From Hexactinellida sp. DTS-2022 (Eukaryota > Porifera > Hexactinellida), in assembly GCA_028753945.1 (NCBI GenBank), contig JAPNXP010000002.1, positions 7,316,001 to 7,380,000 on the forward strand: DNA of 64,000 nucleotides, written 5' to 3'. The notes below the pieces were generated by a model. That model saw nothing but the letters and a program-made list of their open reading frames with translations. It made no database searches and had not been told where the DNA came from. Position numbers and translations under genes: made by a program. Shown here piece after piece: positions 1-64,000 of the stretch; the first letter of the stretch is position 1; every line of letters begins with the position of its first letter.

Positions 1-3
1 TAA

Positions 4-703
4 GGTTCAGGTATCCTCTAGAGTACTTCTACCATAACTATTCACCCGAATGAATTAATTTTTTTACTGCGGATTTATTTCATCCTCAGGATGCCAAAAA
101 TACAATAATATTGGCAAATAAACTAATAGAGGAAAAAACTTTTTTTAAATTTTACCATTTTTGCGGAATAGATCATTGAGAAAAGATAAACAATACCAAG
201 AATATTATTGATAAAATGTGTTTAGCTGGATGTAATATAACTTTTGAGTACAGGAATTGTGAATATCTACATTTTTCTGGATTTCAAATACTTTTATGTG
301 ATGTCGATTTTCAAATGAAGATTTTCCTTATCCAAAATCCAAAAAACAGATGAACTATTCATATTAGGGTAAATCGCAGCACTGAAAAGTTGTATCTTTA
401 CGAGATCTCTCCGAAACCGTTGAGTTTTTGATTCTACGACCAGAATTGACAAAATGACTTCTTCCGCAATTCTGAAAATGTTAGTTTTGAGATAGCGGCT
501 TTTGAAAATAAAATTTACAGCAATTATTCATAAATTGAGGTGACCAAAGTGTGTCAAACTGGTTAAAATAATAGGAATCCTTCTTAGAAATCTCTTGAGA
601 GTACTCATTGGTATCAATACAATCCCAAAATGCAATAAAAGAGAAATAGACAATGATTTGGATTTTATCTAAATATTCGAAATTTGTAGAGTATACCTGA
701 ACC
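4..703 (+). mobile_element. TTAA-flanked non-autonomous element, family A, copy 1
   Basis: This 700-bp element has inverted ends GGTTCAGGTAT(A/C)CTCTA and is followed by TTAA. The window opens on the last three bases (taa) of the left TTAA. Two further copies lie at 3848-4543 and 5166-5862. It has no credible coding capacity. The TTAA target fits the Kolobok/T2 or piggyBac superfamilies; ends starting GG rather than CCC favour Kolobok/T2, which is inference. The termini and TTAA are read directly from the sequence. Confidence 0.85.
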
Positions 704-707
704 TTAA

Positions 708-845
708 GGAAATAACCTCTAAGTTTAGTGACAGGGAACGTCATGTGATACTTCAATTGGATCAAGTTCATAATTGCGGAGATTGGGAAAGTCGTTTCTT
801 ATGACGTTGCTTGCAACAGTTGTTCACTATGCAGCATTCTCGGTA
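708..845 (+). pseudogene. Short coding-like remnant joined to a duplicated 76-bp transposase segment
   Basis: Bases 708-770 read in one frame as SKFSDRERHVILQLDQVH, which resembles a stretch near the catalytic aspartate of P-element/THAP9-type transposases; the resemblance is from memory and weak. Bases 770-845 match 1189-1264 as a direct repeat of about 76 bp from the Mutator-like transposase that follows. The join looks like a rearrangement or partial duplication rather than a gene. Confidence 0.35.
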
Positions 846-1095
846 TAAATTCCGCTTCTAATGATGCTAAAAATGCGCTTTGTATGATTTTTTTGTAGGT
901 TCAACTTTCCAACGACCAGACTATTGGGGAAAACTACACCTTTATCTTTCAAAATATACCAGGACCGATGTACTCACGCAAATTTCTTGTGGTGCAAACC
1001 AACATGCTTGTAGCTGCTAAATTTGTTCCAGTACAAAGTACGGATAAAGCACGATACGAACTACGTGCTATAAGCAACTTTCTCCTTCAACTAAA
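846..1095. other. Stretch between the duplicated segment and the transposase remnant
   Basis: No ORF or domain is recognisable here. The T-rich tract ending in tttttttgtag near 886-898 resembles a 3' splice site, but no exon pair supports it. Part of this stretch may be the decayed N-terminal half of the transposase that becomes readable from about 1096. Confidence 0.3.
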
Positions 1096-2722
1096 TACGT
1101 AACAACTGTTGGGGCCTTTGATGGCTTGTATCAACAGCGTTCTGGAAAGTCTGGAGGAGGATTTTCGAGATATTGGTTCGCGGCTGCAATAATTGCGGAG
1201 ATTGGGAAAGTCGTTTCTTATGACGTTGCTTGCAACAGTTGTTCACTATGCAGCATTCTCGGTAATCGCTTGAGAAGTGAACTCATTCCTCTAGAGGTAT
1301 ACGGAACGAGCAAGAATGATCACAAGTTGATCTGCCCGGCTGAATATTTAGATTTGGCATCTGTACATCTGGAGTCCGCTATTGCACCTCAAGTTAATAC
1401 TGAAGCACTCGACCGTGGAGTTCGTTTTCCTTGGATTATATCCGGAGGGGATTATAAAACTCATGATAACCTTCAAAAAGCTGGTGTGTATAATCATTTG
1501 GATGGTACTCCACTCATTCAGCGATTTGAATGTTTGGTGCACATGAACAACGAATGAATGCTAATCTTTTCAAGAGTCAGGAAAAGGTTATATAGCTTGT
1601 TCGTGCTGAAAAAGCTGCCAATTCTCGTGAATTATCACGAAAGGTTCATTCCAAACAGCAAATCAGATAGGAACTGGATACTCTATACCACTGAACTCTT
1701 CATCCAAGTGCTGCTACTAAATAGGGATGAGATACCACTGAAGGAAAACAGATCCGACATTTATCTCTTGGACATTGTGGCCAAATTACGTCCTATTATC
1801 GTTTGGCGGAACAAAGACACTCTGGCGATGTCCCCTATATCTTTATGAAATAGATTCGATTCCCCTTCATCTATCTGCGAACGATGCGAATACTGAAGAA
1901 CAGCAACTTCTTTGCCCATTTACTGCGGTTTCCTGGTGTCGATATCAGTCTTCCAAATTGAATAAATTTCCGCAACTAAGTAATCCAAACTTTTGGGCGA
2001 AGATGCCTACAATCTAATCATTGACCTCTATTCAGATTTTGTCAACAACACCAGTGAGTTAGTGGAGAAGATTGCTGATCGTCGGACCAGTAACTACAAT
2101 GAAGCGATATACAGTCTCTCTGCACAATGGTAGACAAGACCGATACTGTAGGAATTGTTGTGATGCAGCTTTGTTCGGCTCTCGCAGTTATAAGATTCAA
2201 CTAGGGTTATGAAGGAATCAAGAGGCTAATTGAGAAACTAGAAATTAAGGTCGAACCATTATTGACCGAAACTTTGCTTTACTTTGACTCCAGTCGGGCG
2301 CGACAGAAAGCGCGCATCCCTATACAGCAGCAGAGAAGTACTTGAAAATTCAAAGTCGATCACGTTCACATTCAAAGCAAGTGAAAAAACATGGGATAGA
2401 ATATTCGTCGGGGAGATTTGGTCCTTAGAAGTCGCAAATTGATAGTGAAGATTCTGATGCTGACGAGGCCACTGTCAATGTTATCCCTGAACCCATTCCC
2501 ACTTCGTTAACTGCTGCGTCAGGCGCAACGGAGCCTTGTCATTTGTGTTGAGGTTCTGAGAAAGACAGTCTAGTCGGTATAGGCCTTGGTATGAAATATA
2601 CTAGAAAGGAAATATTATGGCTCCAGTGCGAAGAGTGTGATCGTTGGTACCACCAATTCTGTTTGGGTGTAGACGATCCTGAAGATTTAAGAAATCAGTG
2701 GTCGTGTGATTTGTGTATATAA
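1096..2722 (+). pseudogene. Mutator-like transposase (PF20700-type) with C-terminal PHD finger, broken
   Basis: The readable parts, in order, are: VGAFDGLYQQRSGKSGGG with the first acidic/SxxxR block of the Mutator-like transposase domain; a Cys-rich stretch (CNSCSLCSIL) near 1230; ALDRGVRFPW...GGDYKT with the second acidic block near 1410-1460; FECLVH near 1530; NANLFKSQEKV near 1560; and the family's C-terminal region, in shifting frames, to about 2340. Near 2540-2722 a PHD finger reads C-x2-C, then LQCEECDRWYHQFCLGVDD and WSCDLC before TAA. Several frameshifts and stops, including TAG after EKVI and a TGA in the PHD, make it dead. The same architecture recurs at 58407-60867. It would have acted as a DDE transposase. 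The family assignment is from remembered conserved motifs. No inverted ends were found. Confidence 0.75.
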
Positions 2723-2723
2723 C

Positions 2724-3153
2724 ATGTATTCTAATTGTATCTTGTAGTTAAGTTGCAAGTATAATCATTTGTAGCAATGATATCTTATTAAAATCAATAA
2801 TAGTGTCTGATGGAATATTAATACAAAAAAACCTGCGAACAGCAAAATCTGAACCCAATTCCTAAAGGTTGGTAAGAACAGTGTCCATTGTAGAGCTAAT
2901 CATTGTAGTGAATAAATAGGTAGATGTATTAGGTAGGGGACAATGGAGAGCTTTTTCCAAAGATAAATATAAACACATGTAACACTAATACAATAGGCAT
3001 ATAATAATGTTTGAAAGCCAAATTATCGGAAGTTCCGGAGGGATTACGTGTTATATAGGAAGTTATAAGCATAATGTGTTTATAGCTTCATTGCTCCCTA
3101 CCTGGATACATAATACAATTGATCAATAGGCATTTTAACTAAATATATATCCA
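2724..3153. other. AT-rich stretch without genes
   Basis: This stretch lies between the Mutator-like/PHD remnant and the MULE. No coding sequence, tandem repeat or clear inverted termini were seen. It probably includes the 3' non-coding part of the first element. Confidence 0.5.
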
Positions 3154-3162
3154 TGGCAGAAT

Positions 3163-3319
3163 GGGACTGACATTTCGAGACGCGACAATTCGAGATGCGA
3201 CATTTCGATACCGACAGTTCGAGACGCGGACAATTCGATACGCGACAGTTCGAGGCACGGCAATTCGATACGTTTACAATTCGATAAGCGACAATTCGAT
3301 ACGTGTTTTGGAATAATAT
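3163..3319 (+). repeat. Left MULE terminal inverted repeat built of ~19-bp tandem units
   Basis: About seven to eight degenerate units of the type gcgacaattcgatac are arranged head to tail, starting GGGACTGACATT. The reverse complement of 6626-6738 aligns along its length and ends in the same gtgttttggaataatat. Such sub-repeats could hold several transposase binding sites; that role is inference. Confidence 0.8.
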
Positions 3320-3847
3320 AAACTTGCTTAATTAACTGGAATAGCTCTAATAATATGATTAAATACAATTAAGAGAATAAAGTTGAAATACTTGTATATT
3401 ATATACGTATATAGTTAATTTAATTTATTCATATATGATGAGCAACACCCTTCAAAAATTGCAACATCGTGCGATTTAAGTACTCTTGGATTATATTCTT
3501 GAGTGTTTACTCCTGATGTTGCCATTTGATCGGCTTTGTTCCTTTTTTCCCTGCTAGGAATACATTTGTTTACTTCTACAATGCCCTGTTCCAATTTTAA
3601 TGCTTGTATGAATTTCCAAATAGTCGGATGATGACAACCAACAGAAGAATTGAAAGAGCGGTGCCAGGCTCCACTGCATTGGTTATTCTGGGGTATCTTG
3701 CGAGTGCTTCTGGATGGTAGTTCCACATTGTAATGGGATATATGAGTTGTTGAAATGAACCACCCGGGAGTGTTCTTCCATTGTATGTGCGTCGAAACGG
3801 GCCTTCATCTGGGTGCGCAGTGCGCACCCAGGGGTGCGTGATTTTAA

Positions 3848-4543
3848 GGTTCAGGTATACTCTAGAGCACTTCTACCAAAAGTATTTACACGAATGAATT
3901 TAAATTTACAGCGGATTTACTTCATCCTCAGGATGCCAAAAATACAATAATATTGGCAAATAAACTAATAGAGGAAAAATCTTTTTTTAAATTTTACCAT
4001 TTTTTCGGAATAGATCATTGAGAAAAGATAAACAATACCAAGAATATTTTTGATAAAATGTGTTTAGCTGGATGTAATATAACTTTTGAGTACAGGAATT
4101 GTGAATATCTACATTTTTCTGGATTTCAAATACTTTTATGTGATGTCGATTTTCAAATGAAGATTTTCCTTATCCAAAATCCAAAAAACAGATGAACTAT
4201 TCATATTAGGGTAAATCGCAGCACTGAAAAGTTGTATCTTTACGAGATCTCTCCGAAACCATTGAGTTTTTGATTCTACGACCAAAATTGACAAAATGAC
4301 TTCTTCCGCAATTCTGAAAATGTTAGTTTTGAGATAGCGGCTTTTGAAAAAAAATTTACAGCAATTATTCCTAAATTGAGGTGACCAAAGTGTGTCAAAC
4401 TGGAAAAATAATAGGAATCTTTCTTACAAATCTCTTGAGAGTACTCATTGGTATCAATACAATCCCAAAATGCAATAAAAGAGAAATAGACAATGATTTG
4501 GATTTCATCTAAATATTCGAAATTTGTAGAGTATACCTGAACC
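3848..4543 (+). mobile_element. TTAA-flanked element, family A, copy 2
   Basis: This 696-bp element is nested in the MULE, with TTAA at 3844-3847 and 4544-4547 and ends GGTTCAGGTATACTCTA / TAGAGTATACCTGAACC. It is close to copy 1 over its whole length. Palindromes TGGGTGCGCAGTGCGCACCC (3810-3830) and its near copy (4550-4570) lie just outside both ends, so the target site was already rearranged. Confidence 0.9.
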
Positions 4544-5165
4544 TTAATTTGGGTGCGCAATGCGCACCCAGAGTATTTATAGTAATAATTTTGGTCTTTT
4601 TTTGGTAAATGCACTATTTTTTGCAAATTTGGGTGCTCGATTTTGAAAACAACATCACTTCGAGTGCGCGGATCTCTTAGGGCTAGATGAAGGACTCGTT
4701 CGAATTATAGAACCAAAACTTCAGTTAAGTCATGGCAAGATTCTGAACTACAACCGGGAAGAGTGTTTGAACATCAAATGGTGGTGCGAACGCAAGAGCT
4801 GGTAGAAGTTTCACCTGCAACGCAAAGTCTGGATTTTGTTGGTACTCATTTTGAAGTCCTTCGCTCTGTAACTTTCTAAAAAGTTTTTTGGTATGTGAAA
4901 GAAACAACCTTTCACAACGGTATGTGGCCAGTAATGGAGAAAACTATTTATTGCTGACTTTTCAAAATCCATCAACATATGAGTTGGTTGTGCTAATGGA
5001 TATAGTTGTTGAATTGCTTACCACATTTGCATATAGATGTCTTGAGTTTTATTTGTCAACAAAAAAATGTGCTTGGGAGTAGATGACCATCTAGCAATTG
5101 CTCTGGTCCACCTCTCAATGCATGAATTACATAAAATTGTTCAAATAGTATAGGAGCAGTCTTAA

Positions 5166-5862
5166 GGTTCAGGTATACTCTACAAATTTCGAATATTTAG
5201 ATGAAATCCAAATCATTGTCTATTTCTCTTTTATTGCATTTTGGGATTGTATTGATACCAATGAGTACTCTCAAGAGATTTCTAAGAAAGATTCCTATTA
5301 TTTTTCCAGTTTGACACACTTTGGTCACCTCAATTTAGGAATAATTGCTGTAAATCTTTCTTTCAAAAGCCGCTATCTCAAAACTAACATTTTCAGAATT
5401 GCGGAAGAAGTCATTTTGTCAATTTTGGTCGTAGAATCAAAAACTCAACGGTTTCGGAGATATCTCGTAAAGATACAACTTTTCAGTGCTGCGATTTACC
5501 CTAATATGAATAGTTCATCTGTTTTTTGGATTTTGGATTAGGAAAATCTTCATTTGAAAATCGACATCACATAAAAGTATTTGAAATCCAGAAAAATGTA
5601 GATATTCACAATTCCAGTACTCAAAAGTTATATTACATCCAGCTAAACACATTTTATCAATAATATTCTTGGTATTGTTTATCTTTTCTGAATGATCTAT
5701 TCCGAAAAAATGGTAAATTTAAAAAAGTTTTTTCCTCTAAAAGTTTATTTGCCAATATTATTGTATTTTTGGCATCCTGAGGATGAAGTAAATCCGCTGT
5801 AAAAAAACTAATTAATTCGGGTAAATACTTATGGTAGGAGTACTCTAGAGGATACCTGAACC
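5166..5862 (-). mobile_element. TTAA-flanked element, family A, copy 3 (inverted)
   Basis: This 697-bp element has TTAA at 5162-5165 and 5863-5866, in the opposite orientation to copies 1 and 2. It is inserted in the transposase sequence GATGGCTCATTTAAG; removing it and one TTAA restores the local reading frame (DGSFK). This supports target duplication of exactly TTAA. Confidence 0.9.
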
Positions 5863-6625
5863 TTAAATGAGCCATCGGCCAACCAAATGTGAGCTAACTT
5901 TAACATTTCAACATTTCTCTGGGTACCAAATATTAAGATCCTCCGAAGTTCTGGTCCTGAGTCATAGAACAGGAATACATCATTCTTTGCAGTTCTTTCA
6001 AACTCAATAGGTATCTGAAGTTCCTGTAAGCTTTGAGGTTGAACTGGAATCAAATTTGTTATAGAATGCTTACGTTGAATTGTAGGCTATAAACTATTCA
6101 TCTTTGGTAGTTTGACAGCGGTCATTTCAGAAATACTTAGGACTCCCTCAGCTGAAATATGATGTGAGCTATCCTGTGACTGCACAGCTTTTCGTTTGAT
6201 CCCAGCATTAACTTCTAAACAGCTAACTTTATGTATGTCTGGACCATGAAAGTGCTGATTTATGCGTTTAATAATATAATTTGCATACCGTCAGTGTGAA
6301 GTATTGCTTTGCAGTCAGACCTTCTTTCACATTGCCAATAAGTAACATTCCCTTATATTTTGTGTTTATCAGACATAAATCCGTTTTCTACTAGTTTATT
6401 GCCACCCATGCTTGAAGTGATAAGGCGAAATTGAGGAGGAATGAACTCAGCCATGGATTATTTAAGAGTAGATTGGAAAATATTTCCTAATGATATATTT
6501 TTCCTTTTTATATACTGCTAATGACACAAACAGAAGCCTTGTCGAATATTTATGCATCAACTTGCGACCATTTCATTGTTATTGAATCTTATTCATTATC
6601 TTGCACGCAATGGTAATTTTGCAAA

Positions 6626-6738
6626 ATATTATTCCAAAACACGCATCAAACTGTCGCGTATCGAATTGTCCGCGTCTCGAATGGTCGGTATCGAAATGTC
6701 GCATCTCGAATTGTCGAGTATCGCAATGTCGGTATCCC
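6626..6738 (-). repeat. Right MULE terminal inverted repeat
   Basis: Five to six ~19-bp units form the reverse complement of 3163-3319; the outer end reads GGTATCCC before the 9-bp duplication ttgcagaat. It is shorter than the left end, as expected if unit number varies by unequal exchange. Confidence 0.8.
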
Positions 6739-6921
6739 TTGCAGAATAATCGTATAGAAATCTGATAAATTATTAAAATGAGCCTGTTTTTGGAATCCAT
6801 ATAGTGATATTTGTAATTGATGCTATGGGATATAAATACTACATAGTATATAGTTGCAGTTAGCGACGGATTCTTTAAAAATTCTTGGGGGTGGCAAAAT
6901 TGAACTTATCAGAGATACTTT

Positions 6922-7320
6922 TTGATGCCATCCAATCTTCTACAATATTCCTCCCGAAACGAATCGGAGACGACTCCATTCTCACATCAAGTCGATAATT
7001 TTGAATCTTCTACAGTCAATGATTTTGAAGAAACACCTACAGAAAATGTTGTTGATCTAGGAAGCATTGATACTTTCCCAAGTAGACCAATTCTCAAAAA
7101 TTACCCACTAAAATTCGACGGTTGTTTGTGTCTAAATAGTATTCAGGCTTCAGCTGGCAAAAATATAGATTATGTTGAACAGAGCTTTTTGTTTTGCTTG
7201 TAGAGATTTCAATTCTGGGAGAACATGTGCAATGGACGTTTTTTCAAACACTTGATTTTATCACGGGAACCATGCACTGCAAAAATAAAATGCACTAACA
7301 AAATACGACAGTTCTGCGGA
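6922..7320 (+). pseudogene. hAT-type TTF zinc-finger N-terminal fragment
   Basis: The ORF from ATG at 6922 has a Ser/Thr/Glu-rich lead followed by IDTFPSRPILKNYPLKFDG. It ends at VEQSFLFCL with a stop; in a neighbouring frame the sequence continues CRDFNSGRTCAMDVFSNT, then GNHALQK. The order FPSRP-FDG-FCFxCRxF-GxxNHALQK matches the TTF-type zinc finger at the N-terminus of hAT transposases (ZMYM/DUF4371-like proteins), from memory. No catalytic domain follows. The fragment starts shortly after the MULE and has lost its element ends. Confidence 0.55.
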
Positions 7321-7654
7321 CCATATGGGTGCCATGGCCGGATGAAATGATTACCAGCGGAAAAGTCAATTATATAATAGACACTAGAGAATATTCTAAA
7401 GCCCGAGAGAGCTTAGGTCTTGAAGGAGAATAGTGAGAATCTAAAATGTTGATAGAGTTTAATCGGATCTTTTGTCTCTAGGAGCTACAATATCGATGTC
7501 ATGATGAAAAATATGACTCAATGAATTTCGGAAACTGGAAAGAGTTTATTAAAATACAGCTATCTACGACCTCCACTTTTAATAATTTGTTCGAATGAGT
7601 AAAGCACAATATTAGTCTTAAGATTATACTTCCAAAACAAAGTGTATTGAGTAG

Positions 7655-8936
7655 ATTAATCACTTTACTAGAGCTTGTTCGATGGCCTTGTGAGACGACT
7701 CAACTAATCCATTTGTCTGAGGATGGTATGGAGTTGAAAGATTAACTTGGAGTCATAAGTTTTGTGCAGTGCTTGGAATATTTTATTCGTGAATTCAGAT
7801 CCATTATCAGTTATTATTCGAACTGGGGCTCCCTGTCTACAGTATATCGAGTAGAATCCTCTTGCAACTTCCGTGGCTTCTTTAGAAATGAGTGGACGGG
7901 TTTATATCCACATTATAAATGATCGATCATTTTCCCAATATATTTGTAGCTATTTGATTTGCAGGAGCGGCGCCAGTATTTTCGAACTGGGGGGGGCAGA
8001 GGGGGGGCAACCAATTTTTCAGGGGGGCAGCTTTTCCATCTGTCAGAATTTATCTGAAAACAATGGAGCTACGATGAACTTGTTATACTTGGAAACTATC
8101 CAGGGATTTTGGACTTCATCGAAAATCCTGTGATTTTTTGAAATCACTCACTAGATATGCATTGTATTACAAATAATGTTATTTTTGAAGAAAATATTTA
8201 TCACAAATACTGTTAATAAATTTTTATTTGCTACTTTTGGGGTGCGGCGATGCAACTAAACGAGATATACGATAATAATATCATTATTTTTGATGAAAAT
8301 TGACCGAGCGTAGCGAGCGAGCTAAAATCTTTAGACAATAGAGCCTCCAGACATGTGTCCAGGGGAATGAGCTTTGGGATTATCAAGGGCGAATTTATCA
8401 CATCTAATTTTAACTTGAGAATACACTAAATCCTGCCCCCCCGTAGGGGGGGCAGGATTTTTATTAGGGGGGGCGGCTGCCCCCCATCTGGAACCGCCCC
8501 TGTTGATTCGATAAGCGGACCTATTAGTTCCATTCCCACACGATGCCATACTTTAGTAATGATTGGTAACGGTTTCAATGGAGTAGTAGGACTTTTCAAG
8601 CTCGATTGATTTTTTGACAGTTAACACATGTAGTAACATGCGTTTCGATATCTTTCTACATGTTAGGCCAATAATAACGGTATTTAGCTATGTTACATGA
8701 GTATCTAGCACATTGGTGTCCAGATTTATCATGAACTTCTTTGTAAATGTCCTCTATGTCACTGCGTCTAAAAACTAATAACTGACATCCTACTAAGGTT
8801 TCTGAAAAGTTTTCCTGCCAAAAGGTCGTATCTACAGCTTTCTTGCGAATCATTCTTTCTGTTCTTTAGTAGAAGGATCCGGGTAGGATTTTGAAAGTAG
8901 ATAATTTGAAATTGATTCATAGTCGATGGAATTCAT
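7655..8936 (-). pseudogene. DDE integrase/transposase (Ginger or Ty3/gypsy type), split by a MITE
   Basis: It reads from ATG at 8936: a lead (NSIDYESISNYLLSK, KEQKE), a frameshift, then an H2C2 zinc-binding module (HDKSGHQ...YRYYWPNM, then HVTTCVNCQ). Next comes VGMELIGPLIES, where a 541-bp MITE (7962-8502) interrupts. Beyond it are YKYIGKMIDHL, RIITDNGSEFTNKIFQALHK near 7800, and, after a frameshift, STPYHPQTNGLVESSHKAIE near 7690-7740. D, D and E residues of the integrase core can be placed. An ATG just before the zinc module, and no reverse transcriptase seen upstream, favour a Ginger-like cut-and-paste element over a retrotransposon; this is inference. At least three frameshifts or stops make it inactive. 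Confidence 0.75.
7962..8502. mobile_element. hAT-like MITE inserted in the integrase
   Basis: This 541-bp element has ends CAGGAGCGGCGCCAG / CTGGAACCGCCCCTG and is flanked by ttgatttg (7954-7961) and ttgattcg (8503-8510), an 8-bp duplication with one mismatch. G-runs near the left end and C-runs near the right end pair as a subterminal inverted repeat. There is no coding sequence; the ORFs read through it are not supported. Confidence 0.8.
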
Positions 8937-9482
8937 GGTGATTTGTAAAAGATTCCTAAATGCACTGTGTTTCTTTAGCTATTAGCAAAGCTTTTATGTT
9001 TGCTGTAATCAATAAGAGTCTACAAACTCCATTTAGTTACTTAGAACACTACATGTTCTATAATATTCAATAAAATGAAACGTCAAACGTGTATTACGTA
9101 TATGAAATTAAGAACTATGCACTACTAGGATTTCATACCACAATGATGTAACATAAATGCATTCCGATAAATGGTTAAAAGCATTAGGCGGAAACCATTT
9201 TCGTAGGGGGACCATTTTCGTTAAATTTGACGAAAGTGGTCCCCCCGGATCATTTTCGCAGGGAGGCCATTTTCGTCAAAATACCATAATGACATTTTAC
9301 AATTAGAATTTGGGATGTGAATCCTTATAAGTGTAGGTGTGTAATACGAAGTGTAAAGTGTGAAGTAAATGCAAAGACGGTAAGTAAACCGTCATGGATT
9401 GGAAGTTTCCATCGTTAATTATTGTCATAGTAATAGAGGTAAGTAAACCGTCAGGGTAAGTAAACTGGCATACAACTGGAAA
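8937..9482. repeat. Non-coding stretch with short tandem motifs
   Basis: Around 9192-9290 the motif ccattttcg recurs four times, with one inverted copy (cgaaagtgg), in a G/C-run context. It resembles the tandem-unit MULE ends at 3163 and 61165 but no partner end was found. At 9383-9470 the motif ggtaagtaaac occurs three times, twice as ggtaagtaaaccgtca. No gene was found. Confidence 0.5.
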
Positions 9483-9660
9483 AACTATATAGGTAGGGGC
9501 AATTAATTTCGTTTTTTGATATGGTGTTCACTTTTCAGTGACTATTCGGAATTTTCAGGAATGTTCAATATTTCCAGAAAGTTCCGAATAGTCACTCCAG
9601 TAGTGTGAAAAGTATACACAATATGAAAAAATGAAATTCATTGCCCCTAACAATATAGTT
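9483..9660. mobile_element. Small foldback/MITE
   Basis: The 178-bp inverted repeat has arms starting aactatataggtaggggcaa and ending ttgcccctaacaatatagtt. The arms continue imperfectly to a central gactattcgga / tccgaatagtc pair. The target duplication was not resolved. Confidence 0.6.
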
Positions 9661-9674
9661 GGGAATTACTTTAA

Positions 9675-10391
9675 GGTTAAATTACCCCACGTGAATGAAA
9701 GTTCTTGTATTAATCTGTAATTGTGAGAAATAGATACCTATACGATACAAAGCAATAAACAAAAAAGAAAATGTCCTTATCTATTATACTTTTTATTTTT
9801 TGTCGGTTTCAAAATTTGGCAAATACAGATCTCCCATAGGGCGATTTCCAAAAGTGGAGATCGATATTATGCTGTAATTTGGCAATGCGGGCATCAATGT
9901 TTGTTATCAGAATCAATATTTAAAAATTATAAGCGTTACGGATTGGTAGACAGTTTACATTTTTGAATTAAGACTTGGAATTTTTTTGATCAAACATTTT
10001 AGCAAATATCGCATAAAAAGATGATCTTTTTATTCATTTTTTGGTTTCAAAAGGTCGCAATATTTTTTATTTAGATCTCATCAAAATTCTAAACCATCAA
10101 CCAACCGCCCATAACGATGATCTATCTGATAGATCAGACAGTATGAGTCTTTAGGAAATAATGATCTTCAAATCCACACACATATCAGGTGGAGTATGAG
10201 AAATCCCCCTATGGAACTTTTGTATTAGCATAAAACTGCACCCCAATAAAATCGAGGTTTTAGAACATAATTTGATTTCGTTTTAGTTTGAATCTAGCTA
10301 TAATGTCTTCTATCATATATCTGAAATTCAAACTCCCAACTTTAAAACTAAATTCATGCGGTTTTTTGGGTGAATCTGACGTAATTTAACC
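9675..10391 (+). mobile_element. TTAA-flanked element, family B, copy 1
   Basis: This 717-bp element has TTAA at 9671-9674 and 10392-10395. Its ends GGTTAAATTACCCCACGTG / reverse-complement GGTTAAATTACGTCAGATTC are inverted over about 11 bp and then diverge. The second copy (54106-54823) is alike over its whole length. It is non-coding. Confidence 0.85.
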
Positions 10392-10395
10392 TTAA

Positions 10396-10790
10396 AGGGC
10401 CACTATACTCAAGATTGCAAAAGATTTATTTTTGAGTTTATTTCCTATTAGTGGTTGTAATAAACGAGAAGAAAATCAGGCTTTTTTTTATAATTCAGAG
10501 TTGAATAAAACTTACTAGGGCTCGGTGAAATCGGGAAATCAACTATATTTGACCATTTTAGTTGAAGTATAAATGACAGCCGCACTATGCTAGTCAGAGA
10601 AATTGATATTCGTTTTTTTTTCGATAGTATCCTATAAAGTACAGCGACAGTGAAAGTTTCAGGTGAATTTGACATCTAGTTTAACTGTAGCAGTGATGTT
10701 TTGACAAATTTAGATTGAGGAACAGTCACGAAAATTTTATTAGGCTGTTCTCTGAGGAAAAATTGACTAATTTAGTTCCTTACACCTTGT
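10396..10790 (+). mobile_element. Fragment related to TTAA-flanked family C
   Basis: It begins directly at the right TTAA of the family B copy with AGGGCCACTATACTCAAG, close to the family C end GGCCAAACTATACTCAAG. About 10595-10720 aligns with the reverse complement of 46250-46330 (GATAGTA-CCT-TAAAGTA, TTTCAGGTGAAT, TAGTTT). The other end was not identified, so this is probably a truncated copy. The AAAGGG start is typical of Kolobok/T2 elements as I remember them. Confidence 0.5.
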
Positions 10791-11229
10791 AATTAATAGA
10801 TACATGTATACATAACGTGATAATTTTCTTGCCATTCATTCTGATTTACACTGGAAGTTCGAAATAAGTGACATATCTAATACAATCAATAATCAATAAT
10901 AAGAATATGTGTACGTGTTAAATATTAAACTAGTTATGTCTCTTAACTTTACAATATGGATTCACAGATTAGTATAATTTTATCTTCATTGTTGAAAGTA
11001 TACTAAGTTTATTGCATCAATTTCACACGTAATACTTAAAATTTGTTACTATCTAGTTGAACTATAAATAGTTTAATAATCGTTAATTTCTAAACTGGAC
11101 TATCACTAATTAACTTCTATCTAAAATGGCAACCAATGACAAAGAACAGCAAATTAAATAGCATCTGAATTCTCTGAATATGTTAATGCTGAAAGAAACA
11201 ACTTCAATTCATCATCTAGAAATCTATAT
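10791..11229. other. AT-rich stretch without genes
   Basis: No coding sequence or clear repeats were seen between the family C fragment and dispersed repeat D. Confidence 0.5.
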
Positions 11230-11560
11230 TATTAAATCTCGATTGTTGTTTGTGTGTTTGTGTGTTTGTGTGTTTGTCCGGATATTATTAAAGTGATGGG
11301 GGATAAGAAACCGCAATTAATATTGGGATATAAACTAACTTTCAAATGTTATAATAGGTAAACAAATGATATAATAGGTAAACAAGTATGCTGAACACGA
11401 ATTTCGCATTTACAAATTTTTAATATGAATATTTGTTGTTGTTGTTGACACAAAATAGGTAAACCAATTAATGAAAATTCAAAAATCAACCTAGAAGTTA
11501 GCTTGAAACGGGTTTTATAGGTAAACAAGTATGCTGATTTCGAATTTCGCATTTAAAAAT
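11230..11560 (+). repeat. Dispersed repeat D, copy 1
   Basis: The order of motifs is: aaatctcgattgttg, a (GTTT/GTGT)n run, gtccgga, attaaagtgatggggg, aatgttataataggtaaac, aagtatgctga, atttcgcattt, (gttgtt)n. The same order recurs at 53114-53340 and 63502-63730 and partly at 48620-48760. Inside this copy the ataataggtaaac motif is duplicated. It is a dispersed repeat of unknown class. Confidence 0.65.
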
Positions 11561-11589
11561 TTCTAAACAGATAATATGAGATATGATAC

Positions 11590-11766
11590 CAAGGTTGGGA
11601 TCAATTATAATTTTCAATTACAATTACGCTATCCTTATAATTTCAACTACAATTACAATTACAATTATAGGGATTTGTGTTTTTCAATCACAATTACAAT
11701 TACAATTATGTCAAAACTTATTAATTGCAATATAATTAATTAACAATATAATTGAACCCAACCCTG
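11590..11766. mobile_element. hAT-like MITE with AATTGT-type hexamer interior
   Basis: The exact 8-bp duplication tatgatac (11582-11589, 11767-11774) flanks ends CAAGGTTGGGATCAATTATA / ATAATTGAACCCAACCCTG. The interior is a degenerate (caatta)n tract. It is related to 47564-48153. Confidence 0.8.
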
Positions 11767-11774
11767 TATGATAC

Positions 11775-12356
11775 TATAGATAATTCGATTAATTAGAATG
11801 TAAAATAGTGTAGTTAACCAATGAGAATTTTCTACTTCTTACTATTAATTTAATTAGTTATTTTTATAACATGCATTAATAACACTGCACGACAAATATT
11901 TTTTTTTGAAATGTACCCTTGGAAGTTTAAGTTGTTTTTAACTGGATTTCATGCCCTAATTTCAAATTTCAACTCAGATCTTCTCTATCACGTCAATTTT
12001 TTTAGATACCAACATGATCATATTAAATACAATAAAGAATTTCCTACTTTTTTAGAATATAAAATACAAGTTGAAATATTCCATGCAATCAAAATCCAGG
12101 CCACTATGTAAGAAACAATGCTAAAGCAAACAAGTAAGTGAATATAATAACGTAAGTGAATATAATAAAAAATATTATAATAAATTATTTTCAAAATCAT
12201 GATGTGATGGAAAGGATTGGACTTCAGATTCGGACTCAGAGGAGATGAATTACCAATAAAATTTTCCTCGATACTAGGGTACCAAATATTTGTTGTCCAG
12301 TGTTATTAACCAATGAGAATTAACTAATTAAGTATGCAGAGAGCTTAATGTGCTTG
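11775..12356. other. AT-rich stretch without genes
   Basis: A short duplicated motif (aagtgaatataataa) occurs near 12136-12168. ORFs of about 60 codons on both strands show no recognisable domain and AT-driven composition. Confidence 0.5.
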
Positions 12357-12361
12357 TACTG

Positions 12362-13486
12362 CACAGTGGGCAAATCAGCGGTCATAGCTCAAATTTTGAG
12401 GTCTGTGTTTATGCTCAATTTCTTAAATATGTGTTGCAAGGATAGTCAAGGACCATAGAAATATAATTTATTTTATCAAATTCCATCTGGCAGTCAAGAT
12501 ATTATAATTTGAATTACGATCATAAACTATTGTTTCCAAGATAAAACTCGAGTTTTCAAATAGTATCAAGTTTCAAGTGCTAAATTTATAACATAAAATA
12601 AGCTTTCTAGAGCATTTGAAGCATACTAGTATCAGTTTTTCTTCTAGTTTCCAGATGTGTCTAAACTTAGTACATCTCTTATGGTTTCCGAATTCAGTAT
12701 CATTTATTTTATTTCGTTTTCGATTATCCTTTTTGTATATTTTGTGCCCGACCTTATATGGTAAGATATGGTCAATTATTACACCTATGCTATCTTAAAC
12801 TACAGAAAATTCTCTTTAAGATGTAACCAGTCACTAATTGACATCATTTGACCCAAAAATGTTACATACATTATTAAACTGTCCATCGGACTAAAATTTC
12901 AAAAAATTGAGTTGTTTATTAAATATTCAAATACTTGTGGTTAAGTATAAAATGTAAAATATGTAATATCTAATGTGTTTATTGAACTTTATTCGTTAAA
13001 TCAATGTAAAATGAATAATGTAATTAGTATTGGTGCATTTATTGTTCTAGAAACACGCATCGATATTACCAGTGAAGTATCCGAACAGATAGTATCTTAA
13101 TTTCAAATCCCAAAACAGAATAATTAATATTTTCTGAATTCTGTTGTAATTATTAATTTGTTGTTTCTCACATAGGACATGATTTTAATCAGTTATAAAG
13201 CGGAAAATAACATGTAAGATGCTCATTTGTATTCTACATATCGACATATACTACTAGTATGAATAGTCCAACTAGATCGATGATAATTATCAAAATATTT
13301 GCGGAATTAGATTTATCTCATTTTTGCTAAGTCATCACAACTTAAAAAATAGAAGCCATACCAAATTTTGTTTGGTCCCAATCAATTTGTTATAGGTGAT
13401 AACCCATAGGTAACTAATACCTTTTATACCTCTATCTTGCACCTAAATACCTATGACCGCTGATGTACCTGTTTTTGCCCACTGTG
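12362..13486. mobile_element. Non-autonomous element with CACAGTG ends and 5-bp duplication (Transib-like)
   Basis: The left end reads CACAGTGGGCAAATCAGCGG. The right end, reversed, reads CACAGTGGGCAAAAACAGG, then after an extra ~10 bp the same TCAGCGGTCATAG. It is flanked by tactg at 12357-12361 and 13487-13491. CACWRTG termini with 5-bp duplications characterise Transib transposons, relatives of RAG1; that link is established knowledge applied here by inference. The 1125-bp interior is AT-rich and non-coding, so any transposase would have come from elsewhere. A hAT origin is less likely because 8 bp are not duplicated. Confidence 0.55.
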
Positions 13487-13491
13487 TACTG

Positions 13492-13754
13492 CTGTCTGCA
13501 TTAAATAATGAAGTCAATCTATATCGTTAATGGATTTTCAATGCAATATTCCACCCTATCTATATACAATGTCCTCATTCTTTGGAACATCTTTTCCGGG
13601 AATATTTCAATGATTTTTTGAATTTGATGCTGTATTCAATTAATGTTTTTTGTGCAATGCAATTTACAGTATAATGCATCTAATATACAATGTAATAGAG
13701 TTGATAAATATGATATAGCCAACCAATAAGTTGATGGTGCAATAATTATACAAA
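13492..13754. other. AT-rich stretch without genes
   Basis: No ORF, tandem repeat or paired termini were seen. Confidence 0.4.
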
Positions 13755-13830
13755 AAGATTGTCAGATCAGGGATTCGGACCCATGATTAACTGATTGTTG
13801 GCCATATATGCTAACCCCTGAGATATGTGT
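13755..13830 (-). repeat. tRNA-related (SINE-like) head
   Basis: On the minus strand TAGCATATATGG matches the Pol III A box in 11 of 12 positions and GGTCCGAATCC the B box in 10 of 11, about 20 bp apart. The T-arm stem has only three good pairs and no acceptor stem closes, so this is not a functional tRNA. A SINE head or tRNA pseudogene fits best. Confidence 0.4.
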
Positions 13831-13859
13831 GCTTAATAATGTTAGTTTATATAATAGAA

Positions 13860-14060
13860 GTATTTAAAAGCACGAAATATTACATATCAAAGAATGTTAA
13901 TTGCGATACTGAAAAATGCTGAATAATAAAAAATTAGATCACTAAATTGAGATTCTGAAGACTTTGCAGAATTTATTTTGAAAGATTTTCACTTCTCATA
14001 TAATTTTATGATATATCAGCTTCATTTCAATATGTAATCTCGCTTTAGAATTTTGCCAAT
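13860..14060 (+). repeat. Dispersed repeat also found at the right edge of the satellite array
   Basis: It shares an ordered set of motifs (attgagat or attgacat, then gaagactttgcagaat, ttcacttctca, ataattttatgata, ttcattt) with 42715-42925. In the other copy the satellite ends just upstream of the shared part. Confidence 0.6.
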
Positions 14061-14130
14061 AAAGTACCTAAATTTTTAGCCGAAGTCCCCTTAACTTCCG
14101 AACGAATAACATTTGTCTTCCTTACAATAC

Positions 14131-14228
14131 AGTGTAACATCGATTTTGTAACGTTCGATTTAGTAATGACATCGATTTAGTAATGATTCTAGATGTCCCG
14201 TCGACATGACTAAATCGATGTTACACTG
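14131..14228. mobile_element. 98-bp TA-flanked palindromic MITE (pogo/Tc1-like)
   Basis: It is flanked by TA (14129-14130, 14229-14230) with ends CAGTGTAACATCGATTTTGT / reverse-complement CAGTGTAACATCGATTTAGT. The whole sequence folds into a hairpin. It is too short to code. Confidence 0.75.
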
Positions 14229-14230
14229 TA

Positions 14231-14767
14231 TTTGTACATTATAATCAATTTGACTGCAAACTTACCAGCAGATTATCAAGTTCATTTGGAATATCTTGCC
14301 AACAATACAATATATCATAGTACAATATTAATTATTAACTGAATACTGCCGAAAGCTTTTTCATGAATTTCTAATTCACTACAATTCTTTTGAATAAAAA
14401 GAATGAACTTTTATATTCAAAAGTCATCAAGACATTCATATTTTGTCAACATTTAAAATTTTTCAAAATTTGTTCACTATATTTTGTCCAAAAAATGGTG
14501 ACAAACAATATTTCTTTGAAACGAAATATCCTGAGAATAAAGGAAGTTAGTCGTACTTCGAAAACTATATCATGTGGAGCCATAATATTCCATTTTGGAT
14601 AACATATTTAAAACGATTCGGACGCATACGACTAAATCTACATCAATATATTAAAACTACTAAAGTTTGTTTTTTTGAACCATGGATGATGAAAAAATGC
14701 AAGAAAATTCCATTATGTCCCACAACTACATAAATATACGAGTAAACATTCAAAAAAGGGTCTATAC
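14231..14767. other. AT-rich stretch without genes
   Basis: One 70-codon ORF (14390-14602, +) is Lys/Ile/Phe-rich with no recognised motif and is taken as chance. The last eight bases are the left target duplication of the hAT element. Confidence 0.45.
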
Positions 14768-15188
14768 CAGTGGTACTTAACCGTGGGGAATTACCCACTA
14801 GTGGGGAATTGAGGATCCTCAGGTTTGGAATGGAGCTTCAGGCTAAAAAGTTTACAAATCATTAACAGTAGTTTGGAATATTTTCTTGGAATTCAACCTG
14901 TTCAATTTATTGTATTAAATTATACTTTACTTATTTTCAGATTTCTATGTGAACTCGTACGTATATTAAACAGGTATTCACTGCTTCCAGATCATACCTG
15001 CAGTGTTGTCTAGACAAATTCTGGACTTCTAGAGGGTTCGAGTGCCCAAAAAATTCGCACGCTCGCTACGCTGGCCCGTTGTTCATTATAAACATTGACA
15101 CGAGAATTAGTTTGAGATTCCCGTGACATATCAAATATTAAAAAACAAAATGCTCAATCAAATTTAGTGTGGAAATCACGAATCAATA

Positions 15189-15268
15189 TGATTCTATACG
15201 GATTTGAGCACCTCTGGGAACTTCGTGCGAACGGAGTTACCTGGGGTGCTCAAATCCATATAGAATCA
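15189..15268. repeat. Perfect-arm hairpin
   Basis: TGATTCTATACGGATTTGAG pairs with CTCAAATCCATATAGAATCA across a ~25-bp loop, with the pairing extended by cacc/ggtg. It could be a tiny MITE or a stem-loop; no target duplication was identified. Confidence 0.6.
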
Positions 15269-15507
15269 AATTCAAATATCGCCTTGACTTGCTTAGAAAT
15301 TTAATATAGCCCTTTTCAATAAATATCCTTTGCATAGGCATAACACTCTGTTCTGCTTTCCGGCTATGGTCGGACTAGTTTTTATTTGCTGTAAATATGT
15401 TATATTATAAGATGGTCTAGTTTGGCAGGACTACAGAAAATCTTTGGCAGGAGAATTTCCAAAGCCTAAGTTTCCCTTGTGGGAAAAAAAGCTAAATGAA
15501 CATATAG

Positions 15508-15658
15508 CAGGGCTGTAAATATATAATTTATCTTTTCTTAAATTCATCATTTTAGATTTCAAATATTTTCAAATCAAATCATTTGCCACTCAATATTCCC
15601 GTGAATCAATTCAAATTAAATCAAATATTTGAAATATTTGGCTTGATTTACAACCCTG
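15508..15658. mobile_element. Small MITE with CAGGGCTGTAAAT ends
   Basis: The ends CAGGGCTGTAAAT and (g)atttacaaccctg are inverted and the interior contains a degenerate ttcaaat/atttgaa palindrome. The 8-bp flanks (acatatag and atgataca) do not match, so the superfamily (probably hAT) is not confirmed. Confidence 0.5.
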
Positions 15659-15695
15659 ATGATACATAGTTATGTATTTATAAGTGTCACTGGAC

Positions 15696-15853
15696 CAGAG
15701 GCGGCGCGAGGATGGGACCAGGTGGGGCCTGTGTCCCACCTAAATTAAGTGTGCCCCACATCATTGATATGAGTGTGCCCCAATTTAACAGCCTGTGCCC
15801 CACCTGTGACGCAATTGTGCCCCACCAGTGGCGGCTGGCTGGCGCCGCCAATG
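15696..15853. mobile_element. 158-bp hAT-like MITE
   Basis: The exact 8-bp duplication cactggac (15688-15695, 15854-15861) flanks ends CAGAGGCGGCGC / GGCGCCGCCAATG. The interior repeats the word gtgcccca or gccccac. It is nested in the larger hAT element. Confidence 0.85.
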
Positions 15854-15894
15854 CACTGGACTAATAACAATAATATTAAAATGGATATTATTAA

Positions 15895-16575
15895 GGTTGC
15901 AGTATACTTTTAAGCACTTTTTCTAAAGTTTTTTGCAGATTTGAAAGATCTTTTTTGTTTTAGATTCCCTGCTGCGAGATCTATCCAAAGATGCAATAAT
16001 ATTCGACCTTGGTAACATGGAGAAAATTTAAATTTTTTATAAACACACTTTCTTGGGATACACAAGTTTTTTCCTCTTAATGATTAAGACTTGTTTCCTG
16101 TTTTATTACATAGAGAAGCTTCTAATATATCATGTGAATGTACAACTTCTTTTTGATTACTTATGAGTCCAATTTTTCATCAATAACAGTCGACATCACT
16201 TTTTTTATCATTAGGAAATATAATATAATTAGAAAGAAAAGTCACAAATGAAATTCGCTACATAGACAAGATAGAACTAATTGAGAGCTGTCCAAAACCG
16301 TTGAGATTTTGTTTCTAGGTTGTATATGAAGGCAAAATGTGTTTCCCAAATTGACAAAAGTTGCGGCTGGAGATGGCGGTGTCAGAAAAAAATGAGCCCC
16401 TACAGGAGTGGCTTAGGTGGAGGTCACAAAAAAGTCGGTATTATTAAAAGTTTTCTATATTTTTCTACAAAGTTTGGAATAGAGATGCGGCATAGGCTGT
16501 TCTATCCAGAAATGAAATAAAACCTATAAGTGGCAAAATACCCGAAATTGGTAAATTTAAAGGTATACTGCAACC
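15895..16575. mobile_element. TTAA-flanked element, family E
   Basis: The 681-bp element has TTAA at 15891-15894 and 16576-16579 and ends GGTTGCAGTATACTTTTAA / reverse-complement GGTTGCAGTATACCTTTAAA. It is nested in the hAT element. Its end resembles family A (GGTT-CAGTATAC versus GGTTCAGGTATAC), suggesting related transposases; that is inference. Confidence 0.85.
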
Positions 16576-16691
16576 TTAAGAGTACCCATAAAGTATATGA
16601 GAACCATTTACTTCTTAAATTAAGTTCATATTTAGATGGGGAATAGAGCAACTAGGTATTCCAAAGTGGGAAATGGCAGAGAAAAGGTTAA

Positions 16692-17500
16692 GGGTGCTCT
16701 GTACTGATATTTTGACACCCGACGACCTAATGTTTTTATTGCGTTTTTGGATAGTACTAATATATCTAAGATATCCCTGAAAATATTAGAGTTCTACTAT
16801 GTATATATCCTTAGTTATGAACTAGACAATGTCAATATAGGCCTAATCCATACTAGCCAAAGAATTACATAAAATTTTTATTTTAGTTTTTAGCCCGAAA
16901 CATGTCAATTATAAATTATACCTGAGTCAATACTCAATGTTTTCAATCAGACCTAAATGTGCTTTTTCTTTAATCTACTCTATGTTATTGTCATTTTTGT
17001 GAAATTGGTCAAAAAAATCCCACTTTTTTGCATTAAAAGTTTACTAATTCAATTTTTTTGTATTATAATGCCCTTACAACCGCGATTGAAAACATGCGCC
17101 TACATATACTGAGCATTTTAAAAAAAAGTTTGACTTCCTAGGATAAAAATTAAATTTTCTAGATTTTTATGCCCAAAGTGTCTTTTTGGAAAAAAATTCG
17201 AATTTAGAAATGACGTAATAGGATCGTTTCTTCTGCAAAATAATTCAAATAAAGACTATTACTGCGAAGAAATAGTCTTCTAATAATATGTTGAAAATTT
17301 CAAAAAGATTCAACAATTTTGAAAAATTTCCATATTTGGGAGATTACGTCATATTTTATTAAAAAACACCATCATTTATTGAAAATTAAGAAAAAAAAAA
17401 TCATAGAAGTCAATCTCTACATCATCTAGAGTATTCCTAGTAGTAAATTATGCAATTCTGAGATTCACCATATATGCCTAAATATCAATACAGAGCAACC
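16692..17500. mobile_element. TTAA-flanked element, family F, inside the hAT right end
   Basis: The 809-bp element has TTAA at 16688-16691 and 17501-17504, with ends GGGTGCTCTGTACTGATAT / reverse-complement GGTTGCTCTGTATTGATAT. The TTAA it used belongs to the hAT terminal sequence CTTAACC. It is non-coding. Confidence 0.85.
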
Positions 17501-17521
17501 TTAAGAACCACTGGTCTATAC

Positions 17522-17773
17522 ATTGAATTCCATAACAAACATGTTTTGCACAGCCAAAGTTTACATTTTATTATTTCTAATTGAGGTGGCATTCAAGTGG
17601 CAGATGACACTTTTATGCTATGTCATCATCTTGAAATTTCAAACTTTTTTATGATTGAAATCGATAGAGTATATAAAAAAATGTTTAAATCGGAAATATT
17701 TTGAAATTTGGAGTTTATTTACTACGTTTTTTGGCACTGCCACACTGTGTGGCGATTAGGTAGTCTACGGTTA

Positions 17774-17775
<2 letters not shown>
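17522..17775. other. Stretch without genes
   Basis: No gene or paired termini were seen. The 108-codon minus-strand ORF crossing 17722-18048 is a translated microsatellite and element end. Confidence 0.4.

Positions 17776-17823
<48 letters not shown>
17776..17823 (+). repeat. (TAA)n microsatellite, left half
   Basis: About fifteen ATA/AAT units lie before a TA-flanked element; a matching tract continues at 18680-18733 on the far side. The element therefore inserted into an existing (TAA)n tract, or the tract provides many TA targets. Confidence 0.8.
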
Positions 17824-17824
<1 letters not shown>

Positions 17825-18679
17825 AGTACATCCTCGCTAATCCGAACCTCGCAGCCCGAACAGAAAATCCCAAATATTTTTCGTACAAAAGTTTTGGAAA
17901 AAATCATAAATATCTGCAAATTTATATTGGAATTATACACAATATGTTTCAGACAAATATTTAGGTAGTGTACTACATGTTTTGTTTGGATAAATAAGAT
18001 TTGGATAAGTTTGGTTCGGATTATCGGAGTCTCATTTATAGATCCCATAGAAAATGTATGAGTTCACTAATCCGAAGGAATTGACTAATCTGAACAGAAT
18101 TCTTTGTATTGGAATACAGTCGACTCCGCTTAATCGGGACACCTTTGTTCCAGGTCTCTTGTCCCAAATAAGCGGAGATCCCAATTAACCGAAAAATTTG
18201 GTAAAGTAGTGATTTACCTGCGATTTACACAGATTTTAGTTATAAACCTGTTACAACAATTCCTCCAATGCGTGCGGACCCTTGATTCTTCTCAAAATCC
18301 CATAGAATGAGCCGTAATATTCTTTGGATCGTTTGTTATATCCCTGAAATACAAAGTCATAATTTGTGGAAAATTTAGATATTACTGAAATCAATAAGAA
18401 ATTGACAATATTTAGATATTTTCTATTGCCTTCATCATTATTGACAAAGTTTATTAGAATTTGTTCTAATCAAAAGAATTTTCTATTGAGCGACACGAAT
18501 TTTGAACCCAAATTGTTTAGTTTGTCCCGATTAAGCGGAGTTTGTCCCGATTAACCGAAAGTTTTGTAATGGCTTCTGTTATGGTGGCGTTGTCCCAATT
18601 AAGCGGCTGTCCCGATTAACCGGTGTCCCAATTAAGCGGAGTACACTGTACTTCTATTCGGATTAGCGGGGATGTACTG
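17824..18679. mobile_element. Pogo/Tigger-like element, outer member of a nested pair
   Basis: It has TA at 17822-17823 and 18680-18681 and ends CAGTACATCCTCGCTAATCC / reverse-complement CAGTACATCCCCGCTAATCC. Without the inner element it is about 320 bp. The ends resemble pogo/Tigger termini in style. It is non-coding. Confidence 0.8.
18117..18648. mobile_element. Pogo/Tigger-like element, inner member
   Basis: It has TA at 18115-18116 and 18649-18650 and ends CAGTCGACTCCGCTTAATCG / reverse-complement CAGTGTACTCCGCTTAATTG. Near both ends the word (cc)gattaa(c/g)cg is repeated several times. A relative with CAGCCGACTCTGCTTAATAG ends lies at 44158-44325 and a relic at 53341-53450. No transposase is visible. 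Confidence 0.8.
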
Positions 18680-18733
18680 TAATAATAATAATAATTATTA
18701 TTATTATTATTAATATTATTATTATTATTATTA
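18680..18733 (+). repeat. (TAA)n / (ATT)n microsatellite, right half
   Basis: Units of aat switch to att about 16 bp in, making a local inverted repeat. Confidence 0.8.
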
Positions 18734-18847
18734 TAAAAATATTGGTTAAAATATCTATGCTAATAGCTACATGTATATTATATTAATCAATATTTAATAA
18801 ATAAAAATTGTTAGGGGTCCTGTAGCCTAAATCTCACTGAGTCCGAA

Positions 18848-19870
18848 AACAAGGAATATTTAGTCGATTATTGACTGCACATAGTGTGTAAGTATGAAGA
18901 TCTTCTGTACTAATATGATATCACTAAAATGCACCGGATGTAGAAGATAAGTGGACCTATTTTCTTTAATTACAGTCAGTAAATAAGAAATATTCCGACA
19001 TATTTAATAAATTTTGTCCTAAACAAGAAATATTTAGACTATTATTCATTCACGCAGTTTATCACAATGAAGATCTTCAGGACTAATATTACGGAAAATG
19101 CCCGAATGTGGAAGATAATAGAACCTATTCTCTATAATTTAAGTCCATAAATATGGAATATTCGGACATATTTGATTAATTTAGTCAAATACAAGGAATA
19201 TTTAGACTATTATTCATCACACAGTTTATCACAATGAATATCTTCAGGACTAATATTAAGGAAAATTCCCGAATGTGGTAGATTATAAGACTTATATTCT
19301 CTCTAGTTTTTGTTCGGAAGTATTGAATATTCAGACATATTTAGTAAATTTAGTCCGAAAACATTGAATATTTAGACTATTATTCAATCACACAGTTTAT
19401 CACAAGAATATCTTCAGGACAAATATTAAGGAAAATGCCCGAATGTGGTAGATTATATGACCTATTCTCTCTAGTTTTTGTCCGTAAATATGGAAAGTCC
19501 GACATATTTATTAAATTTAGTCCGAAAACAAGGAATATTAAGAATATTATTCACTGCACACAGTATGACAGAATGAAGATCTTCAGGACGAATATGACGG
19601 AAAACACCCGAATGTGGTAGATAATTGGCCATATTCTCTTTTATTTTAGTCATAAAATATGGAATATTCGGAAATATTTAATTAATTTATTACGACAACA
19701 AGGAATATTTAGACAATTATTCATTCACGCAGTTTATCACAATGAAGATCTTTCGGACTAATATTACGGAAATGCCCGAATGTGGAAGATAATAGAACCT
19801 ATCCTCTATAATTATAGTAAGTGAATATGGAATATTCCGACATATTTAAAGAACATATTTATCTAATATA
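18848..19870 (+). repeat. 168-bp tandem satellite, about six copies
   Basis: The block ggaatattcggacatattt recurs near 18987, 19155, 19324, 19491, 19661 and 19829, a spacing of 167-170 bp. Other shared parts are aatatttagactattattca, gaagatcttcaggactaat and cccgaatgtgg. Copies differ by point changes and short indels. The array ends beside the hAT fragment and may have replaced the rest of that element. Confidence 0.9.
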
Positions 19871-19895
19871 CACCTACAGAAAGCGTGGGACTATA

Positions 19896-20302
19896 TTAGA
19901 GAAGCAAATCTCTTAAGTCAGTATCTGTTAACTGTTTTTTGTTTTGTGCTAACAACCAGCTCACTTTATAAGAAGCACCAAGAGCCTTCTTGGTATCATC
20001 TGTCTGAATATATTTAGAAAACATCTTTTTCGATTGTTCTCTTTCTCTTTTCAGGGTTGTCAGTTTGGTGGTGTGTCCAAAAGATTTCAATTTATATTTA
20101 GAATCAAATGCTTGGTGCTTTGAAGTATAATGATCCGACAGGTCGGATTTTTTCACCATGGTGACCTCGGAATTACATAGTAGACAGATACAAATACTAT
20201 TACATAAACAAACTTGAATTCTTCCTCCCAACATTCATTGAAGTGTCTATTTTCTTCCGAAATCTTGCGTTTCTTTGGTTTGGGTTTTTGTAAACATGCC
20301 AT
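19896..20302 (-). pseudogene. hAT transposase N-terminal fragment (GTF2IRD2/SCAND3-like group)
   Basis: It starts at ATG 20302 with KPKPKKRKISEENRHFN and CWEEEFKFVYV. After a one-base frameshift near 20209 it continues ICLLCNSEVTMVKKSDLSDH and YTSKHQAF, a Cys2-His2-like zinc finger of BED type. The tail ASYKVSWLLAQNKKQLTDTD matches the family's 'conserved helix' before the catalytic domain, and the reading stops at 19896. About 130 residues remain of the roughly 600 usual for the group. The matching terminal repeat sits upstream at 20560-20621. Identity is from remembered motifs. Confidence 0.75.
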
Positions 20303-20559
20303 AGATAGATAGTACGAATATTTCGAACTAGTTTGACTGGTTTGTAGAACAAAGTTAGCTAGTAAACAATGAACACGTTAATTTAATAGTGGTAGAGTAA
20401 AATAGTCAGTTACAATTGAAGTAAGATGGCTATCCTATAGTATTTAAACTGTAAAACAAAAATATATCAAATTTCAAGTATTAAAAGATGTAAAGAATTA
20501 TGTATATGTAACAAGAATTAAAAATTGTCCTCGTAACCATTTTAGGCATTGATGGTACC

Positions 20560-20621
20560 GGCCGCACGAAAGGAGCAATCCGGCCGCATGCGGCCGGAAA
20601 ATGCAAGTTTGCGAACCCCTG
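20560..20621 (-). mobile_element. Terminal end of the hAT element
   Basis: Reversed, it reads CAGGGGTTCGCAAACTTGCA followed by GCGGCCG-type palindromes, the usual form of hAT/Charlie ends. It lies about 260 bp upstream of the transposase ATG. The opposite end is missing, so the element is truncated. acttaaag follows as a possible unmatched target copy. Confidence 0.7.
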
Positions 20622-20852
20622 ACTTAAAGCCTGTGTTTACCGTCCTGAATTACGAAAAAAGTGTCGTTTAGTTATTGTTAAAAATTTAAGGGTCGATTTG
20701 GACGATCAAGATATATCGAATTATCCAGCAACAACGTATTCGTGCAAAGAAAATGAACATCCGTCAATACCAGGGAAAAATCCAAATTTGAATCTATTTT
20801 CTATATATGTACACATGTAAAAACCAATCAAAATGAACGTTCAGGATGAAAG
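20622..20852. other. Stretch without genes
   Basis: No coding sequence or repeat was identified. Confidence 0.4.
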
Positions 20853-20960
20853 CAGGGACGTCGCCACGGGGGGGGCATAGGGAGGCAATGCCCCCCCTGG
20901 TAGAAATCCTCGCCCCGGGGCAATGTCCCCCCTGGTAAAATTTCGTGCACCCGGACATAC
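20853..20960. mobile_element. Possible hAT-like end with G/C runs
   Basis: It begins CAGGGACGTCGCCACGGG, like other hAT CAGNG(C/A)CGTCGCCA ends, and contains repeated caatgccccccctgg words. A matching right end with duplication was not found. Confidence 0.35.
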
Positions 20961-21023
20961 CCCCCTGCTAAATTATTGCCAAATAACGTTGTATGTGTAT
21001 TATTATTATTATTATTATTATTG

Positions 21024-21120
21024 CAAGGCTGGATTCGGTTAACCGGCTAACCGGTTAACCGTTGCTGACATCGGTTAACGGTTAGAGATTTAATCAACCA
21101 GTTACCCGGTCTGTTGAATA
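21024..21120 (+). mobile_element. Possible hAT-like end with GGTTAACCG repeats
   Basis: CAAGGCTGGATTCGG is followed by repeated ggttaaccg words. It lies directly after a (TTA)n tract (21000-21023). No right end was found in the window; the satellite array begins about 155 bp further on. Confidence 0.35.
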
Positions 21121-21338
21121 TCAGCAGTGTTTTTGGGAAATTAATGCATAAAGTATTAAATTTATTGAATTCTATCAGAATATGTTAGTCCCAAATTAAT
21201 TTCTCATCACCACTTAATAAATTTTCTTAGAAAACATTGATTTAAATTTACATAAAGCACGAAATGTATCAGAGAACAGGCAGTACCGTCCAGGCGGAGG
21301 AGGAGAGTGTTCACTTAGTGTATTGCTTGTCTTAGAAC

Positions 21339-24300
21339 ACTTTGGTTTAACTAAAATTAGTATATTTATTAAATATTGAGCCACACATCAACAGGAACAA
21401 CCGTCCAGGCGGAGGAGCAGAGTGTTCACTTAGTGTATTGCTTGTCTTGGCACACCTTGGTTTAACTAAAATTTGTCGAATTTATTAAATATTGAGCCAC
21501 ACATCAACAGGAACTACCGTCCAGGCGAGGAGAAGTAGCACACTTTGGTTTAACCAAAATTTCTTTCATATATTTATTATTGAGTCACACATCAACAGGC
21601 AGTACTGTCCAGGAGGAGGAGCAGAGTGTTCACTTAGTGTATTATTTGTCTTAGCACACTTTGGTTTGCTTAAATTTGTGAAATTTATTAAATATTGAGC
21701 CACACATTAAAAGGCAGTACCGTCCAGGCGGAGGAGCAGAGTGTTCACTTAGTGTATTGCTTGTCTTAGAACACTTTGGTTTAACTAAAATTTGTTATAT
21801 TTATTAAATATTGAGCCACACATCAACCGGCACTACCGTCAAGGCGGAGGAGCAGAGTGTTCACTTAGTGTATTGCTTGTCTTTGCACACTTTGGTTTAA
21901 CTAAAAAAAATTTAATTTATTAAATATTTAGCCACACATCAACCGGCACTACCGTCAAGGCGGAGGAGCAGTGTTCACTTAGTGTATTGCTTGTCTTTGC
22001 ACACTTTGGCTTAACTAAAATTTGTTTAATTTATTAAATATTTAGCCACACATCAACAGGCATTACCGTCCAGGCGGAGGAGCAGAGTGTTCACTTAGTG
22101 TATTGCTTGTCTTTGCACACTTTGGTTTAACTAAAATATATTTTATATATTTATTATTGAGCCACACATCAACAGGCAGTACTGTCCAGGATGAGGAGCA
22201 GAGTGTTCACTTAGTGTATTGTTTGTCTTAGCACACTTTGGTTTAGCTTAAATTTGTTGTATTTATTAAATATTTAGCCACACATCAACAGGAACTACCG
22301 TCCAGGCGGAGGAGCAGAGTGTTCACTTAGTGTATTGCTTGTCTTAGCACACTTTGGTTTAACTAAAATTTGTTATATTTATTAAATATTGAGCCACACA
22401 TCAACCGGCACTACCGTCAAAGCGGAGGAGCAGAGTGTTCACTTAGTGTATTGCTTGTCTTTGCACACTTTGGCTTAAGGAGATAGATCCTCAAATCAAT
22501 CTCTATTATTAATTGTTTAAGCATTCCAACTATACTTTGATACACTATGTATCCAAATCCGGAAGGAAAAATCGATTCGGACATTTTTTTTACCTTTTTG
22601 ACGTCACTAAAGGTCAAAGTCGCCGTCATTTTGTTAAAAAGAATTTCCGCATAATTTCCAGGAAGTGACCTTTGCACGGCTCTCATATCTCAAAAAGTAT
22701 AAGTCGTAGAGAAAAAAACTATCCCTCAAAAATGGTCCTTATCAGTAGTAGGTTTTTTCCCGCCGTGTCGATTTTCAACTTTAATACAAAGTTATGGAGT
22801 TAATAATTATATAATGCCAAATTTCTGATAAAATCGAGCGATTATTTGAAAATCTATAGATATAAATATTAAAATCGAAATCGACAATTCTGTGTGGGGG
22901 GAAAACTTCGAATAATAGAGTAGAGTTAAATTGGCACTTAATTAGAACTTGCGCCAATCAAAGAAAATTGCTAGAAATGCCGTTGACTAGTATGGATTCA
23001 CTATTACGCTATTTTAAACTATCAATATCTAATTCAAATTTTTCGAGTTTGGAAATTCTGAGTTTCTACGTCCTTCTTAGAATAACTTGTACTGTCCAAA
23101 AATGCAATAATAATTGGGGGTTATCGGGTGTTTAAAATTTGAGGATCTATCTCCTTAACTAAAATTTGTTTAATATATTAAATATTTAGCCACACATCAA
23201 CAGGCATTACCGTCCAGGCGGAGGAGCAGAGTGTTCACTTAGTGTATTGCTTCCGTTAGCACACTTTGGTTTAACTAAAATTTGTTTAATTTATTAAATA
23301 TTTAGCCACACATCAACCGGCACTAGCGTCAAGGCGGAGGAGCATAGTGTTCACTTAGTGTATTGCTTGTCTTTGCACACTTTGGTTTAACTAAAATATG
23401 TTTTATATATTTATTATTGAGCCACACATCAACAGGCAGTACTGTCCAGGAAGAGGAGCAGAGTGTTCACTTAGTGTATTGTTTGTCTTAGCACACTTTG
23501 GTTTAGCTTAAATTTGTTGTATTTATTAAATATTTAGCCACACATCAATAGGAACTACCGTCCAGGCGGAGGAGCAGAGTGTTCACTTAGTGTATTGCTT
23601 GTCTTTGTACACTTTGGCTTAACTAAAATTTGTTTAATTTATTAAATATTTAGCCACACATCAACAGGCACTACCATCCAGGCAGAGGAGTAGACTGTTC
23701 ACTTAATGTATTGCGTGTCTTAGAACACTTTGGTTTAACTAAAATATGTTTAATTTATTAAATATTGAGCCACACATCAACAGGCACTACCGTCCAGGCA
23801 GAGGAGCAGTGTTCACTTAGTGTATTGTTTGTCTTAGCACACTTTGGTTTAGCTTAAATTTGTGTTATTGATTCAATATTGAGCCACACATTAACAGGCA
23901 GTACCGTCCAGGCGGAGGAGCAGAGTGTTCACTTAGTGTATTGCTTGTCTGAGAATACTTTGGTTTAACTAAAATTAGTATATTTATTAAATATTGAGCC
24001 ACACATCAACAGGAACTACCGTCCAGGCGAGGAGAAGTAGCACACTTTGGTTTAACCAAAATTTCTTTTATATATTTATTATTGAGTCACACATCAACAG
24101 GCAGTACTGTCCAGGAGGAGGAGCAGAGTGTTCACTTAGTGTATTATTTGTCTTAGCACACTTTGGTTTAACTAAAATTTGTTATATTTATTAAATATTG
24201 AGCCACACATCAACCGGCACTACCGTCAAGGCGGAGGAGCAGAGTGTTCACTTAGTGTATTGCTTGTCTTTGCACACTTTGGCTAAACTAAAATTTGTTT

Positions 24301-27300
24301 AATTTATTAAATATTTAGCCACACATCAACAGGCATTACCGTCCAGGCGGAGGAGCAGAGTGTTCACTTAGTGTATTGCTTGTCTTTGCACACTTTGGTT
24401 TAACTAAAATATCTTTTATATATTTATTATTGAGCCACACATCAACAGGCAGTACTGTCCGGGAAGAGGAGCAGAGTGTTCACTTAGTGTATTGTTTGTC
24501 TTAGCACACTTTGGTTTAACTAAAATTTGTTTAATTTATTAAATATTTAGCCACACATCAACCGGCACTAGCGTCAAGGCGGAGGAGCATAGTGTTCACT
24601 TAGTGTATTGCTTGTCTTTGCACACTTTGGTTTAACTAAAATATGTTTTATATATTTATTATTGAGCCACACATCAACAGGCAGTACTGTCCAGGAAGAG
24701 GAGCAGAGTGTTCACTTAGTGTATTGTTTGTCTTAGCACACTTTGGTTTAGCTTAAATTTGTTGTATTTATTAAATATTTAGCCACACATCAACAGGCAC
24801 TACCATCCAGGCAGAGGAGTAGACTGTTCACTTAATGTATTGCGTGTCTTAGAACACTTTGGTTTAACTAAAATTTGTCGAATTTATCAAATATTGAGCC
24901 ACACATCAACAGGAACTACCGTCCAGGCGAGGAGAAGTAGCACACTTTGGTTTAACCAAAATTTCTTTTATATATTTATTATTGAGTCACACATCAACAG
25001 GCAGTACTGTCCAGGAGGAGGAGCAGAGTGTTCACTTAGTGTATTATTTGTCTTAGCACACTTTGGTTTAACTAAAATTTGTTATATTTATTAAATATTG
25101 AGCCACACATCAACCGGCACTACCGTCAAGGCGGAGGAGCAGAGTGTTCACTTAGTGTATTGCTTGTCTTTGCACACTTTGGTTTAACTAAAATATCTTT
25201 TATATATTTATTATTGAGCCACACATCAACAGGCAGTACTGTCCAGGAAGAGGAGCAGAGTGTTCACTTAGTGTATTGTTTGTCTTAGCACACTTTGGTT
25301 TAGCTTAAATTTGTTGTATTTATTAAATATTTAGCCACACATCAACAGGAACTACCGTCCAGGCGAAGGAGCAGAGTGTTCACTTAGTGTATTGCTTGTC
25401 TTAGCACACTTTGGTTTAACTAAAATTTGTTATATTTATTAAATATTGAGCCACACATCAACCGGCACTACCGTCAAAGCGGAGGAGCAGAGTGTTCACT
25501 TAGTGTATTGCTTGTCTTTGCAAACTTTGGCTTAACTAAAATTTGTTTAATTTATTAAATATTTAGCCACACATCAAAAGGCATTACCGTCCAGGCGGAG
25601 GAGCAGAGTGTTCACTTAGTGTATTGCTTCCGTTAGCACACTTTGGTTTAACTAAAATTTGTTTAATTTATTAAATATTTAGCCACACATCAACCGGCAC
25701 TAGCGTCAAGGCGGAGGAGCATAGTGTTCACTTAGTGTATTGCTTGTCTTTGCACACTTTGGTTTAACTAAAATATGTTTTATATATTTATTATTGAGCC
25801 ACACATCAACAGGCAGTACTGTCCAGGAAGAGGAGCAGAGTGTTCACTTAGTGTATTGTTTGTCTTAGCACACTTTGGTTTAGCTTAAATTTGTTGTATT
25901 TATTAAATATTTAGCCACACATCAATAGGAACTACCGTCCAGGCGGAGGAGCAGAGTGTTCACTTAGTGTATTGCTTGTCTTTGTACACTTTGGCTTAAC
26001 TAAAATTTGTTTAATTTATTAAATATTTAGCCACACATCAACAGGCACTACCATCCAGGCAGAGGAGTAGACTGTTCACTTAATGTATTGCGTGTCTTAG
26101 AACACTTTGGTTTAACTAAAATATGTTTAATTTATTAAATATTGAGCCACACATCAACAGGCACTACCGTCCAGGCAGAGGAGCAGTGTTCACTTAGTGT
26201 ATTGTTTGTCTTAGCACACTTTGGTTTAGCTTAAATTTGTGTTATTGATTCAATATTGAGCCACACATTAACAGGCAGTACCGTCCAGGCGGAGGAGCAG
26301 AGTGTTCACTTAGTGTATTGCTTGTCTGAGAATACTTTGGTTTAACTAAAATTAGTATATTTATTAAATATTGAGCCACACATCAACAGGCATTACCGTC
26401 CATGCGGATGAGTAGAGTGTTCACTTATGTATTGCTTGTCTTTGCACACTTTGGTTTAACCTAAATTTGTTTTATTTTTAAATATTTTGCCACACATCAA
26501 CAGGCACCACCATCCAGGCAGAGGAGTAGACTGTTCACTTAATGTATTGCGTGTCTTAGAACACTTTGGTTTAACTAAAATATGTTTTATATATTTATTA
26601 TTGAGCCACACATTAACAGGCAGTACCGTCCAGGCGGAGGAGCAGAGTGTTCACTCAGTGTATTGCTTGTCTGAGAATACTTTGGTTTAACTAAAATTAG
26701 TATATTTATTAAATATTGAGCCACACATCAACAGGCATTACCGTCCAGGCGGAGGAGCAGAGTGTTCACTTATGTATTGCTTGTCTTTGCACACTTTGGT
26801 TTAACCTAAATTTGTTTTATTTTTAAATATTTTGCCACACATCAACAGGCACCACCATCCAGGCAGAGGAGTAGACTGTTCACTTAATGTATTGCGTGTC
26901 TTAGAACACTTTGGTTTAACTAAAATATGTTTTATATATTTATTATTGAGCCACACATCAACAGGCAGTACTGTCCAGGCAGAGGAGCAGTGTTCACTTA
27001 GTGTATTGTTTGTCTTAGCACACTTTGGTTTAGCTTAAATTTGTGTAATTGATTCAATATTGAGCCACACATTAACAGGCAGTGCGGTCCAGGCGGAGGA
27101 GCAGAGTGTTCACTTAGTGTATTGCTTGTCTTAGAATACTTTGGTTTAACTAAAATTAGTATATTTATTAAATATTGAGCCACACATCAACAGGAACAAC
27201 CGTCCAGGCAGAGCAGCAGAGTGTTCACTAAGCGTATTGCTTGTCTTAGAACACTTTGGTTTAACTAAAATTTGTTTAATTTATTAAATATTGATCCACA

Positions 27301-28032
27301 CATCAACAGGCACTACCGTCCAGGCAGAGGAGCAGTGTTCACTTAGTGTATTGTTTGTCTTAGCACACTTTGGTTTAGCTTAAATTTGTGTTATTGATTC
27401 AATATTGAGCCACACATTAACAGGGAGTACCGTCCAGGCGGAGGAGCAGAGTGTTCACTTAGTGTATTGCTTGCCTTAGCACACTTTGGTTTAACTAAAA
27501 TTTGTTTAATTTATTAAATATTTAGCCACACATCAACAAGAACAACCGTCCAGGCGGATGAGCAGAGTGTTCACTTAGTGTATTGCTTGTCTTGGCACAC
27601 TTTGGTTTAACTAAAATTTGTCGAATTTATCAAATATTGAGCCACACATCAACAGGAACTACCGTCCAGGCGAGGAGAAGTAGCACACTTTGGTTTAACC
27701 AAAATTTCTTTTATATATTTATTATTGAGTCACACATCAACAGGCAGTACTGTCCAGGAGGAGGAGCAGAGTGTTCACTTAGTGTATTATTTGTCTTAGC
27801 ACACTTTGGTTTAACTAAAATTTGTTATATTTATTAAATATTGAGGCACACATCAACAGGCACTACCGTCCAGGCAGAGGAGCAGTGTTCACTTAGTGTA
27901 TTGTTTCTCTTAGCACACTTTGGTTTAGCTTAAATTTGTGTTATTGATTCAATATTGAGCCACACATTAACAGGCAGTACCGTCCAGGCGGAGGAGCAGA
28001 GTGTTCACTTAGTGTATTGCTTGTCTGAGAAT
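21339..28032 (+). repeat. 6694-bp tandem block, copy 1
   Basis: Everything from about 21339 recurs 6694 bp downstream, including unit order, variant units and the nested TTAA element. Just before the block the two copies differ (cttagaacac versus ctgagaatac at 28025). It is a higher-order repeat of about 52 satellite units plus one insertion. Confidence 0.9.
22479..23154. mobile_element. TTAA-flanked element, family G, inside satellite (copy in block 1)
   Basis: The 676-bp element has TTAA at 22475-22478 and 23155-23158 and ends GGAGATAGATCCTCAAAT / ATTTGAGGATCTATCTCC. The TTAA it used is the one in the satellite's own ggcttaactaaaa; removing the element and one TTAA restores an ordinary unit. 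The 89-codon minus ORF crossing its left end is chance. Confidence 0.9.
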
Positions 28033-31000
28033 ACTTTGGTTTAACTAAAATTAGTATATTTATTAAATATTGAGCCACACATCAACAGGAACAACCGTCC
28101 AGGCGGAGGAGCAGAGTGTTCACTTAGTGTATTGCTTGTCTTGGCACACCTTGGTTTAACTAAAATTTGTCGAATTTATTAAATATTGAGCCACACATCA
28201 ACAGGAACTACCGTCCAGGCGAGGAGAAGTAGCACACTTTGGTTTAACCAAAATTTCTTTCATATATTTATTATTGAGTCACACATCAACAGGCAGTACT
28301 GTCCAGGAGGAGGAGCAGAGTGTTCACTTAGTGTATTATTTGTCTTAGCACACTTTGGTTTGCTTAAATTTGTGAAATTTATTAAATATTGAGCCACACA
28401 TTAAAAGGCAGTACCGTCCAGGCGGAGGAGCAGAGTGTTCACTTAGTGTATTGCTTGTCTTAGAACACTTTGGTTTAACTAAAATTTGTTATATTTATTA
28501 AATATTGAGCCACACATCAACCGGCACTACCGTCAAGGCGGAGGAGCAGAGTGTTCACTTAGTGTATTGCTTGTCTTTGCACACTTTGGTTTAACTAAAA
28601 AAAATTTAATTTATTAAATATTTAGCCACACATCAACCGGCACTACCGTCAAGGCGGAGGAGCAGTGTTCACTTAGTGTATTGCTTGTCTTTGCACACTT
28701 TGGCTTAACTAAAATTTGTTTAATTTATTAAATATTTAGCCACACATCAACAGGCATTACCGTCCAGGCGGAGGAGCAGAGTGTTCACTTAGTGTATTGC
28801 TTGTCTTTGCACACTTTGGTTTAACTAAAATATATTTTATATATTTATTATTGAGCCACACATCAACAGGCAGTACTGTCCAGGATGAGGAGCAGAGTGT
28901 TCACTTAGTGTATTGTTTGTCTTAGCACACTTTGGTTTAGCTTAAATTTGTTGTATTTATTAAATATTTAGCCACACATCAACAGGAACTACCGTCCAGG
29001 CGGAGGAGCAGAGTGTTCACTTAGTGTATTGCTTGTCTTAGCACACTTTGGTTTAACTAAAATTTGTTATATTTATTAAATATTGAGCCACACATCAACC
29101 GGCACTACCGTCAAAGCGGAGGAGCAGAGTGTTCACTTAGTGTATTGCTTGTCTTTGCACACTTTGGCTTAAGGAGATAGATCCTCAAATCAATCTCTAT
29201 TATTAATTGTTTAAGCATTCCAACTATACTTTGATACACTATGTATCCAAATCCGGAAGGAAAAATCGATTCGGACATTTTTTTTACCTTTTTGACGTCA
29301 CTAAAGGTCAAAGTCGCCGTCATTTTGTTAAAAAGAATTTCCGCATAATTTCCAGGAAGTGACCTTTGCACGGCTCTCATATCTCAAAAAGTATAAGTCG
29401 TAGAGAAAAAAACTATCCCTCAAAAATGGTCCTTATCAGTAGTAGGTTTTTTCCCGCCGTGTCGATTTTCAACTTTAATACAAAGTTATGGAGTTAATAA
29501 TTATATAATGCCAAATTTCTGATAAAATCGAGCGATTATTTGAAAATCTATAGATATAAATATTAAAATCGAAATCGACAATTCTGTGTGGGGGGAAAAC
29601 TTCGAATAATAGAGTAGAGTTAAATTGGCACTTAATTAGAACTTGCGCCAATCAAAGAAAATTGCTAGAAATGCCGTTGACTAGTATGGATTCACTATTA
29701 CGCTATTTTAAACTATCAATATCTAATTCAAATTTTTCGAGTTTGGAAATTCTGAGTTTCTACGTCCTTCTTAGAATAACTTGTACTGTCCAAAAATGCA
29801 ATAATAATTGGGGGTTATCGGGTGTTTAAAATTTGAGGATCTATCTCCTTAACTAAAATTTGTTTAATATATTAAATATTTAGCCACACATCAACAGGCA
29901 TTACCGTCCAGGCGGAGGAGCAGAGTGTTCACTTAGTGTATTGCTTCCGTTAGCACACTTTGGTTTAACTAAAATTTGTTTAATTTATTAAATATTTAGC
30001 CACACATCAACCGGCACTAGCGTCAAGGCGGAGGAGCATAGTGTTCACTTAGTGTATTGCTTGTCTTTGCACACTTTGGTTTAACTAAAATATGTTTTAT
30101 ATATTTATTATTGAGCCACACATCAACAGGCAGTACTGTCCAGGAAGAGGAGCAGAGTGTTCACTTAGTGTATTGTTTGTCTTAGCACACTTTGGTTTAG
30201 CTTAAATTTGTTGTATTTATTAAATATTTAGCCACACATCAATAGGAACTACCGTCCAGGCGGAGGAGCAGAGTGTTCACTTAGTGTATTGCTTGTCTTT
30301 GTACACTTTGGCTTAACTAAAATTTGTTTAATTTATTAAATATTTAGCCACACATCAACAGGCACTACCATCCAGGCAGAGGAGTAGACTGTTCACTTAA
30401 TGTATTGCGTGTCTTAGAACACTTTGGTTTAACTAAAATATGTTTAATTTATTAAATATTGAGCCACACATCAACAGGCACTACCGTCCAGGCAGAGGAG
30501 CAGTGTTCACTTAGTGTATTGTTTGTCTTAGCACACTTTGGTTTAGCTTAAATTTGTGTTATTGATTCAATATTGAGCCACACATTAACAGGCAGTACCG
30601 TCCAGGCGGAGGAGCAGAGTGTTCACTTAGTGTATTGCTTGTCTGAGAATACTTTGGTTTAACTAAAATTAGTATATTTATTAAATATTGAGCCACACAT
30701 CAACAGGAACTACCGTCCAGGCGAGGAGAAGTAGCACACTTTGGTTTAACCAAAATTTCTTTTATATATTTATTATTGAGTCACACATCAACAGGCAGTA
30801 CTGTCCAGGAGGAGGAGCAGAGTGTTCACTTAGTGTATTATTTGTCTTAGCACACTTTGGTTTAACTAAAATTTGTTATATTTATTAAATATTGAGCCAC
30901 ACATCAACCGGCACTACCGTCAAGGCGGAGGAGCAGAGTGTTCACTTAGTGTATTGCTTGTCTTTGCACACTTTGGCTAAACTAAAATTTGTTTAATTTA

Positions 31001-34000
31001 TTAAATATTTAGCCACACATCAACAGGCATTACCGTCCAGGCGGAGGAGCAGAGTGTTCACTTAGTGTATTGCTTGTCTTTGCACACTTTGGTTTAACTA
31101 AAATATCTTTTATATATTTATTATTGAGCCACACATCAACAGGCAGTACTGTCCGGGAAGAGGAGCAGAGTGTTCACTTAGTGTATTGTTTGTCTTAGCA
31201 CACTTTGGTTTAACTAAAATTTGTTTAATTTATTAAATATTTAGCCACACATCAACCGGCACTAGCGTCAAGGCGGAGGAGCATAGTGTTCACTTAGTGT
31301 ATTGCTTGTCTTTGCACACTTTGGTTTAACTAAAATATGTTTTATATATTTATTATTGAGCCACACATCAACAGGCAGTACTGTCCAGGAAGAGGAGCAG
31401 AGTGTTCACTTAGTGTATTGTTTGTCTTAGCACACTTTGGTTTAGCTTAAATTTGTTGTATTTATTAAATATTTAGCCACACATCAACAGGCACTACCAT
31501 CCAGGCAGAGGAGTAGACTGTTCACTTAATGTATTGCGTGTCTTAGAACACTTTGGTTTAACTAAAATTTGTCGAATTTATCAAATATTGAGCCACACAT
31601 CAACAGGAACTACCGTCCAGGCGAGGAGAAGTAGCACACTTTGGTTTAACCAAAATTTCTTTTATATATTCATTATTGAGTCACACATCAACAGGCAGTA
31701 CTGTCCAGGAGGAGGAGCAGAGTGTTCACTTAGTGTATTATTTGTCTTAGCACACTTTGGTTTAACTAAAATTTGTTATATTTATTAAATATTGAGCCAC
31801 ACATCAACCGGCACTACCGTCAAGGCGGAGGAGCAGAGTGTTCACTTAGTGTATTGCTTGTCTTTGCACACTTTGGTTTAACTAAAATATCTTTTATATA
31901 TTTATTATTGAGCCACACATCAACAGGCAGTACTGTCCAGGAAGAGGAGCAGAGTGTTCACTTAGTGTATTGTTTGTCTTAGCACACTTTGGTTTAGCTT
32001 AAATTTGTTGTATTTATTAAATATTTAGCCACACATCAACAGGAACTACCGTCCAGGCGAAGGAGCAGAGTGTTCACTTAGTGTATTGCTTGTCTTAGCA
32101 CACTTTGGTTTAACTAAAATTTGTTATATTTATTAAATATTGAGCCACACATCAACCGGCACTACCGTCAAAGCGGAGGAGCAGAGTGTTCACTTAGTGT
32201 ATTGCTTGTCTTTGCAAACTTTGGCTTAACTAAAATTTGTTTAATTTATTAAATATTTAGCCACACATCAAAAGGCATTACCGTCCAGGCGGAGGAGCAG
32301 AGTGTTCACTTAGTGTATTGCTTCCGTTAGCACACTTTGGTTTAACTAAAATTTGTTTAATTTATTAAATATTTAGCCACACATCAACCGGCACTAGCGT
32401 CAAGGCGGAGGAGCATAGTGTTCACTTAGTGTATTGCTTGTCTTTGCACACTTTGGTTTAACTAAAATATGTTTTATATATTTATTATTGAGCCACACAT
32501 CAACAGGCAGTACTGTCCAGGAAGAGGAGCAGAGTGTTCACTTAGTGTATTGTTTGTCTTAGCACACTTTGGTTTAGCTTAAATTTGTTGTATTTATTAA
32601 ATATTTAGCCACACATCAATAGGAACTACCGTCCAGGCGGAGGAGCAGAGTGTTCACTTAGTGTATTGCTTGTCTTTGTACACTTTGGCTTAACTAAAAT
32701 TTGTTTAATTTATTAAATATTTAGCCACACATCAACAGGCACTACCATCCAGGCAGAGGAGTAGACTGTTCACTTAATGTATTGCGTGTCTTAGAACACT
32801 TTGGTTTAACTAAAATATGTTTAATTTATTAAATATTGAGCCACACATCAACAGGCACTACCGTCCAGGCAGAGGAGCAGTGTTCACTTAGTGTATTGTT
32901 TGTCTTAGCACACTTTGGTTTAGCTTAAATTTGTGTTATTGATTCAATATTGAGCCACACATTAACAGGCAGTACCGTCCAGGCGGAGGAGCAGAGTGTT
33001 CACTTAGTGTATTGCTTGTCTGAGAATACTTTGGTTTAACTAAAATTAGTATATTTATTAAATATTGAGCCACACATCAACAGGCATTACCGTCCATGCG
33101 GATGAGTAGAGTGTTCACTTATGTATTGCTTGTCTTTGCACACTTTGGTTTAACCTAAATTTGTTTTATTTTTAAATATTTTGCCACACATCAACAGGCA
33201 CCACCATCCAGGCAGAGGAGTAGACTGTTCACTTAATGTATTGCGTGTCTTAGAACACTTTGGTTTAACTAAAATATGTTTTATATATTTATTATTGAGC
33301 CACACATTAACAGGCAGTACCGTCCAGGCGGAGGAGCAGAGTGTTCACTCAGTGTATTGCTTGTCTGAGAATACTTTGGTTTAACTAAAATTAGTATATT
33401 TATTAAATATTGAGCCACACATCAACAGGCATTACCGTCCAGGCGGAGGAGCAGAGTGTTCACTTATGTATTGCTTGTCTTTGCACACTTTGGTTTAACC
33501 TAAATTTGTTTTATTTTTAAATATTTTGCCACACATCAACAGGCACCACCATCCAGGCAGAGGAGTAGACTGTTCACTTAATGTATTGCGTGTCTTAGAA
33601 CACTTTGGTTTAACTAAAATATGTTTTATATATTTATTATTGAGCCACACATCAACAGGCAGTACTGTCCAGGCAGAGGAGCAGTGTTCACTTAGTGTAT
33701 TGTTTGTCTTAGCACACTTTGGTTTAGCTTAAATTTGTGTAATTGATTCAATATTGAGCCACACATTAACAGGCAGTGCGGTCCAGGCGGAGGAGCAGAG
33801 TGTTCACTTAGTGTATTGCTTGTCTTAGAATACTTTGGTTTAACTAAAATTAGTATATTTATTAAATATTGAGCCACACATCAACAGGAACAACCGTCCA
33901 GGCAGAGCAGCAGAGTGTTCACTAAGCGTATTGCTTGTCTTAGAACACTTTGGTTTAACTAAAATTTGTTTAATTTATTAAATATTGATCCACACATCAA

Positions 34001-34726
34001 CAGGCACTACCGTCCAGGCAGAGGAGCAGTGTTCACTTAGTGTATTGTTTGTCTTAGCACACTTTGGTTTAGCTTAAATTTGTGTTATTGATTCAATATT
34101 GAGCCACACATTAACAGGCAGTACCGTCCAGGCGGAGGAGCAGAGTGTTCACTTAGTGTATTGCTTGCCTTAGCACACTTTGGTTTAACTAAAATTTGTT
34201 TAATTTATTAAATATTTAGCCACACATCAACAAGAACAACCGTCCAGGCGGATGAGCAGAGTGTTCACTTAGTGTATTGCTTGTCTTGGCACACTTTGGT
34301 TTAACTAAAATTTGTCGAATTTATCAAATATTGAGCCACACATCAACAGGAACTACCGTCCAGGCGAGGAGAAGTAGCACACTTTGGTTTAACCAAAATT
34401 TCTTTTATATATTTATTATTGAGTCACACATCAACAGGCAGTACTGTCCAGGAGGAGGAGCAGAGTGTTCACTTAGTGTATTATTTGTCTTAGCACACTT
34501 TGGTTTAACTAAAATTTGTTATATTTATTAAATATTGAGGCACACATCAACAGGCACTACCGTCCAGGCAGAGGAGCAGTGTTCACTTAGTGTATTGTTT
34601 CTCTTAGCACACTTTGGTTTAGCTTAAATTTGTGTTATTGATTCAATATTGAGCCACACATTAACAGGCAGTACCGTCCAGGCGGAGGAGCAGAGTGTTC
34701 ACTTAGTGTATTGCTTGTCTGAGAAT
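28033..34726 (+). repeat. 6694-bp tandem block, copy 2
   Basis: It matches copy 1 at every position compared, except one seen difference: T at 24977 versus C at 31671. Identity continues to about 34782, where the next unit diverges (aggcattacc versus aggaacaacc). Confidence 0.9.
29173..29848. mobile_element. TTAA-flanked element, family G (copy in block 2)
   Basis: It is identical by eye to 22479-23154 and offset by exactly 6694 bp, so it was copied with the block and is not an independent insertion. TTAA lies at 29169-29172 and 29849-29852. Confidence 0.9.
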
Positions 34727-34782
34727 ACTTTGGTTTAACTAAAATTAGTATATTTATTAAATATTGAGCCACACATCAACAG

Positions 34783-37700
34783 GCATTACCGTCCAGGCGG
34801 AGGAGCAGAGTGTTCACTTATGTATTGCTTGTCTTTGCACACTTTGGTTTAACCTAAATTTGTTTTATTTTTAAATATTTTGCCACACATCAACAGGCAC
34901 CACCATCCAGGCAGAGGAGTAGACTGTTCACTTAATGTATTGCGTGTCTTAGAACACTTTGGTTGAACTAAAATATGTTTTATATATTTATTATTGAGCC
35001 ACACATCAACAGGCAGTACTGTCCAGGAAGAGGAGCAGAGTTTTCACTTAGTGTATTGTTTTCTTAGCACACTTTGGTTTAGCTTAAATTTGTTATATTT
35101 ATTAAATATTTAGCCACACATCAACAGGCACTACCGTCCAGGCAGAGCAGCAGAGTGTTCACTAAGCGTATTGCTTGTCTTAGAACACTTTGGTTTAACT
35201 AAAATTTGTTTAATTTATTAAATATTGATCCACACATCAACAGGCACTACCGTCCAGGCAGAGGAGCAGTGTTCACTTAGTGTATTGTTTGTCTTAGCAC
35301 ACTTTGGTTTAGCTTAAATTTGTGTTATTGATTCAATATTGAGCCACACATTAACAGGCAGTACCGTCCAGGCGGAGGAGCAGAGTGTTCACTTAGTGTA
35401 TTGCTTGTCTTGGCACACTTTGGTTTAACTAAAATTTGTCGAATTTATCAAATATTGAGCCACACATCAACAGGAACTACCGTCCAGGCGAGGAGAAGTA
35501 GCACACTTTGGTTTAACCAAAATTTCTTTTATATATTTATTATTGAGTCACACATCAACAGGCAGTACTGTCCAGGAGGAGGAGCAGAGTGTTCACTTAG
35601 TGTATTATTTGTCTTAGCACACTTTGGTTTAACTAAAATTTGTTATATTTATTAAATATTGAGCCATACATCAACCGGCAGTACCGTCAAGGCGGAGGAG
35701 CAGAGTGTTCACTTAGTGTATTGCTTCCGTTAGCACACTTTGGTTTAACTAAAATTTGTTTAATTTATTAAATATTTAGCCACACATCAACCGGCACTAC
35801 CGTCAAGGCGGAGGAGCAGAGTGTTCACTTAGTGTATTGCTTGTCTTTGCACACTTTGGTTTAACTAAAATATCTTTTATATATTTATTATTGAGCCATA
35901 CATCAACAGGCAGTATTGTCCAGGAAGAGGAGCAGAGTGTTCACTTAGTGTATTGTTTGTCTTAGCACACTTTGGTTTAGCTTAAATTTGTTGTATTTAT
36001 TAAATATTTAGCCACACATCAACAGGAACTACCGTCCAGGCGGAGGAGCAGAGTGTTCACTTAGTGTAGTGCTTGTCTTAGCACACTTTAGTTTAACTAA
36101 AATTTGTTATATTTATTAAATATTGAGCCACACATCAACCGGCACTACCGTCAAGGCGGAGGAGCAGAGTGTTCACTTAGTGTATTGCTTGTCTTTGCAC
36201 ACTTTGGCTTAACTAAAATTTGTTTAATTTATTAAATATTTAGCCACACATCAACAGGCATTACCGTCCAGGCGGAGGAGCAGAGTGTTCACTTAGTGTA
36301 TTACTTCCGTTAGCACACTTTGGTTTAACTAAAATTTGTTTAATTTATTAAATATTTAGCCACACATCAACCGGCACTAGCGTCAAGGCGGAGGAGCATA
36401 GTGTTCACTTAGTAAATTGCTTGTCTTTGCACACTTTGGTTTAACTAAAATATGTTTTATATATTTATTATTGAGCCACACATCAACAGGCAGTACTGTC
36501 CAGGAAGAGGAGCAGAGTGTTCACTTAGTGTATTGTTTGTCTTAGCACACTTTGGTTTAGCTTAAATTTGTTGTATTTATTAAATATTTAGCCACACATC
36601 AACAGGAACTACCGTCCAGGCGGAGGAGCAGAGTGTTCACTTAGTGTATTGCTTGTCTTTGCACACTTTGGCTTAACTAAAATTTGTTTAATTTATTAAA
36701 TATTTAGCCACACATCAACAGGCACTACCATCCAGGCAGAGGAGCAGTGTTCACTTAGTGTATTGTTTGTCTTAGCACACTTTGGTTTAGCTTAAATTTG
36801 TGTTATTGATTCAATATTGAGCCACACATTAACAGGCAGTACCGTCCAGGCGGAGGAGCAGAGTGTTCACTTAGTGTATTGCTTGTCTGAGAATACTTTG
36901 GTTTAACTAAAATTAGTATATTTATTAAATATTGAGCCACACATCAACAGGCATTACCGTCCAGGCGGAGGAGCAGAGTGTTCACTTATGTATTGCTTGT
37001 CTTTGCACACTTTGGTTTAACCTAAATTTGTTTTATTTTTAAATATTTTGCCACACATCAACAGGCACCACCATCCAGGCAGAGGAGTAGACTGTTCACT
37101 TAATGTATTGCGTGTCTTAGAACACTTTGGTTTAACTAAAATATGTTTTATATATTTATTATTGAGCCACACATCAACAGGCAGTACTGTCCAGGAAGAG
37201 GAGCAGAGTTTTCACTTAGTGTATTGTTTGTCTTAGCACACTTTGGTTTAGCTTAAATTTGTTCTATTTATTAAATATTTAGCCACACATCAACAGGCAC
37301 TACCGTCCAGGCAGAGCAGCAGAGTGTTCACTAAGCGTATTGCTTGTCTTAGAACACTTTGGTTTAACTAAAATTTGTTTAATTTATTAAATATTGATCC
37401 ACACATCAACAGGCACTACCGTCCAGGCAGAGGAGCAGTGTTCACTTAGTGTATTGTTTGTCTTAGCACACTTTGGTTTAGCTTAAATTTGTGTTATTGA
37501 TTCAATATTGAGCCACACATTAACAGGCAGTACCGTCCAGGCGGAGGAGCAGAGTGTTCACTTAGTGTATTGCTTGTCTGAGAATACTTTGGTTTAACTA
37601 AAATTAGTATATTTATTAAATATTGAGCCACACATCAACAGGCATTACCGTCCAGGCGGAGGAGCAGAGTGTTCACTTATGTATTGCTTGTCTTTGCACA

Positions 37701-40700
37701 CTTTGGTTTAGCTTAAATTTGTGTTATTGATTCAATATTGAGCCACACATTAACAGGCAGTACCGTCCAGGCGGAGGAGCAGAGTGTTCACTTAGTGTAT
37801 TGCTTGTCTGAGAATACTTTGGTTTAACTAAAATTAGTATATTTATTAAATATTGAGCCACACATCAACAGGCATTACCGTCCAGGCGGAGGAGCAGAGT
37901 GTTCACTTATGTATTGCTTGTCTTTGCACACTTTGGTTTAACCTAAATTTGTTTTATTTTTAAATATTTTGCCACACATCAACAGGCACCACCATCCAGG
38001 CAGAGGAGTAGACTGTTCACTTAATGTATTGCGTGTCTTAGAACACTTTGGTTTAACTAAAATATGTTTTATATATTTATTATTGAGCCACACATCAACA
38101 GGCAGTACTGTCCAGGAAGAGGAGCAGAGTTTTCACTTAGTGTATTGTTTGTCTTAGCACACTTTGGTTTAGCTTAAATTTGTTCTATTTATTAAATATT
38201 TAGCCACACATCAACAGGCACTACCGTCCAGGCAGAGCAGCAGAGTGTTCACTAAGCGTATTGCTTGTCTTAGAACACTTTGGTTTAACTAAAATTTGTT
38301 TAATTTATTAAATATTGATCCACACATCAACAGGCACTACCGTCCAGGCAGAGGAGCAGTGTTCACTTAGTGTATTGTTTGTCTTAGCACACTTTGGTTT
38401 AGCTTAAATTTGTGTTATTGATTCAATATTGAGCCACACATTAACAGGCAGTGCGGTCCAGGCGGAGGAGCAGAGTGTTCACTTAGTGTATTGCTTGTCT
38501 TAGAATACTTTGGTTTAACTAAAATTAGTATATTTATTAAATATTGAGCCACACATCAACAGGAACAACCGTCCAGGCGGAGGAGCAGAGTGTTCACTTA
38601 GCGTATTGCTTGTCTTAGAACACTTTGGTTTAACTAAAATTTGTTTAATTTATTAAATATTGTTCCACACATCAACAGGCACTACCGTCCAGGCAGAGGA
38701 GCAGTGTTCACTTAGTGTATTGTTTGTCTTAGCACACTTTGGTTTAGCTTAAATTTGTGTTATTGATTCAATATTGAGCCACACATTAACAGGCAGTACC
38801 GTCCAGGCGGAGGAGCAGAGTGTTCACTTAGTGTATTGCTTGTCTTAGAATACTTTGGTTTAACTAAAATTAGTATATTTATTAAATATTGAGCCACACA
38901 TCAACAGGAACAACCGTCCAGGCGGAGGAGCAGAGTGTTCACTTAGTGTATTGCTTGTCTTTGCACACTTTGGCTTAACTAAAATTTGTTTAATTTATTA
39001 AATTTTGAGCCACACATCAACAGGCACTACCGTCCAGGCAGAGCAGCAGAGTGTTCACTTAGCGTATTGCTTGTCTTAGAACACTTTGGTTTAACTAAAA
39101 TTTGTTTAATTTATTAAATATTGATCCACACATCAACAGGCACTACCGTCCAGGCAGAGGAGCAGTGTTCACTTAGTGTATTGTTTGTCTTAGCACACTT
39201 TGGTTTAGCTTAAATTTGTGTTATTGATTCAATATTGAGCCACACATTAACAGGCACTACCGTCCAGGCAGAGCAGCAGAGTGTTCACTAAGCGTATTGC
39301 TTGTCTTAGAACACTTTGGTTTAACTAAAATTTGTTTAATTTATTAAATATTGATCCACACATCAACAGGCACTACCGTCCAGGCAGAGGAGCAGTGTTC
39401 ACTTAGTGTATTGTTTGTCTTAGCACACTTTGGTTTAGCTTCAATTTGTGTTATTGATTCAATATTGAGCCACACATTAACAGGCAGTGCGGTCCAGGCG
39501 GAGGAGCAGAGTGTTCACTTAGTGTATTGCTTGTCTTAGAATACTTTGGTTTAACTAAAATTAGTATATTTATTAAATATTGAGCCACACATCAACAGGA
39601 ACAACCGTCCAGGCGGAGGAGCAGAGTGTTCACTTAGCGTATTGCTTGTCTTAGAACACTTTGGTTTAACTAAAATTTGTTTAATTTATTAAATATTGAT
39701 CCACACATCAACAGGCACTACCGTCCAGGCAGAGGAGCAGTGTTCACTTAGTGTATTGTTTGTCTTAGCACACTTTGGTTTAGCTTAAATTTGTGTTATT
39801 GATTCAATATTGAGCCACACATTAACAGGCAGTACCGTCCAGGCGGAGGAGCAGAGTGTTCACTTAGTGTATTGCTTGTCTTAGAATACTTTGGTTTAAC
39901 TAAAATTAGTATATTTATTAAATATTGAGCCACACATCAACAGGAACAACCGTCCAGGCGGAGGAGCAGAGTGTTCACTTAGTGTATTGCTTGTCTTTGC
40001 ACACTTTGGCTTAACTAAAATTTGTTTAATTTATTAAATTTTGAGCCACACATCAACAGGCACTACCGTCCAGGCAGAGCAGCAGAGTGTTCACTTAGCG
40101 TATTGCTTGTCTTAGAACACTTTGGTTTAACTAAAATTTGTTTAATTTATTAAATATTGATCCACACATCAACAGGCACTACCGTCCAGGCAGAGGAGCA
40201 GTGTTCACTTAGTGTATTGTTTGTCTTAGCACACTTTGGTTTAGCTTAAATTTGTGTTATTGATTCAATATTGAGCCACACATTAACAGGCAGTGCGTTC
40301 CAGGCGGAGGAGCAGAGTGTTCACTTAGTGTATTGCTTGTCTTAGAATACTTTGGTTTAACTAAAATTAGTATATTTATTAAATATTGAGCCACACATCA
40401 ACAGGAACAACCGTCCAGGCGGAGGAGCAGAGTGTTCACTTATGTATTGCTTGTCTTTGCACACTTTGGTTTAACCTAAATTTGTTTTATTTTTAAATAT
40501 TTTGCCACACATCAACAGGCACCACCATCCAGGCAGAGGAGTAGACTGTTCACTTAATGTATTGCGTGTCTTAGAACACTTTGGTTTAACTAAAATATGT
40601 TTTATATATTTATTATTGAGCCACACATCAACAGGCAGTACTGTCCAGGAAGAGGAGCAGAGTTTTCACTTAGTGTATTGTTTGTCTTAGCACACTTTGG

Positions 40701-42704
40701 TTTAGCTTAAATTTGTTCTATTTATTAAATATTTAGCCACACATCAACAGGCACTACCGTCCAGGCAGAGCAGCAGAGTGTTCACTAAGCGTATTGCTTG
40801 TCTTAGAACACTTTGGTTTAACTAAAATTTGTTTAATTTATTAAATATTGATCCACACATCAACAGGCACTACCGTCCAGGCAGAGGAGCAGTGTTCACT
40901 TAGTGTATTGTTTGTCTTAGCACACTTTGGTTTAGCTTAAATTTGTGTTATTGATTCAATATTGAGCCACACATTAACAGGCAGTGCGGTCCAGGCGGAG
41001 GAGCAGAGTGTTCACTTAGTGTATTGCTTGTCTTAGAATACTTTGGTTTAACTAAAATTAGTATATTTATTAAATATTGAGCCACACATCAACAGGAACA
41101 ACCGTCCAGGCGGAGGAGCAGAGTGTTCACTTAGCGTATTGCTTGTCTTAGAACACTTTGGTTTAACTAAAATTTGTTTAATTTATTAAATATTGATCCA
41201 CACATCAACAGGCACTACCGTCCAGGCAGAGGAGCAGTGTTCACTTAGTGTATTGTTTGTCTTAGCACACTTTGGTTTAGCTTAAATTTGTGTTATTGAT
41301 TCAATATTGAGCCACACATTAACAGGCAGTACCGTCCAGGCGGAGGAGCAGAGTGTTCACTTAGTGTATTGCTTGTCTTAGAATACTTTGGTTTAACTAA
41401 AATTAGTATATTTATTAAATATTGAGCCACACATCAACAGGAACAACCGTCCAGGCGGAGGAGCAGAGTGTTCACTTAGTGTATTGCTTGTCTTTGCACA
41501 CTTTGGCTTAACTAAAATTTGTTTAATTTATTAAATTTTGAGCCACACATCAACAGGCACTACCGTCCAGGCAGAGCAGCAGAGTGTTCACTTAGCGTAT
41601 TGCTTGTCTTAGAACACTTTGGTTTAACTAAAATTTGTTTAATTTATTAAATATTGATCCACACATCAACAGGCACTACCGTCCAGGCAGAGGAGCAGTG
41701 TTCACTTAGTGTATTGTTTGTCTTAGCACACTTTGGTTTAGCTTAAATTTGTGTTATTGATTCAATATTGAGCCACACATTAACAGGCAGTGCGTTCCAG
41801 GCGGAGGAGCAGAGTGTTCACTTAGTGTATTGCTTGTCTTAGAATACTTTGGTTTAACTAAAATTAGTATATTTATTAAATATTGAGCCACACATCAACA
41901 GGAACAACCGTCCAGGCGGAGGAGCAGAGTGTTCACTTAGCGTATTGCTTGTCTTAGAACACTTTGGTTTAACTAAAATTTGTTTAATTTATTAAATATT
42001 GAGCCACACATCAACAGGCACTACCGTCCAGGCAGAGGAGCAGTGTTCACTTAGTGTATTGTTTGTCTTAGCACACTTTGGTTTAACTAAAATTAGTATA
42101 TTTATTAAATATTGAGCCACACATCAACAGGCATTACCGTCCAGGCGGAGGAGCAGAGTGTTCACTTATGTATTGCTTGTCTTTGCACACTTTGGTTTAA
42201 CCTAAATTTGTTTTATTTTTAAATATTTTGCCACACATCAACAGGCACCACCATCCAGGCAGAGGAGTAGACTGTTCACTTAATGTATTGCGTGTCTTAG
42301 AACACTTTGGTTTAACTAAAATATGTTTTATATATTTATTATTGAGCCACACATCAACAGGCAGTACTGTCCAGGAAGAGGAGCAGAGTTTTCACTTAGT
42401 GTATTGTTTGTCTTAGCACACTTTGGTTTAGCTTAAATTTGTTCTATTTATTAAATATTTAGCCACACATCAACAGGCACTACCGTCCAGGCAGAGCAGC
42501 AGAGTGTTCACTAAGCGTATTGCTTGTCTTAGAACACTTTGGTTTAACTAAAATTTGTTTAATTTATTAAATATTGATCCACACATCAACAGGCACTACC
42601 GTCCAGGCAGAGGAGCAGTGTTCACTTAGTGTATTGTTTGTCTTAGCACACTTTGGTTTAGCTTAAATTTGTGTTATTGATTCAATATTGAGCCACACAT
42701 TAAA
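34783..42704 (+). repeat. Distal satellite part with smaller higher-order repeats
   Basis: Variant units recur at regular distances: the unit beginning at 37048 recurs at 37969 (921 bp, 8 units), 40502 (2533 bp, 22 units) and 42228 (1726 bp, 15 units). The rare variant gcagtgcg(g/t)tcc recurs near 38448, 39485, 40291, 40982 and 41786. The array stops at cacacattaa and goes straight into unrelated sequence. Confidence 0.85.
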
Positions 42705-42714
42705 TACATAAAGT

Positions 42715-42925
42715 ATATAAGTGAACGATATTGTACATATAAAACCAAGGAATGTCAATTGAGATAATAAAAAAAGCTACATCATCAATAATGACATGAT
42801 AAATTGACATTTTGAAGACTTTGCAGAATATTTTTTTTAAAAATTTCACTTCTCACATAATTTTATGATACATTAGATTCATTTCACAGTATAAAATCAG
42901 ATTTCAATTTTGTAACAAAAAACAC
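42715..42925 (+). repeat. Dispersed repeat, second copy, at the array's right edge
   Basis: It aligns with 13860-14060 (gaagactttgcagaat, ttcacttctca, ataattttatgata). The satellite therefore abuts or lies within an interspersed element. Confidence 0.6.
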
Positions 42926-43808
42926 TAAATTAAACCCTAAGCATCCTTAAGTCCGGACTTAAGTCCTTTACTCTAATTCTTTAGAAATCCACACCGTATT
43001 TATTTGAATAAGTACCCCGGCGCTTATTTTTGAGTTTTGGGCTTGTTATACCGATAAATCTAACTAAATTTCAGTCTTCTATATACGCACACTCATTGTT
43101 TGTAGAAACTATCGACCATATTTGGTATTCATCTCTTCCAATGCAAGGGCTTGAAAAGGACTCGAAGCTCTTCTAAAAAGGGCTTAAGTCCTTTTGAATG
43201 GGCTTGACCCCATGTCTGCTTCCAGTCATGCTGATATATAAATTGGACTGTTCTGATTAACTTTGTATAGACTTTCTATAGACACTGGCCATATTTGACT
43301 TCCTGACTCCTTAAATACTGATCGTAGTAGACACAGTAAACTTGATTAAAAATTTAAAATAATATAAAAAATCTCGATTTCAATTAATTATTTTGTATAA
43401 TCGAGATTTTTTAGAAATACGGACGGCGTCGGGATTTTCTCTGAATTTTTTATTGATAAATGATAGACGTACTTCAAAAGTCAAAGAATAAAGGTTACTA
43501 TTCAAGAAATTAAGAGAACCACAATGAAATTCCCAATATATTATACATGTATTTATTATATATAAATACAAGACAATATATAAATTGATATATGTATGAA
43601 CAGCGGTTCATATGTGTCTGCAACTAATATATTAGTATTTACGAGAAGAAAATAAATAAATCCGGACGGATAAAGACAAGTAAAAACAAGTAATTTATTA
43701 TACAATATAAGGCATTATTCATATTATGTATATTTAACTTACGTCAAGTCTCTGTTGAACTATAGTAATGAGAATTAGGTAAATCCAAACAAAATAAAAG
43801 GACCGAGA
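42926..43808. other. Stretch without genes
   Basis: The word (c/g)ttaagtcc(t/g) occurs several times near 42950-43200, including a ggacttaagtcc-like dyad. The 63-codon ORF at 43380 is not recognised. Confidence 0.4.
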
Positions 43809-43816
43809 TATTACAG

Positions 43817-43970
43817 CAGCGTTTCTCAACCTTTTTCAGTCTGTCGTCCCCTTAGCGAATCGCGGCAATTCCCATCGCCCCACTCCGATTGTATTATATT
43901 GCACTCACCGGAGGGCGGGTTCCATTTATAAGTCAAACCGCCATTTTATCGCCCAGGTTGAGAAACACTG
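43817..43970. mobile_element. 154-bp hAT-like MITE
   Basis: The exact 8-bp duplication tattacag (43809-43816, 43971-43978) flanks ends CAGCGTTTCTCAACCT / AGGTTGAGAAACACTG. This end type is common for hAT elements in animals. Confidence 0.9.
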
Positions 43971-44157
43971 TATTACAGGGTTATATCCAAACATGCCCCA
44001 TATATTTTAGGCGTACAACTTTCAGGATAGAACCCCCACACTGGGGACCATTTTCAAATATATATTGGCAAATATTTACATACCTCGTTTTCCTTTCCTA
44101 TAAAAAGAACAGGTCTAAACTTAGAATCGCATGTATAAAGTTAAATATAAGTACGTA

Positions 44158-44325
44158 CAGCCGACTCTGCTTAATAGAGCCATCTCGGGACCAGGTTGTT
44201 TCGACCAGATTAAGCGGAGAAACCGATTAACCGAAAATATTGTAAGCCAAACTGTAATTCTGTCCTATAAATCCTGTGAAACTTTGACCCGATTAACCGG
44301 TGGCTCTATTAAGCGGAGTTGACTG
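44158..44325. mobile_element. 168-bp pogo/Tigger-like MITE
   Basis: It is flanked by TA (44156-44157, 44326-44327). Ends CAGCCGACTCTGCTTAATAG / reverse-complement CAGTCAACTCCGCTTAATAG match the inner element at 18117-18648. Subterminal gattaa(c/g)cg words are present. Confidence 0.85.
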
Positions 44326-44327
44326 TA

Positions 44328-44958
44328 TATACATAGTATTTACACCGACATAGATACTAGTGATGTAATTGTATCTAGAACTTCGCAAGTTACATGATCA
44401 GGTGTATCATTGATACCGTCACTGTTTATATTAAAGAATTAATTAACGCAAGTTATACTACATCATGTTGTTAATTATTCAAAATTGATGTGTATAAGAA
44501 AAGTATCAAAATACGTAATGTACATATAACTAACTGCAAAGGCATACCTCAGAAATCTAAAAGGGTAAATTACATCAAACAATATAGTTTTTTATCTTCA
44601 AAAAACTATAAATCTAGAATTTTCATAGATAGGTATAATGGCCACGCGAAATATTTAACACAAAAGGGACAAATCAAGTAAATCCAATGACTACCATTAT
44701 TCTAATACACCATAAAGAGTATTGATAATCAGCTCACCTTGGCACCAGGCTTCTATGGCGCCTGGGGCGCCTTGGCGCCAGAGGCGTAGTGAGTATTGGT
44801 CTAAAGAATTATCTCGTGATAAAACCGCACAAAATAAAGTATTTTCTAAACGAATACGTAGTTTTTAAATTTATTCAAAGTGATATTCGGTTGACCGAAT
44901 AGTTATCATAATCGTTTTTAGATTTAATACAGTTTTTAGATTAGGTAAACCGAATATA
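44328..44958. other. Stretch without confirmed genes
   Basis: The ORF 44490-44681 is Lys-rich and unrecognised. Near 44735-44785 a GGCGCC-rich cluster of short inverted words (ggcgcctggggcgcc, ttggcgcca) occurs. Confidence 0.4.
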
Positions 44959-44962
44959 TTAA

Positions 44963-46524
44963 GGCCAAACTATACTCAAGAATGATATTGAGATTATGAT
45001 CTTTTGGGATAGTACCCTATAAAATAAACCAGCATTTAAAATTTCAGCTGTTTCTGACTCATACTTTCGAAGTTGCGACCTTTTTAGAGCTTAGGAATGT
45101 ATGCATCATCATCAAAAGCTCAATTTTCAAATGGACGATCATAACTTTTGGTCTAGATTTCACAGATTTGGTTCAATATGCTTGAAACCAAGTTTAAATG
45201 AATGAATACATATGTTCCTTTATAGAAATACGTTTTTTAACACTTCCGAAAAAAACTTTCAGAGTTACAGCACTTTGAAGTCAGATTTCTACCGCCAACC
45301 TATAACATTTCGATGTTTGGCAGTCAAAGACTGACTTCAATGGGCTGTTACTCTGAAAGTTTTTGTCGGAAGTGTTAAAAAACGTATTTCTATAATGGAA
45401 CATATGTATTCATTCATTCAAACTTGGTTTCGAACATATTGAACCAAATTTGTGGAATCTAGACCAAAAGTTATAATGGTAGGTTTTTACATACACCACT
45501 ATTTTGAATCAAATCCAGTGAATTTATATGTTTATAACTATTTTGCAAATGATTTCATCAGTTTTTCATATGAGTTGGTAATAGTACATAGATGTGAATA
45601 CAAAGTTAGTGCTAAGCTCTAGAGTTTATAGTTTTCGAGAAAAATATTTGCTAAATCATAAAAATGGGCACACTTTATGCCCATATATGGTCATTTGGAA
45701 AAATTGTGCGAGTTAGGGTCTCAAAGTGTATTATTGAGAGATAGTAAACCGGGTATTGGGATCATTTTGCACTCAAAATTTTATTTATTGGTCTACGGGT
45801 TACTGAGATTCAAAATAGAAAAGTGAAAGGACCACCCAATGAGTTGAAAGGTCAGAAAGTTTTAATTGCTTGAGCGTTCACAGTTTTCATCCTAATTGTT
45901 TGAAACCAAGTGTAAACTAATGAATATATATTCAATTTGGGAATGACCCTTGATCTAAACTCTACAATGCAAACTTTCAGAGTTCCAGCCCTTTGAAGTC
46001 TGACTTGGCACATTGACAATCCAAATCTGACTTTAAATGACTATAACTCAGAATTTTTTGATTAGAATGTTGAAAATTTTGGTTTAGATCCTAAGTATAT
46101 ATGCAAAGATACTATTGGATGAATAACAACGAAATTGATAGTAAATTATGGCAGTGCGAGCCTACAAACTTTTTAACCCATTTGAAAAAGTCACCCTCCA
46201 TGATGTCCATCACATTCGAGGATCTTATAAAGGTCGCTACAGCAAAACTATCGGTCAGATTCACCTGAAATTTGAAATGTAGGTATACTTTACAGGGTAC
46301 TATCCAAAAACAATCGAATCTCAATTTATCTGACGAGCATTGTGGGGCCGTAATTTAAATTATCGTCCGAAATTGGCTATATAACAGGGAATTCCTGGGT
46401 CACAGAGCCCTACTGACTTCAAATCTACTCAGAATTCAAAAAAAATTTGCCAGATTATCTACCAGTGTGAAACAAACAGGAAAACGAATTAAACTCATTT
46501 TCCCATTTGCAGTATAGTTTGGCC
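44963..46524. mobile_element. 1562-bp TTAA-flanked element, family C
   Basis: It has TTAA at 44959-44962 and 46525-46528 and ends GGCCAAACTATACTCAAG / reverse-complement GGCCAAACTATACTGCAAAT. Subterminal inverted similarity continues (gatagtacccT-TAAA near both ends). It contains a long internal hairpin (45140-45480). No ORF has transposase motifs. A fragment of the same family lies at 10396-10790. Confidence 0.85.
45140..45480. repeat. Long hairpin with ~150-bp arms
   Basis: The left arm (about 45140-45290) runs ...ttggttcaatatgcttgaaa, catatgttcc, acttccgaaaaa, agttacagc. The right arm (about 45320-45478) carries the reverse complement in order, with few mismatches, around a ~30-bp loop. 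A transcript would fold into one long double-stranded stem. Confidence 0.8.
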
Positions 46525-46570
46525 TTAACTTCCCAACCAAATACCGAAACGATATTCGGAAATTAGAGGA

Positions 46571-46732
46571 GTATTTCCTTAGTACGAACACTGTTAATAC
46601 GAGTTTTCGGCTAGTGTGAACACAATTTTTGGATCCTCCAATGGATTTTCAGTGATACCAGTTAATACGAATTTGGATAAGGTAAACAAAATCTTGACGG
46701 CTAATTAGTAGTCGTATTAACGTGGTTATTTT
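46571..46732. mobile_element. Degenerate TA-type element of the TTAGTACGAA family
   Basis: ccttagtacgaacactgttaa at the left and tcgtattaacg at the right resemble 46958-47142 and 54873-55028 but are decayed. The ends are not exact. Confidence 0.45.
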
Positions 46733-46957
46733 ATATGAGTATTTTCAAAATAATATTTGGTCCAACTGAACACGACTAATCAGTTTCAACCTTGAATAAT
46801 AAAGATGTTCTGTTCAGAAATAAATATAACTCACACAATATCTGGTGTAGGGTATCGGGTGGGCGGGATGGCGGGATAATAAATCAAGTAATAAAGTCTC
46901 GTTTCTAATGGAAACTCGTCGTAAATATGTTAACACCATTTAAACTACTCCAGATTA

Positions 46958-47142
46958 CAGTAGTTAGTACCTCGTTAGTACGAACACGGTTAATACAAAA
47001 TTCCGGTTAATACGAACACTATTTCCTATTTCAGTCCTCTTCAAAGCCTTTTCGATACAAATGATATTGGTTAATACGAATTCCGGATAAGGCGAACGCA
47101 TTTTGACGGTCCACTGATATTCGTACTAACGAGGTTCTATTG
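46958..47142. mobile_element. 185-bp TA-flanked MITE, TTAGTACGAA family
   Basis: TA lies on both sides (46956-46957, 47143-47144). CAGTAG...CCTCGTTAGTACGAA at the left pairs with CAATAGAACCTCGTTAGTAC read from the right. gttaatacgaa and tccggataa words are shared with the copy at 54873. Confidence 0.7.
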
Positions 47143-47144
47143 TA

Positions 47145-47563
47145 TTTATAGAATTATTTACTTAAATCCGATTTCGGCTTTTTAATTCTAACAAATCATT
47201 TATATAGCGCTCAGCTCTAGTAGAGTTCAGATTTTTAGTATGTGTATTCAGGCACTGAGAAAGGTCAGTTTTTTTCCAGGGTTTGAAATTGACCTTCAGA
47301 AAGTATGCCTGGGGTTTTATAATGGGACAAAATCTGAACTCTACTAAGAGCAAAAGCTCTATATAAACATTCTCATATTTTAAAACTTCGTAAACAATAT
47401 ATTTCAGATCTGTGTGAAGTTTTGTTTACTAATTCCCTAAATAAACAATTCCCTCCGCGGTGTTAAGTTTCTGGATGATGAATGAGATATAGAAGAAAAA
47501 AAATATATACCTAAATGACAACTGTGCCAACCACGTAGTGACATTAAAATTACTGCTTGTTAG
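47145..47563. other. Stretch without genes
   Basis: An inverted pair lies here: tagagttcagattt (about 47221-47234) and aaatctgaactcta (about 47331-47344), making a hairpin of about 125 bp; ORFs across it are unsupported. Confidence 0.4.
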
Positions 47564-48153
47564 CAGGGTTGGGTTCAATTATAATTGTAATTAATTCAAT
47601 TACAATTAATTCCTTTTTTAAATCAATTGTAATTGTAATTGTAATTGAAAAACACAAATCCCTATAATTGTAATTGTAATTGAAATACACAAAATTCCTA
47701 TAATTGTAATTGTAATTGTAATTATAAAGGACTAATCCATTTAGGAAATTTCGATTGTAATAAATTGTTCTTAAAAGCACACCGAAAAATTGTCGATTAC
47801 ACGTTTTCTAGTGTCATTTATTAATATAAATTATTTGACATCAGCATGGTTTGGCCTGACATTTTTGCTACACTTCTAATAGGGGGTTGATTTTACATGA
47901 ATAAATGGCTTCTCTTTGTAATCATGAGGGTATATACGTAAATTTTGAGCATTCAGTACTCAGCCATCTACCTACTCATAGGATTGGATTCAATTATAAC
48001 TATTACTTTTTTTTGACATAATTGTAATTGTACTGTAATTTAAAAACACAAATAAGTATAATTGTAATTGTAATTGTAATTGTAATTGGAAACACAAATC
48101 CTTATAATTGTAATTGTAATTGTAGTTGAAAATTATAATTGAACCCAACCCTG
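47564..48153. mobile_element. hAT-like palindromic element with (TGTAAT)n interior
   Basis: Ends CAGGGTTGGGTTCAATTATA / TATAATTGAACCCAACCCTG are perfectly inverted. Flanks cttgttag and ctgttagt fit an 8-bp duplication with a one-base indel. The interior holds four blocks of the hexamer taattg. The family is the same as 11590-11766. An internal gattggattcaattataac near 47982 suggests one element copy inside another. Confidence 0.65.
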
Positions 48154-48256
48154 CTGTTAGTTATCTATTTTTTACTGTGCCGAGTCACTGCCGACTATAC
48201 TATAGTATAGTGTGGCCCAGTATTGGAATGATTGCGTTCTTATAATAATGTTATTA

Positions 48257-48413
48257 CAGTGGATGTCGGTTATAAGCACATCGTCGGGAACTGCACTTGA
48301 TGTGCTTATAACCGACATAAATAATACAGGGTATATGGCAACCGTTTTACAACATAGTGTGCTTATATCCGATATGTTCTTATAACCGGTGTGCTTATAT
48401 CCGACATCTACTG
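48257..48413. mobile_element. 157-bp TA-flanked MITE
   Basis: It is flanked by TA (48255-48256, 48414-48415) inside a ttatta context. Ends are CAGTGGATGTCGGTTATAAG / reverse-complement CAGTAGATGTCGGATATAAG. The word gtgcttata recurs four times inside. Confidence 0.85.
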
Positions 48414-48619
48414 TATTATTATTACTGTGCCGACAATCTATAGTATAATGGCTCAGTTCAAAATCTTATTGCTTGGTATTTTGGTTCGTATCCTCTCCAC
48501 AGAACAGTTTTATTGAGCCCAAATTTTCAGGATATGTCCATGGGTTACAGATGTGAACCTGGGTCACAAATCATGATTAATTAATCATCAAATTAGATTA
48601 GCTAGTTTTAATTGGGGAA

Positions 48620-48760
48620 ACTCGGAAAGTATGCTAATTCTGAATTTCGCATTTCTAAATTTCGAAAATGAATATTTTATGTTGTTCTTTGTGCTGTTGT
48701 CTAACATAATGAGGAAAATTATTGATGAAAATTCAAATTGATTCTATAAACGAGTACTAC
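48620..48760 (+). repeat. Dispersed repeat D, partial copy
   Basis: It shares agtatgct(a)attctgaatttcgcattt, the atgaatatttt-gttgtt region and aaaattcaaa with the longer copies at 11230, 53114 and 63502. The head of the repeat is absent. Confidence 0.5.
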
Positions 48761-48836
48761 AACTATCCGTCGCGAAACAAACAAACAAACAAATTAAAGT
48801 AGAGAATAAACAAGAATAAACAAGAATAATACTTAC

Positions 48837-49216
48837 CTTATAAGGGCCTCCACCGGCCCCCTCCCCCTCTCCCCAATGGTAGGGATATTGTAAAGGACGG
48901 CCGCCATGTCAAACATGACGGCCGCCCTCTGTGAGGAGGCCTGGGTGTCCCGGACGGTGGTCTGTGAATCGCGGGTTTGAGATCGCTCTACCGCCCGGAA
49001 CACCTCCATGTACTCCGCGAGGGGGAGGGGGAGGGGGGCGAAGAGCCCGCTAGCGATGGGCGGTGAATTAGGGGGGAACTGGAACGGTGTTGTAGAGGGG
49101 AACGGTGGTGTTGAGGGGGACGGTGGTGTTGAGGGGGACGGTGGTGTAGAGGGGGACAATTGGGGGGAAACGCCACACGTGGGGCAGGCCGGTTTTAGGG
49201 GGTTGGGTGTGGCCAT
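48837..49216 (-). CDS. Putative proline-rich coding exon with splice donor, unknown protein
   Basis: The ATG at 49216 lies in a good context (agagaATGG). It opens a reading frame of about 126 codons that ends at a near-perfect 5' splice site, AG|GTAAGTATT (junction 48837/48836); without splicing the frame stops at once. The protein starts ATPNPLKPACPTCG with a C-x2-C, has a Pro/Ser/Thr tract with repeated PSTPPSP units (24-bp DNA repeats, about 49080-49155), then a helix-like part LAEYMEVFRAVERSQTRDSQ and AAVMFDMAAVLYNIPTIGE. GC content is far above the flanks, like the Mutator-like gene at 58-61 kb. The protein is not recognised. It could be a host exon or part of a mobile-element gene. No downstream exon was identified. 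Confidence 0.5.
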
Positions 49217-49264
49217 TCTCTAACATAAACAATTGGAAATATACATTGTTGAATATATTAATAA

Positions 49265-49426
49265 CAATAAATGCCGTTATAACGAAGTCTGATATAATGA
49301 ATTAACTACTTATAACGAAATGGAGATTTCCCCAATAGCACTAAATGCATAAATTATATTCCGCTTTTCGGAATAAAACGAAGGAATTTACAGGCTCAAG
49401 CACTTCGTTATAACGAGAGTTCATTG
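49265..49426. mobile_element. 162-bp MITE with GTTATAACGAA ends (Tigger-like)
   Basis: CAATAAATGCCGTTATAACG at the left pairs with CAATGAACTCTCGTTATAAC read from the right. TA follows the right end but the left flank is aa. The end type resembles Tigger elements. Confidence 0.6.
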
Positions 49427-49474
49427 TAAATGTAATATTCCTTTTATACTAGTACGTAATATGTATAGTAAATA

Positions 49475-49530
49475 CAGTACACCCTCGGTAATCCGACCCA
49501 CTCTAATCCGAACAGGAGTGGCATTTTTGA
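49475..49530 (+). mobile_element. Solo pogo-like end
   Basis: TA|CAGTACACCCTCGGTAATCC followed by a second ctaatccgaa word; it is close to the outer element at 17824. No right end was seen, so the element is truncated or its end has decayed. Confidence 0.5.
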
Positions 49531-50843
49531 AGGAGGAAAACTTCTAAGGAACCCAAACAGGGATTTATCAAGGAATGTCTGGGAAATAAACATTTGGACA
49601 GCACCTGGCACCAAATTAAGTGCCAAACCGGCTCCTAATTGAACCACACTGCAAGCACCTTTGCAACTAAACCGATGCCTGGCTGGAACCAAAAGTGCCG
49701 GCCAGACATCTAGATAAACCCCTGGAGACAAGCCTACTCTGAAACAATAGTACTACTGTTACGTGGGTTACTAGCGGCCACCTGAAATATTCATTTATGA
49801 TTACCTGTAATATAATCAACCTGTGTATTAAGTTATGCTCAGGGGGTAAGTGTTACCAATGTGACAGCTCGTATTTTTTATTACGTAAATGGCAAAATGC
49901 GTGATGTAGGAATTTCGTTAATTTTTCGTTACATAACCGAAGATTTTTCTGCGCACCTAGATTCAGTTTGAGGTCAGCCGCCCAAATACTATATTTGCAT
50001 TAGGTCTTTTGGAGTATATATCTCTCGAGTTTAGCATGTCTGGAAAAGTATTGCTCAAGTTCACGAATCTGGATGACAGACCGTTACTATCAGGTTCAAG
50101 TTTCTTCAGTTTTTATTAAATACAACCGGAATTTAATTCGAAAAGACATTATTTGGATGCAAGCGAGGGCCGAAGGGCCGAGTGCAAGTTGTAAGAATGC
50201 GAGTGCGAGAGCGCGGACGAGCAGGTATGGATAATATTTCTTGGTTTAAGGAATGTGGAAAGAAAATTAGACCGAAAATTGCAAATTTGGGTCAGACGAA
50301 CGATGACAAATTTTAATAATACAAGACTGAGTAGTACATATTATCCGAAAAAGAATATATGAATAGAAATAACATTATATCAAATAATTATTACAAAGAA
50401 ATACAAACCCCTACAAAGTGCCTAAGAATGAAATTGATATTCAAATACTCGCTTGAATGATTAATTGTTGTTCATTCTATCCAACATACTCCAGATCTAT
50501 TCTCGCCGTTGTATAAAGGTGCGATTGACACAAATAAACAGAGAGTATCGAGTTTGTCTAAAGAAACTTCAAATTCTGCTGTGCAATGGAGAAAATGCAT
50601 GTTCTGAATTCTGTGAAATATAATTATTTAACACATTATTTGACTAATTCAAATCGACATGCAGATAGTATAATGTCATAGCACAATAAGGGAAAGTGCA
50701 AATAACGATGAGAAAATTACCTTAAGTAATCAAATAAAGCGGAAAGCAGAAATATCTTTTCTAACCTTCGATAATTATTTAATGAAACCTGTAGAGAATC
50801 TCATGAAGCATCCTGTGTAACTTTCAAAAAATTATAGAGTAGT
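49531..50843. other. Long stretch without genes
   Basis: The 95-codon minus ORF at 49444-49731 runs into the solo pogo-like end and has no known domain. Near 50161 is the GC-rich word agcgagggccgaagggccga, related to 63954. Nothing else was recognised. Confidence 0.4.
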
Positions 50844-51808
50844 ATGTATAAGAGAAGGAGAATTTCACTACCGAAACTACCTTCAAATGTGGTTGAATTT
50901 GATAAATATCTGCGCGAATCAAAATATTATAATAATCATTAAAGACAGTTATCGAACCAGATCAAGTAGCGATTATTTTGGTTCAAGCTACATGTTAAGC
51001 AAGTTAAATAGTTCGACTGATATCCACTTTGATGCTACCTTTAAAATAGTTCCTAGATTGTTCTACCAGCTTTTTACTATTTTTATTCATATCAACCGAC
51101 ATACTATCTCTGCATTGCATGAAAAAGAAATACACAAAGTTTATATCTCACTGGAATTACCGACATCTGAAATAGATGACTCGGCAAAGGAACTTGTTAA
51201 AAAATTTCGAACCTACATTAACAGGACATGGATCAGTGGAAATGTTGACCTCTCAGTATTCTATTACGAAAATGAGACAAACAATGCCCCCGAATCTTAT
51301 CATAAATCACTAAAGTCCTCTATTAAACTCCACATCCAAACATATGGAAATTTATGGCCTATTTGAAGTTTGAACAACATCATTACAATTTACAGATAAT
51401 GACATTGAATTTCAGCGATGCTGGAAAACAAAGAAATAACTAGAGAAGCGAATTCCTGTACAAAGGCCAAAAAAGCAAAACGAAATGAATGTAAAGAAAA
51501 TACCTGAATGGTTTTTATAGTACAGGTGAATACCTAGAGATGCAATTTCAGTAACAATTGACCGTGAACATTTCAAACCTTATATTTCATCGAAAGTTTC
51601 AGATATAACAATAAATGAAAATGAAACTGACGAAGATGAATTTACACCCGATCCCGATCAGTGCCACGTATGTCTAATGCCAAGGTAGTCAAATTTTGCA
51701 CTATTGCATGGTGATTGTGTACATGGTGGGTTTTGTGAAGCTTGTGCTAATCAACTCTCGAATATGGGTACCAATTGTCCAATTTGTCGGGGACCAATTA
51801 ATTGAATA
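50844..51808 (+). pseudogene. MULE transposase with C-terminal RING finger, internally deleted
   Basis: It starts at ATG 50844 (MYKRRRISLPKLPSNVVEFD), then a frameshift. The first catalytic block reads TDIHFDATFKIVPRLFYQLF and TIFIHINRHTISALH. The central part of a MULE transposase, including the second acidic residue, is missing: the reading jumps to ELVKKFRTYINRTWISGNVD, FYYENETNNAPESYHKSLKS. After more stops the end is QCHVCLMP, then LLHGDCVHGGFCEACANQL and CPICRGPIN before a stop: a RING finger with an amber stop inside. MULE transposases ending in a RING are known from insect genomes as I recall. About 300 codons remain; the gene is dead. Confidence 0.75.
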
Positions 51809-52029
51809 GTAAGGATTTTTCAATAAATTGCATCTCAATACGTATTCACATTAATCTGTAATTTCATTAATTACTTTATTATTTGTATTGCTCATTATTC
51901 ACATCAATAAATCCAAAGTCAGTTGATGCATTTTATCGAGAAAATTCGGAGTAATTTTACACTTCAATATCAAATTGTCTGCAGAGTTTTTATTTTATGA
52001 TACATAATTCTCTTATATCCAGGATACAT
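51809..52029. other. Stretch without genes
   Basis: This is likely the 3' non-coding part of the MULE-RING element; no terminal repeat was identified. Confidence 0.4.
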
Positions 52030-52240
52030 TTTCTAGGACAAATTCCAACCTTGAATATTTGTAGGACAATTCCAAAATAGTAGTAGGACAAATTCCAACC
52101 TTTGAATATTTGTAGGACAAATTCCAAAATAGTAGTAGACTATTAGGACAAATTCCAACCTTTGAATATTTGTAGGACAAATTCCACTATTTTGCATATA
52201 GGAAAAATTCAGAGAGTTTTGTAGGACAAATCCAGCTATC
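52030..52240 (+). repeat. Tandem repeat of taggacaaattcca units
   Basis: About seven units of taggacaaattcca occur, alternating with acctttgaatatttg and aaatagtag spacers; the larger period is about 55 bp and then shortens. It lies just downstream of the MULE-RING remnant and might belong to its terminal repeat, by analogy with the MULE at 3163; that is inference. Confidence 0.7.
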
Positions 52241-53113
52241 CCACAATACTAGAGGGCATCACTTAATAGGTCGCTTCGCTGCAGATTACAACCACAAAAA
52301 TTCTAAAATTACAGCTGTGCCCATTGCATTTCAATTTGGAGCACTACACTACTCGGCCAAAAGTATTTGAATAACAATAATCTGTATTCATATATTCGAG
52401 CTTATAGCAGTAGAATAATATTAGTAGATGCTTCAACATGGATGTTTATATAAAACGATAGGATAGCAAGATTTTTGAATTAGAATACACAAATTCTGAT
52501 TTCACGTTTGAATTCCACATGGTCGAATTATTATAGGTGGTAATTTCAAATCATTACAATTATTTATTTTTACGGAGATACAGCCACATTCCATTTGTAC
52601 CACTTGTACCACAAGTGGCACGTGGCAGACTCTTATGCCACTTCTTGAATATTTGCTAAAGTGACTTCAAATCAGAATATTTTTACATATACTATAACTA
52701 GTATATTCAGATATATACAGTCACTTCAGTACCATTAATTTGATACCAGGCGAATATTGTGTCTGCAATAAAATCAGCGACGATTAGTGACTCCACAAGG
52801 AAATGCTGTATGCACAGTTGTAATTTTAGATTTTGTATTCTTAGTTCTTATTATTATTATTATTACTATTTAATCGAAACGAAAAAAGGTGCAAACCTCA
52901 ACTTCTTGTTCAGACAAGGTTTCAATATTGCATATTTGATATTCATATGTCTATCCCGGTACGGGCCTAGAAAATGTTACAATGTGATCACCCTTAACTT
53001 AGCAACAATGAAAATTAATCAATGGCCAGTAAATATACTACATTAGTATATGCTTTTATCCCTTTGTCCAAATTTCATTGAATGTCAACTTGTTGTCGGG
53101 TCCAATCTATAAT
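52241..53113. other. Stretch without genes
   Basis: Short palindromes occur around 52585-52625 (gtaccacttgtaccacaagtgg). A (TTA)n tract lies near 52850-52868. The ORF 52759-53046 spans that tract and is unrecognised. Confidence 0.4.
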
Positions 53114-53340
53114 ATTAAATCTCGATTGTTGTTAGTGTGTTTGTTTGTTTGTTTGTTTGTTAGTCCGGATTGTATTAAAGTGATGGGGGAATAGAAACAG
53201 CATATATATATGAGATAGAAACTAAGTTCCAAATGTTATAATAGGTAAACAAGTATGCTGACTTCTAATTTCGCGTTTATAAATTTTTATATGAATATTT
53301 GTTGTTGTTGTTGTTGTTCACATAAAATAGGTAAATCCGC
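53114..53340 (+). repeat. Dispersed repeat D, copy 2
   Basis: It has the same motif order as 11230-11560: aaatctcgattgttgtt, (gttt)n, agtccgga, attaaagtgatggggg, aatgttataataggtaaac, (gttgtt)n. It ends at aaataggtaaat, where a pogo-like relic begins. Confidence 0.65.
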
Positions 53341-53450
53341 TGAATTGAAACACCGGTTAATCGGGAACACCGGTTAATCGGGACAACTCCCCAAGAACCA
53401 AATCTTTTCCATAGAAGCTAGTAGAAAAATTTCCGGCTAATCGGGAAAAA
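53341..53450. mobile_element. Pogo-like relic
   Basis: tccgct, then two copies of acaccggttaatcggga, resemble the subterminal words of 18117-18648 and 44158-44325. The terminal CAGT is lost and no right end was found. Confidence 0.45.
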
Positions 53451-54101
53451 ATCAAGTATAATTGGATTCAAATTGATGCTCGCTCGATAGAAAATTCATA
53501 TTGATCAAAACAAATTATAATAATCTTGATCAATTCTGATAAAGGTATAACAAATACCTAAATAAATTTATTGTCTTATTGATTTCCGTAAAATCGAAAT
53601 TTACCAGAGGTTATGACTTTTGTGGTGCACGAATAGTTCCAAACGGTCCACAAAATAATATCTAAGCATTATGCAATGGTTTATTTCGAAGTTGAGAAGT
53701 ATTAAGCAATAAAAATATGATAATTTCTCTATAAAATATAAAATGATTTCGTGGTACGTCAGTGGCGCAAGGTGGTATATTTCCTAAGTATTTTGAATTT
53801 CTGGATAAAATTTGGTGTGAATACAACCAACGTATAGACCATGCGATATATGCAATGCAATGAAAATCGAGATTGTCGCATCAATGGTTTAGTCGAGCCT
53901 TAAGGCTTATACTATGGATGTGAGTGACCTTCAAGTGTCTGCAAGGAGGAATTGTTATAACAGATTTAAGGGCTTACCTATATTGGCAACACTTTCCATT
54001 TAGCTTTGCAAAGGTGAATTGATGTCAAATTACCCACCTGATATTATATTTCCTCAATAAATGGAGAACTAAGTTTTAATACTGTATAGTGTGTACTCAG
54101 C
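53451..54101. other. Stretch without genes
   Basis: No coding sequence or clear repeat was recognised; part may be the interior of the pogo-like relic. Confidence 0.4.
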
Positions 54102-54105
54102 TTAA

Positions 54106-54823
54106 GGTTAAATTACCCCACGTGAATGAAAGTTCTTGTATTAATCTGTAATTGTGAGAAATATATACCTATACGATACAAATCAATAAACCAAAAAGAA
54201 AATGTCCCTATCTATTATACTTTTTATTTTTTGTCGGTTTCAAAATTTGGCTAATACAAATCTCCCATAGGGCGATTTCCAAAAGTGGTGGTCGATATTA
54301 TGCGGTAATTTGGCAATGCAATTATCAATGTTTGTCATCAGAATCAATATTTAAAGATTATAAGCGTACGGAGTAGGTAGACGGTTTACATTTTTGAATT
54401 ATGACTTGGAATTTTTTTTATCAAGCATTTTATCAAATTTCGCATGAAAAGATGACCTTTTTATTCATTTTTTGGTTTCAAAAGGTCGCAATATTTTTTA
54501 TTTAGATCTTATCAAAATTCTAAACCACTCACCAACCGCCCATAACGATGATCTTTCTGATAGATCACACAGTACAGGTCTTTAGCAAATAATGATCTTG
54601 CAAACTACACACTTATCAGGTGGAGTCGAAAAAATCCCCCTATGGGACTTTTGTATTAGCATAATACTGCAAGCCCAATAATTTCGAATTTATAGAAGAT
54701 AATTAGATTTCGTTTTCAGTTTCGATATAGCTATAATCTCTTCCATCATATATGTGAAATTCAAACTCCCACCTTCAAAACTAAATTCATGTGTTTTTTG
54801 GGTGAATCTGCCGTAATTTAACC
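54106..54823 (+). mobile_element. TTAA-flanked element, family B, copy 2
   Basis: The 718-bp element has TTAA at 54102-54105 and 54824-54827. It is highly similar to 9675-10391 throughout, differing by scattered substitutions. The ends are GGTTAAATTACCCCACGTG and cgtaatttaacc. Confidence 0.9.
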
Positions 54824-54872
54824 TTAATAGAGCCACCTTTTAATTTGGAACCCATAAAGGTGTGAAAAAGTA

Positions 54873-55028
54873 CAGTATAACCTTGTTAGTACGAACACGG
54901 TTAATAAGAACACTAATTCAGTCCCCTTCAAAGCCTTTTCAATTGAAATGACATTGGTTAATACGAATTCCGGATAATGCGAAATAATTTTACGGTCCCC
55001 TGATGTTCGTACAAACAAGGTTTTACTG
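54873..55028. mobile_element. 156-bp TA-flanked MITE, TTAGTACGAA family
   Basis: It is flanked by TA (54871-54872, 55029-55030). Ends CAGTATAACCTTGTTAGTAC / reverse-complement CAGTAAAACCTTGTTTGTAC. It shares ccttttcaa, ttggttaatacgaattccgg and gcgaa with 46958-47142. Confidence 0.85.
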
Positions 55029-55074
55029 TATTTGATATATTTCTCAAATATTTGTTTTGAATGCTAAAGCCCAG

Positions 55075-55165
55075 CATATACAAAGTTGCATGCAACAAGG
55101 TAACATACACGGTGCAACAATGTTGCATGCAACATTTATTTTCGTGCAACATTGTTGCATGAAAA
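55075..55165. repeat. Cluster of GTTGCATGCAAC palindromes
   Basis: gttgcatgcaac occurs twice exactly and gcaacattgttgc / gcaacaatgttgc twice, all dyads, within 90 bp. It could be the core of a foldback element. Confidence 0.6.
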
Positions 55166-56847
55166 TTGCTTTATTACAATGGTAAAATATTATTTTAAAA
55201 CTGAAATTGTTGTAAATCGCGAACTTTCACTTATTTTCACTGAAACTTTTGATGGAGGGATATACAATGAAGCAGGCTAGATGCATATAAATTGGGCCAT
55301 GTTTGCGTTTAGGAGCGCGAAAACTGCCGAACCTCCACATAGAGTAATACAAAACTAACCTTTAGGTGTACAAAATTCATACTCTAGTGACCTTAGGGCA
55401 ATTAGGAGCGTTCAATTTGAGTCCTGTATAATACCCTGCAATGAAGGTCAATGCTATTTGACTAATACTATTATAGATATGTAATCAGGCACATTTTGCA
55501 GTCTAAATATCGGAACTACGAAGGTATAACACGTAGTATACAAATTACATACTCAGTCTCAGATACATAGTACTATTTAGTAAATTCAAATATAGATGCG
55601 GGATATTGTCCAGGTTCGATCATAGGGACTGGTCAACTGGAGCAATGATTCCATGTACCTGGCCTGGGAATTGAGAGCACAAATATCCACTAATTGGAAA
55701 ATCCATTGTAGAGTATGCAAGAGGCAGCTAAGACATACCCGCTAATAATGCAAGTAAAGGTTCTTAATTGAACAAAAGTAGCAATCCAACATGTTCAGGG
55801 CCAGGGCCGGGGAGAAGACTCTGAACCGCCACTGGTTATGTAAAGTAAAATAAATAATATAAGCAAACTTTGATCGTATACATACACGAATAAATTTTTT
55901 ACCTTAGTGGCTTTCCAGAAGAACATTTTATCGAGTTGAATTATGAAAAGTAGAAATAATCTAATCACAATGAATATATAGTATATACATAGTGTATACA
56001 CTGTAGTCACAGTAACCATTTATTTGATATGAAATTTGTTCGCATTTACATCATACTTATATAAGTCATAACATCATTTCCTGTTGAAGAATAAATTCAC
56101 ATTCTTGAAACTGTCTGCGGTTAGTTTTTTGAGTCATATGATATCCTTCTCAAATGTGAATAAATGGTTTCAAATTTTGTATGGGTAAGCATGTTCGCGA
56201 TTTGGGATGGGGAATATGTTGGTATTATTGGTAAATTTGGTATACAGTGTATACACATTGTTTGAAATTTCTCGTTTCTATCTTCTCACTTTGCAAAACG
56301 TGAGAATATGTCATAATTTTGAATCCTAGGATCTTCGCATTTTATAGTTACTTGCATAGGTACAAAGTGCAAATGAATAAACTATTTACTTGGTATTAAA
56401 CTTATGTTACCAAAATATTCTAAATTACTCACATAGTATTGAAAAGAACAGGACACATCTTAATAGCAACACCAGGGGTTCATTAAATTAGTTCGTTTTA
56501 TCAGGAAAATCAAATTAACTAGATTCACTTTTATGTTCTGTAGTGCAGGGTGTACAAAAACAATGTTAAATATAAAAGTAAATTAATGAAAAAAAATGTA
56601 AACTGTTACACAAAAAAGAGTCAATCAATTCCTTGGAATATTAAAATTTCAATTGTGATTTAAGATATCATTAGAATAACTTGGCAGTCAAATATACATA
56701 CATCCGGGAACTTAGTTGGATTTTACTGTAGCTGAAATATGAAATTTAAATATCACTAAGGTACAGTCGAACCCGGTAATCAAAAGACAAATCTACCACC
56801 CAGGGTGCTTAACTTTGAGTATACAAACAGAGCTAATTATAGTAACC
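55166..56847. other. Long stretch without genes
   Basis: Only AT-driven short ORFs occur, for example 55795-56019 minus, rich in Ile/Leu/Tyr/Phe. A solo hAT-like end (ccgccactgg) lies near 55830. Nothing else was supported. Confidence 0.4.
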
Positions 56848-57143
56848 CATACCTGCCAACCACAGGGATTTTAACCATTTGCTGTTCTTTACAGGGAATT
56901 ATTACAATTGTACAGGGAATTTAACTCGGGACAAAATTAATGATTGGAAGTCAAATAATTCCTAATAAATGTCTACACTCTCAAAATGTAAAATTCTGTT
57001 AAATTAACAGTTCCTAATCAAACGTATAGTGTTTTCCTAAACGAGCGAGAGAAAAAATTTCGGGTGTACAGGGATTTTGGTCAATGACAGGGGAAAATTG
57101 GAGCCCAATACAGGGATATTACTCAAATAGGTTGGCAGGTATG
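56848..57143. mobile_element. 296-bp MITE with CATACCTGCCAACC ends
   Basis: CATACCTGCCAACC pairs with GGTTGGCAGGTATG. Flanks share gtaacc (56842-56847, 57144-57149). The word (t)acaggga recurs at least five times inside, which may be a subterminal binding motif. The superfamily is not assigned. Confidence 0.7.
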
Positions 57144-57702
57144 GTAACCAGGTGATGCCTAAATTGTGTTGCTATCTAGTAGATAGTCAAGTTGTTAGAT
57201 TTAACTAGTAAAGTGTGTTTCATGGACTATGAATAGACAAAAGAAAAGAGAAGGGGGGAGGCCAAATAATAATAATAATAATTATTATTATTATACATTA
57301 TTATTATTGAATTTCAGGCGCCACCCTTGACCATTATTGCTATTCACAACGGAAAGTAAATTCTGCGCTGACCTATCTTTCTACCGAAATAGCTGTCCGC
57401 CTAAATTTTTCTTTTAGAAAAATCCTCACTGAGAATTTGTTTAAAGCCCACCATACAGATTCAACTTCGTTGTATGCAATAAGGTAATATAAAACGATAT
57501 AACAAAGTAGCATTAAGATCGAACACTGATCTAGTTTTTATGTGTCATGTATGGTGGGATTGATGCAACAATGTGCAGGCTTTTGTGTTTGTCACATTTA
57601 TTAACAAAAAGGAGCTAAACTACTAGTCGTAAACTCGTGATGCAGCTAGTCAAACATGGCAGCAGGTCCTAAGGAAAAACATTAGACAAGAAAACAATAA
57701 TT
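57144..57702. other. Stretch without genes
   Basis: An (AAT)n/(ATT)n tract lies at about 57268-57310. No gene was found. Confidence 0.4.
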
Positions 57703-57936
57703 ACCGTCTTTACTCGAATAGTAGCCTCACGCACGGAATATTTCTCCCCAGGTATAATACTATTGGAATCAAATACATGCTAAATATTTATAAATAGCTA
57801 GATAAGTAATCAAGTTGGGTACAACGCCAAGTCAGCATGTGAGGGGAGTTAGTTTATGGATTAATGGCATACAGTTATCTGCTCATATAGTAACCCACAA
57901 GAAATAGTCGCCAGGGCTACTATTCAAGTAAAACGG
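57703..57936. mobile_element. 234-bp TA-flanked MITE, CGAATAGTAGCC family, copy 1
   Basis: It is flanked by TA (57701-57702, 57937-57938). The left end is CCGTCTTTACTCGAATAGTA; the right, reversed, is CCGTTTTACTTGAATAGTAG. The same family occurs at 63241-63500. Confidence 0.75.
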
Positions 57937-58134
57937 TAAATTAACAATTTGAAGACTCTCACCTTATAGTATCATGGCTGCCAAACCACTCATTGTTGCC
58001 TGCTTTTATTTTCAGAATACATCACAAACAATACAATTTTGTTAGAAAAATAAGTAAGCATATATAGAATAGAAATACTATAGTAAATATATTATTAGCA
58101 GGTATAATATAATATAATAATATGCTTATAAGTT

Positions 58135-58230
58135 TGTTTTTGTATATTTTATAGGAGTTTTTGTTTTTTTTTGTATATTTTTATAGGAGTTTTTGTTTTT
58201 TTTGTATATTTTTATAGGAGTTTTGTTTTT
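58135..58230 (+). repeat. Three tandem ~36-bp T-rich units
   Basis: Units of the form gttttt...gtatattttataggagttttt lie in the 3' region of the minus-strand Mutator-like gene. Confidence 0.75.
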
Positions 58231-58406
58231 TATATTATTAAAGTAAGTTGTAAGGAGTAACTATGGAGTAAGTAGTAACAGATGTTTACATTACGAAATG
58301 AATAAATAGAAAATGAAGTATGTGTAACTATATCTAATAAGAATTGATAAGAATGGTAATTTTTAGAGGATAAATGGAAGGGATATACCAAAAAACAACT
58401 CACGAA

Positions 58407-60867
58407 TCAAGTACACTTATCACAGGTGAAAGAGCCAGCTGAGACAGTCTCGTATACTACATCAGCACAGTAGCAGTGTATCCAGTCTGAGCATTCATCA
58501 CAGCATACCCATTGAGATTCAATCTTCTTTCCAACTCGTCTGAGTGCTACTGGGTCCGGCTCTCTCTTATCGCAGATGGCACAAAGTGTTGTCGACTCGT
58601 CTGAACTACTTGAAGCATCACCAGAAGACTGACTAGAGACAGAAGGCGTACTACGCTCACTGAGTTTTCTCTTCACACCTGCTGTAGAAACCCTTCTCGC
58701 CTGTCAACCCCGTCCTCGGGTCTGCCTACCTCTCTTGCTTTGTATTTTCTCAGCTCCAAAACGTCCCCCTCTATAGCTACCACCGCCTTCTGATTTCAGC
58801 AGTGCCTTTTCTCGGTACTGTTTGACTAGTTTCAATTCTTCTTCGCCGTCCGGGAAATGTGACTTAATCATGGAAGTTCGAGAACTTTGCAACTTATGAA
58901 TTCGGCTGACTATTGACTGGTAGGCTTGCCGAGAAGGAGATAGCCCTAGGTCATGCATTATCCCGAAGAGTGACAATTCTCCCTCATTGAAACTCAGAAC
59001 AGTGATGGCAGTGCTAATCCTGATAGATTGAGGAGATACGTACTTGTTCTTGGAACAAAGACACCATATCATACTGTGCAATTATTCATTTGAATTCTGA
59101 GTTAGACCTAGTGTCAGATGGCTGCAGAACTCTGTCGTGGCATATGTGTTGAAGACCTCTTGTACCTTCTGGATGTCAATTGGTGTAAAGGTAGTCAAGG
59201 TCGCTGGTGTTGCGGAGCTTGATGGTTTATTCCAGCGACACCATGTGTTTTCTCCAGTAGGACAGCCAGAATGATTTCCTGCCGCATGATCGAGGAGAAT
59301 GTGCAGAGCTCGTGACAACTTATCAGGTGTTGTTCCACGGTTCTGTAAGATAACGGTAGAATAGTTCGCGGCGATATAGTCAGCTTTCCATTCTGGGAGC
59401 TTATGTTGGATATAAGTTTTTGTCTTTGTATTAAGCTTAATTTTCTTTAGGTTCTTCTTCAGACGCTTGGCGACATGCGTTAGACATTCTTCTTTCTGCA
59501 CTTTGACAAGAGGGTAAGGATCAAGTGTTGTCACGTGCTGAAAGGCCTTAGAGTCTCCGTCACCAACAAACACAGAATACACCAAGTGGTTCTTCTCCAA
59601 GCTGCGACCCCAAATTCTCTCGGCAGCTTCCGGCTCCATTGCTTGGGAAGAACCTGTGTAGTTTCTGTTGCAGTTCGGCTTATGACGCTCTAGCCACTTC
59701 TCGTACTCGGATGGTTTGTCCTTCTGTTTCTCTTCCGTCCAGATAGAGCACTTCTCGCATAATCGACTCAAGATTTCGTAGTCCAGCACTTTCTTGGTGG
59801 AGGTAGAGATGGCAGCACCGAAACCTATATTTGAGTAGAAACCCCTTGTCTTCCAGGAGCTGTCGAAACTGATTGTAACGTTGACAGCTTTAGGTTCGGG
59901 AGATGGTTCTGAATCTACCTTCCTGTGCAGCTGATCAGCAGCTTCCAACATCGATTCTTGGACTGCGCTCTTAGTAACAGCCTCAAGACGAGTGGCATAT
60001 CGAGATGGCATTGTTTGAACTGGTGGTGGCATATCAAATACTGTAGCAATCTTGTGCAAATCACGCCATGACATACCAGTTGAATGTGTAGCCAGTACCG
60101 ACCTCATTGTGACTTCATTCATATCTTTGGGGGTAAACGGCACATTGACACAAGTATTGCGGTTAGGTATGTCTAAAGAACGTGAGGAAGGGAAGGTAGC
60201 GTGTTCTGAATTACATTTCTGGCACTTGACCCTAAAGAATGTCTGCCAGCCGTGCTTCCATTCCTCCTCGTACAAGGCTAGAGTACCAATGCATTTGTTG
60301 CACCGAATTGTAGAGAATACCTCTGCTAAAATGCCTACATCTAGAATCCTCATACCTTTGGTCTAGAAACGATCCTCTTAGTATCGCCCTGAGATGTTGT
60401 AAATTCCAACGGTCTAGGATAGTTACATACAGGAATACGGAATTTAAAGGTATATCCTCGACGGGGATGGGTTTTCGAGAATTTGTGACCCCTGGGCTTG
60501 CTCATCTTTGGAGTATAGTCTGCAGGCTTGACTAAGGCATCTTCTTTGGTGTTAGCTTTGCCAAGAGTATGCCTTCTGACGTAAATTCGCTTGAAAGGGC
60601 GACCCCTACGTCTCCGATTTGTAAACTGTCTGCATCCTGAGGCTCTATGTCAAGTTTGAAGAAGGACTCCGATATCCCAGGTGTTGGTGGAGGAATAGAT
60701 GTTTGGGATGATGTCGCTATAGGTGGAGGAGGTCCTTGAGAAGAGATGGATGCATGGGGAGACTCGGGATCGGAAGGAATACAGTATGAATCTGTTGAAT
60801 TGGGCTTCGGAACAAAATCATCAAACTCATTGAAAAGTTGAGCGTCGAAGCTTGACTCGCTTGACAT
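58407..60867 (-). pseudogene. Mutator-like transposase (PF20700-type) with PHD finger, recently inactivated
   Basis: The likely start is ATG 60867 (SSESSFDAQLFNEFDDFVPK), followed by a Pro/Ser-rich leader and a basic stretch PFKRIYVRRHTLGKANTKED reached by frameshift near 60600. A second one-base shift lies at about 60355. From RILDVGILAEVFSTIRCNKC (zinc-knuckle-like, C-x2-C and CQKC) the frame is open through the catalytic domain: NVTISFDSSWKTRGFYSN, GSSQAMEPEAAERIWGRS, VFVGDGDSKAFQHV, KEECLTHVAKRLKKNLKK. Two in-frame stops follow, TAA at 59082-59084 after TQNSNE (the family usually continues ES/SL here) and TGA near 58704 after TRGRG. The end is a PHD finger: CAICDK...VCCDECSDWIHCYCADV...FTCDKC. 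The architecture equals 1096-2722 but decay is much lighter. Neither stop sits at a splice site. Element ends were not found. Confidence 0.8.
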
Positions 60868-61164
60868 TATTTTGTATCTAATGTAGTTGAAAAAGATAAT
60901 CTGAAAAATTAATGCATTATGACTACACATAGTTTGTGTATAACTTATAAGTCCTCCAATAAACACGCCCGCCCTCCCCCCCCCTCCCCCCCTTAACCCC
61001 ATTGAATGATACGTTTGAATAAACGTAAACTACCATCAAGTGTCGAATTTTATTGCGCATTCAATGCATACTAGCGCGATGCGCTTGTTGGGCGCTTCGC
61101 GATTGTTGTGTGTTGTACTCGAAACTCCTATCCGGATATCGGATAGCTGTGATGGCTTGAATGA
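60868..61164. other. Upstream region of the Mutator-like gene
   Basis: A poly-C/CT tract (about 60969-60992) sits in it. Between 61066 and 61108 is the GC-rich word group gcgcgatgcgcttgttgggcg. No gene was seen. Confidence 0.45.
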
Positions 61165-61255
61165 ATCCCGGAAGTTTCGTCCCCGGAGATTTCGTACCCG
61201 GAATTTTCGTCCAGGGAATTTTCGTCCCCAGAATTTTCGTCTCCGCGAATTTTTA
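61165..61255 (+). repeat. Tandem ~19-bp units (likely MULE end)
   Basis: Five units of the type ggaattttcgtccc occur head to tail. They lie about 65 bp beyond the C-terminus of the MULE transposase at 61320, just as the tandem-unit end of the first MULE lies about 95 bp beyond its transposase. The matching far end is absent. Confidence 0.65.
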
Positions 61256-61319
61256 ATTTATTTATAGAGTTAGATATGGTTTAATTAATGAAATAAGTAT
61301 ATGAAGGAATAATGCAGTA

Positions 61320-62150
61320 TCAAAACTCAAAATTATATGCGATTCCCCTAAGATAAGTTGTTATTTCCCGGTTCCCATAATCTCCAACAAGTAACTGTAT
61401 CCGCTCATCTCGTTCAATAGACTTTATGCTATGTACCATCGTACTACCAGACTCCCACTTTATCAGTTTGGCTTCTTGTAGTGATTGTTCTCGTTGCAAG
61501 AATTTGAAAAGCTTTGACACGCTTGGGTGCGAACAGCCAACACTAGAATTAAATGCATTGTGCCATCCCTCAACAACATTATTAGTTCGAGGTAGTTGTT
61601 CACGTACCCTTTCACACATGTTCCAGATTCTGATAGGAAAGGGTGGGGTCCTTCTACTGTTATTAGGAAGTCTTTTACCAATATACGTATCTTCAAAATA
61701 AGTAGAAACAAGTAGAGCAGATTCTGGAAAATCTGCCCTCAGAATAATGAAACAGTCCACAACATCATGTTCTGGCACAAAAGCAAGGCTGGTAAGCATC
61801 TTTACCTTCAGGTGGAATTCTCTATCTTCCTGATAGATTGTTGTTAACCCCTCTGATTGTATTTTTCTGTATATATTTTTGGGAGAGATGAAAGAAACAA
61901 CCCGAAATTACAGCAACAAATTTGTCCTCAAATGCATTTATTGCTGCTTTTTCGAAATCGGTCATTATCGTGGAAGGGTTTAATTGTGGTTGTATTTCGA
62001 GGAGTTTAGTGAGAAGTCTATTGTAAGTAGAACCAGCTTTATCAGGTAGTAATGCATATACGCAAGGGTAGACTAATCCATCCTTCTCTGCATGAATGGT
62101 ATACAACTGAAAGAAATATTCTGGTACAACCTTGAAGGTTCCATCAGCAT
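61320..62150 (-). pseudogene. MULE transposase, catalytic and C-terminal part only
   Basis: It starts abruptly near 62150 inside the first catalytic block (DGTFKVVPEYFFQLYTIHAE). It continues VYPCVYALLPDKAGSTYNRL, IMTDFEKAAINAFEDKF (second acidic block) and GCFFHLSQKYIQK. A single extra A in a poly-A run near 61890 shifts the frame. Then come KMLTSLAFVPEHDVVDCF, YFEDTYIGK, QLPRTNNVVEGWHNAFNSSV and GCSHPSVSKLFKFLQREQSL to the stop at 61320. The N-terminal FLYWCH region and the other end of the element are missing, replaced by unrelated sequence at 62150-62165. Apart from the frameshift the coding sequence is well kept, so it is younger than the MULE at 3163. Confidence 0.85.
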
Positions 62151-62159
62151 TTATGTGTG

Positions 62160-63238
62160 GTTGTCACACGTTGCGAAGCGACCGAGCAAGCGTAGCGAGC
62201 TAGTATATACTATTTTTATATATATATATTCATATTATTATTTATTAATCAAGGAAAGTACTATATTCCATTTCTTTATAGAAGAGTAAACTATACTGTG
62301 CTAATAATTTGAACATTTCAAAAAATTATTTGCTAAATTTACAGCACATAATACGGAATATTGGCCTGCTTCTGGAAAAATACTCACAAATGTTACTAAT
62401 CGAAATTAACTTAATTAAGGACAAAATAAGTAAACAGATTTTCAATTGTTTATATCCCCAAATAGAAAAAAATCGATAAGACAAAATCCCGAATATTGTG
62501 TAATGGAATTACGAATAAAATAATTTTTACAAGGATTTTACGACAAAAACACCCGATTTCGACTGTATATACAAAGATAGAAATCAACAAAATGTCAGAT
62601 AATAAAGAAGCAGAAAGTTACAACATATATAAAACACACGTTTATGAAAATGATAAAGAATGTACGTACAATATACAACAGAAACGTATAACAAAATACA
62701 TTTAGGAAAAAACTACAAATAGCAAATTAACATAGAACAGTTGACATAGTGCCAGTGTCCCCTGATCTTATATCCCTGGACTTTAACCTTAGGAACAGAC
62801 TTCTCCCAGTTATATGGCACTAGTGTCAGCTGTGCTTTGTAGTATACTCACAATGATGTCAGCTGACCCACTCAAATAATCCAATACTATAATTAATTAA
62901 TTAATTAAAATAGACTGTAGATAATCAGAAACTCACTTGTTGTCCTGTGCTCGTCTGCATAATCCAACGCAGACGACTTCAATAGAAAGCTTGAATATCG
63001 AAGATAATAAGATAGCGATAGTTGCCTCATCAAGTTGTGTAATAAAAAATTGCCGCAAAAGAGAATGAGAAAGTTGCCTCAAGAGTGAAGAAAAAATAAA
63101 AGGAAATATATTGTAAAACTCAGGTGCGGGCAGTTGCATATGAGTGCCGGTGTAAGCACGTTTTCCCAGGGGTAAAACGCTAGCGATATAAAGGGGAAGG
63201 AGGGGGCTCTAAAGAACTTTTTTATATTACTTACTATA
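62160..63238. other. Stretch without confirmed genes
   Basis: It begins with a GC-rich word (gcgaagcgaccgagcaagcg) at the truncation point of the MULE. A possible inverted pair lies at about 62738-62832 (agttgacatagtgcc / ggcactagtgtcagct). (ATTA)n occurs near 62890. The ORF 62933-63139 (-) has no recognised domain. Confidence 0.4.
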
Positions 63239-63240
63239 TA

Positions 63241-63500
63241 CCGTGTATACTCTAATAGTAGCCCCTATTCGAAATAATCGCCTGCCTCCAATAATAGCCC
63301 CCCCAAATTAGCAAATACAAATTTACCACGGGTATCCTGAGAAAATTTCTTCATCTAATATTAGTCGCAATACGATTATCAACCGACTATATAAATAAAT
63401 TGTATCAACATGTGATATTCTCGAAAACTCACAACGATTATTGGTCAGAAAATGGCCTAAAAATCAATAATCGCCTAGGCTACTATTCGAATAAATACGG
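63241..63500. mobile_element. 260-bp TA-flanked MITE, CGAATAGTAGCC family, copy 2
   Basis: It is flanked by TA (63239-63240, 63501-63502). The left end is CCGTGTATACTCTAATAGTA; the right, reversed, is CCGTATTTATTCGAATAGTA. The words aataatcgcc and aatagcccc repeat near both ends. Confidence 0.8.
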
Positions 63501-63501
63501 T

Positions 63502-63730
63502 AATAAAATTCGATTGTTGTGTTTGTGTGTGTGCGTTTGTCCGGATTGTATTAAATGATGGGGTAAAGAAACTGCATTTATATTTGAGAAAAAGCCTAAA
63601 CTTCCAAATCTTATAATAAGTGAACAATTATGCTGATTTCGAATTTTGCATTTATAAATTTATAATAAAAATATTTATTCCTGGTATTTACAAAAAGAGG
63701 TGAACAAATCTATTTGAAATTCAAGTCAAC
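63502..63730 (+). repeat. Dispersed repeat D, copy 3
   Basis: It has the same motif order as the copies at 11230 and 53114: aattcgattgttg, (gtgt)n, gtccggattgtattaaa, gatgggg, ttataataagtgaac, atgctgatttcg. It begins directly at the right TA of the MITE before it. A second partial unit (ttccaaatgttagataagg) follows at about 63740. Confidence 0.6.
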
Positions 63731-63819
63731 TTATGGACTAACTTCCAAATGTTAGATAAGGTAAACAAGTATGCTGACACGAACTCAATTTTTTCAAATT
63801 TTTAATGTATGTATTGCAG

Positions 63820-63924
63820 TAGTGTAGAAGCAAGATTGGTGTACCAGCAAGCACACCAACTCGCTAGTGTACGTTCAAGCACACCAGTGTGCATGCACGT
63901 ACACCATCTTGATTCTACACTGCA
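63820..63924. repeat. Hairpin with internal gcacacca repeats
   Basis: tgtagaagcaagattggtgt near the left pairs with acaccatcttgattctaca at the right (about 105 bp in all). Between them caagcacacca is repeated. It is probably a small foldback element. Confidence 0.65.
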
Positions 63925-64000
63925 ACATAAATATGTATTGTTTATTGAGAAAAGCGAGACCGAAGGGCTCGTTACTTATATTGTACCTTATAAATTCATT

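Follow-up and report, generated by a model that had tools for sequence, protein, structure and literature searches.

A 6.7-kb block of a hexactinellid sponge satellite array, probably duplicated in tandem by a single unequal exchange

Two adjacent 6694-bp blocks in a satellite array of a hexactinellid sponge are nearly identical, and we put the probability that they are a real tandem duplication, produced by one out-of-register homologous exchange within the array, at roughly 70%. The array lies in the window (the whole 64,000-nucleotide stretch that was analyzed), which corresponds to positions 7316001 to 7380000 of contig C11. This contig is 15.56 Mb long, in an assembly of 112.4 Mb in 18 contigs. 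The features on which the analysis relies are as follows, in window coordinates.

21275..42702, plus strand: satellite array, delimited with TRF, nhmmer unit segmentation, and unit lengths
21339..28032, plus strand: block copy 1, 6694 bp, 53 units plus insertion, with the private derived base G27425
22479..23154, no strand assigned: insertion copy 1, 676-bp nonautonomous DNA transposon, with TTAA at 22475-22478 and 23155-23158
23202..24013, plus strand: 812-bp segment, which recurs with no difference at 25579-26390, 29896-30707, and 32273-33084
28033..34726, plus strand: block copy 2, 6694 bp, 53 units plus insertion, with the private base C31671
28033..28089, no strand assigned: junction tract, 57 bp identical to 21339-21395 and 34727-34783
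29173..29848, no strand assigned: insertion copy 2, the identical 676-bp transposon, carried by the block duplication
34727..42702, plus strand: rest of the array, with shorter, more diverged block copies

Base-by-base comparison of 21339-28032 with 28033-34726 revealed two substitutions in 6694 positions, T24977/C31671 and G27425/C34119, and no indel. The earlier note on this DNA, which had proposed this alignment as a check, had recognized the near-identical tandem blocks but reported only the first of the two differences. Its figure of about 52 units per block becomes 53 with segmentation, and the shared 676-bp insertion that it described is indeed present in both blocks. The diagonal at offset 6694 continues past the blocks, pairing 21339-28089 with 28033-34783 (6751 bp) with the same two mismatches. 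In register, 50 of the 53 units match their counterparts in the other block exactly. The three others are the two units with a substitution and the boundary unit, which differs to the left of the block.

The match between the blocks is far beyond chance and is not a product of general satellite similarity, because the identities between units, between neighbors, and at other offsets are much lower. Mean unit-to-unit identity was 88.6% (7381 comparisons, with block copy 2 left out), adjacent units had a mean identity of 84.0% (gaps scored as differences), and at the other ungapped offsets tried, the block reached 62.5% identity at most. Collinear blocks that differ at 2 of 6694 positions, compared with a mean difference of 16% between adjacent units, are the mark of a block duplication. 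Exact identity is not in itself unique in the array, because segments of 812 and 629 bp recur there with 0 differences; it is the length of the match that stands out. Of the 53 units of block 1, 24 have an exact counterpart within block 1, and only 15 have one in the rest of the array.

The array consists of 177 head-to-tail units in the nhmmer segmentation of 21275..42702, and it is broken only by the two copies of the insertion. Most units (166) are 114 to 116 bp, nine are deletion variants of 87 to 88 bp, and two are partial units at the ends. All share one orientation throughout, and a search of the window's minus strand for the satellite core motif, allowing up to three errors, was negative. 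A coding or RNA function for the array or the insertion was considered and rejected: the frame over the insertion had no Pfam match, Rfam at gathering thresholds gave no match in the window, and ARAGORN gave no tRNA in the window. A literature search, by description rather than by sequence, turned up no paper recognized as describing this 115- to 116-bp satellite. A second tandem array with another unit lies at 18840-19849 (six copies of about 168 bp, about 80% match, TRF).

The 676-bp insertion sits at the same base of the same unit in both blocks, with 0 differences in 676 positions. Its start, GGAGATAGATCCTCAAAT, and its end are exact reverse complements, which gives an 18-bp perfect terminal inverted repeat, and it has TTAA on both flanks. 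A genome search with the insertion yielded 67 matches; 40 of 477 first-look candidates were scored, and these are on 13 of the 18 contigs. Seven separate insertions were checked for TTAA: the block insertion, with its two copies counted once, and six others, designated L011 to L016. TTAA was present on both sides in three of the seven, the block insertion, L011, and L012, and the latter two match the block insertion at 96% (L011) and 95% (L012), their lengths differing by 15 bp. L014 has TTAA on one side only, both ends of L016 are present with no adjoining TTAA, L013 has the right end only, without TTAA, and L015 has no clear ends; L013 was excluded from the alignment of transposon copies. 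There is no frame of at least 91 amino acids inside the insertion, and the only stop-free frame of at least 90 amino acids that overlaps it had no Pfam match. TTAA target-site duplications in independent insertions, together with terminal inverted repeats and a lack of coding capacity, are the properties of a TTAA-targeting MITE, and they mark the insertion as a nonautonomous, TTAA-targeting DNA transposon of a dispersed family. The TTAA flanks, perfect short inverted repeats, and many dispersed copies are like those of piggyBac-type nonautonomous elements. However, piggyBac termini have a CCY-type start, unlike the terminus of the insertion, which starts GGAGAT. The element may be piggyBac-type, a label taken from target preference only.

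The contents of the blocks make it possible to order the events. The 812-bp segment at 23202-24013 is copied at a distance of 2377 bp, at 25579-26390, with no difference, and represents an earlier copy event nested in the block. Block doubling came later than the insertion and the 812-bp copy because both blocks contain both. Thus, the array existed first, the insertion and the 812-bp copy followed in either order, then the block was doubled, and then each copy acquired one substitution. G27425 is new in copy 1 because G is the base in only 1 of 177 units at that column. C31671 is most likely new in copy 2 because the eight other units most like the copy 2 unit all have T at the corresponding column, where C occurs in 25 of 177 units; this base could also stem from conversion. 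The divergence between the blocks, 2 in 6694, is 3.0e-4 per site (Poisson 95% range, 0.4e-4 to 1.1e-3). If 1e-9 to 1e-8 mutations per site and generation are assumed, the point estimate for the age of the duplication is about 15,000 to 150,000 generations, provided that the copies are real and have not converted each other.

The three boundary units locate the exchange. To the left of the 57-bp tract, the diagonal between the left unit and the junction unit continues for 64 satellite bases with three mismatches, as far as the array edge at 21275. To the right of the tract, the junction unit and the right unit mismatch at 28090, 28092, and 28093, and register is lost from 28127. The exchange point therefore falls inside the tract, 28033-28089, because the left and junction units differ on its left and the junction and right units differ on its right. 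The junction is in satellite phase and in register, within an identity tract common to the paired units. It has no inserted bases and no short microhomology, and the 57-bp identical tract lies inside longer homology. Homologous exchange predicts an in-phase junction with such a tract, whereas random end joining does not.

Unequal exchange, most likely between sister chromatids or homologues, would generate this structure if the unit at the start of the array (21339-21395) aligned with the one that lies 53 units on and now follows block 2 (34727-34783), and if the exchange took place inside the 57-bp stretch that is identical in both paired units. An earlier jump of the TTAA-targeting transposon and the 812-bp copy, both within the block, would have been duplicated along with it, and each copy would have gained its one substitution afterward. 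Unequal exchange is preferred because the two copies are adjacent, the product is simple, and no bases were inserted. Duplication of sets of variant units together by unequal exchange is the standard model, as described for satellites in PMC8997354 with reference to Smith (1976). Another route to the same real out-of-register duplication is break-induced replication or template switching, in which a broken fork restarted 53 units upstream and recopied the block. This mechanism has been proposed for satellite higher-order repeats and, as presented in PMC8997354, leaves the same product as unequal exchange. It is invoked for complex structures such as nested, nonadjacent copies, to which the 812-bp segment at lag 2377 belongs, but no sequence feature singles it out at a junction that has a 57-bp tract, no inserted bases, and no microhomology. 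We consider such a replication restart somewhat unlikely, with a probability that overlaps the one given to unequal exchange.

Block copies are found elsewhere in the array. A pairwise list that took in pairs of at least 400 bp and at least 98.5% identity included four copies in 34727-42702, with lengths of 868, 1561, 1275, and 1125 bp at lags of 921, 2533, 1497, and 1036 bp (0.35, 0.51, 0.55, and 0.71% divergence, respectively). It also included a 912-bp copy that diverges by 1.10% at lag 3454 and a 967-bp copy that diverges by 1.34%, at both lag 3983 and lag 10677. With lags of 921 to 3983 bp and divergence of 0.35 to 1.34%, these copies show a graded series of block-copy events in the array. 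The 6694-bp pair, at 0.03%, is the least diverged of the eight listed pairs longer than 812 bp, the other seven being 0.35 to 1.34% apart. The description of the event as very recent in the earlier note therefore holds in a relative sense, but six shorter pairs, of 812 or 629 bp, have 0 differences.

The spacing of satellite matches in the genome suggests that multi-kb block copies are common in this satellite family. Among the 150 of 382 satellite matches listed, pairs of hits with equal score and strand were sought at exactly equal spacing. In the array studied here (24 listed hits), all nine pairs at lag 6694 were equal in score. In an array at 8.50 to 8.72 Mb of C11 (119 listed hits), scores were equal for all nine pairs at lag 3555, for nine of the ten at lag 7587, and for 10 of the 18 at lag 2565. 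When scores were shuffled (1000 trials per array), the top count at any lag was four for the array studied here and five for the array at 8.50 to 8.72 Mb. The pairs at lags 3555 and 7587 fall within 3.3 and 3.9 kb, respectively. Those at lag 2565 are spread over 56 kb, which indicates several copies. Block duplication of this kind is ordinary, textbook satellite turnover.

Satellite arrays are where assemblers fail, and the main rival to a real duplication is an assembly duplication, in which two haplotypes or a repeat-graph error set one 6.7-kb block twice. The very low divergence of the copies (2 in 6694) is compatible with such an error. One private change per copy is what two independently mutating loci would show, but it fits equally well two heterozygous sites if haplotypes were set in tandem. 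However, the identity common to the three boundary units extends over only 57 bp, far below the overlap that a long-read assembler normally needs to join haplotypes, and the window does not contain any N. The similar multi-kb recurrences elsewhere on the contig also argue against an assembly duplication, although assembly faults could recur too. An assembly duplication is considered unlikely. The earlier note maintained that the shared insertion proves duplication of the block after the insertion. This order is supported by the 50 of 53 units identical in register, with neighbors at 84.0%, and by the absence of differences between the insertion copies; "proves" is too strong for a biological event, an assembly duplication being the alternative that the note itself named. 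The sequence shows the alignment, the order of events, the identity tract, and the copy in which each change lies; the correctness of the assembly and a crossover, as opposed to a replication restart, are inferred. The probability that unit-by-unit homogenization or gene conversion made two independent stretches alike is practically nil: the exact recurrence of units within block 1 and in the rest of the array, and the 812- and 629-bp segments that do not differ, are of the kind that it would produce, but it is ruled out by the conserved order of the 53 units and the shared position of the insertion at a 0.03% difference, with 50 units identical in register while neighbors average 84%.

The duplicated block has similarities to known satellite systems. 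As in the higher-order blocks attributed to unequal exchange in PMC8997354, divergent units were duplicated together in register, with the junction in unit homology. Unlike an established higher-order repeat as described there, with many successive copies of the same multi-unit block, the array holds only two copies of the 53-unit block, representing a single duplication in an array of 21 kb in one assembly. Human alpha satellite has formed new repeats of more than 1 Mb by saltatory amplification at several sites, according to PMC11062924. The block copies described here are similarly recent and low in divergence, but they represent one 6.7-kb step in a different satellite. The duplication is a clean, dateable example of one step of satellite growth, in which the order of events is directly readable because the transposon marks the block. 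It leaves the current view of satellites unchanged, and its practical use would be in checking that assemblies are correct and in measuring how often unequal exchange occurs in a short array.

The ends of the array may provide information on how it arose. The start (21275) and the end (42702) are at the same unit phase, position 59 of 116, and the array thus spans a whole number of units. Phase-matched ends fit the reinsertion of a circle of whole units. One array is weak evidence, and we put the probability that a single array would match within a few bases by chance at a few percent. On the right, the array is followed by a dispersed repeat, 42700-42886, which begins where the array ends and is also present at 13847-14029 (78% identity). 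No satellite unit was seen by eye in the approximately 250 bases before the latter copy, and the left flank has a 12-base word in common with it (E 0.3). Tetris of Drosophila carries a tandem array inside a transposon, as described in PMC4079207. A similar location for the array studied here was considered and rejected, the flanks matching each other only in satellite sequence and in short, chance-level stretches.

An exact 26-base motif of the unit occurs in the genome 641 times in the forward and 511 times in the reverse direction, and the reversed control occurs 0 times. Among the matches listed, which apparently follow contig order and do not reach C12 to C18, 12 copies of the motif are on C2 and the rest are on C11, and C1 and C3 to C10 appear without it. 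All 150 satellite matches listed, of 382, are on C11. Further arrays among the matches listed are at 3.07 to 3.10, 6.22, and 8.50 to 8.72 Mb of C11, with a small one at 3.47 Mb of C2. On the basis of the matches listed, a bias of the satellite to one chromosome (C11) is likely but not established. To our knowledge, the satellite sequence is unrelated to Drosophila 1.688 or to Responder. The long arrays of the 1.688 satellite are heterochromatic and its short, euchromatic arrays are enriched on the X, as reported in PMC7642928, and Responder, as described in PMC4280042, also has small islands, the largest on 3L and X. The satellite studied here is like these two in being one family with arrays of varied size, apparently concentrated on one chromosome among the matches listed. 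It is conceivable, though improbable, that a C11-concentrated family spreads by circle reinsertion and then grows by frequent multi-kb block duplications. If so, and if C11 should prove to be a sex chromosome or to have its centromere marked by the arrays, the array studied here would offer a small, readable model of chromosome-biased satellite seeding and expansion.

Several other features were observed in the assembly and the window. Exact strings of six TTAGG or six TTAGGG were absent from the whole assembly, in which a reversed control string occurred 16 + 37 times. The COX1 Pfam profile had no match in the whole assembly, and a mitochondrial contig was not found. A 0.7-kb repeat is present three times in the window at about 96% identity (1-708, 3843-4547, and 5161-5867), the last copy inverted relative to the other two. 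A 0.73-kb dispersed repeat occurs in direct orientation at 9671-10403 and 54102-54836 (90.5% identical). Imperfect palindromes at 45135-45480 (346 bp, 87%) and 9483-9660 (about 180 bp, 76%) are perhaps foldback-type elements. On the minus strand, 58410-60362 includes a Mutator-like transposase frame (PF20700, E 1.5e-64) followed by a same-strand PHD-finger frame (PF00628), and is probably what is left of a larger DNA transposon. PF20700 also has a weaker match at 1048-1554 on the plus strand.
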